A stretch of DNA of 64,000 bases from Virgibacillus dokdonensis (GTDB lineage Bacteria > Bacillota > Bacilli > Bacillales > Amphibacillaceae). This document shows, in pieces, positions 1-64,000 of the stretch. How positions within the stretch are numbered: the first letter of the stretch is position 1; every line of letters begins with the position of its first letter. The notes under the pieces were generated by a model. The model saw only the letters and a list, made by a program, of their open reading frames with translations. It was not told where the DNA came from and did not search any database. The translations under genes were made by a program, and so were the position numbers. The stretch is from assembly GCF_900166595.1 (NCBI RefSeq), contig NZ_LT745763.1, positions 653,315 through 717,314 of the forward strand. The letters run 5' to 3'.

Positions 1-686
1 TAACGCCTGCACCTGTGTCTACACAGACATTGCAGCGAGACCGTCATGCTGCTTATATCGCTACATTGGCTTTAATTGCTACATCCATTGAAAAGTTTGC
101 AACAGAAATTCGTGGCTTACAAAAAACGGAAACACGAGAAGTAGAGGAGCGTTTTGCAAAAGGTCAAAAAGGTTCTTCAGCAATGCCGCATAAGCGAAAC
201 CCGATCGGTTCAGAAAATATGACTGGTATGGCAAGAGTGCTTCGTGGATATGTAACAACAGCTTATGAAAATGTTGCATTGTGGCATGAACGAGATATTT
301 CCCACTCTTCTGCGGAAAGAGTTGTTTTACCAGATGCGACCATTGCACTTAACTATATGCTCAATCGCTTTAGTACTATCGTAAAGAATTTAACTGTGTT
401 CCCTGAAAACATGAAGCGTAACATCGACAAAACGCATGGCGTTATATTTTCACAGCGTGTATTACTTACTTTAATTGACAAAGGAATGAGTCGAGAAGCT
501 GCTTACGATACAGTACAGCCAAAAGCGATGCAAGCATGGGAGACAGGAACACATTTTAAGCAGCTCGTTCAGGAAGACAAAACAATTACGGCGCATTTAT
601 CACAAGCTGAGATAGAGAATTGCTTTGATTATACGTACCATTTAAAGAATGTGGATCAAATTTTTGAAAAAATTGGCTTAGCGTGA
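1..686 (+). CDS. purB: adenylosuccinate lyase, C-terminal part (cut by window edge)
   Basis: PurB acts twice in purine synthesis: it releases fumarate from SAICAR to give AICAR and from adenylosuccinate to give AMP. The reading frame is open from base 3 to the stop at 684-686, so about 227 of the usual roughly 430 residues are present and the true start lies upstream of the window. The fumarase/aspartase superfamily signature ([11 protein letters not shown], around bases 174-206) carries the mobile catalytic-loop serine. The stop is followed almost at once by the purC ribosome-binding site, so this is the first visible gene of the pur operon; purE and purK would be expected upstream by synteny. 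Identification is very secure. Confidence 0.97.
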
Positions 687-696
687 GGTGGATAAC

Positions 697-1410
697 ATGA
701 AGGGTGCCTTACTTTATGAAGGGAAGGCAAAGCAAGTATATGAAGCAAAAGATGCAGCTGGAAGGCTCATCCTTTCCTATAAAAATGACGCAACGGCATT
801 TAATGGTGAAAAAAAATCAGTATTTCCAGGTAAAGGTCGCTTGAACAACGAAATAGCAGCACATATTTTCTCTATGCTACAGGATAAAGGAGTAAAGACA
901 CATTTCATCGAGCGTTTAAATGAAATAGAACAGCTCGTTTGGCAAACGGAAATTATTCCGCTTGAGGTTGTCGTTCGTAATGTTGCCGCTGGCAGCATTA
1001 CGAAGCGCCTTGGGATTGAAGAAAAAACAGTCTTTGAACCGCCAATTGTGGAATTGTTTTATAAAGACGATGCGCTCGGTGATCCGTTAATTAATGATGA
1101 GCATGCATTACTCGTTGCGTCTATTACACAAGCTGAATTGCAGGAAATTAAAACAAAGGCACGAGCGATTAACAACCATTTGCAGCATATTTTTCAAGCT
1201 ATTCGTATTCAATTAGTGGATTTCAAGTTAGAATTTGGCAGGCTCGCAAGTGGCTCCATCGTGCTTGCAGATGAAGTTTCCCCAGATACGTGTAGACTTT
1301 GGGATGTCGCAACATTTGAAAAATTGGATAAAGATGTCTTTCGTCAAGGAACGGGTGACCTGCTCGCTGTATATGAAGAAATATTAAACCGACTGGAGGA
1401 GCAAAAATGA
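697..1410 (+). CDS. purC: SAICAR synthetase
   Basis: Phosphoribosylaminoimidazole-succinocarboxamide synthase joins aspartate to CAIR using ATP. The 237-residue product starts MKGALLYEGKAKQVY and carries the nucleotide-binding start YEGKAKQVY, the EVVVRNVAAGS motif and the LVDFKLEFG / DEVSPDTCR substrate motifs, full length for bacterial PurC. I prefer ATG 697 over GTG 688 because GAGGTG at 685-690 is then a ribosome-binding site 6 bases upstream, and the start matches the family. It begins 10 bases after the purB stop and overlaps purS by 4 bases. Confidence 0.96.
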   Translation: MKGALLYEGKAKQVYEAKDAAGRLILSYKNDATAFNGEKKSVFPGKGRLNNEIAAHIFSMLQDKGVKTHFIERLNEIEQLVWQTEIIPLEVVVRNVAAGSITKRLGIEEKTVFEPPIVELFYKDDALGDPLINDEHALLVASITQAELQEIKTKARAINNHLQHIFQAIRIQLVDFKLEFGRLASGSIVLADEVSPDTCRLWDVATFEKLDKDVFRQGTGDLLAVYEEILNRLEEQK

Positions 1411-1658
1411 AAAAAGTAAAGGTGCATATTACGCTTAAAGAAGGGGTGCTTGACCCACAAGGAAAAGCTATTCAACAATCTTTACATGCGTTAGGTTACG
1501 AAGAAGTAGAGGAAGCACGAGTGGGGAAAATGATTGAGCTACAAGTAGAGGAAGGACCTCATATAGAAGCTCGTATTAAAGAAATGTGCGATAAATTATT
1601 AGCTAATCCGGTCATTGAAAATTATCAAGTTACGATGGAGGAGGCTGTTCAGTCGTGA
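1407..1658 (+). CDS. purS: FGAM synthase subunit PurS
   Basis: PurS is the small structural subunit that links the glutaminase PurQ and the synthetase PurL in the three-part FGAM synthase of Bacillus-type bacteria. The product is 83 residues, the usual size, beginning [19 protein letters not shown], the conserved PurS fold. It overlaps purC (ATGA) and purQ (GTGA) by 4 bases each, indicating translational coupling of the complex subunits. A GGAGG-type ribosome-binding site lies inside the end of purC. Confidence 0.96.
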
Positions 1659-2338
1659 AATTTGCTGTCATCGCCTTTCCTGGTTCAAACTGCGATCGAG
1701 ATATGTACAGGGCAGTAGCAAACGTTTTAGGAGCAGATGCTGATCTATTATGGTATGAAACTGCTAATCTAGATAACTATGATGCCATTCTTCTTCCTGG
1801 CGGCTTTTCTTATGGAGACTACTTGCGTACAGGCGCAATTGCAGCAACGTCAAATGTGATGCAACAAGTAAAAAAACACGCCGCAAAAGGTAGGCCTGTA
1901 CTAGGTGTTTGTAATGGTTTTCAAATTTTAACGGAGTCGGCTTTACTTCCTGGGGCGTTATTGCGCAATAAAAATCTTTCGTTTATGTGTCATCAAGAAG
2001 TGTTAACGGTAAAGAACAATCAAACCATGTTTACAACGGCGTATAGTGAAGGAGAAACAATCCAATTACCCATTGCGCACGGTGAAGGAAATTATTACTG
2101 TGATGAAGCGACATTGCAAGAATTAATAGAACATAAGCAAATTGTGTTTACCTATCAAAATAATCCCAATGGCTCTATAGAGAATATTGCTGGAATTGTA
2201 AATAGAGAAAGGAATGTTCTTGGAATGATGCCGCACCCAGAGCGTGCTGTGGAACAATTGTTAGGCAGCGCGGATGGCTTACGTTTATTTCAGTCATTGA
2301 TTCATAATTGGAGGGAAACTTATGTTGCAAACGCATGA
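1655..2338 (+). CDS. purQ: FGAM synthase glutaminase subunit PurQ
   Basis: PurQ is a class I glutamine amidotransferase that supplies ammonia to PurL. The 227-residue protein shows the nucleophile elbow GVCNGFQIL (cysteine nucleophile), and the remaining triad region near the C terminus as HPERA. The early motif FPGSNCDRD is typical for PurQ. The GTG start overlaps the purS stop by 4 bases and a GGAGG site sits at the end of purS. It overlaps purL by 17 bases. Confidence 0.96.
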
Positions 2339-4550
2339 AATAAGCCCAGAGCAAATTGAAAATGAAGCGCTTTATAAAGAAATGGGTTTAAATGATGAAG
2401 AATACCAGATGGTGAAACATATTTTACGGCGCAGACCGAATTATACGGAAACAGGGATTTTTTCCGTCATGTGGTCCGAGCATTGTAGCTATAAATCATC
2501 TAAACCATTATTGAAAAAGTTCCCAACGAAAGCCCCGCATGTGTTGCAAGGTCCTGGCGAAGGGGCAGGGATTATTGATATTGGCGATGAGCAGGCTGTT
2601 GTTTTTAAAGTCGAAAGTCATAATCATCCGTCTGCAGTCGAACCGTATCAGGGTGCGGCAACAGGCGTTGGTGGCATTATTCGTGATGTCTTCTCTATGG
2701 GCGCACGTCCGATTGCTCTCTTGAATTCGCTGCGGTTTGGTCCATTAACAAATGAACGGACGAAATATTTATTTTCCGGTGTTGTTGACGGTATCGCAGG
2801 ATATGGGAATTGTGTCGGTGTTCCAACAGTTGGTGGAGAAGTGCAGTTTGATGACTGTTATCAGGAGAACCCATTAGTAAATGCCATGTGTGTCGGTTTA
2901 ATAAAGCATGACGATATTCAAAAAGGGATTGCCGCTGGTGTGGGGAATACGGTCCTTTATGCTGGAGCGCCAACAGGTCGGGATGGTATTCATGGTGCGA
3001 CATTTGCCTCCGATGATTTGGCGGAGGATTCATTAAAAGATCGTCCTGCAGTACAAGTTGGCGATCCATTTATGGAAAAATTACTGATTGAAGCATGTTT
3101 AGAAGTAATCCAGTCAGATGCGCTCGTAGGCATGCAAGATATGGGTGCTGCTGGTTTAACCTCTTCTGCTAGTGAAATGGCTAGTAAGGCTGGGACAGGT
3201 TTGGAGATGAATTTAGATCATGTACCACAAAGAGAAGCAAATATGACAGCGTATGAACTAATGCTTTCTGAATCACAAGAACGGATGTTGCTCGTGGTTA
3301 AAAAAGGACGTGAACAGGAAATTATCGAAGTATTCCAAAAGTATGGCTTGCAGGCAGTAGCAGTTGGTGAAGTCATTGAGGAAAAGACCTTTCGTATTTT
3401 CCAACATGGCAAATTGATGGCTGATATTCCAGTTGACGCATTAGCGGAAGAAGCTCCAGTGTATCATTTACCTGCTAAAGAAGCTGCTTATTTCCAAGCT
3501 TTTCAACAAATGAAGCAAGAAGTGCCAGTTGTTAAAGATCATGCACAGATGTTCAAGCAACTGTTACAGCAACCGACAATTGCTTCTAAAGAATGGGTTT
3601 ACGATCAGTATGATTCTATGGTGCAAACAAATACAGTCGTTACACCAGGTTCTGATGCAGCGGTAGTGCGTATTCAAGGTACGAATAAATCGTTAGCAAT
3701 GACAACGGATTGTAATTCTCGATACATTTACTTAGATCCTGAAACAGGTGGAAAAATTGCCGTTGCAGAAGCGGCTCGTAACATTATTTGTTCAGGTGCT
3801 AAGCCACTCGGGTTAACAGATGGATTGAACTTTGGCAACCCAACGAATCCTGAAGTGTTTTGGCAAATGGAAAAAAGCGTGGAAGGCATGGTAGCTGCTT
3901 GTGAAACGTTAGCTACGCCTGTAATTAGTGGAAATGTATCCTTGTATAACCAGTCAGGCGGAAAGGCGATTTTTCCGACTCCTGTGGTAGGGATGGTTGG
4001 GCTACATGAATCACTGGATCATATTACGTCGAGCTTCTTTCAACAAGCAGGAGATCGTATTTATGTTATTGGAGAAACGGCGTGCGATTTTGGGGGTAGT
4101 GAGCTACAGCGACTTGTGCAAGGAAAGTATGCAGGAAAAGCACCACAAATAAACTTAGACGTCGAGAAAAAACGGCAAGATCAGCTATTAAAAGCAATCC
4201 AACAAGGGGTCGTATCATCAGCACATGACGTTGCTGAAGGTGGTTTGGCGGTTGCTTTAGCGGAAAGCCTGTTTGCTGAGCATACATTGGGGGCGACTGT
4301 ACAGTTATCTGGTGACCCGACAGTGATGTTATTTAGTGAAACACAGTCTCGATTCCTTGTAACTGTTCCAGAAAATAAACAAGAAAATTTTGTGCATATC
4401 GTGGAAGATGCCGTTGAGATTGGGGAAGTTACAACGGATAAGCAACTTACGATTTCTATCAATGAGCAGGAATATGTGTCTGAATCTGTTGCTTTATTAC
4501 AAGCACAATGGAAAGGAGCCATTCCATGCATGCTGAAGACAAAGGCATAA
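2322..4550 (+). CDS. purL: FGAM synthase large subunit PurL
   Basis: PurL converts FGAR, ATP and ammonia to FGAM. The 742-residue product has the length of the small-type PurL used with PurS and PurQ. Visible landmarks are [11 protein letters not shown] near residue 50, [18 protein letters not shown] near residue 92, [10 protein letters not shown] near residue 222, and the second AIRS-like half with GNVSLYNQ. The ATG follows GGAGGGAAACTT inside purQ. Its 3' end overlaps the purF start by 25 bases, so purF is probably coupled to it. Confidence 0.97.
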
Positions 4551-5938
4551 GGGAAGAATGTGGCGTGTTCGGTATCTGGGGGCATGAAAAAGCGGCAGAA
4601 CTGACGTATTACGGGTTACATTCCATGCAACATCGTGGTCAAGAAGGTGCTGGTATCGTTGTCAGTGATGGACAGCAATTAAAAGTGCATAAAGATGTCG
4701 GATTAGTGAATGATGTTTTTAAGCATGCAGATTTTTCAATGTTACAAGGTGATGTAGCGATTGGACATGTCCGTTATTCAACACAAGGTGCTAAAACGGT
4801 AGAGAATGTGCAACCCTTATTGTTCCATTCCCAAAAAGGGAGTATGGCGCTTGCGCATAATGGCAATCTAATGAATGCCTATGCTTTGCGAGCAGAATTA
4901 GAAGAAGAAGGAAGCATATTGCAAACTTCATCCGATACAGAAGTATTGGCACATTTAATCAAACGTAATGGGAACCAAGTGTCGAAGGTTTCCATTACAG
5001 AAGCATTAAATCAAGTACAAGGTGCCTATGCCTATTTAATTTTGACGGAAAAGCAGCTGTTTGTTGCGCTAGACCCGCACGGCATTCGTCCATTATCGAT
5101 TGGTAGATTAGGAGATGCCTATGTCGTTGCTTCGGAAACATGCGCATTCGGGCAGATTGGCGCCACATTTGAACGGGAAGTATTACCAGGTGAGCTCATT
5201 ACGATTGACGATCATGGTCTTACGTCGACACGATTTGCTATGCGAGAACAACGAAAAATGTGTGCCATGGAATATGTGTATTTATCCCGACCAGATAGCG
5301 ATGTAAATTTAGTAAATGTGCATGCGTCAAGGAAAAACATGGGTCGGGAACTTGCCAAAGAAGCTCCGGCAGATGCAGATATCGTTGTTGGCGTGCCTGA
5401 CTCTAGTACATCAGCTGCGATTGGTTACGCTGAGGAAAGTGGGCTTCCATATGAGATGGGGATTATTAAAAACCGTTATGTTGGTAGAACTTTTATTCAA
5501 CCTTCCCAAGAATTACGAGAGCAAGGGGTGAAGCTTAAGCTATCCCCAGTTCGAAGTATCATTGAAGGAAAGCGAGTCGTTATGATTGATGATTCCATCG
5601 TCCGTGGCACAACGAGTAAGCGGATTGTGCATATGTTAAAAGACGCTGGTGCAAAAGAAGTGCATGTGCGAATTGCTTCCCCGTCTATTCAACATCCTTG
5701 CTACTACGGGATTGACATGTCGACAAGAAAAGAGTTAATTGCAGCAAATTATGAACAAGATAAAATAAGAGAAATCATTGGCGGAGATAGTCTAGCGTAT
5801 TTGTCAGAGGCAGGTATGGAAAAAGCAATATTAAAAGATAAGACGATCCATCAAGGCGTTTGTACAGCGTGTATGACTGGTAAATATCCGCTCTCCATGG
5901 AATCGGACAAACAAGTGTCTCCTTTTATTTTCCTATAG
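4526..5938 (+). CDS. purF: amidophosphoribosyltransferase
   Basis: PurF makes phosphoribosylamine from PRPP and glutamine, the committed step of purine synthesis. ATG 4526 gives an 11-residue propeptide ([11 protein letters not shown]) before Cys12, which becomes the N-terminal catalytic cysteine after processing, as in the B. subtilis enzyme. AAAGGAG at 4513-4519 is correctly placed; ATG 4508 is not. The four cysteines expected for the iron-sulfur cluster are visible ([21 protein letters not shown]). The PRPP loop is [14 protein letters not shown]. The stop codon TAG lies inside the first bases of a family A repeat, so the last residues may be repeat-derived. Confidence 0.96.
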
Positions 5939-5993
5939 GAAAGTATAGGTTTAAAGGTTTATAGGATAAGAAAAACGATAGCCTCCGTCATGA
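5931..5993 (+). repeat. family A intergenic repeat, truncated copy
   Basis: About 63 bases match the 5' two thirds of the family A element (CTATAGGAAAGTATA..., TTTAAAGGTTTATAG, GATAAGAAAAACGATAG). The 3' hairpin/T-run that full copies carry is absent. It lies between purF and purM inside the operon and contributes the purF stop codon. Confidence 0.8.
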
Positions 5994-6063
5994 AATAATT
6001 AAGGTTAGAGTGAAGGCTTATGCAGCATTAACTTTAGATGATAGAAAAGGAGAAGTGACCATA

Positions 6064-7080
6064 GTGGCAAATGTATATAAACAAGCTGGCGTAGACGTTG
6101 AGAAAGGCTACGAAGCTGTGGAACGAATGAAAAAGCATATCGAGCGAACGAAAAAAAAGGAAGTGCTAGGTGAAATTGGTGCATTTGCCGGTCTGTTTGA
6201 TCTGTCAGGCTTTTCCTACGAACAGCCAGTACTTGTATCAGGAACAGATGGGGTAGGAACAAAATTGAAGCTCGCGTTTGCTATGGATCAGCATCGTACC
6301 ATTGGAATTGATGTTGTGGCGATGTGCGTCAATGATATTGTTGCTCAAGGGGCAAAACCACTCTTTTTCCTTGATTATATTGCTTGTGGAAAAAATGATC
6401 CGAAGCAAATAGAACAAATTGTAGCTGGGATTGCAGAAGGTTGTGTTCAGGCAGATGCAGCTTTAATCGGTGGAGAGACAGCTGAAATGCCAGGGATGTA
6501 TCAAGCTGGTGAATATGATTTAGCTGGCTTTAGCGTTGGCATTGCCGAGAAAAAAGAACTCATTACAGGAGAAAACATCCAATCCGGAGACGCTATTATC
6601 GGATTGGTATCAAGTGGTATACATTCTAATGGCTATTCGCTCGTGCGTAAGTTAACGGCCGATTTAGCTTTTGATCAATCTTATAGTTTAAGTGAACCTC
6701 TAGGAGAAGCATTACTTACGCCAACACGTATTTATGCGAAGTCGATACAAAGCGTTTTAAAAACAGGGTATATAAAAGGTGTAGCTCATATTACAGGTGG
6801 AGGTTTTTACGAAAACTTCCCACGCATGGTACCAGAAAATCTAGGAGTGGATATTGATACAAAGGCGTGGGACATACCAGAAATTTTTCCATTTTTACAA
6901 CAACAAGGAAAGATTGCGACAGAGGAAATGTTCGGTGTGTTTAATATGGGAATTGGGATGGCACTCGTTGTTGCGAAACAGCATGTGTCAGAAGTTATGG
7001 ATCACTTAGAAACAGCAGGGGAGAAGGCATCTATTATTGGTTCGGTGACGGAACAAAAAGGAGTGCACATACGTTTATGA
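6064..7080 (+). CDS. purM: AIR synthetase (FGAM cyclo-ligase)
   Basis: PurM closes the imidazole ring of FGAM to AIR using ATP. The protein has the AIRS landmarks [37 protein letters not shown] and [12 protein letters not shown]. The start is uncertain: GTG 6064 ([11 protein letters not shown]) agrees with the family N terminus and gives 338 residues, while GTG 6055 in the same frame is too close to the AAAGGAG at 6046-6052. The 125-base gap from purF is unusually wide for this operon because a family A repeat sits there. It overlaps purN by 4 bases. Confidence 0.94.
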
Positions 7081-7652
7081 GTCGGGTGAAGGCAGCCGTA
7101 TTTGCTTCCGGGGCAGGCAGTAATTTTCAAGCCATGCTTGACGAAAGTGACTTGGCTTGTGAGATCGTTTTATTAATCTGTGACAGACCTGAGGCAGCCG
7201 TCATAGAAAAAGCAAGGCAACATCAAATTCCTGTCTATCAGTTCGACCCGAAGCAATATGCCACGAAAGAAGCATATGAAAGAGAATTGGTGACTGTATT
7301 AAAAAAAGCGCGTGTCCAGTGGATTTTTTTAGCAGGATATATGCGTATTGTAGGTTCCTATTTACTACATGCGTATCAAGGTAAAATCGTGAATATCCAC
7401 CCTTCGTTGTTGCCCGATTTCCCTGGGAAAGATGCGATTACGCAAGCTTTTGCAGCGAAAGTGGACAAAACAGGGGTAACCATTCATTTTATCGATGAAG
7501 GTATTGATACAGGACCGATCATCGCTCAACAAACAGTCGATATGTATCCAGATGATACGATTCGTTCATTAACAAAACGCATCCAGCAAGTCGAGCATAA
7601 GCTATATCCAAAAATAATTAAACAATTAGTACAAAATGAGGGAGAACTATGA
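7077..7652 (+). CDS. purN: GAR formyltransferase
   Basis: PurN transfers a formyl group from 10-formyl-tetrahydrofolate to GAR. The 191-residue product has the fold start [13 protein letters not shown], the catalytic region [12 protein letters not shown] and the signature [16 protein letters not shown] with its catalytic Asp. The length is normal. The ATGA overlap with purM and again with purH shows it is an internal operon gene. Confidence 0.95.
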
Positions 7653-9181
7653 AAAAACGAGCATTAATAAGTGTATATGACAAAGAAGGAATTACATCGT
7701 TTGCAAATGAATTAGTCCAGGCAGGATATGAGATTATTTCAACAGGTGGAACGCTCCATACATTACAAGCAGCTCATATTCCAGCAACTGCTGTGGAAGA
7801 TATAACTGCTTTTCCAGAAATATTAGATGGTCGGGTTAAAACATTGCACCCAAACATTCATGGTGGATTACTCGCAAAACGGGGGAACAAAGCACATCTG
7901 AAAGAGCTTGAAGTGAATGCTATTACGCCAATTGATCTTGTTGTTGTTAACCTTTACCCCTTTAGGGAGACGGTAACGAACAAAGCAGCTTCTCATGAGG
8001 AAATCATTGAAAATATTGATATTGGTGGTCCTTCGATGTTGCGAGCAGCGGCTAAAAACTATCAGGCGGTAACCGTGGTTGTTGATCCAACCGATTACGA
8101 AAGCGTACTCCAAGCATTGCAAACTGGTGAAGTTACGTTAGAACAACGTCAGCAGTTAGCTGCGAAGGTATTCCAACATACAGCAGCATATGATGCACTT
8201 ATTGCCTCTTACTTTACAGAAAGCACTGGAGAAGCATTTCCAGATCATTATACGATTACATATGAAAAGGTACAGACGCTACGTTATGGAGAAAATCCAC
8301 ATCAAGCAGCCGCTTTTTATAAGCAACCGGTTACGAAACAGCAAGGATTGGCTACAAGTGAACAATTGCATGGGAAGGAGCTTTCCTATAACAACATCCA
8401 AGATGCGAATGCGGCTTTAGAGATTTTGGCAGATTACAACGCACCTACAGCTGTCGCGGTAAAACATATGAATCCATGTGGAATTGGGACAGCAGATACG
8501 CTTGCAAAAGCATTTGCACATGCGTATGCGGCAGATCCTGTTTCCATATTTGGGGGAATTGTTGCTTGCAATCAAATAGTGGATAAGGAGACGGCGCTGC
8601 AGTTAAGCGACATCTTTTTAGAAATTGTAATCGCACCAGGCTTTACAGAAGAAGCACTGCGAATATTAACTGAAAAGAAAAATATTCGTCTTATGAAATT
8701 GCCTCGACAAGTAAATAAAGTAATCGAAAACAAATATACATCGGTTGTTGGTGGTATGTTAATTCAAACGAAAGATGAGGAACAAATTACAGCCTCCGAT
8801 GTTACTGTTGCTACGAAACGAGAGCCCACGGAAAAAGAGAAGGAGCAATTACTCTTTGCGTGGAAGGCAGTCAAACATGTGAAATCCAATGCGATTGTGT
8901 TGGCAAAAGAGAATCGAACGGTCGGTATTGGTGCAGGACAAATGAATCGAGTTGGCGCTGCAAACATTGCCATTGAGCAAGCGAAAGAGCATGCAGTAGG
9001 AGCAGTTATGGCTTCGGATGCATTTTTCCCTATGCCAGACACAGTGGAAGCCGCTGCGAAAGCAGGAATTACTGCTATTATTCAGCCAGGCGGTTCTAAG
9101 CGCGATCAAGATTCCATTGATGTTTGTAACCAATATGGGATTGCAATGATTTTTACGGGCATACGTCATTTCAAACATTAA
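7649..9181 (+). CDS. purH: bifunctional AICAR formyltransferase / IMP cyclohydrolase
   Basis: PurH carries out the last two steps to IMP. The 510-residue protein has an N-terminal MGS-like IMP cyclohydrolase domain (IISTGGT, DGRVKTLHP) and a C-terminal AICAR transformylase domain with the motif VAVKHMNPCG, followed by SIFGGIVACN. Length and architecture are as expected. The ATG overlaps purN by 4 bases behind a GAGGG site. Confidence 0.96.
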   Translation: MKKRALISVYDKEGITSFANELVQAGYEIISTGGTLHTLQAAHIPATAVEDITAFPEILDGRVKTLHPNIHGGLLAKRGNKAHLKELEVNAITPIDLVVVNLYPFRETVTNKAASHEEIIENIDIGGPSMLRAAAKNYQAVTVVVDPTDYESVLQALQTGEVTLEQRQQLAAKVFQHTAAYDALIASYFTESTGEAFPDHYTITYEKVQTLRYGENPHQAAAFYKQPVTKQQGLATSEQLHGKELSYNNIQDANAALEILADYNAPTAVAVKHMNPCGIGTADTLAKAFAHAYAADPVSIFGGIVACNQIVDKETALQLSDIFLEIVIAPGFTEEALRILTEKKNIRLMKLPRQVNKVIENKYTSVVGGMLIQTKDEEQITASDVTVATKREPTEKEKEQLLFAWKAVKHVKSNAIVLAKENRTVGIGAGQMNRVGAANIAIEQAKEHAVGAVMASDAFFPMPDTVEAAAKAGITAIIQPGGSKRDQDSIDVCNQYGIAMIFTGIRHFKH

Positions 9182-9204
9182 TTTGGAGAGGAGCTTTTCG
9201 TTTC

Positions 9205-10446
9205 ATGAACATTCTAGTCATTGGTCGTGGTGGTAGAGAGCATAGTATTGTAATGAAATTAAGGGAAAGTGGACAGGTTACTCAATTATACGTAGCTCCA
9301 GGAAATGGCGGGATGGTAGAGCAAGCTACTTGTGTCTCTATTGATGAAATGGATACCCAAGGGTTAATCGATTTTGCTAAGGAAAAGGCAATTGATTTAA
9401 CGATTGTCGGTCCCGAAAATCCATTAAATAAAGGCATTGCGAACGCTTTTCAAAGAGAAGGGTTACGTATCTTTGCTCCAACACAAGAAGCTGCTATCCT
9501 TGAAGGAAGCAAGCAATTTGCGAAACAATTTATGGACAAGTATCATATACCAACTGCTGTTCACGAAACATTTACAGATGTGGATAAAGCAAAAGCATAT
9601 ATTGAATTAAAAGGAGTGCCTATTGTCATTAAAGCGGACGGGCTTGCTGCTGGTAAGGGAGTTGTTGTAGCTGAAACGAAACAAGCTGCATTTGCCGCTG
9701 TAGAAGAAATGTTAGTCGAAAAAACATTTGCCGATGCAGGGACAACCATTGTTATTGAAGAATTTTTACAAGGAAAAGAATTCTCTTTAATGGCTTTTGT
9801 TTATAACGACCAAGTGTATCCGATGGTTCCTGCTCGTGATCATAAACGCGCATTTGATTTTGATCAAGGACCGAATACTGGCGGAATGGGTGCTTTTGCG
9901 CCAGTGCCAGACGTAACACAAGCAGACTTGGACTATACGTATAAACATGTTTTACAGCCTACAGTGAACGGACTTATAGAAGAAGGAAGGCCATTTATCG
10001 GTGTGCTTTATGCAGGACTCATGAAAACGGAAACTGGCCCAAAAGTGATTGAATTTAACACTCGATTCGGTGATCCAGAAACACAAGTTGTTTTGCCATT
10101 GTTAAAAAATGATTTAGCACAAGTATGTGTAGATGTAATAGACGGTATTGATCCGAAGCTTGAATGGGAGCAAAAAGCTTGTGTCGGTGTCGTCGTAGCT
10201 GCTAGTGGTTATCCAAATGAGTATGAAAAAGGAATAGACATTCCCGCATTGCCAGCTACGCCTGCGGAGATTGTCCATGCAGGCACAAAACAAATTGGTG
10301 AACGGATGGTGACAAATGGTGGTCGTATTTTAGTATCGGCAGCTGTAGCGGATACCCTTGATGAAGCGGCTTCGTTTGCTTATGAGCCTCTCCAAGTGTT
10401 CAAAGATAGAGATGAATTCTTTTATCGAACGGACATTGCAAAATAA
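9205..10446 (+). CDS. purD: GAR synthetase
   Basis: Phosphoribosylamine-glycine ligase, an ATP-grasp enzyme. The 413-residue product shows the start NILVIGRGGREHS, the ATP-grasp loop KADGLAAGKGVVV, NTGGMGAF and EFNTRFGDPE with metal-binding residues. A strong GGAGAGGAG site precedes the ATG. It is the last gene of the pur operon: a rho-independent terminator begins 31 bases after the stop. Confidence 0.96.
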   Translation: MNILVIGRGGREHSIVMKLRESGQVTQLYVAPGNGGMVEQATCVSIDEMDTQGLIDFAKEKAIDLTIVGPENPLNKGIANAFQREGLRIFAPTQEAAILEGSKQFAKQFMDKYHIPTAVHETFTDVDKAKAYIELKGVPIVIKADGLAAGKGVVVAETKQAAFAAVEEMLVEKTFADAGTTIVIEEFLQGKEFSLMAFVYNDQVYPMVPARDHKRAFDFDQGPNTGGMGAFAPVPDVTQADLDYTYKHVLQPTVNGLIEEGRPFIGVLYAGLMKTETGPKVIEFNTRFGDPETQVVLPLLKNDLAQVCVDVIDGIDPKLEWEQKACVGVVVAASGYPNEYEKGIDIPALPATPAEIVHAGTKQIGERMVTNGGRILVSAAVADTLDEAASFAYEPLQVFKDRDEFFYRTDIAK

Positions 10447-10477
10447 ATGCGTGCCTATAACTTGCTAATCATGTTGA

Positions 10478-10527
10478 AAAAGGCTCCACACATCGTAAAT
10501 GATGGTGGAGCCTTTTCCTTTTTCTTT
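10478..10527 (+). terminator. rho-independent terminator of the pur operon
   Basis: A perfect 12-bp stem (AAAAGGCTCCAC at 10478-10489 against GTGGAGCCTTTT at 10505-10516) with a 15-base loop is followed by a T-rich tail. Confidence 0.9.
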
Positions 10528-11179
10528 TCACTATAGGAAAGGTAAGATTCATTATTTTATAGTATAAGCAAAACGACGAGTGTTTTTCATCAGAAAGACT
10601 TTGGGTATTCTTTCTGCGCTTTATGCCTAATGCTATTTTATTACAACACTTAAATAATAATGAACGTTTACAAAATTGAAACAATATAGCATGTGAAAAT
10701 ATGGTAAAATGAAGTGCAGTTAACCATCTTTGTGTAAGGTGAGACGTTCGTCAGTTAAAGACGTACGTATCTGTCATAAATTTAGAAGTAGTTATTTAAG
10801 CTAACATCAACCGAAAGTAAGGCGTTATCAATGAATCATGGTATTTTTTTCCTTTTTACTTGTTCCTATACTAGATACATGTTAATGTACAAGAAAGCGT
10901 GTGTCATTTTTTTATACTATAGAAAAGCAAAGGCTTTCGCCAAGACGTAGCGATAAGCCAAGTTGTTCTAATCGTATAAGCAAAAAGAAGACTTTTACTT
11001 TGAAGATGGAACGACAAGCCAAGGTTTTTTGAAAAATCTTATCTTCATGCAGAAAGTTCAAACACTTAAATAACTTATTGATTTACAACAGATGAAATTA
11101 TACTGCCTGGTGTTTAAAAAACCACGCATTGAAACTTCAGATAATAAAAGCAAATGTTACGTTTATGGGGGAGATGTTC
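10528..11179. other. non-coding gap between purD and yerA
   Basis: I see no gene here. The stretch holds decayed family A repeat pieces (around 10530-10620 and 10916-10972) and AT-rich sequence. I looked for a purine riboswitch before yerA and did not find a recognisable one. Confidence 0.6.
10916..10972 (+). repeat. family A repeat, decayed copy
   Basis: Begins with ACTATAGAAAAGC and ends with GCGATAAGCCAAG plus TTCTA, matching the two ends of the family A consensus with an internal deletion. The left arm of the terminal hairpin is damaged. Confidence 0.6.
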
Positions 11180-12922
11180 ATGTTACGAAATGGATTTTAT
11201 TGGAGGAACCGTGAGATGAGGCAGCATGTCAGAGTCGTCGATGGAGAAGTAGCTCCAACGATCGTGCTGGAAAACGCGACTTACTTGAATGCGTATACGA
11301 AACAATGGGTAGAATCCAATATTTGGATGTATGAAGATCGGATTGTTTATGTGGGGGAGCAAATGCCAGATAATTTACACGATACAGAGGTTGTAGACTG
11401 TACAGGGAAGTATATCGTTTCAGGTTATATTGAGCCGCATGCCCACCCCTTTCAATTGTATAATCCGGAACAATTGGCATTGCACGCAGCTAAAACAGGC
11501 ACAACAACATTAATCAATGACAATTTATTATGGTTATTTATGTTAAACAAAAAGAAAGCGTTTTCGATTTTGGAGGAGTTTAGCAAGCACCCTGTGTCTA
11601 TGTATTGGTGGGCTCGATTTGATCCGCAGACGGAGTTGCAGGGGGAGCATGGTTTATTTCAGACAGAAGATGTTTTATCGTGGGTAAAACATCCTGCGGT
11701 AGTTCAGGGTGGTGAACTCACTTCCTGGCCAGATCTCCTAGCAGGTGACGATATTTTATTATATTGGATTCAAGAAACGAAAAATCAGCGTAAACCTGTG
11801 GAAGGACATTTCCCGGGCGCTTCTGAACGGACCTTAACAAAAATGAAACTACTTGGTGTTAATGCGGATCATGAATCGATTTCTGGAGAGGAGATTTTAC
11901 GACGTCTACGACTAGGCTATCATGTAGGCTTGCGATATTCATCGATACGCCCCGATTTACCAAATTTGATAGAGGAGATGCTTGCAGCAGGGTTGACATC
12001 CTTTGAAAATTTAACCTTTACAACAGATGGAGCGACACCTGCTTTTTATGAAACAGGGCTTATTAATCAGTGTATCGACATTGCTATAAAAAAAGGAATA
12101 CCTATTGAAGAAGCTTATTTAATGGGCAGTTTCTACGCTGCTAAGCATTTACGAATGGAAGAACAGCTAGGAAGCATTGCGCCTGGTCGATTTGCCCATA
12201 TTAATATTTTAACAGAAAAAGATAATCCTCATCCAGAGAGTGTGCTGTCAAAAGGAAAATGGATTGTAAAACATGGCGAACAGCAAAAAATGCAAGCCCA
12301 AATCCCGTGGTCAAAATATCACATCAAGCCACTAGATTTAGATTGGGAAATAAGCTATAAAGAATTACAATTTTCCGTTCCAATTGGTTTGGAAATGGTC
12401 AACGATGTGATTATGACGCCATATCCAATTGAAGTGGATATAACCGTTGAAGAACTTCCTGCCGAAACAACGGATTCCTTTTTAATTTTACTTGATCGAC
12501 ATGGCAAATGGCGTGTGAATACGACTTTACGAGGATTTACGAATGAATTAGGTGCTATTGCGAGCTCTTATTCTGTGTCTGGCGATTTTGTATTTATTGG
12601 AAAAAGAAAAAGTGATTTGTTACTTGCTGGTAAACGTGTAAAAGAGTTAGGCGGGGGGATTGTTATTGTCCATCATGGAGAAATATTATTAGAAATTCCA
12701 CTCCAACTTGGTGGGATGATGTATGCTGGAGAGATGGACGAACTGATTAAACAGGAAAAAGAATTAAAACAGATTTTACAATCATTTGGGTATCCATTTT
12801 CTGACCCTGTGTATTCGATATTTTTCTTATCCTCTACGCACTTACCTTATGTGCGTATTACACCACAGGGAATTATGGATGTGAAGCAAAAGGAGCTCCT
12901 ATTCCCTGCAACGATGTGTTAG
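11180..12922 (+). CDS. yerA: YerA-type adenine deaminase-like amidohydrolase
   Basis: Member of the amidohydrolase superfamily, close in order and sequence to B. subtilis YerA, a putative adenine deaminase; the substrate is not established from sequence. ATG 11180 (MLRNGFYWRN) gives 580 residues, the same length as YerA, with GGGGAG 7 bases upstream. ATG 11174 is an in-frame alternative. The metal site HAHPF follows VSGYIEP near residue 90, EGHFPGAS is central, and TTDGATP carries the expected Asp. It sits after purD as in B. subtilis, suggesting a purine-salvage role. A family A repeat with a terminator hairpin lies downstream. Confidence 0.88.
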   Translation: MLRNGFYWRNREMRQHVRVVDGEVAPTIVLENATYLNAYTKQWVESNIWMYEDRIVYVGEQMPDNLHDTEVVDCTGKYIVSGYIEPHAHPFQLYNPEQLALHAAKTGTTTLINDNLLWLFMLNKKKAFSILEEFSKHPVSMYWWARFDPQTELQGEHGLFQTEDVLSWVKHPAVVQGGELTSWPDLLAGDDILLYWIQETKNQRKPVEGHFPGASERTLTKMKLLGVNADHESISGEEILRRLRLGYHVGLRYSSIRPDLPNLIEEMLAAGLTSFENLTFTTDGATPAFYETGLINQCIDIAIKKGIPIEEAYLMGSFYAAKHLRMEEQLGSIAPGRFAHINILTEKDNPHPESVLSKGKWIVKHGEQQKMQAQIPWSKYHIKPLDLDWEISYKELQFSVPIGLEMVNDVIMTPYPIEVDITVEELPAETTDSFLILLDRHGKWRVNTTLRGFTNELGAIASSYSVSGDFVFIGKRKSDLLLAGKRVKELGGGIVIVHHGEILLEIPLQLGGMMYAGEMDELIKQEKELKQILQSFGYPFSDPVYSIFFLSSTHLPYVRITPQGIMDVKQKELLFPATMC

Positions 12923-13014
12923 CGTATAATAAACGAGGCAGCTTGTTTGTTATGTATTAAAAGTTAGAAAAAGCCATAAACAAACGTACCGTGGTAAGCG
13001 CTGTAGTCCATATT

Positions 13015-13105
13015 ACTATAGGAAAGCAAAAAAGTTTAAAGGTTTATAGTATAAGAAAAACTGCGGCTTCCGCCATAGGACTTGGCGATAAGCCAAGTTT
13101 TTCTA
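13015..13105 (+). repeat. family A repeat, full copy with terminator-like 3' end
   Basis: Complete element: ACTATAGGAAAG, GTTTAAAGGTTTATAGTATA, AAGAAAAACTG, then a 6-bp stem CTTGGC / GCCAAG with loop GATAA followed by TTTTTCT. The outer ACTATA and internal TATAGT form a second inverted pair. By position it could end yerA transcription. Confidence 0.85.
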
Positions 13106-13231
13106 ATAAGTGTAATACAGCGCTGACCAAACTTTTTATAGGATAAGAAGTCGCATTACTCGTATTGGGGGCATTTGATAACCCCCCTGTCGAGCATGCA
13201 ATATGAAAAGGCAATCGAAGGAGGAAATAGT

Positions 13232-14245
13232 ATGCGAAAAGTTTTATTCCTAGTAGTTATCATAGCAATTGTTTTTATTGCAGGTTGTAAAGATGAAGAG
13301 GATGTGGGGAAGGACAACGAAAAAGGTGATGATAAAAATGCTGCATATGCTTTGACAGGTCTTTCTGCAGATGGAGCAACAGATAACAGAATGGTTGCTG
13401 TCATGGTAAATAATCATCCAAAAGCAAGGCCGCAAACGGGTTTATCACAAGCAGATATTGTTTTCGAAATGCTAGCTGAAGGGAACATTACGCGATTTCT
13501 AGCGCTTTACCAAAGTGAGCTACCTGATGTTATTGGCCCTGTTCGCAGTGCGCGGGAGTATTATTTTGATTTAGCCCAAGGGTATAATGCTATTTACGTG
13601 CATCACGGCGCTGCTGATTTTATTAATCAAAAGATGAAAGATAAAGGAATTGACCATCTGAACGGCTCGCTTTATGATAATGATGGTAACTTATTTAAAC
13701 GGGAGGTTTTTCGTAAAGCGCCTCATAACTCGTATTTACAAACCGATGCGATATATGAAATAGCGGAAGAAAAAGGGTATGATGTAACTGCTACATATGA
13801 ATCATTGCCATTTCTTGAAACGGATGCTGAAATTGCCGGTTCTCCTGCACCAAAGGTTACCGTTAGTTATGCAAATAATCCAAATGAAATGATACAATAT
13901 ATATTTAAAGAGGACAGTGGAACGTATAAGCGCTATAATGGAGAGCAGCAAACTGTAGAAGTGGATACGGAAGAGCCAATTGAAATAAGTAATGTATTCA
14001 TTATCGAAGCAAGTCATCAAGTAATTGACCAAGAGGGACGCCGCGCTATTGATTTAGAATCCGGCGGTGAGGCTTATTTATTACAAAACGGTGTGATGCA
14101 AGAAATACAATGGGAAAATCGAGCTGGCAGAATCATCCCTGTAAAGAATAATAAGGAAGTACCGTTTGTTCCGGGGAAAACATGGGTTAATGTTATTCCT
14201 CAACAACCTGGATTGCAAGACATTGTAACGATATCAATTGATTAA
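13232..14245 (+). CDS. yerB: DUF3048-type lipoprotein YerB
   Basis: Predicted membrane-anchored lipoprotein of unknown biochemical role. ATG 13232 follows AGGAGGAAATAGT and gives 337 residues starting with a hydrophobic signal ending in the lipobox FIAG-C (Cys19), then an acidic linker and the conserved DUF3048 core (PKARPQTGLSQADIVFEML, GPVRSAREYY, YVHHGAAD). Order yerA-yerB-yerC is that of B. subtilis. An upstream in-frame TTG (13175) would place the signal peptide internally and is rejected. It ends 18 bases before yerC and is probably co-transcribed. Confidence 0.9.
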   Translation: MRKVLFLVVIIAIVFIAGCKDEEDVGKDNEKGDDKNAAYALTGLSADGATDNRMVAVMVNNHPKARPQTGLSQADIVFEMLAEGNITRFLALYQSELPDVIGPVRSAREYYFDLAQGYNAIYVHHGAADFINQKMKDKGIDHLNGSLYDNDGNLFKREVFRKAPHNSYLQTDAIYEIAEEKGYDVTATYESLPFLETDAEIAGSPAPKVTVSYANNPNEMIQYIFKEDSGTYKRYNGEQQTVEVDTEEPIEISNVFIIEASHQVIDQEGRRAIDLESGGEAYLLQNGVMQEIQWENRAGRIIPVKNNKEVPFVPGKTWVNVIPQQPGLQDIVTISID

Positions 14246-14263
14246 TGGGGAGGAGGCCGAGAT

Positions 14264-14560
14264 GTGCAAATTGATAAATTACGTGGACAACATTTAGATG
14301 AACTATTTGAAGCTATCCTATCATTAAAAGATAAAGAAGAATGCTACCACTTTTTTGATGACATAGCGACAATGTCTGAGATTCAATCGCTGTCACAGCG
14401 CCTGCAAGTAGCTAAAATGTTAACACAAGGTGCTACGTATAATGCGATTGAAGAAAAGACAAATGCTTCAACGGCTACTATTTCACGAGTACGGAGATGT
14501 ATCAATTACGGAAGTGATGGTTATAAAATCGTGCTTGATCGGATAATGGAAGATAAATAG
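14264..14560 (+). CDS. yerC: YerC, TrpR-like DNA-binding protein
   Basis: Small 98-residue protein of the YerC/YecD group of the TrpR superfamily, whose target is not known to me. The family core is visible: EECYHFFDDIATMSEIQSL, then QRLQVAKML and the helix-turn-helix SNASTATISRVRR-type sequence (here NASTATISRVRRC). The GTG start at 14264 is preceded by GGGAGGAGG. A second member of the same family is encoded at 59270-59572 in this window. A terminator follows. Confidence 0.9.
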   Translation: MQIDKLRGQHLDELFEAILSLKDKEECYHFFDDIATMSEIQSLSQRLQVAKMLTQGATYNAIEEKTNASTATISRVRRCINYGSDGYKIVLDRIMEDK

Positions 14561-14581
14561 GTATCATCGTATAGAAAAATT

Positions 14582-14609
14582 CGTCACCATTTTTTTGGTG
14601 GCGTCTTTT
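14582..14609 (+). terminator. rho-independent terminator after yerC
   Basis: Stem CGTCACC / GGTGGCG (one G-U pair) with a T-rich loop, followed by TCTTTTA. Confidence 0.75.
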
Positions 14610-14650
14610 ATTGCACTTTAGGAAAAAACACCCCTTTTTCCTAATAGGAT

Positions 14651-14905
14651 AAGTAAGTATAAAAAATTTCATGCTATGGGATAACCAAATAACGGAATAA
14701 GCCCCGTCCGGCTCCAACACCCAGCAACTAGGCGACTTCACGAATCGCCCTACGATAAGTCACCATCGGTTCGTTCTAAATAGGAAGGCCGACTAAAGAC
14801 GGGCTTGCCGGAGGGCGCCGGCATACTCCTGTTGCAGGAGCATGATTCCTAAAACTTTCGTTGATTCGTTCCACTCCGTTGCTAAACGGGCGCTTGCGCC
14901 TTTGT
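14651..14905 (+). repeat. family B intergenic repeat, copy 1
   Basis: About 255 bases recurring at 37291-37532 and 55487-55695. Shared blocks include AACGGAATA, CAGCAACTAGGCGACTTCAC, CATCGGTTCGT, GACTAAAGACGGGCTTGCCG, CTCCTGTTGCAGGAGCATGA and GATTCGTTCCACT. It is much more GC-rich than its surroundings and contains several short hairpins (for example CTCCTGTTGCAGGAG). A decayed family A piece abuts its left end (14612-14650). Open frames on the minus strand here are by-products of the GC-rich sequence. Confidence 0.85.
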
Positions 14906-14924
14906 TCATTCCATAAAGGATTTT

Positions 14925-14933
14925 TGGTATAAT
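14925..14933 (+). promoter_or_regulatory. extended -10 promoter of pcrB operon
   Basis: TGGTATAAT, a perfect extended -10 element, lies 36 bases before the pcrB start, directly after family B copy 1. No strong -35 is visible, which fits an extended -10 promoter. Confidence 0.6.
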
Positions 14934-14968
14934 GAACTAACGGATAAACAATATGGAGGATTTGAATC

Positions 14969-15655
14969 GTGAATACGTTATTAAAACAATGGGAACACAT
15001 ATTTAAGCTTGATCCAGCAAAAGAAATAACGGATGAGGATTTAGAGAAAATCTGCGAGTCTGGTACGGATGCAATTATCGTTGGTGGTACGGATAATATT
15101 ACCTTAGACAGCGTATTAGATTTACTATCCCGCATTCGTCGATATACAGTGCCTTGTATTTTAGAAATATCATCCATGGATGCCATTACGCCAGGATTTG
15201 ATTATTATTATATTCCTATGGTGCTTAATTCAAAAGAGAAAAAATGGATGATGGATATGCAACATCAGGCCATTAAAGATTATGTAGATATGATGGAGTT
15301 TAGCGAAATTTTCTTTGAAGGGTATTGCATTTTGAACGAGGATGCAAAAGCATTTACCTATACGAATAGTTATTTACCAGATGAGGAAGATGTCATTGCT
15401 TATGCGTATATGGTAGATAAAGTATTTCACTTGCCTATATTTTACTTGGAGTATAGCGGAAGATATGGCGATCCAGCTCTGGTTGCCAAGGTAAAAGCGC
15501 AGTTACAGCATGCCACCCTTTTTTACGGTGGAGGTATAGAAACTGCTGCACAAGCGAAGGAAATGAAACAGAACGCCGATGTCATCGTTGTTGGCAACAG
15601 TATATATACGAATATGAAGCAAGCTTTACAAACCGTTTCTGCGGTAAAAGAGTAA
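14969..15655 (+). CDS. pcrB: heptaprenylglyceryl phosphate synthase PcrB
   Basis: PcrB is a TIM-barrel prenyltransferase that joins a C35 prenyl group to sn-glycerol-1-phosphate. The 228-residue product has the GGGP-synthase landmarks [42 protein letters not shown] and FYGGGIET. The GTG start has GGAGG 10 bases upstream. It opens the pcrB-pcrA-ligA-yerH transcription unit, as in B. subtilis. Confidence 0.95.
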
Positions 15656-15674
15656 TCAGTTAGGCGGTGATAGA

Positions 15675-21035
<5,361 letters not shown>

Positions 21036-21809
21036 TTGTTCGGAAAAAGCACTCCTGTATAATAGATGGCGCTTAGTCATGCCATTTTGTATGATAGACC
21101 TTCTCGTGCGGTAGCTTTTGAAGGATATTCACAAACAGGAAGAGGCTGCTTTGTATGAAAAATCTCGTGTTCCTTAATAGGAGAATGGCGTCTCCTGTGT
21201 GAGACAGGATGATTTTGTTGCTTCTTCTTTACCTTAAAGTGGCTTTCATTATAAATGATAGCACTTTAATGGGAATTACAGAAAGTTCGTCGTGTACGAT
21301 TAGTCCCCCATTCGAGCGATTACGGTTCTTATGAATTACCCAAGGTAAACCTGCATGGAAGAGGTTTCTCCCATGCAGGTATTTAACAGTTTGCCAGATA
21401 AGAAGATGAAGCCTCTGAGTTGAAGGTATTGGTAACTAACGATTGATGAAAGACAACGTGTATCCCGGCGCCACCGTAATTTGAAGGAAATTGGAAAAAG
21501 AAGAAAGTGGATTACTTCTCAATTTACACTAGGGGAAACGCTTGCTGCATAAAGTTTTTGTTTGATGACGTGCATTTTTTTAAGGTCTTATTTCCTAAAA
21601 AAATTTAATTTGAAGGTAAACAATGGACGGACAATATAATTTTTTCTACGCATAAAGTATTACTTCCTATTACGTTGTTTTTTACAACTTTATACAACAA
21701 GGACACAGACTTTCCTAAATGAAGAAAAAGAAGAAAGATTTCAGTCTATTTTACAGTAGTAACCCCCGCAAAAACGAACCATTTTCCCAATATGAATTAT
21801 CTGAATTTA
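21036..21809. other. 774-base non-coding gap after yerH
   Basis: No convincing gene. A hairpin with a perfect 9-bp stem (CCTGCATGG 21350-21358 / CCATGCAGG 21371-21379) is present but without a T-run. The sequence reads like decayed DNA at the junction where conserved gene order is interrupted by the regulator-peptide insert. Confidence 0.5.
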
Positions 21810-21818
21810 TGTTATAAT
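21810..21818 (+). promoter_or_regulatory. extended -10 promoter of the RNPP-like regulator
   Basis: TGTTATAAT, an extended -10 element, lies about 50 bases before the regulator start. No clear -35. Confidence 0.55.
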
Positions 21819-21865
21819 GAAACTATACAAAGTTTAAAAATTTATTGGAGATGGTGGGTGGGAAT

Positions 21866-23134
21866 TTGGTAGACGTTGGTCCTTTCATCAAATTACAACG
21901 AACGAAGCGACAAATGACGCAAGAAGAATTGTCGGAAGGAATCGTTTCATTGTCTTATTTATCCAAGATTGAAAATAAAAAGACGAAGGCAAGCCCAGAA
22001 ATCATTCAATTACTTTGTAATCGATTAGGAATTGAATTTGCAGAAGAAACGAATTCCCACATCGAAGAGAAATGTCAACAATGGTATGAAATGCTCTTTG
22101 ACCACTGTGATAAACAAGAAATGACCGACCGTTATGAAGAATTGCAAGTGATTATGAATCAAAGTATTAATGAAAACTTTATTATGTTTGAAATACATCA
22201 GATTCGTTATTATAGTGTTTTACGTGATTTTAATAAAGCGCTAGCAAAAATTAATGAGCTACATGAATTAGCAGATTCTTTTAATCCAAAACATGAATAT
22301 TATTGGTGCAAGTTTAAGGGTGGTTATTATTCGCTTCAAGACAAGCATGCTAAAGCGATGAAATTGTTTAAGCAGGCCCAAGAAAAAATCCCGCTTGCCA
22401 ATTTAAATGAGGTGGAAATAGCTGACCTGAAATATGGATTAGCTGTTACTCATAGTCAACTATGGCAACAGTTGGAGTGTTTGGATTATACACAAGAAGC
22501 AATGGAAGTATTTCAACGCGAATATAATTTTGATCGCTGTGGTCAATGCCATATTTTATTTGGCATCTCTTACCAAAGGTTTAAGAAATATGAAAAAGCA
22601 ATTAAAAACTTTCAATTAGCAAAACATTTAGGCGAACTGTGTGATAACCAAGATGTGATTAGTTTAGCACATCAAAATTTAGGTTACCTGTACTCGTCTA
22701 CTGGAAATTCGGAAGAAGCAATCAAAAATTATTTGTTAGCTATTGAGGACAAAGATGTAGATACTGATCATCTTTTATCAACTTATACTTGTTTAATTGA
22801 AGAATATTATCATGTTAAACAATATGAGAAAGTAGAGCAAATTTTACGAGAAGCTAAAGAATTATTATCAAAAGTCAAGTATTCAGATTTATATAAATTA
22901 TATGACTATAATATTAAAGTGTATACACACTTAATAAATGAAGAATTTAGTAAGTTTAAAGTGTTATTAACAGATGAATTTATACCGTACCTTAAACAAG
23001 CAGGTGAGCATAGTGATTTAGTATTTTTTGCTAAATTACTCGCTAACCATTTAGAGGAATGGGGAAAGTATAAAGAATCTGTTCAATATTATAAGTTAGC
23101 AAGCTTAAGCTATGAGGAATTTGTCAACATGTAA
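21866..23134 (+). CDS. HTH-TPR regulator, NprR/PlcR (RNPP)-like
   Basis: Predicted cytoplasmic transcription factor that would bind DNA through an N-terminal XRE helix-turn-helix (MTQEELSEGIVSLSYLSKIEN, about residues 15-40) and an imported peptide through a C-terminal all-helical TPR array (about residues 90-420, with repeats such as KKYEKAIKNFQLAK and NSEEAIKNYLLAI). With TTG 21866 the length is 422 residues, close to NprR; ATG 21851 is an alternative but its GGAG is too near. The gene is followed after 20 bases by a short secreted-peptide gene and then a shared terminator, the layout of RNPP receptor/propeptide cassettes. Codon use is more AT-rich than the flanking housekeeping genes. The exact subfamily (NprR, PlcR, other) cannot be fixed by eye. 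Confidence 0.75.
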   Translation: MVDVGPFIKLQRTKRQMTQEELSEGIVSLSYLSKIENKKTKASPEIIQLLCNRLGIEFAEETNSHIEEKCQQWYEMLFDHCDKQEMTDRYEELQVIMNQSINENFIMFEIHQIRYYSVLRDFNKALAKINELHELADSFNPKHEYYWCKFKGGYYSLQDKHAKAMKLFKQAQEKIPLANLNEVEIADLKYGLAVTHSQLWQQLECLDYTQEAMEVFQREYNFDRCGQCHILFGISYQRFKKYEKAIKNFQLAKHLGELCDNQDVISLAHQNLGYLYSSTGNSEEAIKNYLLAIEDKDVDTDHLLSTYTCLIEEYYHVKQYEKVEQILREAKELLSKVKYSDLYKLYDYNIKVYTHLINEEFSKFKVLLTDEFIPYLKQAGEHSDLVFFAKLLANHLEEWGKYKESVQYYKLASLSYEEFVNM

Positions 23135-23154
23135 CTTAAATAAGGGGGGATATA

Positions 23155-23289
23155 TTGAAAAAAGGAATAATGTCCATACTATGTGGGGCATTACTAATTG
23201 GCGGATTTTTATTTACAGAACAGCAATTTTCAGATGATGCTGGAAGGAGTAACCATCCTAAAAAATTCATGTCTGCCCAAATTGAATAG
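23155..23289 (+). CDS. 44-residue secreted signalling-peptide precursor (putative)
   Basis: TTG start behind AAGGGGGGATATA, 20 bases after the HTH-TPR regulator stop. The product has a lysine-led start (MKKGIMS), a hydrophobic core (ILCGALLIGGFLF) and a polar 24-residue tail ending HPKKFMSAQIE, exactly the plan of Phr/NprX/PapR-type precursors that are secreted, trimmed and re-imported. It is too short to be found by length-limited gene calling. The mature peptide is inferred to come from the C-terminal tail; I cannot say which residues. Confidence 0.65.
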   Translation: MKKGIMSILCGALLIGGFLFTEQQFSDDAGRSNHPKKFMSAQIE

Positions 23290-23354
23290 TTTTAATTGAT
23301 TTATATTCTTTTCAATCTATTTTAACTTTTTTACCCTATTATGATAGAATCTTT

Positions 23355-23390
23355 CCCAGAGTGGCGTGGAACCCGTTCTGGGATTTTTTT
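23355..23390 (+). terminator. rho-independent terminator of the regulator-peptide unit
   Basis: Ten-base-pair stem CCCAGAGTGG / CCGTTCTGGG with two G-U pairs and an 8-base loop, then seven T residues (23384-23390). Confidence 0.85.
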
Positions 23391-23401
23391 GTTTAGCTGT
23401 T

Positions 23402-23571
23402 GTGCGAGTCGCTCTTGCTTTCGGTCGGAAGTCGTTCTCATGCGTAAAAATCGCCCACCGACGCGCAAAATCGCTCATGCTCGCCCCGAATTCGCTTCCG
23501 TTCATCGCAAACTCGCTCACCCTCGCAAGGAGTCGCTCCTGTGCATCGCAAATTCGCTCACCCCCGTCGAA
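23402..23571 (+). repeat. degenerate tandem repeat (about 8 units of 18-23 bases)
   Basis: Units share the core TCGCTC or TCGCTT preceded by AA and followed by a cytosine-rich half ending in CGCA, for example AACTCGCTCACCCTCGCA. GC content is far above its surroundings. Spacing and sequence vary, with no unique spacers, so it is not a CRISPR array. Open frames across it have no ribosome-binding site. Confidence 0.75.
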
Positions 23572-23606
23572 AATTCTCGAAATAAGGTGTCCGTTTGTTT
23601 ACAGTT

Positions 23607-23658
23607 TTGTCAAAAATGGTACTATATTATTACAATATTCTTTTATAAAAGAATATTG
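23607..23658 (+). promoter_or_regulatory. symporter promoter with overlapping 26-base palindrome
   Basis: TTGTCA (23607-23612), an 18-base spacer and TACAAT (23631-23636) form a plausible sigma-A promoter. A perfect 26-base palindrome occupies 23633-23658 (arms CAATATTC and GAATATTG around TTTTATAAAA), covering the -10 and the start-point. It could be an operator or a leader hairpin. Confidence 0.5.
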
Positions 23659-23720
23659 GATGTATTGGGAAGTTGTTTTGCATATTGTAAAGGTAAAAGT
23701 AACAAAGGGGGGAGACAGAA

Positions 23721-23825
23721 ATGGAATACACGATACAGGGGGCGACTTGGTTTTGGTTATTTGTCCCTATGCCTGTAATACTTATTTTATCTTTTATTAC
23801 TTTATTTACAGAAGGGAGAAAATAA
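23721..23825 (+). CDS. 34-residue membrane peptide, putative symporter accessory protein
   Basis: ATG preceded by GGGGGGAG 6 bases upstream. The peptide MEYTIQGATWFWLF... contains one membrane span of about 20 residues and a short charged end (TEGRK). It ends 3 bases before the symporter start, so the two are probably coupled. Short one-span proteins encoded directly upstream of sodium:solute symporters are known as symporter small accessory proteins; I assign this by size and position, not by detailed similarity. Confidence 0.6.
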   Translation: MEYTIQGATWFWLFVPMPVILILSFITLFTEGRK

Positions 23826-23828
23826 CCG

Positions 23829-25349
23829 TTGACTACAGCGACGCTTATCACATTTATTGTTTATTTAGCAGGAATGTTACTTATTGGTATTATGATGTAC
23901 TATCGCACGAATAATTTATCGGATTATGTATTAGGAGGTAGAGGGTTAGGCCCAGGGGTTGCTGCTCTAAGTGCAGGTGCTTCCGATATGAGTGGTTGGC
24001 TGCTACTCGGTCTGCCTGGGGCTATTTATGCTTCTGGTATGTCAGAGGCGTGGATGGGGATTGGCCTTGCTACTGGTGCATATTTAAATTGGCAATTTGT
24101 CGCAAAAAGGTTACGTGTTTATACGGAAGTTAGTAATAATTCCATTACAATTCCAGATTTTCTAGCCAATCGTTTTAAAGATCAATCACATATTTTACGT
24201 GTGATTGCTGCGTTAGTCATTCTATTATTTTTTACGTTTTACACTTCATCTGGGATGGTTGGTGGTGCAAAACTCTTTGAAGCGTCGTTTGGACTTTCGT
24301 ATGAAACAGCACTATGGATTGGTGGCATTATTGTTATTTCTTATACATTATTAGGAGGTTTCTTAGCTGTAGCTTGGACTGATTTTGTGCAAGGGTTACT
24401 CATGTTTCTTGCATTGCTAGTAGTTCCCATTGTCGCTCTAACACAAATGGGAGGATGGAATGCGGCTGTGCAAGCGGTCGGTGAGATTCATCCTTCTCAC
24501 TTAAATATGGTGGAAGGTGTTGGGATAATGGCGATTATTTCTTCCGTTGCATGGGGTCTCGGTTATTTTGGTCAGCCGCATATATTAGTTCGGTTTATGG
24601 CTTTACGCTCGCATAAAGATGTCCCAAAAGCGAGATTTATTGGAACTGCATGGATGGTACTCGGGTTATATGGCGCTATTTTTACAGGGTTTGTTGGACT
24701 TGCATTTATAAGCACCCAAGAAGTGCCGATATTATCTGAATTTGGTATTCAAGTTGTAAATGAAAATGGAATACAAATGCTAGCCGATTCGGAGAAAATT
24801 TTCATTGCGTTTTCGCAAATTCTATTTCATCCAGTTGTTGCTGGGATTTTATTAGCAGCTATTTTATCAGCTATTATGAGTACGATAGATTCCCAGTTAC
24901 TTGTGTCTTCTTCGGCAGTCGCGGAGGATTTTTATAAAGCTATTTTCCGCAAGCAAGCGACAGACAAGGAACTCGTATGGGTTGGTAGACTTGCTACGGT
25001 AGTTATTGCATTCATTGCACTTATGATTGCCCTGAATCCTGAAAGCTCTGTGTTGGAATTAGTTAGCTATGCGTGGGCTGGGTTTGGTGCAGCTTTTGGT
25101 CCTATTATTCTATTATCATTATTTTGGAGTCGAATTACACGTAATGGTGCGCTTGCTGGTATAGTAGTTGGTGCTGCAACGGTCATTATTTGGGGAGAAT
25201 TTTTATCTGGAGGGATTTTTGATCTGTATGAAATTGTTCCCGGGTTTCTATTCAATTTAGTTACGACGATTGTAGTTAGTTTATTACAAAAGCCAAATGA
25301 GGATCTTATTGCTGATTATGATGAAACGGTGAAGCAATTGAAAGCGTAA
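23829..25349 (+). CDS. putP: sodium:proline symporter (PutP/OpuE type)
   Basis: SSS-family secondary transporter that takes up proline with sodium; in B. subtilis the gene at this place is opuE, used for osmoprotection. The 506-residue protein has about 13 membrane spans and the family motifs GGRGLGPGVAALSAGASDMSG (sodium-binding region), GYFGQPHILVRFMA and the SLF-type segment STIDSQLLVSSSAVAEDFYK. The TTG start is used with GAAGGGAG 10 bases upstream. The position before gatC argues for opuE orthology. Proline uptake for nutrition or osmotic adjustment cannot be separated from sequence. Confidence 0.9.
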   Translation: MTTATLITFIVYLAGMLLIGIMMYYRTNNLSDYVLGGRGLGPGVAALSAGASDMSGWLLLGLPGAIYASGMSEAWMGIGLATGAYLNWQFVAKRLRVYTEVSNNSITIPDFLANRFKDQSHILRVIAALVILLFFTFYTSSGMVGGAKLFEASFGLSYETALWIGGIIVISYTLLGGFLAVAWTDFVQGLLMFLALLVVPIVALTQMGGWNAAVQAVGEIHPSHLNMVEGVGIMAIISSVAWGLGYFGQPHILVRFMALRSHKDVPKARFIGTAWMVLGLYGAIFTGFVGLAFISTQEVPILSEFGIQVVNENGIQMLADSEKIFIAFSQILFHPVVAGILLAAILSAIMSTIDSQLLVSSSAVAEDFYKAIFRKQATDKELVWVGRLATVVIAFIALMIALNPESSVLELVSYAWAGFGAAFGPIILLSLFWSRITRNGALAGIVVGAATVIIWGEFLSGGIFDLYEIVPGFLFNLVTTIVVSLLQKPNEDLIADYDETVKQLKA

Positions 25350-25373
25350 TCACGTTCATGCAAAAAAATAAAT

Positions 25374-25420
25374 AAGGTAAGTCATATGGATGAAACAATG
25401 CATGGCATATGGCTTACCTT
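25374..25420 (+). terminator. hairpin terminator after putP
   Basis: Fifteen-base arms AAGGTAAGTCATATG / CATATGGCTTACCTT with one G-U pair and a 17-base loop. The T-run is weak (GTTATTTG). Confidence 0.65.
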
Positions 25421-26002
25421 GTTATTTGAGTTGGAGATGAAAAATCGGAAAACGAGCTTGTATTCTCCAAAAAGTTTGCTATGAACCTTTTTCTTACAGG
25501 TCTATATGTATCCATTGCACTCATTCTAACTGTACTACTCTACTTTAGTTGCTTAGTCATAGGGTATTCTGCTATTATCAATAGTGTTAAGAACGTTTCA
25601 TTTGCGTACGAAGATTGTGAATTTTAGCTAAGCAAAAAGCAACATTTATATTTAATAAAAACGTAGCCGTTGTATTATCCTATATATGGTTGCCCTTTCG
25701 CTTTACATGTTTCTACAGGGAGGATTTTCTTTCATTCGTAAATTAGGAGCTTTTAGAAAAACTTGGCTTGTCGCCAAGTACTTTGGAGAAAAAACGAAAC
25801 TTTCTAATAGGACAAAACCGGATTTAGTTGCTGTTAGCTCTTGTTTTGACTGATCCAGCAACATCTCCCATGCTCGAAGTCACTTTATAGTTGTAAAGCG
25901 GTTGTTGGTAAAAGCCGTCTTGGAAAGAAAGTACGATGGTAAATTTAAATCATGCATACCTTTGAAGTGTGCAAGCTATATATGTAGTTTGGAGGGAAAT
26001 AA
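25421..26002. other. 582-base gap before gatC
   Basis: Holds a 48-codon frame at 25481-25627 (MNLFLTGLYVSIALIL..., hydrophobic) without a ribosome-binding site, which may be a gene fragment, and an inverted family A hairpin core at 25754-25779. No clear gatC promoter could be picked. Confidence 0.4.
25754..25779 (-). repeat. family A terminal hairpin in inverted orientation
   Basis: The reverse complement reads ACTTGGCGACAAGCCAAG followed by TTTTTCTA, matching the 3' end of the copy at 55696-55787. It shows that family A inserts in both orientations. Confidence 0.7.
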
Positions 26003-26293
26003 ATGGAAAAAATATCAAAAGATCAAGTGAAGCATGTTGCCCATTTAGCGCGTTTGCATGTAACAGAAGAAGAAGCTGCCATGTTTACGGAGCATTTAAG
26101 CTCTATCATTACTTACGCAGAACAGCTCAATGAACTGGACACAACGAATGTAGAACCGACGACACATGTACTTGATATAAAAAATGTGATGCGTAAAGAT
26201 AAGCCAAAGCAATGGATTACACAAGACGAAGCACTAAAAAATGCTCCAGATCACAAAGATGGTCATTTCCGTGTACCATCCATATTGGAGTAA
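26003..26293 (+). CDS. gatC: Asp-tRNA(Asn)/Glu-tRNA(Gln) amidotransferase subunit C
   Basis: Small structural subunit of GatCAB, which amidates misacylated Glu-tRNA(Gln) and, in some species, Asp-tRNA(Asn). The 96-residue protein has the GatC start [21 protein letters not shown] and a proline-rich end RVPSILE. Strong GGAGGG site. It leads the gatCAB operon, with 12 bases before gatA. Confidence 0.95.
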
Positions 26294-26305
26294 GGAGGGA
26301 ACAAC

Positions 26306-27772
26306 ATGGCGCTATTTGATTACACGATCAAGCAGTTAGAAGAAAAGGTACATAATGGTGAAATTACGGTAGAAGAGTTAGTAAATGCTTCGTATGAACG
26401 CATTCATGAGGTGGATGATGAGGTTCATGCATTTTTAACGTTAAATGAAGAAAATGCGAAAGCCCAAGCAAAAGAACTGGACAAACAAGCGGATAAAACA
26501 GCTGCATTATTTGGAATGCCGAGTGGTATTAAGGATAATATCGTAACAAAATCGCTGCGTACGACATGCGCTAGTAAGTTTTTGGATAACTTCCATGATC
26601 CTTTATATAATGCAACAGTCGTTCAAAAATTGAGCGAACAAAAAGCAGTTACGATTGGTAAATTAAACATGGATGAATTTGCGATGGGTTCATCAAATGA
26701 AAATTCAAGCTATGAACCAACACGTAATCCTTGGAATACGGATTATGTTCCTGGGGGCTCTAGTGGTGGTTCCGCAGCGGCTGTGGCTGCCGGTGAAGTG
26801 TTATTCGCATTAGGCTCAGATACAGGTGGATCGATTCGTCAACCAGCTGCATTTTGTGGTGTAGTAGGATTAAAGCCAACATACGGTAGAGTATCCCGAT
26901 TTGGTTTAGTCGCTTTTGCGTCCTCTTTAGACCAAATTGGACCATTAACACGAACAGTAGAAGATAATGCTCGCGTGTTAGAAGTAATTGCAGGTCACGA
27001 TGCAATGGATTCAACGAGTGCAAATATAGAAGTTCCTGCGTATACGGAAGCATTAACAAATGATGTAAAGGGACTAAAAATTGCGGTACCGAAAGAATAT
27101 TTAAGTGAAGGTGTAGCTCCAGAGGTAAAAGCGTCGGTCATGGAAGCATTAAAGGTATATGAATCTTTAGGCGCTACGTGGGAAGAAGTTTCCCTACCAC
27201 ATTCCAAATATGCTGTTGCGACTTATTACTTGTTATCTTCATCGGAGGCGTCGGCTAACCTTGCTCGCTTTGATGGGGTTCGTTACGGCGTTCGCTCGGA
27301 GAATGCAGATAATATGATTGATATGTTCAAAAAATCACGCAGCGAAGGTTTTGGTGAGGAAGTAAAACGCAGAATCATGCTTGGTACGTTTGCTCTTAGC
27401 TCTGGGTATTATGATGCGTATTATAAAAAAGCGCAAAAAGTACGTACCTTAATCAAACAAGATTTTGAGCAAATTTTCCAAGATTACGATGTTGTTATTG
27501 GTCCAACAACACCTACACCAGCGTTTAAAGTTGGAGAAAAGGTAGACGATCCATTAACGATGTATGCAAATGATATTTTAACGATTCCCGTTAATTTAGC
27601 TGGTGTCCCTGGTATTTCTATTCCGTGTGGTTTCGCAAAAGAAGGTTTACCAATTGGCTTGCAAATTATCGGAAAACACTTTGACGAAGCAACGGTTTAT
27701 CGTACAGCACATGCGTATGAAAAAGCGACCGATCATCATAAACAACGCCCTCAGCTAGGAGGTGCCAAATAA
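26306..27772 (+). CDS. gatA: amidotransferase subunit A (amidase)
   Basis: Glutaminase subunit of GatCAB; an amidase-signature enzyme. The 488-residue protein shows the Ser-cisSer-Lys catalytic elements: lysine in [25 protein letters not shown] and [31 protein letters not shown] precedes the ATG. It overlaps gatB by a single base (TAATG). Confidence 0.96.
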
Positions 27773-29202
27773 TGAACTTTGAAACAATTATTGGCTTAGA
27801 GGTACATGTTGAGTTAAAGACACAGTCAAAAATTTTCAGTCCTAGTGTGAATGCTTTTGGTACAGCACCGAATACAAATGTTAACCCAATTGACCTAGGT
27901 TATCCAGGTGTATTACCTGTACTAAATGAAGAAGCAGTTAACTTTGCGATGAAAGCAGCGATGGCTTTAAATTGTGACATTGCGACAAATACGAAATTTG
28001 ACCGAAAAAATTATTTCTACCCAGATAATCCAAAAGCGTATCAAATTTCCCAATTTGATCAACCCATTGGTGAGAATGGTTGGATTGAAATTGAAGTACA
28101 TGGAAAGAAAAAGCGGATTGGTATTACTCGTCTTCACTTAGAAGAAGATGCTGGGAAGCTAACCCATGGAGAAGATGGTTACTCTCTAGTCGATTTTAAT
28201 CGTCAAGGAACGCCTTTAATTGAAATTGTTTCTGAACCAGATATGCGCTCCCCAGAAGAAGCTTATGCTTATTTAGAAAAACTAAAAAATATTATTCAAT
28301 ATACTGGTGTATCTGATGTGAAAATGCAGGAAGGTTCTTTACGTTGCGATGCGAATATCTCTTTGCGACCAATCGGACAAGAAGAATTTGGTACAAAAAC
28401 GGAACTAAAGAATTTAAACTCTTTCAGTTTCGTACAAAAAGGGTTAGAATTTGAAGAAAAACGTCAGGAAAAAGAGTTACTTTCAGGAGGGGAAATTCTG
28501 CAAGAAACACGCCGTTATGATGAAAAAACGAAGGAAACGATTCTTATGCGTGTGAAAGAAGGCTCGGATGATTATCGTTATTTCCCAGAACCGGATCTTG
28601 TTCCGCTTTATATTGATGATGCTTGGAAGGAACGCATTCGCAAGGAAATTCCTGAACTCCCAGATGCGCGTAAAAATCGTTATATGGAAGAACTGGACTT
28701 GCCAGAGTACGATGCTACGGTAATGACCAATTCCAAACAGATGGCTGATTTTTTTGAAGAAGCAATCGCTCACGGTTCAGATATGAAGCAAGTTTCTAAC
28801 TGGTTGATGGGTGAGATTTCTGCTTATATGAATAAACACCTAAAAGAGCTAGATGAATTAGCGATTACACCAGAAGCACTTGCCAAAATGATTCAGCTCA
28901 TTGCTGATGGTACAATTTCTTCAAAGATCGCGAAGAAGGTATTCGCAGAGCTAGTTGAACATGGCGGCGATCCAGAGAAGATTGTCAAAGAGAAAGGTCT
29001 CGTGCAAATTTCTGATGAAGGTCAGTTGAAAGAGATTATTTCTAAAGTGCTTGATGAAAATGAACAGTCCATTATTGATTACAAAAATGGAAAAAATAAA
29101 GCGGTTGGCTTCTTAGTTGGTCAAGTGATGAAAGCTACGAAAGGACAAGCCAACCCGCCAATGGTTAATAAAATTTTATTAGAAGAAATCAACAAACGAT
29201 AA
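27772..29202 (+). CDS. gatB: amidotransferase subunit B
   Basis: Kinase/transamidase subunit that binds the tRNA. The 476-residue protein begins with the GatB signature [19 protein letters not shown], has [16 protein letters not shown], and ends with the YqeY-like tail domain ([20 protein letters not shown]). CTAGGAGGTG site within gatA. It ends the operon; a strong hairpin follows. Confidence 0.96.
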
Positions 29203-29210
29203 GCTAGCAC

Positions 29211-29242
29211 CTGGGCTATTCAGACATTAATGAATAGCCCAG
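29211..29242 (+). terminator. hairpin terminator after gatB
   Basis: Perfect 12-bp stem CTGGGCTATTCA / TGAATAGCCCAG with an 8-base loop, 8 bases after the stop; T-run poor (ACTTATATAT). Confidence 0.75.
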
Positions 29243-30007
29243 ACTTATATATGGAAAATCGTGCTGTAAGACGCCCACGGAGGCGCTTGCTTATACATGG
29301 AAGGGCAGATAACAGAGAAAGAAAATCCTTCTTCTAACGTACATAAAGTGCTGTAAGGCTTCCGTTCTAAGAATATATCCTGTAAGTTGAAGAGGATAAC
29401 AGGCTTTGTTGAGAGAAGGGTCACAAGCCGCGGCGAAAGAACCTACTCACGGGATGGAAGATTCCTCTTTATAAAGAATAATTAATTTGAGAAAAGAGCT
29501 ATTTAACTAGTTTTGGTGAAGATAGGTTTGTCATATAATTGTTCATAAAAAGTTTCCTAAACAGCTCTTCTCAAAATGTTGGAAAACGGCTATGATAAAG
29601 ATTGGACTTATTAATGAGCTGCGTTTGATCATATATTAGAATAAATCATATTACCAATCCTAAAGTTGGAGAGAGATAAGTGGGGATAACGGTTCTAGGT
29701 TTTTAAACGATGCCTTTGCCTGATACGAAAGTAGGAAAACTTCACCATAAGCAAGTGGTAATTAGCCATCTTTGTACAAGCCATATAGTGGAGCTCCTAT
29801 TTTTAAATTTTTCTAATCACATGCTTTTGTCATGATTGAAATTTGAATGCACGATAGGGAAGTATGAAAGTTTTAGAGTTTATCGTATTACAAAACGAAG
29901 TAAAGATTTACCGATAAGCGAAGCTATTGTAAGCGTCTTTTAAAATGAAATGGCATTAATAAATGTTACGAAGGTCCTGTATACTGGTGCCAAGCGGAGG
30001 GAAAGCA
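29243..30007. other. 765-base non-coding gap before dgkB
   Basis: No gene found. A very decayed family A copy can be traced at about 29858-29940 (GATAGGGAAGTATGAAAG ... CCGATAAGCGAAG). The motif TGCTGTAAG occurs twice (29262 and 29349). Confidence 0.5.
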
Positions 30008-30910
30008 ATGAATAAAGCACGTATTATCTATAATCCTACGTCCGGTAGAGAAGCCTTTAAAAAGGAGCTACCTGCAGTATTAGAAAAGCTAGAAGTAGCC
30101 GGTTATGAAGCATCTGCTCACGCAACGACTTGTGAAGGAGATGCCATTCAGGCTGCACAATTAGCTGTTGAACGAGGGCATGACCTTGTGATTGCTGCTG
30201 GTGGAGATGGAACAATCAATGAAGTCATCAATGGTTTAGCAGAGCGAGAGAATCGTCCCAAACTTGGAATTATACCTGTAGGGACGACGAATGATTTTGC
30301 TAGAGCGTTACATATTCCACGGGGTATCCAAAAAGCTGTTGATGTAATTGTGGCTGGACAATCGATGTATTTAGATATCGGCAAAGTAAACGATCATTAT
30401 TTTATGAACATTGCTGGTGGAGGTAAACTGACTGAACTGACTTATGAAGTGCCAAGCAAGCTAAAGACGATGCTTGGGCAGTTAGCTTATTATATGAAAG
30501 GTATTGAGATGTTGCCTTCCTTGAAGCCTTCCAGAGCAAAAATTGAATATGATGGCAATGTCATTGATGAAGACATTATGCTTTTTCTTATTTCCAATAC
30601 AAATTCCGTTGGTGGTTTTGAAAAACTAGCACCAGATGCTGATATGCAGGACGGTTATTTTGACTTAATCATATTAAGAAAAACGAACTTGGCCGAGTTT
30701 ATTCGCATTGCCACTTTAGCATTGCGCGGAGCACATTTAGAGGATAGTCATGTTATTTATGTGAAGGCGAAACATATTAAGGTGATGACGGATGAGAAAA
30801 TGCAATTAAATATTGACGGAGAATATGGCGGATTGCTCCCGGGAGAATTTGCAAACCTGCAACAGCATATTGAATTTTTCGTTCCAGCGGACTTCATAGA
30901 AAAAAATTAA
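30008..30910 (+). CDS. dgkB: diacylglycerol kinase DgkB
   Basis: Soluble lipid kinase that returns diacylglycerol, released in lipoteichoic acid synthesis, to the phospholipid pool. ATG 30008 with GGAGGGAAAG upstream gives 300 residues. The DAGK catalytic signature AAGGDGTINEVINGL lies near residue 65, with YNPTSGRE at the N terminus and GTTNDFARALHIP. Position after gatB matches B. subtilis dgkB. Confidence 0.94.
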   Translation: MNKARIIYNPTSGREAFKKELPAVLEKLEVAGYEASAHATTCEGDAIQAAQLAVERGHDLVIAAGGDGTINEVINGLAERENRPKLGIIPVGTTNDFARALHIPRGIQKAVDVIVAGQSMYLDIGKVNDHYFMNIAGGGKLTELTYEVPSKLKTMLGQLAYYMKGIEMLPSLKPSRAKIEYDGNVIDEDIMLFLISNTNSVGGFEKLAPDADMQDGYFDLIILRKTNLAEFIRIATLALRGAHLEDSHVIYVKAKHIKVMTDEKMQLNIDGEYGGLLPGEFANLQQHIEFFVPADFIEKN

Positions 30911-30912
30911 CG

Positions 30913-30991
30913 ACTGCTTTTTTGAGTTACACTACAGAACTTAGATGAAACGTCTAACTATTATAGTGTGCCTCATAGAAGCAGTTTTTTT
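30913..30991 (+). terminator. long branched terminator after dgkB
   Basis: Outer arms ACTGCTTTTTTGAG / CTCATAGAAGCAGT and TACACTA / TAGTGTG enclose a small inner hairpin TTAGA / TCTAA; an eight-T run ends at 30991. Confidence 0.8.
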
Positions 30992-31208
30992 ATGTATAAG
31001 AAAGCATAGGATTTTTTGCGTGTATAGTGTAAGAAGAAACAAAGGCTTTTGAAGCGACCCAGCCTGTTTTTATGTTGCGTGAATGAGTGCTGAGATTACT
31101 GGAAAATAGAGTGCTCCATATGTTTTAGTCGGATATAAAGGTAATGGGAATGGAAAGTGAAAAGTTGTATCAGTTAATATTTACACCAAACGCTTTCAGC
31201 CATATACG

Positions 31209-31334
31209 TGTGAATTTCTGCGGGGAAATTGTGAACATCAGCGAAAAAGTTGTGAACTTCGGCGAAAAAAATGTAAACTTCAGCGACTTTCGTGAAAACT
31301 TAGGCGAATTTCTAGTGAACTTCAGTGATTTCAC
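31209..31334 (+). repeat. degenerate tandem repeat (6 units of about 21 bases)
   Basis: Units of the form GTGAACTTCGGCGAAAAA with drift. In frame they would encode repeats of the type VNFGEK/VNFSDF within a 68-codon frame (31144-31350), but there is no good ribosome-binding site, so I list only the repeat. A family A-like piece precedes it (30995-31075). Confidence 0.7.
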
Positions 31335-31415
31335 TATTTTATCCATTTAAAATGAATAGAAGGAATGCTAATATAGTGAATATTATAATAATAATGTAGT
31401 AGGGGGGGAGTTTAT

Positions 31416-31583
31416 GTGGAGAGAGAATTTTATGTTGGTTGGGGAACATTGGCATTGATTAATGCTGGATTAGCCCAAGGAAAGAATCGTACAGGGTTCA
31501 ATTGGTTTGTGCTGTCTTTACTCATAGGGCCTATTGCCACATTGATCTTGCTGTTTGCCGAGAAGTACCCAGAAGACGAATAA
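31416..31583 (+). CDS. small membrane protein, 55 residues, unknown function
   Basis: GTG start 6 bases behind a GGGGGGGAG site. The product MEREFYVGWGTLALINAGLA... has two hydrophobic segments: a weak one near residues 9-20 and a clear span near residues 30-48 (FVLSLLIGPIATLILLF), with an acidic end YPEDE. It lies 66 bases before rlmCD in the same direction. The ribosome-binding site, composition and clean frame support a real gene; I do not recognise a family. Confidence 0.6.
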   Translation: MEREFYVGWGTLALINAGLAQGKNRTGFNWFVLSLLIGPIATLILLFAEKYPEDE

Positions 31584-31649
31584 ATGGTGTGCTGGGTTCA
31601 CTTCTATGATAAGATAGGAACACAAACTAGTGTATAAAGGAAGAGAAAC

Positions 31650-33032
31650 ATGGCAAAAAAAGCAGTACCCGTAAAAAAGAATGAAACGTTGACGCTCACA
31701 TTTGAAGATTTGACCCACGAAGGAAACGGCGTGGCGAAAGTGAATGGCTATCCTTTATTTGTACCGTATGGATTGCCAGGTGAAAAAGCGCTTGTGAAAG
31801 TCGTTAAAGCGAATAAAAATTTTGGCTTTGGAAAAATTTTAGAGGTAAAGCAAGCGAGCGCGGAGCGAGTTAAAGCGCCTTGTAACGTCTATTATAAATG
31901 TGGTGGCTGTCAATTACAGCATATGAGCTATCACTTGCAATTAGAGATGAAGCGAAACCAAGTGAAAAATGTAATGGGGAAAATAGCGCATATGGATCAT
32001 GTTCCTGTTCATCCTACATTAGGTATGACCGATCCATGGCGTTATCGCAATAAAGTACAAATTCCAGTGGGGGAAAAAGAAGGCGCGATAATTACCGGCT
32101 TTTATCAAAAACGCAGTCATCGTATTATAGATGATATGGATACTTGTCTCATACAGGATGAAGTGAATGATTGCATGGTAGAAGCAGTGCGCAGAATTGC
32201 CTCGCAGTTAGGAATTACTGCTTATGATGAATCGACACATCGCGGAGTATTACGTCATATTATGGTTCGTACAGGAAGAGAGACGAAGGATACAATGATT
32301 GTCCTGGTAACGAGGACGGAAAAACTACCGCATCAAGAGGCACTTATTCAAGCATTGACAGAAACGTATCCTCACGTCAAATCCATTATTCATAATGTGA
32401 ACAAGGAAAAAACGAATGTGATCCTTGGTAAGAAGTCAAATATTATTTGGGGTGACGCTTATATTTATGATACGATCGGTGACATTCGATTCGCTATTTC
32501 CGCCAAATCATTTTACCAAGTTAATCCGCCACAAACAAAAGTCCTCTACGAAAAAGCGTTGGAATATGCCAATCTGAGTTCATCCGATGTGGTGATTGAT
32601 GCGTATTGTGGTATTGGTACGATTTCTTTATTTTTAGCACAGCAAGCAAAAAAAGTGTATGGAATAGAAGTTGTTCCAGAAGCAATTAGTGATGCTAAGA
32701 GAAATGCCAAATTGAACGGAATTACCAATGTCGAATTCGTTGTAGGTGAAGCGGAAAAAGTAATGCCATGGTGGAAAGCACAAGGATTGCGCCCCGATGT
32801 TATTATCGTTGATCCGCCACGCAAAGGCTGTGACGAAGCGTTTCTTGAAGCAATGATCGAGATGGAACCAAAACGGATTGTGTACGTTTCCTGTAATCCA
32901 TCTACATTAGCTCGGGATTTAAACATATTAGATGCAGGCGGCTATGAAACGAAAGAAGTGCAACCAGTTGACATGTTTCCACAGACGAATCATGTGGAGT
33001 GTGTGGCGGTTTTGTCAAAAGTGGATGAATAA
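31650..33032 (+). CDS. rlmCD: 23S rRNA (uracil-5-)-methyltransferase RlmCD
   Basis: RumA/TrmA-type methyltransferase; the B. subtilis ortholog at this place (YefA) methylates U747 and U1939 of 23S rRNA. The 460-residue protein has an N-terminal TRAM domain (residues about 8-66), a cysteine set for an iron-sulfur cluster (CNVYYKCGGC and later DTC), the SAM site DAYCGIGTISLFLA, the DPPRKGC motif and the catalytic cysteine VSCNPSTLARD. Conserved gene order with B. subtilis ends here. Confidence 0.94.
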   Translation: MAKKAVPVKKNETLTLTFEDLTHEGNGVAKVNGYPLFVPYGLPGEKALVKVVKANKNFGFGKILEVKQASAERVKAPCNVYYKCGGCQLQHMSYHLQLEMKRNQVKNVMGKIAHMDHVPVHPTLGMTDPWRYRNKVQIPVGEKEGAIITGFYQKRSHRIIDDMDTCLIQDEVNDCMVEAVRRIASQLGITAYDESTHRGVLRHIMVRTGRETKDTMIVLVTRTEKLPHQEALIQALTETYPHVKSIIHNVNKEKTNVILGKKSNIIWGDAYIYDTIGDIRFAISAKSFYQVNPPQTKVLYEKALEYANLSSSDVVIDAYCGIGTISLFLAQQAKKVYGIEVVPEAISDAKRNAKLNGITNVEFVVGEAEKVMPWWKAQGLRPDVIIVDPPRKGCDEAFLEAMIEMEPKRIVYVSCNPSTLARDLNILDAGGYETKEVQPVDMFPQTNHVECVAVLSKVDE

Positions 33033-33237
33033 GAATAGTTAATGAATTGATATAATAAGGTTTTCCAGTTATCAAGGAAATATTTTCCATTCTGGGGAAC
33101 TTTATTTTTATTGCCCCTTTTTTTATTAATCATGAAAATGATTGGTTTTCTTTCCATGCCAATTGACTTCTTGTTAATGAAGATTTAAAAGTCTAAAATC
33201 ATGGCTTTTCTGAAGTGATTGCCAAAGGAACCTCTGG

Positions 33238-33411
33238 CTATAAAAGGGGTGAAGAAGCATTACAAACAACTTCTGAACAAGTACCTGTTATAATTTGCCA
33301 TGCACTGTCGTTAGTGGGAAATGAAACCTTACGTATTAATGGATAGTTCTTATGCAATACCTTTTGTCGCTCTTGTTCACTAAGCATATCAACTTTTTTA
33401 GGAATAGGCAT
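33238..33411 (-). CDS. small hypothetical protein, 57 residues, downstream of rrf2-type regulator
   Basis: On the minus strand ATG 33411 follows a GGTGG site and reads MPIPKKVDMLSEQERQKVLH..., ending CNASSPLL. It starts 55 bases after the Rrf2-family gene stops and in the same direction, so the two may be one unit. It has two cysteines (residues 45 and 50) and no membrane span. I do not recognise the family. The soluble, charged, in-register frame and its ribosome-binding site favour coding. Confidence 0.5.
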   Translation of the reverse strand: MPIPKKVDMLSEQERQKVLHKNYPLIRKVSFPTNDSAWQIITGTCSEVVCNASSPLL

Positions 33412-33466
33412 ATAAGTCCACCTACATTATTAAACATTATTTTCTCAGCACCATAAATGTTCAAGT

Positions 33467-33964
33467 TTATGGATCTACCTTGTTCTTTGAAAAAAATTTC
33501 CGAGTATCTTCACGTATTTGTTTGGGTAAGACTTGATCAAGTTCTTCATTTAACCAAGAAAGGGTTTTGCTACGTAGATAATCACGCATTTTCTCTTCTG
33601 CTTCGAGCATAACTAAATTAATGGTACAGAAGGAGGGAGCTGCACAGCAGCCTTCTCGATACAAATAACCATTATCTTTAATATTTTTACATTGAAAAAT
33701 AGGTTTTGGACCCTCAACTGCTTCCACTACATCCCAAAAGGAAATATCTTCAGGAGATTTAGCAATTTTATACCCACCTTTAACTCCGGGAACTGAACTT
33801 ACAATACCAGACTTAGATAATTTACTGAAAACTTTTGAAAGAAATGTCTCAGAAAGACCTTGGAATTCTGCCAAATCTTTGATTCCAACACTTTCTTCTG
33901 AAGGTGCATCGATTAAATAAACCAAACAATGTAAAGCATATTCAACTCCGACACTATACGCCAT
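33467..33964 (-). CDS. Rrf2-family transcriptional regulator
   Basis: 165-residue winged-helix regulator of the Rrf2 family (NsrR/IscR/CymR relatives). N terminus MAYSVGVEYALHCLVYL, the helix-turn-helix region IKDLAEFQGLSETFLSKVFSKL and wing GGYKIAKSPEDISFWDVVEAVEG are typical. The sensor loop holds four cysteines (QCKN then EGCCAAPSFC, with a C-x5-C pair), compatible with an iron-sulfur or thiol sensor; ligand type is inference. Overlapping divergent promoters lie at 33992-34020. Neighbouring AhpD-like and thioredoxin-like genes suggest redox control. Confidence 0.85.
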   Translation of the reverse strand: MAYSVGVEYALHCLVYLIDAPSEESVGIKDLAEFQGLSETFLSKVFSKLSKSGIVSSVPGVKGGYKIAKSPEDISFWDVVEAVEGPKPIFQCKNIKDNGYLYREGCCAAPSFCTINLVMLEAEEKMRDYLRSKTLSWLNEELDQVLPKQIREDTRKFFSKNKVDP

Positions 33965-33991
33965 ATAAATCTACCTACTTCCATATTCAAG

Positions 33992-34020
33992 TTGACAAGA
34001 ATAATTATAACATATATTAT
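33992..34020 (+). promoter_or_regulatory. divergent overlapping promoters at the rrf2-type gene
   Basis: Plus strand: TTGACA 33992-33997, 17-base spacer, TATTAT 34015-34020. Minus strand: extended -10 TGTTATAAT at 34011-34003 driving the Rrf2 gene. The two overlap, so regulator binding could control both. The rightward transcript would run toward the AhpD-like gene about 650 bases away. Confidence 0.6.
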
Positions 34021-34679
34021 AGATATAATTAATCGGCGATTAAATGGATCTTTAATTAGTGCTTGAGATTATTTTAAAGGAAAAATACAAACTAATCAAC
34101 ATTTATCATTAACGCACATCCAAATATAGAGGGTTGCAGGTTTTTAACCATTTTTTGAAAAAATTATAAATATTAACTCCGATAGCGAATTTTCACCTGT
34201 ACCGTGTTCTCGTAGATTAAACAGTTCTAAGGGCATGGGAAAAACAACGAAAAGAAAAAGAGCTAACTTGCTAAGAACAAAAATTAATGGAAAATATGTC
34301 TGAGATTTTACAATAATTTAAAACTGCAAATACGTAAGTCGTTTACCATTACATCATGTTAATATTTCAGCGAAGTAAGAAGGTGATATGGACAATATCA
34401 CATGCTTTGGTAGGTATATTTAAAGACGTATGAAGAATGCTTGCCATACAAGCAAATAATAAAATGTATACCAATAACGGCTGATATACAGAAGTTGCTT
34501 ACGCTAATAAAATACCTGAAAACTATGTTCACTTTTCTTGCCATCGAAGATTATTAAAGCTTTTGCGTACAAGGAACTGCTTTTCTAGACCTAAGTGAAG
34601 TATTAAAGATTATGTAAAGAAGCTGCTTCAAGATTAGCAACTGAATGAATACGGTATAAAAATAGAAGGAGGTAATGAA
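34021..34679. other. leader/gap upstream of AhpD copy 1
   Basis: About 34180-34335 is similar to 44140-44290 upstream of AhpD copy 2. Roughly 300 bases (34340-34645) have no counterpart there and contain only broken frames (for example around 34490-34600), so it is either inserted DNA or a dead gene. Confidence 0.5.
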
Positions 34680-35180
34680 ATGGAACAGAGAATTAATTAT
34701 TATAACGTTGCACCAGAAGCGCTTAATATCATGATGGAAATGGAGAAGTATACGAAAACTACAGGTATAGACCGTAAACTTCGTGAACTGATTAAAATTC
34801 GAGCTTCTCAAATCAATGGCTGTGCCTATTGTATGAACATGCATACAGCAGATGCACGGAAAATGGGGGAAACAGAACAGCGTTTATATTGTATTAGTGC
34901 TTGGAAAGAGTGCACATTTTACACAGATGCGGAAAAAGCAGCTCTTGAGTTGACAGAGTACGTAACTTTAATTTCATCAAAACGGGTGCCAGATGAGCTT
35001 TATCACCGAGTACGTGAATATTTTGATGAAAGACAATATGTTAACCTTGTTCTAATAATAAATCAAATCAACAGTTGGAATAGAATTGCTATTGCAATGG
35101 GAAATACAGCAACTGAAAAATAATAACTGTAAGTGAACATCTTATATTTTTCATTTTAAATACATGGAATACTATTTATA
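34180..35180 (+). repeat. segmental duplication, copy 1 (AhpD region)
   Basis: Matches 44140-44825: upstream block, an identical ribosome-binding site (AGGAGGTAATGAA), the coding region at about 98% identity, and a downstream block beginning TAATAACTGTAAGTGAACAT. Interrupted by about 300 extra bases at 34340-34645. Confidence 0.85.
34680..35123 (+). CDS. AhpD-like carboxymuconolactone decarboxylase-family protein, copy 1
   Basis: 147-residue all-helical protein of the CMD/AhpD family. The redox signature is C48-A-Y-C51-x3-H55 (GCAYCMNMHTADAR), as in alkylhydroperoxidase-type members, with ELIKIRASQINGC before it. A likely role is peroxide or thiol-dependent reduction; the substrate is unknown. 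AGGAGG lies 7 bases before ATG. A near-identical copy lies at 44320-44763, the only residue difference seen being Ala versus Val in AEK(A/V)ALEL. Confidence 0.88.
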   Translation: MEQRINYYNVAPEALNIMMEMEKYTKTTGIDRKLRELIKIRASQINGCAYCMNMHTADARKMGETEQRLYCISAWKECTFYTDAEKAALELTEYVTLISSKRVPDELYHRVREYFDERQYVNLVLIINQINSWNRIAIAMGNTATEK

Positions 35181-35497
35181 TTCAACAATTGGATGTCGAT
35201 TGTTGAAGTTTGGGCAAATAAAAAATAACGATATTTCCCGTCGAGCTAGAAATTAGCGGTAACTTTTTTATTAACATCATATGGCGTCTTTAACTATGTT
35301 GGATAACTAAATATGTTTAAAATGATGAAACAGTCTGTTTATATGCAGGCTGTTTAAATTATTTATCAATGTAATAAATGTATTGTATTTACCTATGATA
35401 GCTATAGGCAATTTGGTATTGTTTACTTTTTGGCAGTTCCTATAATAGAAGTTAAGTAGCCATAGCCATGCTACGAAAAATGAAGGGGATGAAGAAA
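35124..35497. other. gap with two hairpins after AhpD copy 1
   Basis: Hairpin TTCAACAAT / ATTGTTGAA at 35181-35207 and hairpin AAACAGTCTG / CAGGCTGTTT at 35328-35355; either may terminate AhpD transcription. No gene. Confidence 0.5.
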
Positions 35498-35734
35498 ATG
35501 TCAAAAACAATTTTTTATCATGCTGGTTGTCCAATTTGTGTAGATGCGGAGCAAATGGTTCTTGATTACCTTGACAAGTCAAAGACTACGACAGAAGTGG
35601 TACATCTTGGCACGGATCGAAATCGAATTGAAGAAGCAGAAAAGGTAGGAGTAAAATCAGTTCCAGCATTGGTAATCGGCGAAGATGTATATCATATCAA
35701 TTATGGAGCAAGTTTGGAAGATGTTAAGGGGTAA
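35498..35734 (+). CDS. thioredoxin/glutaredoxin-like small protein
   Basis: 78-residue thioredoxin-fold protein. ATG 35498 follows AAGGGGATGAAG; the in-frame ATG at 35468 lacks a site. The active site is C11-P-I-C14 (YHAGCPICVDAEQ) after a first strand, and the cis-proline motif SVPALVIG lies near residue 55. Size and motifs fit a mini-thioredoxin or glutaredoxin-like reductase. With the AhpD-like and Rrf2-type genes nearby it may form a small redox group. A terminator follows. Confidence 0.85.
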   Translation: MSKTIFYHAGCPICVDAEQMVLDYLDKSKTTTEVVHLGTDRNRIEEAEKVGVKSVPALVIGEDVYHINYGASLEDVKG

Positions 35735-35806
35735 ATTCTAAAACAAGATGCTGTATACCAATTGGCACCTATGTCAAGGACAATTATAAAAAAGCTTATG
35801 CAGATA

Positions 35807-35843
35807 AAAGATGATTCCTATATTGAATAGGGGTCATCTTTTT
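35807..35843 (+). terminator. rho-independent terminator after the thioredoxin-like gene
   Basis: AAAGATGA..CCTAT / ATAGG..TCATCTTT stem with T-run ending at 35843. Confidence 0.8.
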
Positions 35844-36280
35844 AGGTTCCGCTGATTGTTATCGTCAGCATGTACCTTCCCCTTTTTTCAATAAGATTTT
35901 TAAAACATGCCTTTAATTGAAATTTTTACCATCTATAATAAATAGGAAACACAAAGTTTGTTTCTCAGCATGATCAATGGTCAGTTAATACAAAAATACT
36001 TCCCCCATGAAACTTCACTTAAAGAGTATCCTGAGCATACAGATTCTAAAGGATGAAAAAGGATAGAAATAATGAGAGTTTTATTAAGTGAATGTTGTAA
36101 CCGTGGCATCTATATAATTTATGGCTATTATAATAACGTTATCTTAGGATGAAGCTATGAAAATATTCTATGACCTTTTAGTGGTACTACTATTTATATT
36201 TTAATTCTAAATCTGTCCTTAAAATAGCAGGCCTAAAATAATGATAGGTAAAACCAATCATTATGAGTAAAATATAGAGA
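35844..36280. other. 437-base AT-rich gap
   Basis: No gene or repeat recognised; all frames are closed at short intervals. Confidence 0.5.
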
Positions 36281-36309
36281 TTGAACATATGATTCAAGGT
36301 GGGTAATAT
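36281..36309 (+). promoter_or_regulatory. sigma-A promoter of tRNA-Cys
   Basis: TTGAAC (36281-36286), 17-base spacer, TAATAT (36304-36309), about 28 bases before the tRNA. Confidence 0.6.
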
Positions 36310-36336
36310 GGAATATAACGTAGTAAACGTATCTTT

Positions 36337-36408
36337 GGGAGTATAGCCAAAGTGGAAAGGCGAAGGTCTGCAAAACCTTATATTCTGGTTCGAGTCCAGA
36401 TACTCCCT
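36337..36408 (+). tRNA. tRNA-Cys (anticodon GCA)
   Basis: Cloverleaf by eye: acceptor GGGAGTA / TACTCCC with discriminator T (normal for tRNA-Cys), D arm GCC / GGC, anticodon stem AAGGT / ACCTT with loop CTGCAAA (anticodon 36370-36372), T arm TCTGG-TTCGAGT-CCAGA. The 3' CCA is not encoded. It stands alone, 35 bases before the YggS-type gene, with no terminator between them. Confidence 0.95.
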
Positions 36409-36443
36409 CCTAACAAATTCCTTTTAAAGAAATGAGGAGTAAA

Positions 36444-37190
36444 ATGAATGCTGGTTGGATTGAGGACAACTTGAAGTTTGTTAGAGAAAAAATAAATTCG
36501 ACATGTCAAGCTGCCGGGAGAGACCCGAACAACGTAAAGTTACTGTTGGCAACGAAAACGGTTTCGGAATACAAGATAAAGCAGGCTCTTGAAGCTGGTG
36601 AAACGTTGATTGGAGAAAATAAAGTTCAAGAATTACAGGAGAAGTATTCTTTATTACAAAATGAAACGGTGGAATGGCACTTCATAGGTCATTTACAAAC
36701 AAATAAAGTGAAGCAAGTTTTAAAATTTGTAACTTGCATTCATTCAGTAGACCGTTTGAAGTTGGGAAGAGTATTACATAGGGAACTTACAAAAGAAAAT
36801 AGAAAATTAGATATCCTTGTACAGGTAAACACTTCATATGAAGAAAGCAAATTTGGAGTTGCACCTGAGGACACTTTAAATCTGATAAAACAACTTGCTG
36901 AATTAGATACCTTGAATATTAAAGGTCTAATGACTATTGGGAAATTGACTACGGATGATAAAGAGACTAGAGAATGTTTTCGTCTCTTAAAGTCAATTCA
37001 GCAACAGGTTATTGAGCAAAATGATCCTAGAGTTGAAATGGATATATTATCCATGGGTATGTCAGGTGATTTCTCTATAGCTATAGAAGAAGGGGCAACA
37101 CTTGTTCGAGTAGGAACTGCAATATTTGGAGAAAGAGAGTATCCTGACAGTTATTATTGGAATGAACAATTCAGTATAAGAGATGAATGA
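36444..37190 (+). CDS. YggS/PROSC-family PLP-binding protein
   Basis: Single-domain TIM-barrel protein that binds pyridoxal phosphate without enzymatic activity and keeps PLP levels balanced in the cell. The 248-residue protein has the PLP lysine in LLLATKTVS near residue 35, then LIGENKVQELQEK, WHFIGHLQTNKVK, and the phosphate-binding end DILSMGMSGDFSIAIEEGATLVRVGTAIFG. ATG 36444 has GAGGAG 4 bases upstream; ATG 36432 is a weaker alternative. It is not in the usual divIVA/sepF neighbourhood; here it lies behind tRNA-Cys and ahead of two PLP enzymes. Confidence 0.92.
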   Translation: MNAGWIEDNLKFVREKINSTCQAAGRDPNNVKLLLATKTVSEYKIKQALEAGETLIGENKVQELQEKYSLLQNETVEWHFIGHLQTNKVKQVLKFVTCIHSVDRLKLGRVLHRELTKENRKLDILVQVNTSYEESKFGVAPEDTLNLIKQLAELDTLNIKGLMTIGKLTTDDKETRECFRLLKSIQQQVIEQNDPRVEMDILSMGMSGDFSIAIEEGATLVRVGTAIFGEREYPDSYYWNEQFSIRDE

Positions 37191-37290
37191 ATAAAGTAGT
37201 GAAGTAAGGCTATGAAATATGTAACAAATAAATTTCTGAAGATGTCACGCTCGTTGTTAAGAATAACAATGAGATTTTTTTCGGAGATGA

Positions 37291-37532
37291 GCAAGTATAA
37301 AACGAGATGCTCGTGTATAACGGAGTAGCAACGTCGCATGCGCTAAGCAACTAGGTGAATTGACCAAATTTCCCTACGTATAAGCCATCATCGGTTCGTA
37401 GTTAAGGGGGAGGGGGATTAAAAACGGAATTGCCACCCGACGTCGGCATCCCCTTGTTTTAGTGGCATGATTCCTTAATATCGGTTCATTCGTTCCACTC
37501 GCTACGCTGTTAATAGGGCATTTGTTCCTTTG
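37291..37532 (+). repeat. family B intergenic repeat, copy 3 (most diverged)
   Basis: Shares AAGTATAAAA near its start, AGCAACTAGG, CATCATCGGTTCGT, GGCATGATTCCT, CATTCGTTCCACTC and a CTTTG end with copies at 14651 and 55487, with many substitutions in between. It fills most of the gap between the YggS-type gene and glyA. Confidence 0.7.
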
Positions 37533-37609
37533 TCTTACAAGCATAATTGATAGAATATTTCTGGAAAAGAAAAACTGTCTCAGAAAGTTATAATTAGGGA
37601 GGAAATGTG

Positions 37610-38857
37610 ATGGAGAATTTGCTTCAAGAAGATCCTGTTATAGCAAAAGCAATTCAACAGGAGCTATCTCGACAGCGCGATAAAATTGAATTGATTGCTT
37701 CAGAAAACTTTGTTAGTGAAGCTGTTATGGAGGCAATGGGAACCGTCTTAACAAATAAATATGCGGAAGGTTATCCAGGTGATAGATATTATGGAGGCTG
37801 TGCGTATGTTGACATAGTAGAAGCATTGGCTAGAGAAAGAGTTAAAAATCTATTTGATGCAGAACATGCCAATGTACAGCCACACTCAGGTTCGCAGGCT
37901 AATGCAGCAGTTTATTTTGCAGCTGTAAATCCGGGAGATACGATTTTAGGTATGAATTTATCACATGGTGGTCATTTAACACATGGAAGTCCTGTTAATT
38001 TTTCTGGTCGACTGTATCATTTTGTTTCTTATGGTGTGGATGAACAAACCCATTTACTAGACTATGATGAAGTAAGGAAACTTGCCCATGAACATAAACC
38101 TCGAATGATTGTAGTGGGAGCCAGTGCTTATCCACGTACGATTGATTTCGAAGCTATTTCTAACATTGCAAAAGAAGTAGGTGCGTTATTTCTTGTAGAT
38201 ATGGCTCATATTGCTGGTATTGTTGCAGCTAATTTACATCCAAATCCTGTGCCGTATGCTGATTTTGTAACAACGACAACCCATAAAACACTGCGAGGCC
38301 CAAGAGGAGGAGTGATTTTATGTAAGAAATCTTGGGCACAAGCAATAGATAAAGCAGTATTTCCAGCTATTCAGGGTGGGCCGCATATGCATATGATTGC
38401 TGCCAAAGCGATAGCATTGAAAGAAAATTCCTCCTCTGAATTCAAACAATATATGAAACATGTACTACAGAATGCAGAAGTTTTAGCTAAAGCATTGATG
38501 GCAGAGGGGTTAGATGTTGTCTCTGGAGGCACTGATAATCATCTCATCCTTTTAGATTTGCGAAATATTGCTATCACTGGAATGGATGCACAGTTGCTCC
38601 TTGATGAGATTGGAATTACGGTAAACAAAAATGCCATCCCGTTTGATTCGACAAGTCCACAGATAACAAGTGGAATACGTCTTGGTACACCAGCCTTAAC
38701 TACAAGAGGAATGGAACCAGAAGAGATGATAGAGATAGCACGTATTATTTCACAAGCATTAAAAAATAAGCATGATTCACGATTAATGAATCAGCTTCGT
38801 GATGAGGTCCAAAAAATAACTTCGAGGTTTACCTTATATGAGCGAAAAATTCGTTGA
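37610..38857 (+). CDS. glyA: serine hydroxymethyltransferase
   Basis: PLP enzyme that interconverts serine and glycine with tetrahydrofolate. The 415-residue protein has [24 protein letters not shown] and the PLP lysine motif [16 protein letters not shown], all canonical. Several usually fixed positions differ, for example [27 protein letters not shown] precedes ATG 37610 by 7 bases. It is 13 bases ahead of the aminotransferase gene, so the two form an operon. Placed in an accessory block and not next to upp, it may be a second glyA; the rest of the genome would decide. Confidence 0.92.
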
Positions 38858-38870
38858 GAGGGGCAAATAA

Positions 38871-40199
38871 ATGAATACAAAAAGAGTAGTTTCGTACTCG
38901 GAAGCATTATTCCAACAAGCAAAAAATGTAATTCCTGGGGGAGTGAATAGCCCAGTACGTGCGTTTTCGCTGGTTGGATCTTCTCCTGTTTTCATGAAAA
39001 AAGGTCAAGGATCTCACGTAGTTGATGTTGATGGGAAGAAATATATTGATTATATATGTTCATGGGGGCCTTTAATACTTGGCCATGCGCATCCAGCAGT
39101 GGAAAAAGAGATACAGAAAGCAGTATGCAATGGATCAAGCTTTGGGTTGTCTACTGAGATAGAAGTAAAAATGGCTAAATTAATATGTGAAATTGTTCCC
39201 TCTATTGAAATGGTACGTATGGTGAACTCTGGAACAGAAGCCGTAATGAGCGCATTACGTTTAGCGAGGGGATATACGAAGCGGCAAAAAATCATTAAAT
39301 TTCAAGGGGGTTATCATGGACATGCTGATGCTTTGTTAATCAAAGCAGGTTCAGGTGTCGCCACATTAGGATTACCTGATAGCCCGGGCATCTCCAAAAC
39401 AATCGCTGCTGACACTATTACATTACCTTATAATTGTATGGAAAGTATTCGTCATACTTTTGAACAATTTGGTGAACAAATTGCAGCCGTTATTGTTGAG
39501 CCAGTTGCAGGAAATATGGGAGTCGTGCCGCCAAATACTGGCTTTCTTCAAGGGTTACGTGCAATTACCGAACAGTACGGTAGCTTGCTTATCTTTGATG
39601 AAGTAATGACGGGTTTTCGCGTAAACTATCATGGGGCACAGAGTATGTACGGAGTCCATCCTGATATTACTTGTTTGGGAAAGATCATTGGAGGAGGATT
39701 GCCAGTAGGAGCTTATGGAGGCAAACATGAAATCATGGAACAGATCGCCCCTGCCGGACCAATTTATCAAGCGGGAACATTATCGGGGAATCCACTTGCC
39801 ATGTCAGCCGGATATAAAACGCTTCAGTTATTGGAGAAAATCGAGATCTATGATGAATTGGAAAGAAAAGCTGCAAGGTTAGAAGAAGGTTTCAAACAAA
39901 ACGCTGAAATGACAAATGTAGCATTAAAAATAAATAGGGTAGGTTCCATGCTTTCTGCTTTTTTTACAGAACAAGAGGTTGTTGATTATGAAACAGCGAA
40001 GAGTTCAGATATGCAAGTTTTTAAAAAGTATTATATGAGTATGCTGGATTTGGGGATTTTGACAGCCCCTACGCCTTATGAAGTGATGTTCCTATCTGCA
40101 GCACACTCCGATGAAGATATTGAAGAGACAATTGAGGCCCATTATCAGGCGCTTAGTAATGTCAAAAATGTAGAAGGAGTTTGTAATAAAATCAATTAA
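38871..40199 (+). CDS. hemL: glutamate-1-semialdehyde 2,1-aminomutase-type enzyme
   Basis: Class III PLP aminotransferase of the GSA aminomutase group, which makes 5-aminolevulinate for heme. The 442-residue product has [53 protein letters not shown] and the PLP lysine in [20 protein letters not shown]. It lies outside a hemAXCDBL operon, so it corresponds better to the second, GsaB-like copy of Bacillaceae. Coupled to glyA; the neighbouring PLP genes are notable. GAGAGGGG site before ATG. Confidence 0.88.
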
Positions 40200-40377
40200 A
40201 ATAGGGAAACAATTTTCGGTATTGAATGAAGAAAGTTGTGGGAAAATACCGGTTTGCTTGGATGGAGCAACATCAACATAGAAACAGCTTCAAGTCATTG
40301 AATTATTGCAATACTATAAACCACAAAGTAAAATATTAAGGAAATATAGATTTATAAAGAAGGGAGGACTTGAGCAT

Positions 40378-41226
40378 ATGTGGGTACCTAGAGCTTTATC
40401 AATTGCGGGCTCTGCTGCAAGGGGAGGTGCTGGGATTCAAGCTGATTTAAAAACTTTCCAGGAGTTAGGTGTGTTTGGTCTAAGTTCTGTTACTGGTATT
40501 GTTGCGTACCATCCAGATACGAATCAGAATGTATTCCCTTTAGACTTAAGTGCTATTAAAGCACAGGTATATACAGCGCTTCGTGACGTCGGGGTAGATG
40601 CAATAAAAACAGGCATGCTCTATACAAAGGAGAATATTTGCCATGTAGCCAAGTGGATGGAAGAGGCTGACACGCCCCATCTTGTTGTGGACCCGGTCAT
40701 GGTCGGTAAAATGGATACACCTCTGTTAAAAGTCGATGCTATTAATACGCTTAAAACAAAACTAATACCTTTAGCAACAATTATTACACCAAATATGCCA
40801 GAAGCCGCATTATTACTAAAAGCGAATCAACCACTTACAACGGTTGATGACTTAAAACTAGCAGCAATAGAATTAAAAAAATTAGGTGCAAAATATGTCC
40901 TTGTCAAAGGAGGTCGCCTCAAAGGTCCAGCTGTTGATGTGCTATATGATGGTGATAAATTACATATGTTTGAAGTGCAGCGGATTGATACAATTCATAC
41001 AAACGGAGCAGGATGTAGCTACTCTGCAGCAATTACAGCCCAGCTAGCAAAAGGTAAACCTGTCCAAGAAGCTGTAAAAGAAGCGAAAAAGTTTATTACT
41101 GCAGCTATTCGACATTCCATTGCATTTAAGCAAGGCGTAGGCCCTCCAGACTTTGCTGCATATCATAGGTTTGGTGGAGAAGCAGTCAAAGAAAAGATTG
41201 TAGAATATAAGAATGAAGAATACTAG
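40378..41226 (+). CDS. PdxK/ThiD-like kinase lacking the lid cysteine
   Basis: Ribokinase-fold kinase of the PdxK/ThiD family (pyridoxal or hydroxymethylpyrimidine kinase). ATG 40378 follows GGGAGG and gives 282 residues. Motifs: GGAGIQADLKTFQELGVFG, DAIKTGML, VVDPVMV, ITPNMPEA and NGAGCSYSAA. Compared with the second copy at 55941, GSDSSGG is changed to GSAARGG and DPVMVCKG to DPVMVGKM, so only one of the two cysteines of the cysteine-pair pyridoxal kinases remains. Substrate is therefore open. It follows the aminotransferase gene by 178 bases. Confidence 0.8.
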   Translation: MWVPRALSIAGSAARGGAGIQADLKTFQELGVFGLSSVTGIVAYHPDTNQNVFPLDLSAIKAQVYTALRDVGVDAIKTGMLYTKENICHVAKWMEEADTPHLVVDPVMVGKMDTPLLKVDAINTLKTKLIPLATIITPNMPEAALLLKANQPLTTVDDLKLAAIELKKLGAKYVLVKGGRLKGPAVDVLYDGDKLHMFEVQRIDTIHTNGAGCSYSAAITAQLAKGKPVQEAVKEAKKFITAAIRHSIAFKQGVGPPDFAAYHRFGGEAVKEKIVEYKNEEY

Positions 41227-41408
41227 ATAAAAGAAATTTATATATAGTGGTTTAAAATTTTTCCAACCAAATGGCGGGATGAAGAGAACAAGTAAATTAT
41301 TTATTGCGAGCAAGCGAAATAAGTTCTTGGCGTAATGCTTTAAATACAAGATGAACTTCTGGATTGTACGTTTTTAAAGGAAACGTATAGACGATAGATC
41401 AAGACAAA

Positions 41409-41433
41409 GTAAAGGAAGGTTTTCTTCCTTTAC
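41409..41433. terminator. hairpin between convergent genes
   Basis: Perfect 10-bp stem GTAAAGGAAG / CTTCCTTTAC with a 5-base loop, between the kinase gene and the convergent LysR gene. No strong T-run, so terminator function is likely but not certain. Confidence 0.55.
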
Positions 41434-41576
41434 CTGCTTAAATACGCACATTAAAATGAGCATTAATCGATGGAACTGTAGCAATTATGATGGTATTAGT
41501 CCAAGGTGAGAATAAAATTTATCCAGCAGAGCAAGAATTGTACATGAACTATCTATCTCATTACTGATAATAAGCT

Positions 41577-42473
41577 CTAGTTAAATCGTCCATCTTTAAC
41601 TGTTGTAATTAACTGATCCATAAAAACGCGACTAGCAGCACATAAATGTTTGTTCTTTCGATAGGCAATGCCAATCTGTGTGGTAATTACCGGATCTTGA
41701 ATAGGGATCGTTTTAATATGTACATTATCAATATATTGTAAGTAAGCTTTTGGCAGTATCGTAACACCGACCCCCTTACTGACCATTTGAATGATAGATT
41801 CCATCGTCGTCATTTCAAGTACTGGCTTTGGGGAGAAATTCATTAAGCGGCACTGTTCGTTAACAACTTGTCGTAGAAAATAGGTTTCAGGTAATAAAAT
41901 AGTTGGGGTCTTTTTTAAAACTTGAAGTGATACAGACGCTTCTTTGGCTATGATGTGATCTCTAGGTGCAGCAAAAGCAAGGTCTTCTTTATAGAGCGGA
42001 ATAGCTTCTAGGTCTTCATGTTCCAATGGTAAAAAAACAATCCCCAAATCCAATTCATTTTTTAATAGCTTTTCGTAAATATCTCCAGTTCGTAAGCCTT
42101 GTACAGAAAGTTCTATATTAGGGTAAGCGTTGTGAAAGTCGATAACTGTTGGTGAAAGTAAGTAATTAACAACTGTGAGTAGGGCGCCTATGTTGAGCGT
42201 CCCTCTCCCTAATCCTTGAAGTTCACTAATTGCAGCACGTGCCTGAGAAATTTCATGAAATATATTGTAACTGTGATCTAGTAATGTTTTCCCTGCATCA
42301 GTAAGTATATTTTTTTTTTCAATACGATCAAACAAAGGCATCCCTACCTCATGCTCTAACAAGCGAATTTGTTGACTGAGAGAAGGTTGAGCAATACCTA
42401 ATTTCTCAGCAGCTCGTGTAAAGTGAAGCTCTTGACATAATACAATAAAGTATTCCAATTGCTTTAGTTCCAT
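41577..42473 (-). CDS. LysR-family transcriptional regulator
   Basis: 298-residue LysR-type regulator. ATG 42473 follows GGGGGAAATGCG on the minus strand; a longer frame to 42524 has no site. The N-terminal winged helix reads MELKQLEYFIVLCQELHFTRAAEKLGIAQPSLSQQIRLLE and is followed by a linker helix and a periplasmic-binding-type effector domain (LNIGALLTVVNYLL, LDLGIVFLPLE). No divergent target survives: the upstream side holds a dead transposase. Confidence 0.9.
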   Translation of the reverse strand: MELKQLEYFIVLCQELHFTRAAEKLGIAQPSLSQQIRLLEHEVGMPLFDRIEKKNILTDAGKTLLDHSYNIFHEISQARAAISELQGLGRGTLNIGALLTVVNYLLSPTVIDFHNAYPNIELSVQGLRTGDIYEKLLKNELDLGIVFLPLEHEDLEAIPLYKEDLAFAAPRDHIIAKEASVSLQVLKKTPTILLPETYFLRQVVNEQCRLMNFSPKPVLEMTTMESIIQMVSKGVGVTILPKAYLQYIDNVHIKTIPIQDPVITTQIGIAYRKNKHLCAASRVFMDQLITTVKDGRFN

Positions 42474-42656
42474 CGCATTTCCCCCAAGCATGATATATTT
42501 AAAACAATGGTTTATAGCTATCATTTTATACTAAATCATTATAAATATCTTTTATTGGATAAACTTAACAGAGGGGAATGGTTTAAGTATTATACGATAT
42601 TGTTTTAAAATGACAAAAAGGTGAAGTGTAAAATAAAATTAATTTATAAAAGCAAA

Positions 42657-43094
42657 ATGAGGGTCTATGTAGAAGTAGCTCGAAAATGGAACTACGTCTG
42701 CCTTTTGTCGACCTTTTTAATCGAGAAATCATTGTATAGCGCAGGAGCAAACAAAGAACATCGATTGTCGATAAAAGTTTTAGTTAGTATTTCACAACCC
42801 TACAAGAGGTCGCTGTTTTTCACACCGATCGTGGTAAGAGTTCAATAATCAAGTCGTTGATGAATCATTAGTTGCATTTCAAATCGAACGTTCTCTTAGC
42901 TCAAAAAGGTTGCCCTTACGATAACGCTGTCACTGGATCTACGTTTAAATCATTTTAAACAGAGCTTGTGAATGGTAGAGCCTTTAAGCCGTATGCAGCA
43001 ATTACAACTGGAGTTAGCTGATTATGTGCATTGGTTTAACCTAAACTATATAACACCTATTCAATTTAAAGAAAACACCTTAAAAAATGTCTAA
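42657..43094 (+). pseudogene. IS3-family transposase (orfB) remnant
   Basis: Translating in shifting frames recovers the integrase core of an IS3/IS150-type transposase: YVEVARKWNYVCLL, then NREII-YSAGANK, FHTDRGK-FNNQVVDE, FQIERSLSSKGCPYDNAV, STFKSF and the C-terminal LQLELADYVHWFNLNYITP. At least four frameshifts, an internal stop and a deletion are visible, so it is inactive. Confidence 0.8.
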
Positions 43095-43671
43095 TTAAGT
43101 GTTGACGTACCAAAAGAATATGATAAAGTGTACTTAAATTAACGGGGCAGTTTCATGGTGCGAAATGTTCCTAGTTACCAACATCATTCTCTGGAATTGA
43201 AGGATTATATTGAAGAATCGAATAAAGACGTAACGCTTGAAGGGTTCTCTCTTAGTCTTAGTTAGTAAGAAAGACAGTGCTAAAAACTCGTGAAGAGGCG
43301 TAAGAATTTACCGTAACAGTGAAATTTACCTCTGACGAAAACCTACCCCACGGGGTGGTGTAGATTATGATCCTTGGGTTGAATGAATATGGTACGTTTG
43401 CAAACAAATCTAAAAGGAAAAGACTATGCTTTCGAACACAATGTCATAAACAAGCAATTTAATTTTAGAAGTAAGCAAAGTCAAATGTAACAATACATAG
43501 AATGGAATAAATTGGATTTTTTGGAACGCCATAGGAATGAAAGCTTCACGTACGATGTGAACAGGGGAAAAAGGAGAGATAACTTCAAACCCTTACCTAT
43601 CTGTAAGAAATAGGGTTTACATTTTTTGTGTGGTTTGGCTATTTATAATCCTGAAGGAGGTAGTGATTATT
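43095..43671. other. 577-base gap after the IS remnant
   Basis: Contains TAATTAAGTGTTGACGTACC right after the transposase stop, resembling an IS3-type end. Short frames at 43154-43264 and 43386-43490 lack ribosome-binding sites. A hairpin AAACCC / GGGTTT with T-rich tail lies at about 43589-43627. Confidence 0.4.
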
Positions 43672-44130
43672 GTGAAAGTAGCACTTATTCATATGGGTTA
43701 TTTCATTGTCCTTATTACCCTCTCTTTCTTATCTTTTTTCACAATATTTGGTGCGGGATTTGTAGGAGGGATTGACTTACTTGCTTTATTTATTCCTTTT
43801 GTTTTTAGTGTGTTGTGGCTTTGTGACTACATATGGCGTATTTTTAGTATGAGTCCAAATAAGATACAATTAATTTATCCGACTAAAAATTGGACATTTA
43901 TCAGTTTATTGCTTTCAGGAATATTTACAGTGTATAGTTTATTTCTAACAACGTGGATGCTCCCAGTAGCATCCGTCATCTCCGTCATATTGCTTCTTAG
44001 TTGGTACTTCCTACTTTATGGATACACAAATAAAAAAAGTAAGGATGCTCTAAGGGCTTTAGGTTCGATTCTGTTTCTTATTTCTTTAGTGTATGTTTAT
44101 CTAATTTGCGCATATTATATTACAATGTAA
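43672..44130 (+). CDS. hypothetical membrane protein, four spans
   Basis: GTG 43672 behind AAGGAGG gives 152 residues with about four hydrophobic spans (residues about 5-28, 32-50, 72-92, 95-115, and a last one near 128-148), separated by short basic loops (NKKSKDALRA). No known family recognised. It sits immediately ahead of the duplicated AhpD segment, whose left edge begins at its stop. Confidence 0.65.
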   Translation: MKVALIHMGYFIVLITLSFLSFFTIFGAGFVGGIDLLALFIPFVFSVLWLCDYIWRIFSMSPNKIQLIYPTKNWTFISLLLSGIFTVYSLFLTTWMLPVASVISVILLLSWYFLLYGYTNKKSKDALRALGSILFLISLVYVYLICAYYITM

Positions 44131-44139
44131 GATTAATTA

Positions 44140-44825
44140 CAAATAGCGAATTTACACCTGTACAGTGATGCTGTACCAATAATAAATAAAATGGTTCTAA
44201 GTGTGTTGGAAAAACAAAGCAAAGAATAAGAGCTAAAACAAAAACAATAGATAGTAGTCTGAAATTTCGTAATGATGTAAAATGTCAAATGCGTAATAAA
44301 AATACGAGGAGGTAATGAAATGGAACAGAGAATTAATTATTATAACGTTGCACCAGAAGCGCTTAATATTATGATGGAAATGGAGAAGTATACGAAAACT
44401 ACAGGTATAGATCGTAAGCTTCGCGAACTGATTAAAATTCGAGCTTCTCAAATCAATGGCTGTGCCTATTGTATGAACATGCATACAGCAGATGCACGGA
44501 AAATGGGGGAAACAGAACAGCGTTTATATTGTATTAGTGCTTGGAAAGAGTGCACATTTTACACAGATGCGGAAAAAGTAGCTCTTGAGTTGACAGAGTA
44601 CGTGACTTTAATTTCATCAAAACGGGTGCCAGATGAGCTTTATCACCGAGTACGTGAATATTTTGATGAAAGACAATATGTTAACCTTGTTCTAATAATA
44701 AATCAAATCAACAGTTGGAATAGGATTGCTATTGCAATGGGAAATACAGCAACTGAAAAATAATAACTGTAAGTGAACATCATCTAATAATTTTCGTTTG
44801 AATACATTGAATACTGTATAACGCA
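44140..44825 (+). repeat. segmental duplication, copy 2 (AhpD region)
   Basis: Counterpart of 34180-35180 without the 300-base insert. Upstream, coding and about 60 downstream bases are all related, so more than the gene was copied. Confidence 0.85.
44320..44763 (+). CDS. AhpD-like carboxymuconolactone decarboxylase-family protein, copy 2
   Basis: 147 residues, identical to the product at 34680-35123 except for one Ala-to-Val change near residue 85. Same C48-x2-C51-x3-H55 active-site pattern and the same AGGAGG site. Nucleotide differences are few and mostly synonymous, so both copies have been under selection or the duplication is recent. It is convergent with flagellin and shares a bidirectional terminator with it. 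Confidence 0.88.
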   Translation: MEQRINYYNVAPEALNIMMEMEKYTKTTGIDRKLRELIKIRASQINGCAYCMNMHTADARKMGETEQRLYCISAWKECTFYTDAEKVALELTEYVTLISSKRVPDELYHRVREYFDERQYVNLVLIINQINSWNRIAIAMGNTATEK

Positions 44826-44885
44826 ACTAGAAATTTAAATTTTATAGTATGATTCTGCAGTCAAAAATATAGACAGAGAAAAAAT

Positions 44886-44914
44886 ATAACCCCACTTTTA
44901 AAAAGTGAGGTTAT
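44886..44914. terminator. bidirectional terminator between AhpD copy 2 and hag
   Basis: Arms ATAACCCCACTTTT / AAAAGTGAGGTTAT (one mismatch) flanked by A-run on the left and T-rich sequence on the right, suiting both directions. Confidence 0.75.
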
Positions 44915-44938
44915 ATTTATATATTTTTCATGTACTAA

Positions 44939-46009
44939 TTAACGAAGTAATTGAAGTACGCCTTGTGGTTGTTGGTTAGCTTGTGCAAGCATAGATTGAG
45001 CAGCTTGTGTAAGAATGTTGTCCTTCGTAAAGTTCATCATTTCTTTCGCCATATCCACATCACGGATTCGTGATTCAGCGGCTGTTAAGTTTTCAGCAGA
45101 CGTACCTAGATTGTTAATGGTATGTTGCAAACGATTTTGTACTGCACCAATTTTCGAACGCTCAGCAGATACTGTATCAATCGCACTTTGGAGAGTAGTA
45201 ATTGCTTTATCCGCAGCCGCTTGAGAAGAAATATCAATACCTCCATCAGGGGTAACGGTTTTATCAGTAGCATCTACTTCATCGGTCGCTACGTAAATTT
45301 CTGCTCCATCTTTTACTTGAATCTCAAAGGTTCCAGAATTATCTACAGCTTCCACATCACTTAACTTGTAAAATCCTTCAGCATCACCTGTACCAGCTTG
45401 TACTGCAACCACGTCATCAGCCTCATTTTTTAGAACTGTCTCGCCAGTGAAAGATTCACTACCTATCTCAACATCTGCGGTTTCTTCTGTAAGTGTTCCA
45501 GCGTTTACACCGAGACTTTCGGCATCCATTTTACTAATTTCAAGAGAAAGGTTTTGGCCTTCATTTGCTCCAACATGGAAAGTAGCTTTGAATGAACCAT
45601 CAAGTAATTTTTTCGTGTTGAATTCGGTGTCTTCAGAAATATCATTTAGCGCATTCGCTAATTGATTGACCTCTTTTTGTAGCTCAGCACGGTCATTATC
45701 TGTATTCGTGTCGTTAGAAGATTGTACGGCTAATTCACGCATACGTTGAAGGATAGCATGCGTTTCATTCATTGCACCTTCAGCAGTTTGCGCTAAAGAG
45801 ATACCATCTTGTGCGTTTTTTTGTGCCATTTCCAAACCGCGGATTTGACCACGCATTTTTTCAGAGATTGCTAGACCTGCAGCGTCATCTCCTGCTTTGT
45901 TAATTTTAAGACCTGAAGAAAGCTTCTCCAATGAGTTTTGTACAGCGCCGTTGTTGTTAGAAAGTTGACGATGAGTGTTCAACGCTGCAATGTTGTGATT
46001 AATAATCAT
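44939..46009 (-). CDS. hag: flagellin
   Basis: Main filament protein of the flagellum. The 356-residue product has the conserved N-terminal D0/D1 (MIINHNIAALNTHRQLSNNNG, QNSLEKLSSGLKINKAGDDAAGLAISEKMRGQ) and C-terminal D1/D0 (SRIRDVDMAKEMMNFTKDNILTQAAQSMLAQANQQPQGVLQLLR). The central region (about 165-265) is acidic and unique, as expected for the exposed domain of a salt-tolerant species. GGAGGT precedes the ATG. The leader has a sigma-D-like promoter and a hairpin with two AGGA motifs. No other flagellar genes are in view. Confidence 0.96.
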   Translation of the reverse strand: MIINHNIAALNTHRQLSNNNGAVQNSLEKLSSGLKINKAGDDAAGLAISEKMRGQIRGLEMAQKNAQDGISLAQTAEGAMNETHAILQRMRELAVQSSNDTNTDNDRAELQKEVNQLANALNDISEDTEFNTKKLLDGSFKATFHVGANEGQNLSLEISKMDAESLGVNAGTLTEETADVEIGSESFTGETVLKNEADDVVAVQAGTGDAEGFYKLSDVEAVDNSGTFEIQVKDGAEIYVATDEVDATDKTVTPDGGIDISSQAAADKAITTLQSAIDTVSAERSKIGAVQNRLQHTINNLGTSAENLTAAESRIRDVDMAKEMMNFTKDNILTQAAQSMLAQANQQPQGVLQLLR

Positions 46010-46015
46010 AATTTT

Positions 46016-46075
46016 TCTACCTCCGTGTGTTTGATTTTTATACTAGCGGTCCTTATCCTTTTGAGTTGCTAGTAT
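46016..46075 (-). promoter_or_regulatory. hag leader hairpin with CsrA-type motifs
   Basis: On the minus strand an 8-bp stem ATACTAGC / GCTAGTAT (46040-46075) displays AAGGATAAGGA in its loop, and the ribosome-binding site ACGGAGGT follows at 46017-46025. GGA motifs in a leader hairpin plus one at the Shine-Dalgarno site are the arrangement by which CsrA represses hag in B. subtilis. Confidence 0.55.
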
Positions 46076-46171
46076 GTAATATATAATAATCTCCTAATAG
46101 TAGGAGTTATTATCCAAGTACCCTAATAGTTCGTGCCAATTTATATCATCTTTCTTGATGATCTATTATTT

Positions 46172-46179
46172 ATATCGAC
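46172..46179 (-). promoter_or_regulatory. sigma-D-like -10 of hag
   Basis: Minus-strand GTCGATAT matches the sigma-D -10 GCCGATAT at 7 of 8 bases. The -35 region is not a good TAAA match at standard spacing. Leader length would be about 155 bases. Confidence 0.5.
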
Positions 46180-46199
46180 CATTGTTTTTTAATGTGAAG

Positions 46200-47119
46200 A
46201 GAAAAAATGATTTTTAATAAAAAAATATTAGTTTGAATTAATCTTTTGGAAGTAATTTCATGAAGCAACTGCTCCTAAGTTACAATTCATGTGGGTTTAT
46301 ATCTTTTATAAATCTTAAGCCATAGGGGGATAATCAAGAGACTGTAATAAATGAACGAAATGTTTTTATTGATGCGCTTTCCATTTTGCACGAGTAATTT
46401 TGGAGTGAAGGTACTACACGGTTTCCTGATTTATTGTATAAAGGATAATTGTGTATTTAATGACATATAAATGCTGACTATGTTTAAAAACAAAAACTGT
46501 AAGCAATTGCACAAGGATCACGATACTACGCCTCGCAAATGGAATGTAAGAATCTAATTTGCGGGACCTTTTTCAACTCATAAATTTATCAACTATAGGA
46601 AACTATAAGATTTTTTGATCTAGTCATTTGCAACCTATCCACCATTCTAAGGAATGGTTCAAGAATGACACATGTTTCATTTTAAAATAAACGTCTTACA
46701 CTTTCCATTTATCCCGATAAAAGTGTATAATAGTCGAGGTTTATTATCATTTGATACAACCAATAGAGCATGGTATAAGTGTAACAGAAGCAAGAGTGAT
46801 TTCCCTGCTGCATACGGATGTTTTACAACGCTTGTAGCAACAAAATGCAGATTTAATCTCGGAATAAGATGCTGTAAGACTGCACTTCAATAATTAAAAA
46901 ACTGCCAGCGCTGGGAAAGTCTAAGTGAGAGAAACAGTCAGTGGTCTTTAAGTCAACCCTTAGTTTTCCAACAATCAGTGAATAATGCAGAAAATGCACT
47001 TTTTCTACCAAAGCTAGCAGAACCGCTCGCTCAAAAAATACAGTATTTAAATTTTATTTTCTTAAAATAGTAAACGAGGGTTTGCCTCCGTTTCCCATAG
47101 TGAAAGGATTTGTTTAAAT
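46200..47119. other. 920-base gap upstream of dus gene
   Basis: No gene accepted. A hairpin CGCAAAT / ATTTGCG followed by CTTTTT lies at about 46534-46570 and looks like an orphan terminator. The motif TGCTGTAAGAC occurs at 46870. Confidence 0.5.
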
Positions 47120-48079
47120 ATGACAGATAATTTTTGGCGTGATTTACCAAAGCCGTTTTTCGTATTAGCACCAATGGAAGATGTAACGGATGTCGTATTT
47201 CGTCATGTCGTTAGTGAAGCTGGAAGACCCGATGTGTTTTTTACAGAATTTACAAACTCGGAGAGCTATTGCCATCCCGAGGGGAAATTTAGTGTGCGTG
47301 GACGCCTAACTTTCACAGAAGATGAACAGCCTATTGTAGCCCATATATGGGGAGATAAACCTGAAAACTTTCGCCAAATGAGTATTGGGATGGCGGAAGA
47401 AGGATTTAAAGGCGTTGATATTAATATGGGCTGCCCTGCACCTAATGTTGCAGCGAACGGAAAGGGATGTGGGCTTATTCGACGTCCAGAAGTTGCTGCA
47501 GAGCTGATTCAAGCAGCAAAAGCAGGCGGACTGCCCGTAAGTGTGAAGACAAGGCTTGGCTACACCCAAGTGGAAGAGTGGCGGGATTGGTTACGTCACA
47601 TCCTACAACAAGACATTGCAAATCTTTCTATTCACTTACGTACAAAAAAAGAAATGAGTAAAGTAGCTGCCCATTGGGAGCTCATTCCAGAAATAAAGAA
47701 ACTTCGTGATGAGGTAGCACCAAATACTTTATTAACCATTAATGGAGATATTCCTGATCGTCAGACTGGTTTGGAACTTGCCCATCAATATGGTGTAGAT
47801 GGGATTATGATTGGTCGAGGTATATTTAAGAATCCATTTGCGTTTGAAAAAGAGCCGAAAGAACATAGCAGTGAGGAATTGCTTGACCTCCTAAGATTGC
47901 ATCTGGATCTTTTCGATAAGTATGCTATGTTGGAGCCTCGTCCGTTTAAGCCGCTTCGTCGCTTTTTTAAGATATACGTCCGTGACTTTCACGGGGCGAG
48001 CGAGTTAAGGAATCAATTAATGAGTACAGAAACGACAGATGAAGTACGTACATTGCTGGATAACTTTGAGCATTGCTAA
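47120..48079 (+). CDS. tRNA-dihydrouridine synthase family protein
   Basis: FMN-dependent reductase that makes dihydrouridine in the tRNA D loop. The 319-residue protein has [24 protein letters not shown] (active-site region; the catalytic Cys lies in KGCGLI), VSVKTRLGY, and the FMN phosphate loop [16 protein letters not shown]. It belongs to the Dus family but is shorter in the C-terminal region than DusB. AAAGG site precedes the ATG. Which uridine it modifies cannot be told. Confidence 0.9.
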
Positions 48080-48118
48080 CAACCAGATGCCCCCATTTAG
48101 GGGGGCTGGTTGTTTGTT
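48080..48118 (+). terminator. rho-independent terminator after dus gene
   Basis: CAACCAG..CCCCC / GGGGG..CTGGTTG stem, then TTTGTTA. Confidence 0.8.
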
Positions 48119-48280
48119 ACCTATTTCGTTTATGCGGCAAATTTATATGACTTTAACGAGCGTTATTTCTCGGGAAAAAGCTTAGACACTTCTGCAACAA
48201 GGCTTTGTCTATAATAGAATTCTCTGGGCACTCGCAGAACAACTTAAAAAAGCAATACCAAGCCATCCTATAGGAGTTGA

Positions 48281-48448
48281 ATGAAAATGAAATATATAAA
48301 ATCTGCGAAATACGATAAAGCGCTTATTAATGAAAACATGATGGCCCTAATAGTATGAAAATACTCGAGGAACTAATGCAAGATGTTCCATTAAAAGTGG
48401 TATGCGAGTATTAGACTTAGGTTGTGGGAATGGATTAACGTCTATATA
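48281..48448 (+). pseudogene. SAM-dependent methyltransferase, N-terminal fragment, frameshifted
   Basis: A GGAGTTGA site and ATG begin MKMKYIKSAKYDKALINENMM; after one missing base the frame continues PNSMKILEELMQDVPLK, and after a second shift RVLDLGCGNGLTS, the SAM-binding motif I. The coding trace stops exactly where a family A repeat remnant begins, and the remaining two thirds of the usual gene are gone. Confidence 0.75.
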
Positions 48449-48482
48449 GTAAGATTTGATGATAAGCCAAGCGTTTCTAAGA
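48443..48482 (+). repeat. family A repeat fragment at the methyltransferase break
   Basis: CTATATAGTAAGATTTG then GATAAGCCAAGCGTTTCTAA, matching the middle and 3' end of family A with deletion. Confidence 0.6.
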
Positions 48483-48640
48483 TGTGCTACTACTTATATT
48501 TCTAAAAGCTTACATATATTACGTATACTTATTTTTTCTTTCATAAAGTAATGAATTCCTATGTTATTTAATAATTATTTATTGATATTCAATAAATGAG
48601 GGATTATAATAGAGATAACGATAAAAAGTGAGGTGTTCAT

Positions 48641-49117
48641 ATGAGACGTGTAGCAGTACAAATCTTGAAGATTGCTATTTTTGTAATTGGCATCGTTGTA
48701 TTCGGCTTATGTATTTTCGCCTTGCCTCCGTTAGCAAGCAGTTCAGCAGAAATGTTTCCGGACTTTTCTTATTTACAATACACTATTTTATTAGGCTTGT
48801 ATGTGACGACAATCCCTTTTTTCTATGCGTTATATCAAGCGTTTAAGTTGTTGACTTATATGGAGAAGCAGCTTGCTTTTTCAGCGTTTGCGGTACGGTC
48901 ATTAGCGCGTATTAAGTACAGCGCGATTGTCATTAGTCTGCTTTATATGATCGGAATGATTTATCTTCTAACGCAAAGTGCGCTTCATCCTAGTATTGCA
49001 ATTGTAGGATTAGCGATTCTTTTTTCTGCCATCGTTACCATGTTGTTTGCCGCTGTTCTGCAAGGACTGTTGAAAAATGCAATGAAGATCCAATCAGAAA
49101 ATGAGTTGACCATTTGA
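48641..49117 (+). CDS. DUF2975 membrane protein
   Basis: 158-residue membrane protein with four spans (about residues 7-29, 45-65, 97-118, 124-146), typical of the DUF2975 family (YoaS-like). Function unknown. It starts behind GTGAGGTG and is followed 9 bases later by a small Cro/YozG-type regulator, the family's usual partner. Confidence 0.85.
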   Translation: MRRVAVQILKIAIFVIGIVVFGLCIFALPPLASSSAEMFPDFSYLQYTILLGLYVTTIPFFYALYQAFKLLTYMEKQLAFSAFAVRSLARIKYSAIVISLLYMIGMIYLLTQSALHPSIAIVGLAILFSAIVTMLFAAVLQGLLKNAMKIQSENELTI

Positions 49118-49126
49118 GGTGAGTAC

Positions 49127-49375
49127 ATGGCAATTATAGTTCATATTGATGTAATGTTAGCAAAAAGGAAAATGAGTGTAACGGAGCTTTCGGAAAAAGT
49201 AGGTATCACGATGGCGAACTTATCTATTTTAAAAAATGGCAAGGCGAAAGCAGTTCGTTTTTCTACGTTAGAAGCCATCTGTAAAGCGTTAGATTGTCAG
49301 CCAGGGGATATTTTAGAATATCAAGCTGACTTGGAGACAGAAAATAAAGAAGAGAATCATCGGCAAGTGCAATAG
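49127..49375 (+). CDS. YozG-like Cro/CI-type regulator
   Basis: 82-residue single-domain helix-turn-helix protein (MAIIVHIDVMLAKRKMSVTE, KVGITMANLSILKNGKAKAVRFSTLEAICKALDCQPGDILEY). This is the YozG/YdaS-like small regulator normally paired with DUF2975 membrane proteins; together they resemble a membrane protein/regulator switch whose signal is unknown. GAGGTGAGTAC site. A GC-rich hairpin (CGGAGG / CCTCCG) follows. Confidence 0.88.
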   Translation: MAIIVHIDVMLAKRKMSVTELSEKVGITMANLSILKNGKAKAVRFSTLEAICKALDCQPGDILEYQADLETENKEENHRQVQ

Positions 49376-49536
49376 AAATGACGTTGTACGGAGGTCGTGT
49401 TAAAGGCCGCTGCCTCCGCATATTTTATCAACTTATCCATCTCAGTTTTGTAGATGAATTGGTTGCGATGGAAGCATGGTCTTAGCAAAGTTAATGAACC
49501 GACATATTTGAAACCAAGACCACCTCATTCGTGATT

Positions 49537-50040
49537 TTAGTCATGATAGGCTCCATTGAATTGAAATAGTCCAAGCACTTCCTTTTCTAATTCCTCTTTA
49601 GAAATATTGGCATCCTCTGCTATGTGGAAAATGAAAGGGGATTCTTTGTTTTTTAAATTAACTTCTGCATTTACACGGTCATACTCGTTCTTGTCAAATA
49701 TATATAAATTTATCAGCTCCATCGCATGCTGTAATCTTAGTTCTTGCTCATTGCTCCGTTTAATGCTAATGGAAAATGTATCGGAAAGGTCGTACGCTTC
49801 TAGTTTGTTTTCCATTGTTGTTACAAATTCATGTTGATTAATCTGCTCATCAATATCAAAGAAAACATCTGCACTATCGATATAAGTAGTGAAAATATTA
49901 TAATTATCTCGAGCATAGTCCATCACTTTCCCTATTCGCTCCTCTTTACTGATTTCAGGCTCTTTTTCTTTTAGGATGTTTACACTGAACAGCAATCCAA
50001 TAGATAAAACAATAACCAAAAATAGGACGATTTTTTTCAT
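49537..50040 (-). CDS. hypothetical membrane-anchored extracellular protein
   Basis: 167 residues on the minus strand, ATG behind GAGGGGGAAG. One N-terminal hydrophobic segment (KKIVLFLVIVLSIGLLFSVNIL) acts as uncleaved anchor or signal; there is no lipobox. The rest is charged and soluble, rich in Glu and Asp. No family recognised. Divergent from the YhfK-like gene. Confidence 0.7.
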   Translation of the reverse strand: MKKIVLFLVIVLSIGLLFSVNILKEKEPEISKEERIGKVMDYARDNYNIFTTYIDSADVFFDIDEQINQHEFVTTMENKLEAYDLSDTFSISIKRSNEQELRLQHAMELINLYIFDKNEYDRVNAEVNLKNKESPFIFHIAEDANISKEELEKEVLGLFQFNGAYHD

Positions 50041-50227
50041 CTTCCCCCTCTTTTCTCTTTTCCTGCTTTTGTTTACCAGCGTACGCCAATTAACTTTACT
50101 ATACTATGTCATAAATATTCGTTGCAATTTTTTCAAAATGGTCATAAAGTCACTCCGAATCAGAATGGTGGACAGAGGTAAAAATTCTATTTACGATAGA
50201 AATAGAAGAAACAATAAGGATGAAAGG

Positions 50228-50887
50228 ATGGTTATTTTGAAAATTCTTGTTGTAGGAGCAAACGGACAAATTGGTAAACATCTGGTGAAACAAATTCAAG
50301 ATAGTGGGAAACACACGGCAAGAGCAATGATTCGTAAACAAGAGCAAGCGAGCTATTTTAACGAATTAGGTGCAGAGACAGTCATTGTGGATCTTGAAGA
50401 TGAGGTAGCAGCGATTACAAAAGCGGCTGATGATGTTGACGCTGTCGTGTTTACAGCTGGTTCAGGACCTAAAACTGGAAAAGACAAAACATTAATGGTG
50501 GATTTAGATGGTGCAGTCAAAACGATGGAAGCAACGAAAGCAGCTGGGGTAAATCGTTTTGTGATGGTAAGCTCATTTGACACAAGCCGGGAAGCCATCC
50601 AAAGAGCGTCATCTTCTTTTGCCCCATATGTTGTTGCTAAGCATTATGCAGATGAGTGGCTCAGAAGCACAAATTTAGATTATACGATTGTCCACCCTGG
50701 CTTATTAACAAATGATCCGGGAACGGGGAAAGTGCATGCAGCAACGAAAGTGGAGCGAGGAGAAATACCTCGAGAAGATGTGGCAAGCGTTATTTTCGGT
50801 TGTTTAGAAGACGACACAACCATTGGTAAAGATTTTCAAACCGTAACAGGTGAAACGGAAATGAAACAGGCATTACAGAAGTTATAA
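50228..50887 (+). CDS. NAD(P)-binding Rossmann-fold protein, YhfK-like
   Basis: 219-residue atypical short-chain dehydrogenase/NmrA-type protein resembling B. subtilis YhfK. The dinucleotide loop is VVGANGQIGKHL, followed by RAMIRKQEQ, VFTAGSGPKTGKDKTLMVDLDGA and YVVAKHYADEWLR with the Y-x3-K pair, and HPGLLTNDPGTG. ATG 50228 has AAGGA 7 bases upstream; TTG 50237 is possible. A strong terminator follows. Confidence 0.88.
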   Translation: MVILKILVVGANGQIGKHLVKQIQDSGKHTARAMIRKQEQASYFNELGAETVIVDLEDEVAAITKAADDVDAVVFTAGSGPKTGKDKTLMVDLDGAVKTMEATKAAGVNRFVMVSSFDTSREAIQRASSSFAPYVVAKHYADEWLRSTNLDYTIVHPGLLTNDPGTGKVHAATKVERGEIPREDVASVIFGCLEDDTTIGKDFQTVTGETEMKQALQKL

Positions 50888-50893
50888 ATAACT

Positions 50894-50943
50894 CTCCAAT
50901 CAGTAAGGGAATCTGGGTACCCTTCGCTGATTGGAGTTTTTTT
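50894..50943 (+). terminator. rho-independent terminator after YhfK-like gene
   Basis: Perfect stem CTCCAATCAG / CTGATTGGAG, inner GGG / CCC pairing, seven T. Confidence 0.92.
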
Positions 50944-50945
50944 AC

Positions 50946-51041
50946 ATTATAGGAAAGTATAGAGTTTTAAAGATTATAGGATTAGAAAAACGACAGCGTT
51001 TTTCCGCTAGAAAGATTTGGCGGTAAGCCAAGTCTTTCTAA
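50946..51041 (+). repeat. family A repeat, full copy
   Basis: ATTATAGGAAAGTATAGAG, AGATTATAGGATTAGAAAAA and hairpin TTGGCGGTAAGCCAA followed by TCTTTC. It starts just at the end of the preceding terminator. Confidence 0.85.
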
Positions 51042-51050
51042 CACTAGATG

Positions 51051-51143
51051 GTTTATAGTACAAGCAAACTGCGGCGACAGCCAACTTTTCCTACAAAAAA
51101 TACAAATTTTCTCCCTTAAACTTGGCGATAAGCCAAGTTTTTA
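51051..51143 (+). repeat. family A repeat, rearranged second copy
   Basis: Starts inside the element (GTTTATAGTACAAGCAAACT) and ends with CTTGGCGATAAGCCAAG plus TTTTTA; the middle differs. Tandem with the previous copy. Confidence 0.7.
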
Positions 51144-51357
51144 ATCTACTAATATTCCATTTAGACGAGAAAAAAGCCCCCAATGAAGGAGACTACACCA
51201 TATGTTTTTTAGCAAGAACAATTTAACGCTTTTATCGATAAAAGCATTCATCGATTTATTAATAAACTAAACAATGCGTCACCTCGTTAAATAACAAGAT
51301 TTTATAAATGTTAAATAAACCCTTTTAAATCAACGTTAAATTATGTATTGACAAAAC

Positions 51358-51386
51358 AAAAAAACAGGCGTAAACTTATGATTGCA
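51358..51386 (+). promoter_or_regulatory. sigma-A promoter of the tyrP-tyrDC operon
   Basis: Perfect -35 TTGACA (51358-51363), 17-base spacer, -10 TAAACT (51381-51386; 4 of 6). The leader to tyrP would be about 300 bases; no T-box consensus is visible in it. Confidence 0.7.
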
Positions 51387-51394
51387 AGTTAACT

Positions 51395-51406
51395 TGTGAG
51401 TGCTTT
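51395..51406 (+). promoter_or_regulatory. perfect palindrome at the start-point, candidate operator
   Basis: CAAGTTAACTTG is its own reverse complement and lies about 9-20 bases after the -10, where a bound repressor would block initiation. Its AGTTAACT core is the same as the centre of the E. coli trp operator; a TrpR-superfamily gene lies at 59270 in the same gene set. Confidence 0.5.
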
Positions 51407-51692
51407 CACTAAACAGCAATAGATGAGATATCTTTTTTACGTACGATAAAAAATACGTATTGGAGAGGTATGATGGATAAACTTTAATTCACGTTTTGAA
51501 TTATATGTGAAACATCAAACATTTGCTGTTTCCATGTGTAGTTGTTAGTCAGAGATCACGGGGAATGATTTTGTTCATCCGTTCTCTAAGTAGAAATTCT
51601 TTCATTTTTATATGAACTTCCTAGGTATACAGTCATATGAAAATGAGATGCATCTTTAAGTAACAAGTTGAAAAAGGAAAGAAGGAAAATTT

Positions 51693-53126
51693 ATGGCTAA
51701 AACAAAAAGCCTAACACTTTTTGGGTTGATCGGTATTACGATGGCTTTTTTTGGTACGGTACGTAGTGTGCCAACACTTTCCATAACTGGATGGACACAA
51801 ATTTTTTATATGTTAATTGCGGCAGTTCTATTTGCATTGCCAATCGCTTTGATGTCTGCTGAACTCTCTACAGGCTGGCCAGAGGAAGGCGGACCTACAG
51901 TTTGGGTGAAGAACGCATTAGGTGAGAAATGGGGATTTGTTACCTCATGGTTACTATGGGTTCAAATGTTTTTTGGTATGGTCATGGTTGCGTCTACAGT
52001 AGGTGTGTTATTTGGATACGTTGTTAATGCACCAGAGCTATCTTCAAACAATTACTTTATTTTTGCAGTTATTTTAATATCTTACTGGGGCGTGACGATA
52101 TTAAATCTCAAATTTGATATGGTAAAAGTGGCTGGTAACTGGGGAGCTATTATCGGTGTTTATATTCCATTCGTTATCCTAGTTGTTCTAGGTGTTATCT
52201 ATATGATTAAGAATGGTATTCAACCAAATAGCTATTTAGGAGATTTTAAACCGAGTGATCTTGTTCCGAATTTTAAAGACTTAGGTAGCTTAACTTACTT
52301 ATCAGGAATTATCTTTATTTTTGCAGGTGTAGAAATCTCATCTGTGCATGCAAATAATATCGAAAATCCTAAACGTAATTATCCAATTGCTGTTATAGCA
52401 TCTGTTCTTTTGTTGGTTTTCTTTAATATTGTCGCTGGTTTAACTGTTTCAAACGCAGTACCAGTAGGTGAATTGGAGTTAGCTAATATTACACAACCGT
52501 ACATGATTTTTTCTGAAAACTTGGGTATCCCATCCATTTTCGTTAATATCATTTCCTTAATGATTTTAATTGGGGTGTTAGTCCAATTAAGTGCATGGGT
52601 ACTTGGCCCAAGTAAAGCGATGATCAAAGTTGCGGATGAAGGTAACTTGCCTAAATTCTTTCAAAAAAGAACGGAAAAAGACATTCCGATAACCTTTGTA
52701 CTAATTCAAGCAATTGTTATTTCTCTAGTATCTTTCTTGTACGTAGTTGTTCCTGATGTGAATAGTGCCTTTTTAATTATTACAATTACAACAACCATTT
52801 TATATTGTATTGTGTATGCATTGATTGCTATTTCAGCAATCCGCTTACGCTATAAAATGCCAGAAGTTGTACGTCCATTTAGATTAGGAAATAAAGGAAA
52901 TGGATTAATGTGGTTTGTTTCCATTCTTTCTTTAATTAGTGTAGCAATTACACTTACTGTCAGTATTATACCACCATCTATTTTACAACCTAGTCAGTAC
53001 ACAGGTTATATTATTTATCAAATAGCAGCTACAGTAATAATGGTAGGTATAGCTCTTTTTATTCACAAATGTAAAAAACCAGAATGGAAGAAAGAAACAA
53101 CAACTAATCATAAAAAATGTAGCTAA
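51693..53126 (+). CDS. tyrP: tyrosine/tyramine antiporter (APC family)
   Basis: Twelve-span amino acid/amine antiporter of the glutamate:GABA antiporter-like APC group. It would exchange external tyrosine for tyramine, exporting a proton equivalent and a net positive charge. The 477-residue start (LTLFGLIGITMAFFGTVRSVPTL, ALMSAELSTGWPEEGGP) closely resembles remembered enterococcal TyrP. It is 44 bases ahead of tyrosine decarboxylase in the same direction. GAAGGA site. A glutamate/GABA role is the main alternative but the partner gene argues against it. Confidence 0.85.
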   Translation: MAKTKSLTLFGLIGITMAFFGTVRSVPTLSITGWTQIFYMLIAAVLFALPIALMSAELSTGWPEEGGPTVWVKNALGEKWGFVTSWLLWVQMFFGMVMVASTVGVLFGYVVNAPELSSNNYFIFAVILISYWGVTILNLKFDMVKVAGNWGAIIGVYIPFVILVVLGVIYMIKNGIQPNSYLGDFKPSDLVPNFKDLGSLTYLSGIIFIFAGVEISSVHANNIENPKRNYPIAVIASVLLLVFFNIVAGLTVSNAVPVGELELANITQPYMIFSENLGIPSIFVNIISLMILIGVLVQLSAWVLGPSKAMIKVADEGNLPKFFQKRTEKDIPITFVLIQAIVISLVSFLYVVVPDVNSAFLIITITTTILYCIVYALIAISAIRLRYKMPEVVRPFRLGNKGNGLMWFVSILSLISVAITLTVSIIPPSILQPSQYTGYIIYQIAATVIMVGIALFIHKCKKPEWKKETTTNHKKCS

Positions 53127-53170
53127 AGAGAAAACGATAGATTTCGTGATATTAATTGGAGGATTAGAAA

Positions 53171-55033
53171 ATGAAAACTGAATTACAAGACCACAATTTA
53201 AAAGCTTTATTCTTAGGAAGTAAAGGTGAAAATGTAGATTTATTTAAAGAACTATTACTAAAAATGATTGATGAACATGTGGGGTGGCGTCAAAACTATC
53301 AGCCGCAAGACTTACCAGTAATTACGCCACAAGATAAAAGTTCAAAAAGTTTCCAAGAAACTGCTGATCATGTACGTAGTGTATTTAATGTTTTATCTTC
53401 TAAACTTCGTACGAACTCACTTCCATGGCATACAGCAGGTCGTTTTTGGGGACATATGAATTCTGAAACATTAATGCCATCTATCATTGCTTATACAACT
53501 GCCATGTTATGGAATGGGAATAACGTAGCATATGAATCCTCACCAGGCACTTCACAAATGGAAGAAGAGGTTGGTCATGAGTTTGCTGCTCTTATGGGAT
53601 ATAAAAAAGGAGAAAGCTGGGGACATATTTGTGCTGATGGCTCTATTGCCAACCTTGAAGGTCTTTGGTACGCAAGAAATATGAAATCTCTTCCTTTAGC
53701 TATTAAAGAAGTTGCTCCTGAATTTGTAGCAGGTAAAACGGAATGGGAATTACTTAACATGTCTACAGAAGAAATTCTAGATATTCTAGATCAAATTCCT
53801 GAAAAAATAGACGAAGTGAAAGAGCATTCTGCACGCAGTGGGAAAAACCTGCAAAAACTAGGTAAATGGTTAATTCCTCAAACCAAACATTATTCTTGGT
53901 TAAAAGCTGCTGATATTATCGGTGTAGGACTTGACTGTGTTGAAGCTATTGATGTGGATGATCATTATCGAATGGACATTGATAAATTAGAAGCAAAAAT
54001 CCGCGAATTGGCAGCTGAAGAAATTCCAGTTCTTGGTGTGGTTGGGGTAATTGGAACAACCGAAGAAGGACAAGTCGATCGTATTGATAAAATGGTAGCA
54101 TTACGAGACAAATTAGCTAAAGAAGGCATTTATTTCTATATACATGTAGACGCTGCTTACGGTGGCTATGCCCGTGCGATATTCTTGGATGAAAATAATA
54201 ACTTTATAGATTACGCGAAAATGGAAGAAGTACATGAGAAATTTAACGTTTTCACAGAGAAAAACGAATGGCTTACCGAAGATATTTATCATTCTTTCAA
54301 AGCGATGAGTGAAGCGGAAACCATTACAATTGACCCGCATAAAATGGGGTATATTCCTTACTCTGCTGGTGGTATTGTTGTTAAAGATACGAGAATGCGT
54401 GACGTGATTTCTTATTTTGCCACATATGTATTTGAAAAAGGTGCAGATATTCCTGCTTTACTTGGTGCTTATATGCTAGAAGGATCGAAAGCAGGTGCTA
54501 CTGCGGCTGCAGTATGGACAGCCCATCAGGTACTACCATTAAATGTAACAGGATATGGTAAATTAATCGGTGCAAGTATTGAAGGTGCTTATCGTTTCTA
54601 TCATTTCTTACAAGGAAAACAATTCAAAGTTGGCGATAAAACCATTCATGTTTATCCATTAACAAAACCTGACTTTAATATGGTTGACTATGTATTTAAT
54701 GAAGAAGGAAATACAGACTTAGAAAAAATGAATAAGCTTAATCATGATTTTTATGAACAAGCTTCTTACGTTAAAGGTGGATTATACAATAACGAGTTCA
54801 TTACTTCACATACAGATTTTGCGATTCCAGACTATGGAAACAGTCCATTGTCATATGTTAACAGTTTAGGATTCAGTAAAGAAGAGTGGGATCGTGAAGG
54901 TAAGGTTACAATACTTCGTGCTTGTGCTTTATCACCGTATGCATATGACAAAGATGTCTTTGATGAATATGCTAGCAAGATAGAGCAAGCAATTCAAGAA
55001 AAACTTGAAAAAATTTATGCTGTTGTAAACTAA
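53171..55033 (+). CDS. tyrDC: tyrosine decarboxylase
   Basis: PLP-dependent group II decarboxylase that converts tyrosine to tyramine and CO2, consuming a cytoplasmic proton. The 620-residue length is that of TyrDC/TdcA of lactic acid bacteria, longer than the roughly 465 residues of glutamate decarboxylases. Long stretches match remembered enterococcal Tyr[58 protein letters not shown] (Asp for the pyridine nitrogen) and the PLP lysine in [16 protein letters not shown] near residue 390. GGAGGATTAG precedes the ATG. Some activity on phenylalanine is common in the family. A hairpin follows the stop. Confidence 0.92.
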
Positions 55034-55161
55034 TGAAGTCCTATTAAAGAATCAGTTTATTAATAGCCAATTGGTTGTTAAGGAGGCTAGAGGGGATGAT
55101 TTTATCACGCTATTACAATCATCCCTCGGCTTCAATTGATTTGGAAATGTCCTTTTCTTAC

Positions 55162-55255
55162 ACTATAGGGAAATATAAAGTTATAAGGTTTATAGTATAA
55201 GAAAATCGACAGCGTTTTTCCGCCATAAAGATTTGGCGGTAATTCAATTTTTTTA
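55162..55255 (+). repeat. family A repeat, hairpin decayed
   Basis: ACTATAGGGAAATATAAAG, GGTTTATAGTATAAGAAAA, CGACAGCGTTTTTCCGCC are intact; the 3' arm has changed to GGTAATTCAATTTTTTT, so the terminal stem is lost. Confidence 0.8.
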
Positions 55256-55415
55256 ATGATTATTGATGATTGTTAAAATGTAAATGTTTACCTTTAAAGT
55301 AAATGACAAGTACTAGACTACCTTCTGTAAACAAGGTAATCTCAATAATAGGAAATAATAATAGTAGTAAAAATAGTACTTATGTTCTTTGACAACCATT
55401 ATATATAATTTTAAT

Positions 55416-55466
55416 ACTATACGTTTATAGTATAAGAAAAGATTGGTGAGAAGCCAAGTTTTTTCT
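55416..55466 (+). repeat. family A repeat, short copy
   Basis: ACTATACGTTTATAGTATA, AAGAAAAGATTGG and AAGCCAAGTTTTTTCT with internal deletions. Confidence 0.65.
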
Positions 55467-55486
55467 TCAAGGAATAAGAAAGTATA

Positions 55487-55695
55487 AAATTTGTTGCTTT
55501 TGGATACCGATTTAACGGAATAGCCACGTCCGGCTCCATCGCCCAGCAACTAGGCGACTTCACTCCATTGCCCTAAGCTAAGTCATCATCGGTTCGTGCT
55601 AAATAGGAAGGTGGACTAAAGACGGGCTTGCCGGAGGGCGCCGTTATACTCCTGTTGCAGGAGCATGATTCCTAAAAATTTTGTTGATTCGTTCC
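55487..55695 (+). repeat. family B intergenic repeat, copy 2
   Basis: High similarity to 14651-14905, including CCCAGCAACTAGGCGACTTC, GACTAAAGACGGGCTTGCCG, GGAGGGCGCCG and CTCCTGTTGCAGGAGCATGA. Its 3' end is cut at GATTCGTTCCACT, where a family A copy joins. Confidence 0.85.
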
Positions 55696-55787
55696 ACTAT
55701 ACGAAAGTATAAAAGTTTAAAGGTTTATAGTATAAGAAAAACTACAACTTTCGCCATAAGACTTGGCGACAAGCCAAGTTTTTCTAA
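55696..55787 (+). repeat. family A repeat, full copy joined to family B
   Basis: ACTATACGAAAGTATAAAAG, GTTTAAAGGTTTATAGTATA, and terminal hairpin CTTGGC-GACAA-GCCAAG followed by TTTTTCTA. Confidence 0.88.
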
Positions 55788-55940
55788 ATAGGTTGTTGAA
55801 AAGTATTGTAAATAAGCCTAGTTATGTGAATCTATTTGTGAATTATTTAACAATTACATGTAACGCGTTCTAGCATATAGTAATCTTCCATGAAAAGTTA
55901 CAAGATACAATATGCAGAAAGCTGTTAAGGAAGTGAAAAA

Positions 55941-56759
55941 ATGACAATTAAAAAAGTATTAACGGTTGCAGGTTCTGATTCAAGTGGTGGTGCAGGTTTG
56001 CAAGCCGATCTGAAAACATTTCAAGAATACGGAACTTTTGGCTGTACTGCTATCACGAATCTCGTCACGATGGATCCCAAAAATAATTGGAATCATCGAG
56101 TGTATCCCGTTGATGAGACGACAGTTCGGGAACAATTGGAAACAATCTTCTCTGGTAGTCCGCTAAATGCTATGAAAACGGGGATGTTAGGCTCTACAAA
56201 TATCATAAAGATTGTAAGTGAAATGATTGATCAATATGAAATGAAGAATGTTGTAATTGATCCGGTGATGGTTTGTAAAGGAGAAGATGAGCCTTTGCAC
56301 CCGGAAAATGGGGTTGCTATCCGCGATTATCTTTTACCGAAAGCAACTATCGTAACGCCTAATTTATTTGAAGCTGCTCAACTATCTAGTATGTCTGCAA
56401 TCCGTACAGTTGCTGATATGAAAGAAGCAGCGAAAAAGCTGATAAACCTTGGCCCAGAATATGTTGTTATTAAAGGCGGAAAAAGTTTTGATGGCAATAA
56501 AGCAATTGATTTACTTTATGATGGGTCTGCTTTCACTTTTTACGAAGTAGAGAAAATCAATACGAATTATAATCACGGTGCTGGATGTACATTTGCAGCT
56601 GCTATCACAGCAGGATTGGCAAAAGGTTTCTCTGTAAAAGAATCGGTAGCAAAAGCAAAAACATTTACCACCGAAGGTATTAAGGCTGGATTTGCCTTTA
56701 ATGCTTTCATTGGACCAGTTTGGCATGGAGCATATAATAGAGCAGTTCTATCTGATTAG
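55941..56759 (+). CDS. pdxK: pyridoxal/pyridoxine kinase PdxK
   Basis: Ribokinase-fold kinase of the ThiD/PdxK type that phosphorylates B6 vitamers to PLP. The 272-residue protein has AGSDSSGGAGLQADLKTF, MKTGMLGS, DPVMVCKGEDE and NHGAGCTFAAA, so both cysteines of the cysteine-pair pyridoxal kinase group (lid and active site) are kept. It closely resembles B. subtilis PdxK. AAGGAAG site. Placed between tyrDC and nhaC, it may supply the PLP that tyrosine decarboxylase needs. Confidence 0.9.
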   Translation: MTIKKVLTVAGSDSSGGAGLQADLKTFQEYGTFGCTAITNLVTMDPKNNWNHRVYPVDETTVREQLETIFSGSPLNAMKTGMLGSTNIIKIVSEMIDQYEMKNVVIDPVMVCKGEDEPLHPENGVAIRDYLLPKATIVTPNLFEAAQLSSMSAIRTVADMKEAAKKLINLGPEYVVIKGGKSFDGNKAIDLLYDGSAFTFYEVEKINTNYNHGAGCTFAAAITAGLAKGFSVKESVAKAKTFTTEGIKAGFAFNAFIGPVWHGAYNRAVLSD

Positions 56760-57261
56760 TTCTATGATTTTACTGAGGATTTAGAATCGTAAAGAATTTC
56801 GTCTTGCTTACTAGACTATCTCTTTGTATATATCACGCTGTAGAACTGTTGTCTCTTAAGTTGAGGGTAAACGTTGCTTCCATCGGCTAAATATATGCGG
56901 AGTTGGAGGGAAATGTCCATTGACTGACACGTTGCATTATTGTCCTCTTTTGTTAGGCCATGTTCTATGAACATGGCATCTATCGTTCCGTATTAGGAAA
57001 TTGTGAAATTTTAGAATTTACTTAAGTAATACTACAAATTTCGGAAGACGGGACTAGAAGCGCAGTTCTATCCTGCTTATGTGATATGGGCAGCTTCCAA
57101 TAGTGTAGGGAATTACTCATGGCGTAAATTCAATACTTTTTACTTTAATCAATCAACGTGCCAATGTCTTTAAATGTAAAAGAAAACAGGATTGTGCTAG
57201 TACTAATTAAATTATTAAAGTAGTAATTCTCAGATCGTTTAGGTCGTAAGGAGTTTATCAT
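56760..57261. other. 502-base gap before nhaC
   Basis: No gene. Hairpin GCCATGTTC / GAACATGGC (56958-56978) is perfect with a 3-base loop but lacks a T-run. A very decayed family A-like piece lies at about 56990-57050. Confidence 0.45.
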
Positions 57262-58635
57262 ATGAAAAGAGATATAACGTTAAAAGAAAGCATCTTTCTA
57301 CTAGTATTATTATTATTGATTATAGGTATTAGTATAATAGGTTTGGATTTGCCTCCGCAAATTCCGATTTTATTCGCAGTAGGAATTGTTATCCTTTTTG
57401 CTAAGATGAAAGGTGCTTCATGGGAAGTTGTTCATAAGGGAATTGAAAATGGAATTATACCTGGTCTGATCCCCATCATTATCTTTATGCTTATTGGTGT
57501 CTTAATAAGTGTTTGGATTTCAGCAGGAACCATTCCAACTATCATGGTTTATGGGTTAGGGATTTTATCAGCGAAATTTTTCTTACCTTCTGTGTTTGTT
57601 ATTTGTGCACTTGTTGGTATTTTAGTAGGTAGTTCGTTCACAACCATTTCAACTATAGGTATTGCGTTTTTAGGTATGGGACAAATGATGGAATTTAATA
57701 TTGCGATGACTGCTGGCGCTATAGTGTCAGGAGCTTATGTCGGGAATAATATATCTCCTTTATCCGATACAGCCAATTTGGCTTCTGCTATAGCGGAAGT
57801 GGATTTATTTGAACATATTAAAAATATGTTGCGAAAAATTGTTCCTGCTTTTGTTATTTCACTTATCTTTTTTATTATAATTGGACAAACAAAAGCGGGA
57901 GCGACGGAAAGTAATATTAATGAATTAGTAGATACATTATATTCTAATTTCAATATTTCTATGGTGTCCCTAATACCAGCACTCATTTTATTTTTGTGTG
58001 CGTGGAAGAAGATACCTGCTATTCCAACACTTCTAATGAGTATTGCGGTTACCGTTGTTATTCAATATATATATTATCCACATACCAGCTTTTCTAAAAT
58101 CGCTAGCCTTATGCAAGATGGATTTGTTTCGAATACAGGAACAGAAACGGTAGATGTTTTGCTTACCAGGGGTGGTATGCAAAGTATGATGTGGTCTGTT
58201 TCGCTAATTATCCTTGCTTTGACATTAGGAGGACTGTTAGTAGAATTAAAAATTGTTGAAACGTTAATATCAAAAGTTCAAGGTCTTGTTAGTACAAAAG
58301 GGAAATTAATTTTAATGGCTGGATTAAGTGCGGTAGGTATAAATATCGTTCTTGGAGAACAGTATTTATCCATTATTTTGCCAGGTAAAGCATTTAAATC
58401 GCAAGTGGAGGCAATAAATCTTGATCCCAAAAAACTCTCAGCTATTTTGGCAGATGCTGGGGCAGTAGTTAATTCACTAATTCCATGGGGAGTAAGTGGT
58501 GTGTTTATTACTGGAACATTGGGGGTTTCTACATTAGAGTATGCACCATTTGCTATCTTTTGTATAACTGCTCCAATTATAAATGTATTATTTGGTTTTT
58601 TTGAAAAAGAGAAGGGATTACCTCCTCTCTCTTAA
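57262..58635 (+). CDS. nhaC: NhaC-type sodium/proton antiporter
   Basis: Eleven- or twelve-span antiporter. The 457-residue protein has the NhaC core (SWEVVHKGIENGIIPGLIPIIIFMLIGV-like repeats, GNNISPLSDTANLAS, LGEQYLSIILPGKAF). An nhaC gene also accompanies tyrDC and tyrP in lactic acid bacterial tyramine clusters. Exchange of sodium for protons, or possibly another organic ion, would link pH control with tyrosine decarboxylation. TAAGGAG site. Confidence 0.9.
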   Translation: MKRDITLKESIFLLVLLLLIIGISIIGLDLPPQIPILFAVGIVILFAKMKGASWEVVHKGIENGIIPGLIPIIIFMLIGVLISVWISAGTIPTIMVYGLGILSAKFFLPSVFVICALVGILVGSSFTTISTIGIAFLGMGQMMEFNIAMTAGAIVSGAYVGNNISPLSDTANLASAIAEVDLFEHIKNMLRKIVPAFVISLIFFIIIGQTKAGATESNINELVDTLYSNFNISMVSLIPALILFLCAWKKIPAIPTLLMSIAVTVVIQYIYYPHTSFSKIASLMQDGFVSNTGTETVDVLLTRGGMQSMMWSVSLIILALTLGGLLVELKIVETLISKVQGLVSTKGKLILMAGLSAVGINIVLGEQYLSIILPGKAFKSQVEAINLDPKKLSAILADAGAVVNSLIPWGVSGVFITGTLGVSTLEYAPFAIFCITAPIINVLFGFFEKEKGLPPLS

Positions 58636-58640
58636 ATAGC

Positions 58641-58681
58641 TATGGGGCAGATTACTTACAATATTTATATTCTGCTCCATA
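58641..58681 (+). terminator. hairpin after nhaC
   Basis: ATGGGGCAGA / TCTGCTCCAT (one G-U pair), 19-base loop, poor T-run. Confidence 0.6.
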
Positions 58682-59269
58682 CTTAACCTATGATATCTCA
58701 AGCCCACATTTACTTCTCTCTTGTATGATAGAATGGCAAAAATGTTAGGTTTTATAGTAGAAGCAAAACAAAGGCTTTTGCCATGCCAAAAGTATCTTGA
58801 GGGGGCAAGGAGAATAAGTTTAATTCGTTAAGGTTAAATGAGAAATAAAATATAGAAAAAATTACCAGTGTGTTTTAATGCTTAAAATAAATCCAAATAC
58901 CCTAAATGGTGTTATAATTAAATGTCGTTTTCTTTTATTAAATCATCATAATTGACTCTAATCTTACCTAATTAAAATGGGGGAATTTCTTTGGCTTTAT
59001 TATAGGTAGCCATGATGGGTGATATGTAGTGAAATATTATTCATTTTGAAATGGTATTGTAAGCTGCTAAACTGTTGCTTTTAATCAATAGGCTGAAAGC
59101 GTGAAATGGTTTACACCATAGGAAAGAATAAACTGTTAAGCTTTATAAGTGAAACGAAGGTGTTTTTCGCCATAAAGAGTTTGACGATAAGGCAAGTTTT
59201 TTTGAAGTCATTCTTTAATCCTTTGATGTGTTAATGATATTGGTAAAGATATAAACGGAGGTAAAAAAT
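58682..59269. other. 588-base gap before the YerC-like gene
   Basis: AT-rich; a family A fragment at about 58752-58792 and a fuller copy at 59115-59204. No gene. Confidence 0.5.
59115..59204 (+). repeat. family A repeat, diverged copy
   Basis: ACCATAGGAAAGAATAAAC, GTTTTTCGCCATAAAGAG and TTGACGATAAGGCAAGTTTTTTT; the terminal stem still pairs in part. Confidence 0.7.
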
Positions 59270-59572
59270 ATGCTTATAGATGAAATACGTGGAGAAGAAT
59301 TAGATGATTTTTTTTGCGCGTTTTTAGAACTTCAAACAATAGAAGAATGTTATTGTTTTTTTGATGATTTATGTACAGTCAATGAAATAAAGGCAATGCT
59401 TCAACGATTTAGAGTAGCAAAAATGCTTTATAATGATAACACATATTGTCAAATTGAAGATGAAACAGGGGCAAGTACAGCAACCATCTCTCGTACGAAA
59501 CGTTCATTATATCATGGGAATAATATGTATGATATTCTTTTCAGTCGGATGAAGAAAAGTATAGAGAGTTAA
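59270..59572 (+). CDS. second YerC/TrpR-like regulator
   Basis: 100-residue member of the YerC/YecD TrpR-superfamily group, paralogous to 14264-14560 (shared: EECY-FFDD, NEI, QR-RVAKML, ASTATISR helix-turn-helix). It is more diverged and cysteine-rich, with a shortened ELQTIEECYCFFDDL N-terminal part. AACGGAGG site. Placed between nhaC and tyrS, it is a candidate regulator for the tyrosine decarboxylation genes; an aromatic amino acid as effector is inferred only from the TrpR fold. Confidence 0.85.
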   Translation: MLIDEIRGEELDDFFCAFLELQTIEECYCFFDDLCTVNEIKAMLQRFRVAKMLYNDNTYCQIEDETGASTATISRTKRSLYHGNNMYDILFSRMKKSIES

Positions 59573-59764
59573 TGAAAAGTATCCAGAATTAGCATTAAAT
59601 GGTTGCCAAATGAAACGAAAATATAAATGATTATGGTATCATATTATAGACAAAGATAATTATTTATATTATGCTTAGAATGAGTTATGATGATATACTT
59701 ACTTGTGAACGTATGAACAAATGTTTGTTTTTAGTTTGAAGGGTTATATTATTTGTTACTTTTT

Positions 59765-59845
59765 TAGGAAAGTACAAGCGTTTACACGTAAAAGTATAAG
59801 AAAAACGATAATCGGCAAGTCTTGGAGTCAAGTCCAATTTTTCTG
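59765..59845 (+). repeat. family A repeat, diverged copy
   Basis: TTAGGAAAGTACAAGCG, AAAGTATAAGAAAAACGATA and AGTCCAATTTTTCT keep the element outline. Confidence 0.6.
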
Positions 59846-59900
59846 ATCAAATGTAGACAATAGCGAGGTCTCTTGTACGTATGAAACAAAAACAAAAACG

Positions 59901-59929
59901 TTGACAAATACATTTTTATTCACTATAAT
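59901..59929 (+). promoter_or_regulatory. sigma-A promoter of tyrS
   Basis: TTGACA (59901-59906), 17-base spacer, TATAAT (59924-59929): a consensus promoter ahead of the T-box leader. Confidence 0.85.
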
Positions 59930-59949
59930 ATTTTTAATCTTATACGACG

Positions 59950-60200
59950 CATACGATGAAGGAGCCTAGTAGCAAGCTTGTCACTGTTATTTAGAAAGCT
60001 AGGGGTGATGTGACCTAGTACAAACAATCTTGTGAATTACACTTTGGAGTATCTTAGCTTAACACTAAGCGGATTAGCAAACGATATAATTGCTGAGAGT
60101 GGTATCAATAGTTACGATTATTACTATTGATGCAATTTGGGTGGTAACACGGTTAGAATCGTCCCTATGTCTTTATGACATAGGGCGTTTTTTATTTTTT
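59950..60200 (+). promoter_or_regulatory. tyrosine T-box leader of tyrS
   Basis: Stem I features (AGAAAGCTAGGGGTGATGTG) and the specifier context GTGAAT-TAC-ACT at 60032-60043, with UAC (60038-60040) reading tyrosine. The T-box GGTGGTAACACGG lies at 60141-60153, and the terminator stem CCCTATGTC / GACATAGGG with a T-run at 60163-60200. Uncharged tRNA-Tyr would favour the antiterminator and tyrS expression. Confidence 0.88.
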
Positions 60201-60239
60201 AAGCTTATATAAGAAACTATACTAAAGGAGTGGAAAAGC

Positions 60240-61496
60240 ATGAATCTTATTGATGAGTTAGAATGGCGTGGAGCTATTAATCAACAAACAGATGCTGAAG
60301 GATTAAAAGATTTAATTGAAGAGAAAAAGATTTCTTTATATTGCGGTGTTGATCCAACTGGTGATAGTATGCATATTGGTCATTTAATTCCATTCATTAT
60401 GATGAAACGCTTTCAATTACACGGTCATCAACCGGTTATTTTAATTGGAGGAGCGACAGGGACTATTGGTGATCCTAGTGGACGCCAAACAGAACGGCAA
60501 TTACAAACATTAGAGAAGGTACAAAATAATGTTGATAAGCTAACGAAGCAAATGAAGAAATTATTCTTCGATGGTGATAGTGAACTTAGGATCGTGAACA
60601 ACTACGATTGGACACATAACTTAAGTATATTGGATTTCTTACGTGATTACGGTAAAAATTTTAGTGTCAATAATATGTTGGCAAAAGATATTGTCGCTAG
60701 CCGATTAGATAGTGGGATTTCGTTCACGGAGTTCTCTTACCAAATTTTACAATCTATGGACTTTCATCACCTATTTAAAGAAGAAAATGTACAATTACAA
60801 ATTGGTGGTAGCGATCAATGGGGCAATATTACAAGCGGATTAGACCTCATACGTAAAAAAGAGGGTCAGGATGCGAAAGTCTTTGGTCTAACCATTCCAC
60901 TTTTATTAAAAGCAGATGGAACAAAGTTTGGTAAAACAGCTGGTGGAGCAATTTGGTTAGACGCAGAAAAAACGACACCATACGAATTTTACCAGTTTTG
61001 GATTAACGCAGATGATAAAGACGTGATAAAATACCTGAAATTCTTTACGTTCTTAACGAAAGAAGAAATTGATGAATTAGAGAATAAAGTGAAAACAGAA
61101 CCGCATAAACGTGAAGCGCAAAAAGTGTTAGCAAAAGAAATGACAAAGTTTGTTCATGGTGAAAAAGCATTAACGCAAGCATTGAAAATTACGGAAGCAC
61201 TTTTTAGTGGAAATGTTAAATCATTAACAGCAGATGAAATTGAACAAGGATTTAAAGACATGCCTACTTTTCAAGCTTCCAAAGAAACAAAAAATATTGT
61301 CGACTGGTTAGTTGAGTTAGGTATCGAACCATCTAAACGCCAAGCGAGAGAAGATATTAACAATGGAGCTATTTCCATGAATGGAGAACGAATAACCGAT
61401 GTTAATACAGATGTAACAGCAGAAAACGCATTCGATGGAAAGTTTATTATTATTCGTAAAGGGAAGAAAAAATACAGCTTGGTAAAATTAGCTTAA
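60240..61496 (+). CDS. tyrS: tyrosyl-tRNA synthetase
   Basis: Class I synthetase that charges tRNA-Tyr. The 418-residue protein has YCGVDPTGDSMHIGHL (HIGH motif), GGATGTIGDPSGR, QIGGSDQWGNI, the KMSKS counterpart KFGKTAGG and a C-terminal S4 RNA-binding domain (PSKRQAREDINNGAISMNG). AAAGGAGTGG site. In tyramine-forming lactic acid bacteria a T-box-controlled tyrS heads the tyrDC cluster; here it stands at the far end of the set in the same direction. It may be a second, catabolic-cluster tyrS. Confidence 0.95.
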   Translation: MNLIDELEWRGAINQQTDAEGLKDLIEEKKISLYCGVDPTGDSMHIGHLIPFIMMKRFQLHGHQPVILIGGATGTIGDPSGRQTERQLQTLEKVQNNVDKLTKQMKKLFFDGDSELRIVNNYDWTHNLSILDFLRDYGKNFSVNNMLAKDIVASRLDSGISFTEFSYQILQSMDFHHLFKEENVQLQIGGSDQWGNITSGLDLIRKKEGQDAKVFGLTIPLLLKADGTKFGKTAGGAIWLDAEKTTPYEFYQFWINADDKDVIKYLKFFTFLTKEEIDELENKVKTEPHKREAQKVLAKEMTKFVHGEKALTQALKITEALFSGNVKSLTADEIEQGFKDMPTFQASKETKNIVDWLVELGIEPSKRQAREDINNGAISMNGERITDVNTDVTAENAFDGKFIIIRKGKKKYSLVKLA

Positions 61497-61569
61497 TGCA
61501 TTTAGAGCCTACTTCTATTGTAAAGGAAGTTTGTTGGCTAATAAAATCACTGCATATATAGATAAAAGA

Positions 61570-61617
61570 AGAAACATCTTCCCAAAACTCTAAACAGGTT
61601 CTAGGGAAGATGTTTCT
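61570..61617 (+). terminator. terminator after tyrS
   Basis: Perfect 14-bp stem AGAAACATCTTCCC / GGGAAGATGTTTCT, loop 20 bases, short T-rich tail. Confidence 0.8.
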
Positions 61618-61733
61618 ATATCATCGCTCAATAAAACGGAACATTTTGAAAGATGACAAACTTAATAGGATGATTTCATTTATTATATTTTGTTAAGTAA
61701 AGGAATTCAGATGGATGAAAGGGATGTTTCAGG

Positions 61734-62426
61734 ATGCCTTCTTCTTGGAAAAGATCATTAGAACTAGCATATACAAATCATTACATTATTACGAAGGTGA
61801 ATGAACAGAAACCAGTTAATTGGTTATTACTAGATGTAGGTTTAGAAAATGTGGCAGAAGAGCATATTAACCAATCCTTAGATAATTTGCTTATTGGATT
61901 TAATCGATTGTTTAAGTATAAAAGTGTAAAGCAAGCTACATTAGGTTATTTTCGTATGCTGGATATAGTTAAACAAAATGATAGGTTCCATCCAAAAATT
62001 CATGTCTTGCTGCCAACGATGAAAAGCTATTTTCAAGGAAGATACTATATTAAACGTGATAAATGGTTAGAAATGTGGGCTAAAGCTTTAGGGGTTACTA
62101 ATGATCTATATGTAAATGTAAAAGTGATCCAACCTGAGGATAATAGTCATCGAATGGTAGAAAAAATGGAACAAGGTTTAGCAGTACTTTTGGATGTACC
62201 AGAAGCAAACAGACCTAAAAAAGATAAGAAAATTATTGAGACACGAAGGTTAATTGGGTACAGCAGGTTATTAAAAAAGGAAGCAGATCAACTACCTCCT
62301 GATTCAGACTTTTACCTAGATATAGCTCATTTACGTACAGACGATAGGATTGCAAATGTTGCTTTTGACAACATGCTCACTTGGCACCCTGGCTTAAGAA
62401 CAGAAAAAGAAAATCCTTTTATCTGA
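61734..62426 (+). pseudogene. rolling-circle plasmid Rep protein relic, N-terminally truncated
   Basis: The 230-codon frame matches the middle and C-terminal parts of pUB110/pC194-type Rep (Rep_1) proteins: WKRSLELAYTNHYIITKVNEQKPVNWLLLDV, the GFNRLFKYKSV block, a HUH-like site FHPKIHVLLP, and the end RRLIGYSRLLKKEAD. The N-terminal cysteine-rich part is missing (CPxCNWRR reduced to PSSWKR), and one histidine of the HxH pair is lysine, so it is probably inactive. No plasmid origin recognised. Confidence 0.75.
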
Positions 62427-62873
62427 AGGTAATGTCATAAGGGTAGCAGTTGCCTTCAATCTTGCTTGCGCTATGAAGAAGGCATGAAATTTTACGGTTT
62501 ATTTTGGATATAAGGTGCTGTAAGACTAGTCACTTTTGGGAGATGCAAACTGTACAAGCCTTAGTGATAGATAACAGCACCTAAAACCTCGATTTGTTAA
62601 CTTACAATTAGTGAAGAAAGAGTTGAAGTGGGTGAAATGACACCGCACTACCTTCCAACTTACTAAATCATCCTTCCATATTGGAACATAATGTACCCTT
62701 GAAAATAATAAATTAGTAAAGTATGAATACAACTAATAAAAGATTGGTAGGGCAATTCCCAATGTTTTAATGCCATCACCTAGGGATGGATAACTTTACC
62801 TATATACCTTGTATTACGATGTACTATGTGTTACATTATTTTAGAAAATAACAAAAAAGAGAAGGTGCTGAAA
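62427..62873. other. gap with long imperfect inverted repeat
   Basis: Arms GGTGCTGTAAGACTAGTCAC (62514-62533) and AGTGATAGATAACAGCACC (62566-62584) pair imperfectly over about 18 bases around a 32-base loop. No gene. Confidence 0.45.
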
Positions 62874-63236
62874 ATGGATAAAGAAATAATGAAAGGAAGT
62901 ATTGATATCCTGCTATTGTCTCTCCTCCAGAATCGTGATATGTACGGCTATGAGATGGTTAAGGCGTTAAAAAAAAATAGTAATGAACTGTATAACATGA
63001 GTGAGGGTACTTTGTATCCTGCTTTAAAGCGACTTGAAAATAAAGGCTGGGTCCAATCTTATTGGGGAGATTCGGAAAGTGGAGGCAGAAGGAAATATTA
63101 TCAAATTACCCAGCAGGGAAAAAACGAGCTAGCTAACAAACTGCAAGAATGGAATCAAATTAGCCATTTAATTAAGGTATGTTCGGAGGGATTAGGTTGG
63201 AGTCAACAATCGAAGCCTACATTCACAAAATTGTAA
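62874..63236 (+). CDS. PadR-family transcriptional regulator
   Basis: 120-residue winged-helix repressor: MKGSIDILLLSLLQNRDMYGYEMVKAL, SEGTLYPALKRLENKGWV, wing WGDSESGGRRKYYQIT, and a C-terminal dimer helix. ATG 62874 follows GAAGGTG. Its 3' end overlaps the VanZ-like gene by 40 bases, suggesting coupled translation. Confidence 0.9.
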   Translation: MDKEIMKGSIDILLLSLLQNRDMYGYEMVKALKKNSNELYNMSEGTLYPALKRLENKGWVQSYWGDSESGGRRKYYQITQQGKNELANKLQEWNQISHLIKVCSEGLGWSQQSKPTFTKL

Positions 63237-63967
63237 GTGAGCTACACTGTGGGGAAGAAGAAAAAAAAGACATGACAGATGAAATGAAAGATCATTTGTA
63301 TTTGTTGATACAAGAATATAAGGAAGATGGGTTTTCAAATGAAGTAGCCGTAAATAAAGCGTTAGAAACGTTTGGCGAACAAAAGCAATTAGCAAGCGGC
63401 TTACAAACATCTATTTCTCCTTTTCACAAATTATGCAAAATAACGACAGGCATTTTTTTCGGATTATATGTTCTTATCCTATTTTTTAAGTTCTTTTTGG
63501 AGCGCATGATTTTAACAGCGACTATAGTTAAAAGTGGTGACTTTTTTAACCCACATGTGGCTATTCCGGAAAATTTTACAGGTGCATTTGATGTTGAATA
63601 CATTCATTTAAATGCCAATTTTTTGCCCTTTAAAACGACGCTACAATATATCTTAAATGCAGATTCATATAACGTATCCATTATTATTGAAAACACCGTA
63701 GGGAATGCCCTTGTATTTTTGCCGCTAGGAATCTTTCTGCCGCTATTATTCCCAAAGTGCCATTCACTATTAAAAGTTTCTATAACTGTAACGATCATTA
63801 TCTCGGCGATTGAAAGCTTGCAATTGTTGTTATGCGTTGGTCAATTTGATGTGGATGACATTATCTTAGGAACGATTGGCAGTGGCATAGGATTTTTATG
63901 TTTCCTATTTTTCCAGCGCTTAAAGAATGAAATAACTGCAATACGACGTATAGAAAAAGAATTATAA
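63197..63967 (+). CDS. VanZ-like membrane protein with DUF1700-like N-terminal segment
   Basis: 256 residues with TTG 63197, 7 bases after GGAGGG; this start lies inside the padR frame. Residues 1-75 are a soluble HAAS/DUF1700-like helical segment (ELHCGEEEKKDMTDEMKDHLYLLI, KALETFGEQKQLA), then four or five spans ending with the VanZ motif QFDVDDIILGTIGSGIG. PadR followed by a protein with such an N-terminal helical domain is a recurrent pair in Firmicutes. Function unknown. Confidence 0.8.
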   Translation: MESTIEAYIHKIVSELHCGEEEKKDMTDEMKDHLYLLIQEYKEDGFSNEVAVNKALETFGEQKQLASGLQTSISPFHKLCKITTGIFFGLYVLILFFKFFLERMILTATIVKSGDFFNPHVAIPENFTGAFDVEYIHLNANFLPFKTTLQYILNADSYNVSIIIENTVGNALVFLPLGIFLPLLFPKCHSLLKVSITVTIIISAIESLQLLLCVGQFDVDDIILGTIGSGIGFLCFLFFQRLKNEITAIRRIEKEL

Positions 63968-64000
63968 TATAAAGAATAGTGAGTTGTAGATGATGAAAGC

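Follow-up and report, generated by a model that had tools for sequence, protein, structure and literature searches.

The window, i.e., the whole 64,000-nucleotide stretch of Virgibacillus chromosome analyzed here, harbors what by sequence is a Bacillales version of the tyramine (TDC) cluster, a kind of gene set already known. The first-pass annotation had proposed a set of six genes, tyrP, tyrDC, pdxK, nhaC, a YerC/TrpR-like gene, and a T-box tyrS, and all six are present as open frames at the positions it gave. Its interval, 51358..61496, holds these genes but ends too early, since a seventh gene encoding a Rep_1 homologue (61734–62426) lies just beyond it. The locus comprises:

51228..51245, no strand: palindrome GCTTTTATCGATAAAAGC ahead of tyrP, candidate HisR2 operator (recurrence in regulator-bearing loci)
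51348..51376, + strand: promoter-like TTGACA-17-TAAACT before tyrP-tyrDC (10/12, consensus match only)
51385..51396, no strand: palindrome CAAGTTAACTTG, close to where transcription is expected to start (exact only in Virgibacillus)
51693..53126, + strand: tyrP, predicted tyrosine-tyramine antiporter (NF040513, 786.5 bits, cut-off 630; GadC models below cut-off)
53171..55033, + strand: tyrDC (tdcA), predicted PLP-dependent tyrosine decarboxylase (TIGR03811, 1164.2 bits, cut-off 905.3)
55941..56759, + strand: pdxK, predicted ThiD-like pyridoxal kinase (NF009077, 402 bits, cut-off 385)
57262..58635, + strand: nhaC-family transporter gene, in the place of tyrT in PMC9413887 (TIGR00931, 395.7 bits, cut-off 370)
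59270..59572, + strand: hisR2, putative TrpR-family regulator, YerC/HisR paralogue (TIGR02531, 130.9 bits, cut-off 42.2)
59901..59929, + strand: promoter-like TTGACA-17-TATAAT before tyrS (12/12 consensus match)
59947..60169, + strand: T-box leader of tyrS (Rfam RF00230, 107.2 bits, gathering score 93)
60163..60185, + strand: terminator-like hairpin where the T-box leader ends
60240..61496, + strand: tyrS, tyrosyl-tRNA synthetase (TIGR00234, 433.7 bits, cut-off 113.8; cluster clade 99/97)
61734..62426, + strand: Rep-like protein, N-terminally truncated Rep_1 homologue with broken HUH motif (PF01446, E 2.4e-31)

Gene content and predicted functions

The gene order is rearranged, as had been claimed: the window reads tyrP-tyrDC-pdxK-nhaC-hisR2-tyrS-rep, and the order tyrS-tdcA-tyrP-nhaC of the E. 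faecalis/E. durans type is absent from it. Since gene order also varies among further Bacillales loci and in those of Vagococcus, we regard it as a variable trait and the window set as a variant of the TDC cluster. The only close pair in the window is tyrP-tyrDC, with a gap of 44 bases, while pdxK, nhaC, hisR2, and tyrS lie ~500–910 bases apart, a spacing that leaves joint regulation of the whole set a conjecture. The set does include its own pyridoxal kinase and TrpR-family regulator, both of which pass their model cut-offs (NF009077 and TIGR02531). These partners are conserved with the decarboxylase: among the 25 Bacillales loci in our sample of 73 fetched loci, pdxK occurs in 19 and the regulator in 21.

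The assignment as a tyramine set also held, with TyrP and TyrDC above curated NCBIfam cut-offs and the GadC and glutamate decarboxylase models below theirs. That a GAD/GadC-like system for glutamate or another amino acid has been misread as tyramine-forming is extremely improbable. GadC models do match TyrP (330.7, 297.5, and 216 bits), but these scores stay far below the respective cut-offs (650, 640, and 673.5). Likewise, TyrDC and glutamate decarboxylases have the PLP decarboxylase domain in common, yet TyrDC matches its own equivalog model at 1164.2 bits and draws no qualifying glutamate decarboxylase score (28.2 bits versus a cut-off of 380.4). The nearest solved chains are the decarboxylases 7cwx/7cwz (1029.4 and 1026.7 bits) and 5hsi (965.9 bits), the lysine of the HKM stretch is retained in comparison with 7cwx, and TyrDC groups with that of other tyramine clusters. 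On the model cut-offs, the glutamate reading was rejected at the family level. Both outcomes that the first-pass annotation had named as refuting it, a decarboxylase that falls among glutamate or other decarboxylases and a lack of conservation of pdxK and the regulator with tyrDC, failed to appear. TyrP is predicted to transport tyrosine and tyramine, and TyrDC to be an active tyrosine decarboxylase. For the NhaC-family gene, a putative sodium/proton role is taken from the family name only, and it is about an even question whether the product is instead a tyrosine transporter, TyrT, which would leave the set without a sodium step. PMC9413887, in its available text, lists tdcP-tdcA-tyrT and gives what is apparently the same gene the name tyrT, as one for a putative tyrosine transporter, and the window gene stands in the tyrT place; moreover, the ArcD arginine/ornithine model matches the protein at 339.1 bits, below its cut-off of 650. 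The TIGR00931 NhaC cut-off, on the other hand, is passed by the window protein and by three further cluster copies tested, and the E. faecalis gene is named a sodium/proton antiporter in the accessible part of PMC5672081.

In the available text of these papers, neither name, NhaC or TyrT, is seen to rest on an assay. For PdxK, the nearest solved chain is 2i5b (321.5 bits), named there phosphomethylpyrimidine kinase. PdxK also exceeds the cut-off of the HMP-P kinase domain model TIGR00097 (263.1 versus 204.95), so that a thiamine-type activity is possible as well.

HisR2 and its candidate operators

The window genome encodes two YerC/HisR copies, one in the cluster and one resident, and the cluster regulator fits HisR2, a paralogue of the resident HisR. 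In a FastTree phylogeny based on few columns, a branch with support 100 separates 21 non-cluster HisR copies from the window copy; third YerC copies of G104, G106, G110, and G113 and the second cluster copy of G105 were absent from this tree unless located in a cluster locus. The regulator is therefore no new partner: the link between HisR2 and tyramine clusters was published as a prediction in 2022 (PMC9413887, available text).

Among the 22 further Bacillales regions taken from loci with the regulator, 16 again show the GCTTTTATCGATAAAAGC palindrome upstream of tyrP (shuffle p<=0.05), counted without Virgibacillus loci because the motif was taken from the window. By the same shuffle test it is found in 0/17 Enterococcus/Vagococcus/Isobaculum regions, and in 0/20 regions of loci in which the regulator was looked for and none found. 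The operator tests left out the first tyrP region of L174r, which is too short, and TyrP matches below 43% (with three exceptions) or below 41%. This distribution is consistent with a pairing of HisR2 with GCTTTTATCGATAAAAGC as a candidate operator. Two other operator candidates were rejected. The published general HisR consensus exceeds shuffles at p<=0.05 in 4/41 upstream regions of regulator-bearing loci, all from Enterococcus and none from Bacillales. The TrpR-like palindrome CAAGTTAACTTG has exact matches confined to Virgibacillus and does not qualify as a general HisR2 site; in many Paenibacillus loci the corresponding position is taken by AGTTAATCGATTAACA.

Bacillales cluster HisR2 copies retain the acidic helix residues to which histidine binding has been ascribed as a proposal, which does not favor a changed effector; a loss of these residues was not seen in Bacillales, and one acidic column is often altered in Enterococcus/Vagococcus/Isobaculum HisR2. 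Sequences similar to the promoter-like element before tyrP-tyrDC are visible upstream in L033, L034, L035, L036, and L041; promoter-like sites in this region are no commoner than in shuffles.

Probable spread by transfer, apparent TyrS displacement, and the Rep-like gene

In the TyrDC tree (FastTree), the 29 Bacillales rows group with support 98, and Virgibacillus joins Bacillus chungangensis with 99. The latter is 94% identical to the window in TyrDC and 89% in TyrS, while its ribosomal protein S4 reaches 77% (query G007 S4, 100% identical in the window genome), which we count as support for transfer. Spread of the cluster in part by horizontal transfer is likely, a grading given jointly with the explanation as a whole. 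Many Paenibacillus loci show the order tyrS-rep-tyrP-tyrDC-pdxK-nhaC-hisR2, circularly permuted relative to tyrP-…-hisR2-tyrS-rep in Virgibacillus, and we therefore considered a moving rolling-circle element; this was rejected, as the Rep lacks its N-terminal part and has a broken HUH motif. Tandem duplication and loss would fit the order swap: B. chungangensis carries a partial tandem copy (two tyrP copies 94% and two tyrDC copies 97% identical), L064 holds a tandem pair, and in Gottfriedia a tyrS fragment follows hisR2. An active Rep may have played some part earlier.

The cluster tyrS is the sole TyrRS match in the window genome, and hence no extra copy. Read by eye, the specifier position of its T-box is occupied by a UAC triplet. 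T-boxes also lie upstream of tyrS in 6/6 further loci scanned, five of them clusters and the sixth the orphan tyrS in G007, and within the window none reaches the Rfam gathering score in front of tyrP. Across eight Virgibacillus genomes, four carry the cluster TyrS and the other four keep the old tyrS. In the carriers, the old slot holds nothing in G000 and G001, and what is left of the gene in G004 and G007 is a remnant in one and a truncated frame in the other. G007 retains the cluster tyrS alone without the decarboxylase half, a state that would have arisen most simply by deletion. Based on these eight genomes, synteny, the tree, and the G007 site, the cluster TyrS appears to have displaced the resident TyrS in Virgibacillus; the direction of events and their meaning for retention of the locus are inferred. 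One TyrRS match over the cut-off is present in 18/32 carriers, and loss of the old copy was traced in Virgibacillus only.

That the cluster TyrS is instead native to Virgibacillus and the 57–58% copies of the other species are the newcomers is very unlikely. Both kinds of tyrS have T-boxes, so regulation cannot tell native from newcomer. As to position, the 57–58% copy follows a penicillin-binding protein gene in 4/4 genomes having it, with rpsD downstream in 2/4 (in G005 and G006, rpsD falls outside the stretch read), and the G004 and G007 remnants sit at this slot. Further, Virgibacillus cluster TyrS nests among the cluster TyrS of other genera, while the old copies group with Gottfriedia non-cluster TyrS, in a tree built without the second TyrS copies of G113, G114, and G131–G133. 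For the Rep-like gene, a decaying plasmid remnant without function is an unlikely description, although several observations lean that way. The N-terminal part with CxxC is missing in 17/18 cluster rows (those covering the start; Gottfriedia contributes a C-terminal piece), and where both plasmid Reps (p1414, pFL7) read HPHFH, 17/17 covering cluster rows have R, K, N, T, or V as third residue. The frame has only 93 residues in Gottfriedia, and the gene was not found in 9/25 Bacillales loci or at the orphan tyrS site of G007. However, the other 15 Bacillales loci with the gene and G004, spanning several genera, keep an open frame of 227–269 codons, dN/dS is 0.10–0.25 in 9/10 pairs (some with high dS; the tenth saturated), and 42 positions are invariant among 15 sequences. 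The Rep-like gene is under purifying selection.

The Rep-like gene occurs in 16/25 Bacillales loci and, in our samples, was seen only beside cluster tyrS. The protein scores 109.5 bits with the Rep_1 domain model PF01446 (cut-off 33.2); L049 was left out of the alignment used for folding. It is probably a domesticated, nuclease-dead Rep, and our guess for its action is nucleic-acid binding at the locus. We did not find an earlier description in the literature of either the TyrS displacement or the Rep-like gene behind tyrS.

Proposed model and relation to known systems

In the proposed model, TyrP would import tyrosine and export tyramine, while TyrDC, using PLP from PdxK, would decarboxylate tyrosine and consume one proton; the NhaC-family carrier may help tyrosine supply or ion balance. 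HisR2 would control tyrP-tyrDC via palindromes upstream of the tyrP promoter, and the tyrosine T-box would raise TyrRS when charged tRNA-Tyr falls, thereby protecting protein synthesis during tyrosine decarboxylation. In Virgibacillus, the cluster TyrS would replace the resident enzyme and so tie the host to the locus, deletion would most simply account for the one species with tyrS but no catabolic half, and a domesticated, probably nuclease-dead Rep protein would accompany tyrS. Taken as a whole, this explanation, a partly transferred TDC cluster with HisR2/T-box control, TyrS replacement, and a domesticated Rep, is the one we consider quite probable. Published enterococcal physiology (PMC5672081 and PMC3315439, available text) speaks in its favor. 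A bolder version is tentative and, with both of its parts required, doubtful: an essential-gene capture, in which the cluster TyrS displaces the resident, the old copy decays, and the locus can be trimmed only down to tyrS, combined with regulation of tyrS or the cluster by a domesticated, nuclease-dead Rep derivative that binds nucleic acid.

The locus suggests a way in which a metabolic island may make itself indispensable, namely by taking over from an essential tRNA synthetase; a single genus shows the old tyrS intact, truncated, as a remnant, and gone. The tyramine set, best known from lactic acid bacteria, is thereby seen in Bacillaceae and paenibacilli too, and if it is active there, this would be relevant for fermented foods. 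The Rep-like protein represents a conserved plasmid-derived protein overlooked before.

The closest known systems are the TDC clusters of E. faecalis and E. durans, given as tyrS-tdcA-tyrP-nhaC-2 in the available text of PMC5672081 and PMC3315439. Common to these and the window are the four core genes, a T-box tyrS with tyrosine specifier, and a distinct cluster TyrS; according to the same partial texts, E. durans resembles the window in having no second tyrS by Southern hybridization. In contrast to the enterococcal cluster, the window places tyrP before tyrDC and tyrS at the far end and adds pdxK, hisR2, and the Rep-like gene. The fate of the resident tyrS is traced here in relatives, unlike in the accessible enterococcal TDC work. 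PMC9413887, as far as available, reports hisR2 with tdcP-tdcA-tyrT in Paenibacillus alvei, Carnobacterium maltaromaticum, and three Enterococcus, its P. alvei strain DSM 29 being L051 of our sample. As in the window, the regulator paralogue adjoins the decarboxylase genes and candidate sites lie upstream of tdcP; the window palindrome GCTTTTATCGATAAAAGC is, however, unlike the general HisR consensus, and the available text makes no mention of pdxK, the Rep-like gene, or resident tyrS loss. The Rep-like protein is homologous over ~220 residues (~34% identity) to the Rep_1 proteins of the small Bacillus plasmids p1414 (NC_002075) and pFL7 (NC_011396). Unlike these rolling-circle Reps, it is without the N-terminal CxxC part and the first histidine of the HUH motif, and its gene resides not on a plasmid but on the chromosome, beside tyrS.

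Gene content and distribution of the tyramine set

The six genes that the first-pass annotation had read as a tyramine set are all present as described. They form six open frames on one strand (51693-61496), and curated models name each of them above cut-off (TyrP, NF040513; TyrDC, TIGR03811; pyridoxal kinase, NF009077; NhaC, TIGR00931; YerC, TIGR02531; TyrS, TIGR00234), while the GadC and glutamate decarboxylase models stay below theirs. The set belongs to a known kind; its host, which has a 4.6 Mb genome, is little studied. By analogy, the same logic would be expected as in the enterococcal tyramine cluster, with PLP supplied by the linked kinase.

Features in and around the tyramine set (window positions)
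40420-41148: further Phos_pyr_kin (ThiD/PdxK-like) gene
51228-51245: palindrome upstream of tyrP, candidate HisR2 operator
59901-59929: promoter-like match before the T-box leader, 12/12 consensus
59947-60169: T-box leader of tyrS
60163-60185: terminator-like hairpin at the end of the T-box leader
62826-63967: PadR regulator, then a VanZ-like membrane protein (weak HAAS match)
51019, 51124, 55235, 55445, 55765, 59183; also 10949, 13084, 25757: repeat ending in GGCGRTAAGCCAAGTYTTT

The Phos_pyr_kin family has four strong matches in the window genome. Since only tyrP and tyrDC are closely spaced and the longer gaps contain dispersed repeats, separate promoters for the cluster genes are likely. 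The intergenic repeat ending in GGCGRTAAGCCAAGTYTTT has nine matches in the window (at most 3 mismatches) against 0.06 expected from shuffles, six of them in cluster gaps between sdr and tyrS; related repeat families are also present.

Among named loci, the nearest is L031 of Virgibacillus chiguensis, with a 99% identical TyrDC and the same gene order; it is in all likelihood from the same assembly as genome G001, so that this pair cannot be treated as independent. Public genomes were scanned and yielded 73 loci with TyrDC relatives (25 Bacillales, 48 other). Among the Bacillales loci, tyrP and tyrS occur in 25/25, nhaC in 23, the YerC-like gene in 21, pdxK in 19, and a Rep-like gene in 16; of the four in which the YerC-like gene is missing, two (L064, L037) stop short of the position where it should lie and are uninformative. 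As pdxK and the regulator are thus kept with tyrDC in relatives, the objection that they are not conserved does not apply to the proposed set. Outside Bacillales, the YerC-like gene is found in 16/48 loci, the Rep-like gene in 0/48, and pdxK in two, Isobaculum (55% identical, adjoining the decarboxylase) and L083 (32% identical, more distant from it). The further tyramine clusters of Neobacillus, Gottfriedia, and Paenibacillus apiarius (L037, L038, L042) yielded neither a regulator nor pdxK nor a Rep-like gene; in two of these tyrS directly follows tyrDC, and L037 ends just past tyrS.

The set is patchy in distribution, as TyrDC passes the cut-off in just 2 of 100 relatives (window genome not counted), both Virgibacillus. 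In a FastTree phylogeny, the Bacillales TyrDC copies group together (29 rows, support 98), adjoining relatives from Vagococcus, Isobaculum, and Enterococcus moraviensis and separate from the lactobacilli and the E. dispar type. Bacillus chungangensis shares 94% TyrDC and 89% TyrS identity with the window, whereas its ribosomal protein S4 is only 77% identical to the Virgibacillus query (100% identical in the window genome), which points to movement of the cluster by horizontal transfer. In B. chungangensis locus L174, two tyrP-tyrDC pairs (5010-8286 and 16529-19885; TyrP 94%, TyrDC 97% identical to each other) flank the rest of the set. Locus L247 of this species has a second S4 match about 6 kb from rpsD, 49% identical, lacking the first 71 residues and with stop codons within the match.

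HisR2 and its candidate operator

The window genome carries a resident YerC/HisR as well, to which the YerC-like gene of the cluster is paralogous. YerC has been named HisR, a histidine repressor, and HisR2 control of tdcP-tdcA-tyrT (tdcP-tdcA being tyrP-tyrDC) has been predicted in PMC9413887, so that the cluster regulator has already appeared in print as a prediction. Copies were counted in 35 genomes. The six carriers whose cluster lacks the gene, three Enterococcus and three lactobacilli, have no YerC/HisR at all. There is a single copy in each of seven carriers of the Vagococcus, Isobaculum, and E. moraviensis type, and Bacillales carriers contain two or three; the exception is Gottfriedia, with its cluster copy alone. 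The cluster-free Virgibacillus genomes G002, G003, and G007 have one each. Two leucine-to-phenylalanine changes mostly separate cluster copies of both orders from resident HisR, and the HisR2 acidic residues are retained in Bacillales.

The palindrome upstream of tyrP recurs there in 16/22 regions from other Bacillales loci with the regulator (21 loci, L064 twice; p<=0.05, 200 shuffles per region), recurrences that are not independent events since the species are related. It recurs in 0/20 regions, including three from Bacillales, of loci in which no regulator turned up, and in 0/17 from the Enterococcus/Vagococcus/Isobaculum group, a group that apparently has its own form. The published general HisR consensus matches 4/41 regulator-bearing regions, all Enterococcus, and 0/20 without regulator.

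Probable TyrS replacement within Virgibacillus

The only TyrRS match in the window genome is the cluster TyrS. Among eight Virgibacillus genomes (G006 75% complete), G000, G001, G004, and G007 have the cluster type (at least 91% identity); in G002, G003, G005, and G006 the sole copy is 57-58% identical. In all four, this old copy comes after a gene for a penicillin-binding protein and carries an upstream T-box (4/4 intact loci); rpsD lies downstream in G002 and G003 and outside the stretch read in G005 and G006. The old slot differs among the four cluster-type genomes. In G007 it holds a tyrS frame lacking about the first 112 residues, with no T-box at gathering score; in G004, a tyrS remnant of 62 residues lies close to a frame that carries both a reverse transcriptase and a group II intron maturase domain; in G000 and G001, a search at E 1e-3 gave no TyrS match there. 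The window itself has a group II intron D1-D4-5 match at 43197-43386.

All cluster TyrS fall into one clade (68 rows, 99/97; bootstrap not quite settled), separate from the old Virgibacillus copies, except in L099, where the TyrS near the Clostridium tarantellae cluster is a distant one. Second copies from four carriers are within this clade. The G007 fragment groups with the old copies (99/100) and the full G007 copy with G004 (100/98). G007 has no TyrDC; its tyrS stands alone between the same flanking genes with its T-box. Relative to G004, sequence is missing from ~140 bases past sdr to ~580 bases before tyrS, and again at the place of the Rep-like gene, which is most simply read as deletion. 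In the Virgibacillus loci that were read, PadR borders the cluster, or the orphan tyrS, on the right.

Together, these sequence comparisons suggest that in Virgibacillus the cluster TyrS displaced the resident TyrRS. Exactly one TyrRS match over cut-off occurs in 18/32 carrier genomes, which fits the report in PMC3315439 of no second tyrS in E. durans by Southern hybridisation.

A Rep-derived protein beside tyrS

Downstream of tyrS, a seventh gene encodes a protein of 230 residues in which a Rep_1 domain is recognised (E 2.4e-31). It is the next mapped gene after tyrS in all 16 Bacillales loci having it and in G004, at 40-115 bases in most and 185-774 in L059, Virgibacillus, and B. chungangensis; in Gottfriedia it is reduced to a 93-residue frame. 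Rep-like matches occur in 23 of 398 Bacilli genomes sampled, where relatives at least 58% identical are limited to the window genome and G443, and the rest reach at most 40%; in G443 the gene is located between tyrS and tyrP. Its dN/dS is 0.10-0.25 in nine of ten pairs (four with dS >1.5; the tenth saturated) against 0.015-0.063 for TyrS in eight pairs, so that it evolves faster. The place of the gene may point to a role at tyrS.

The resident TyrRS displacement traced within a genus and a conserved Rep-derived protein of the tyramine set were both not found in the literature searched; they come on top of the known set and its predicted regulator. The closest plasmid relatives of the Rep-like protein are Rep of small Bacillus plasmids (~34% identity). 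Compared with Rep of p1414 and pFL7 (coding length 1023 bases), the cluster protein starts just after the CxxC motif, and the first HUH histidine (HPHFH in the plasmid proteins) is substituted in all 17 cluster rows covering it; we call this protein domesticated.
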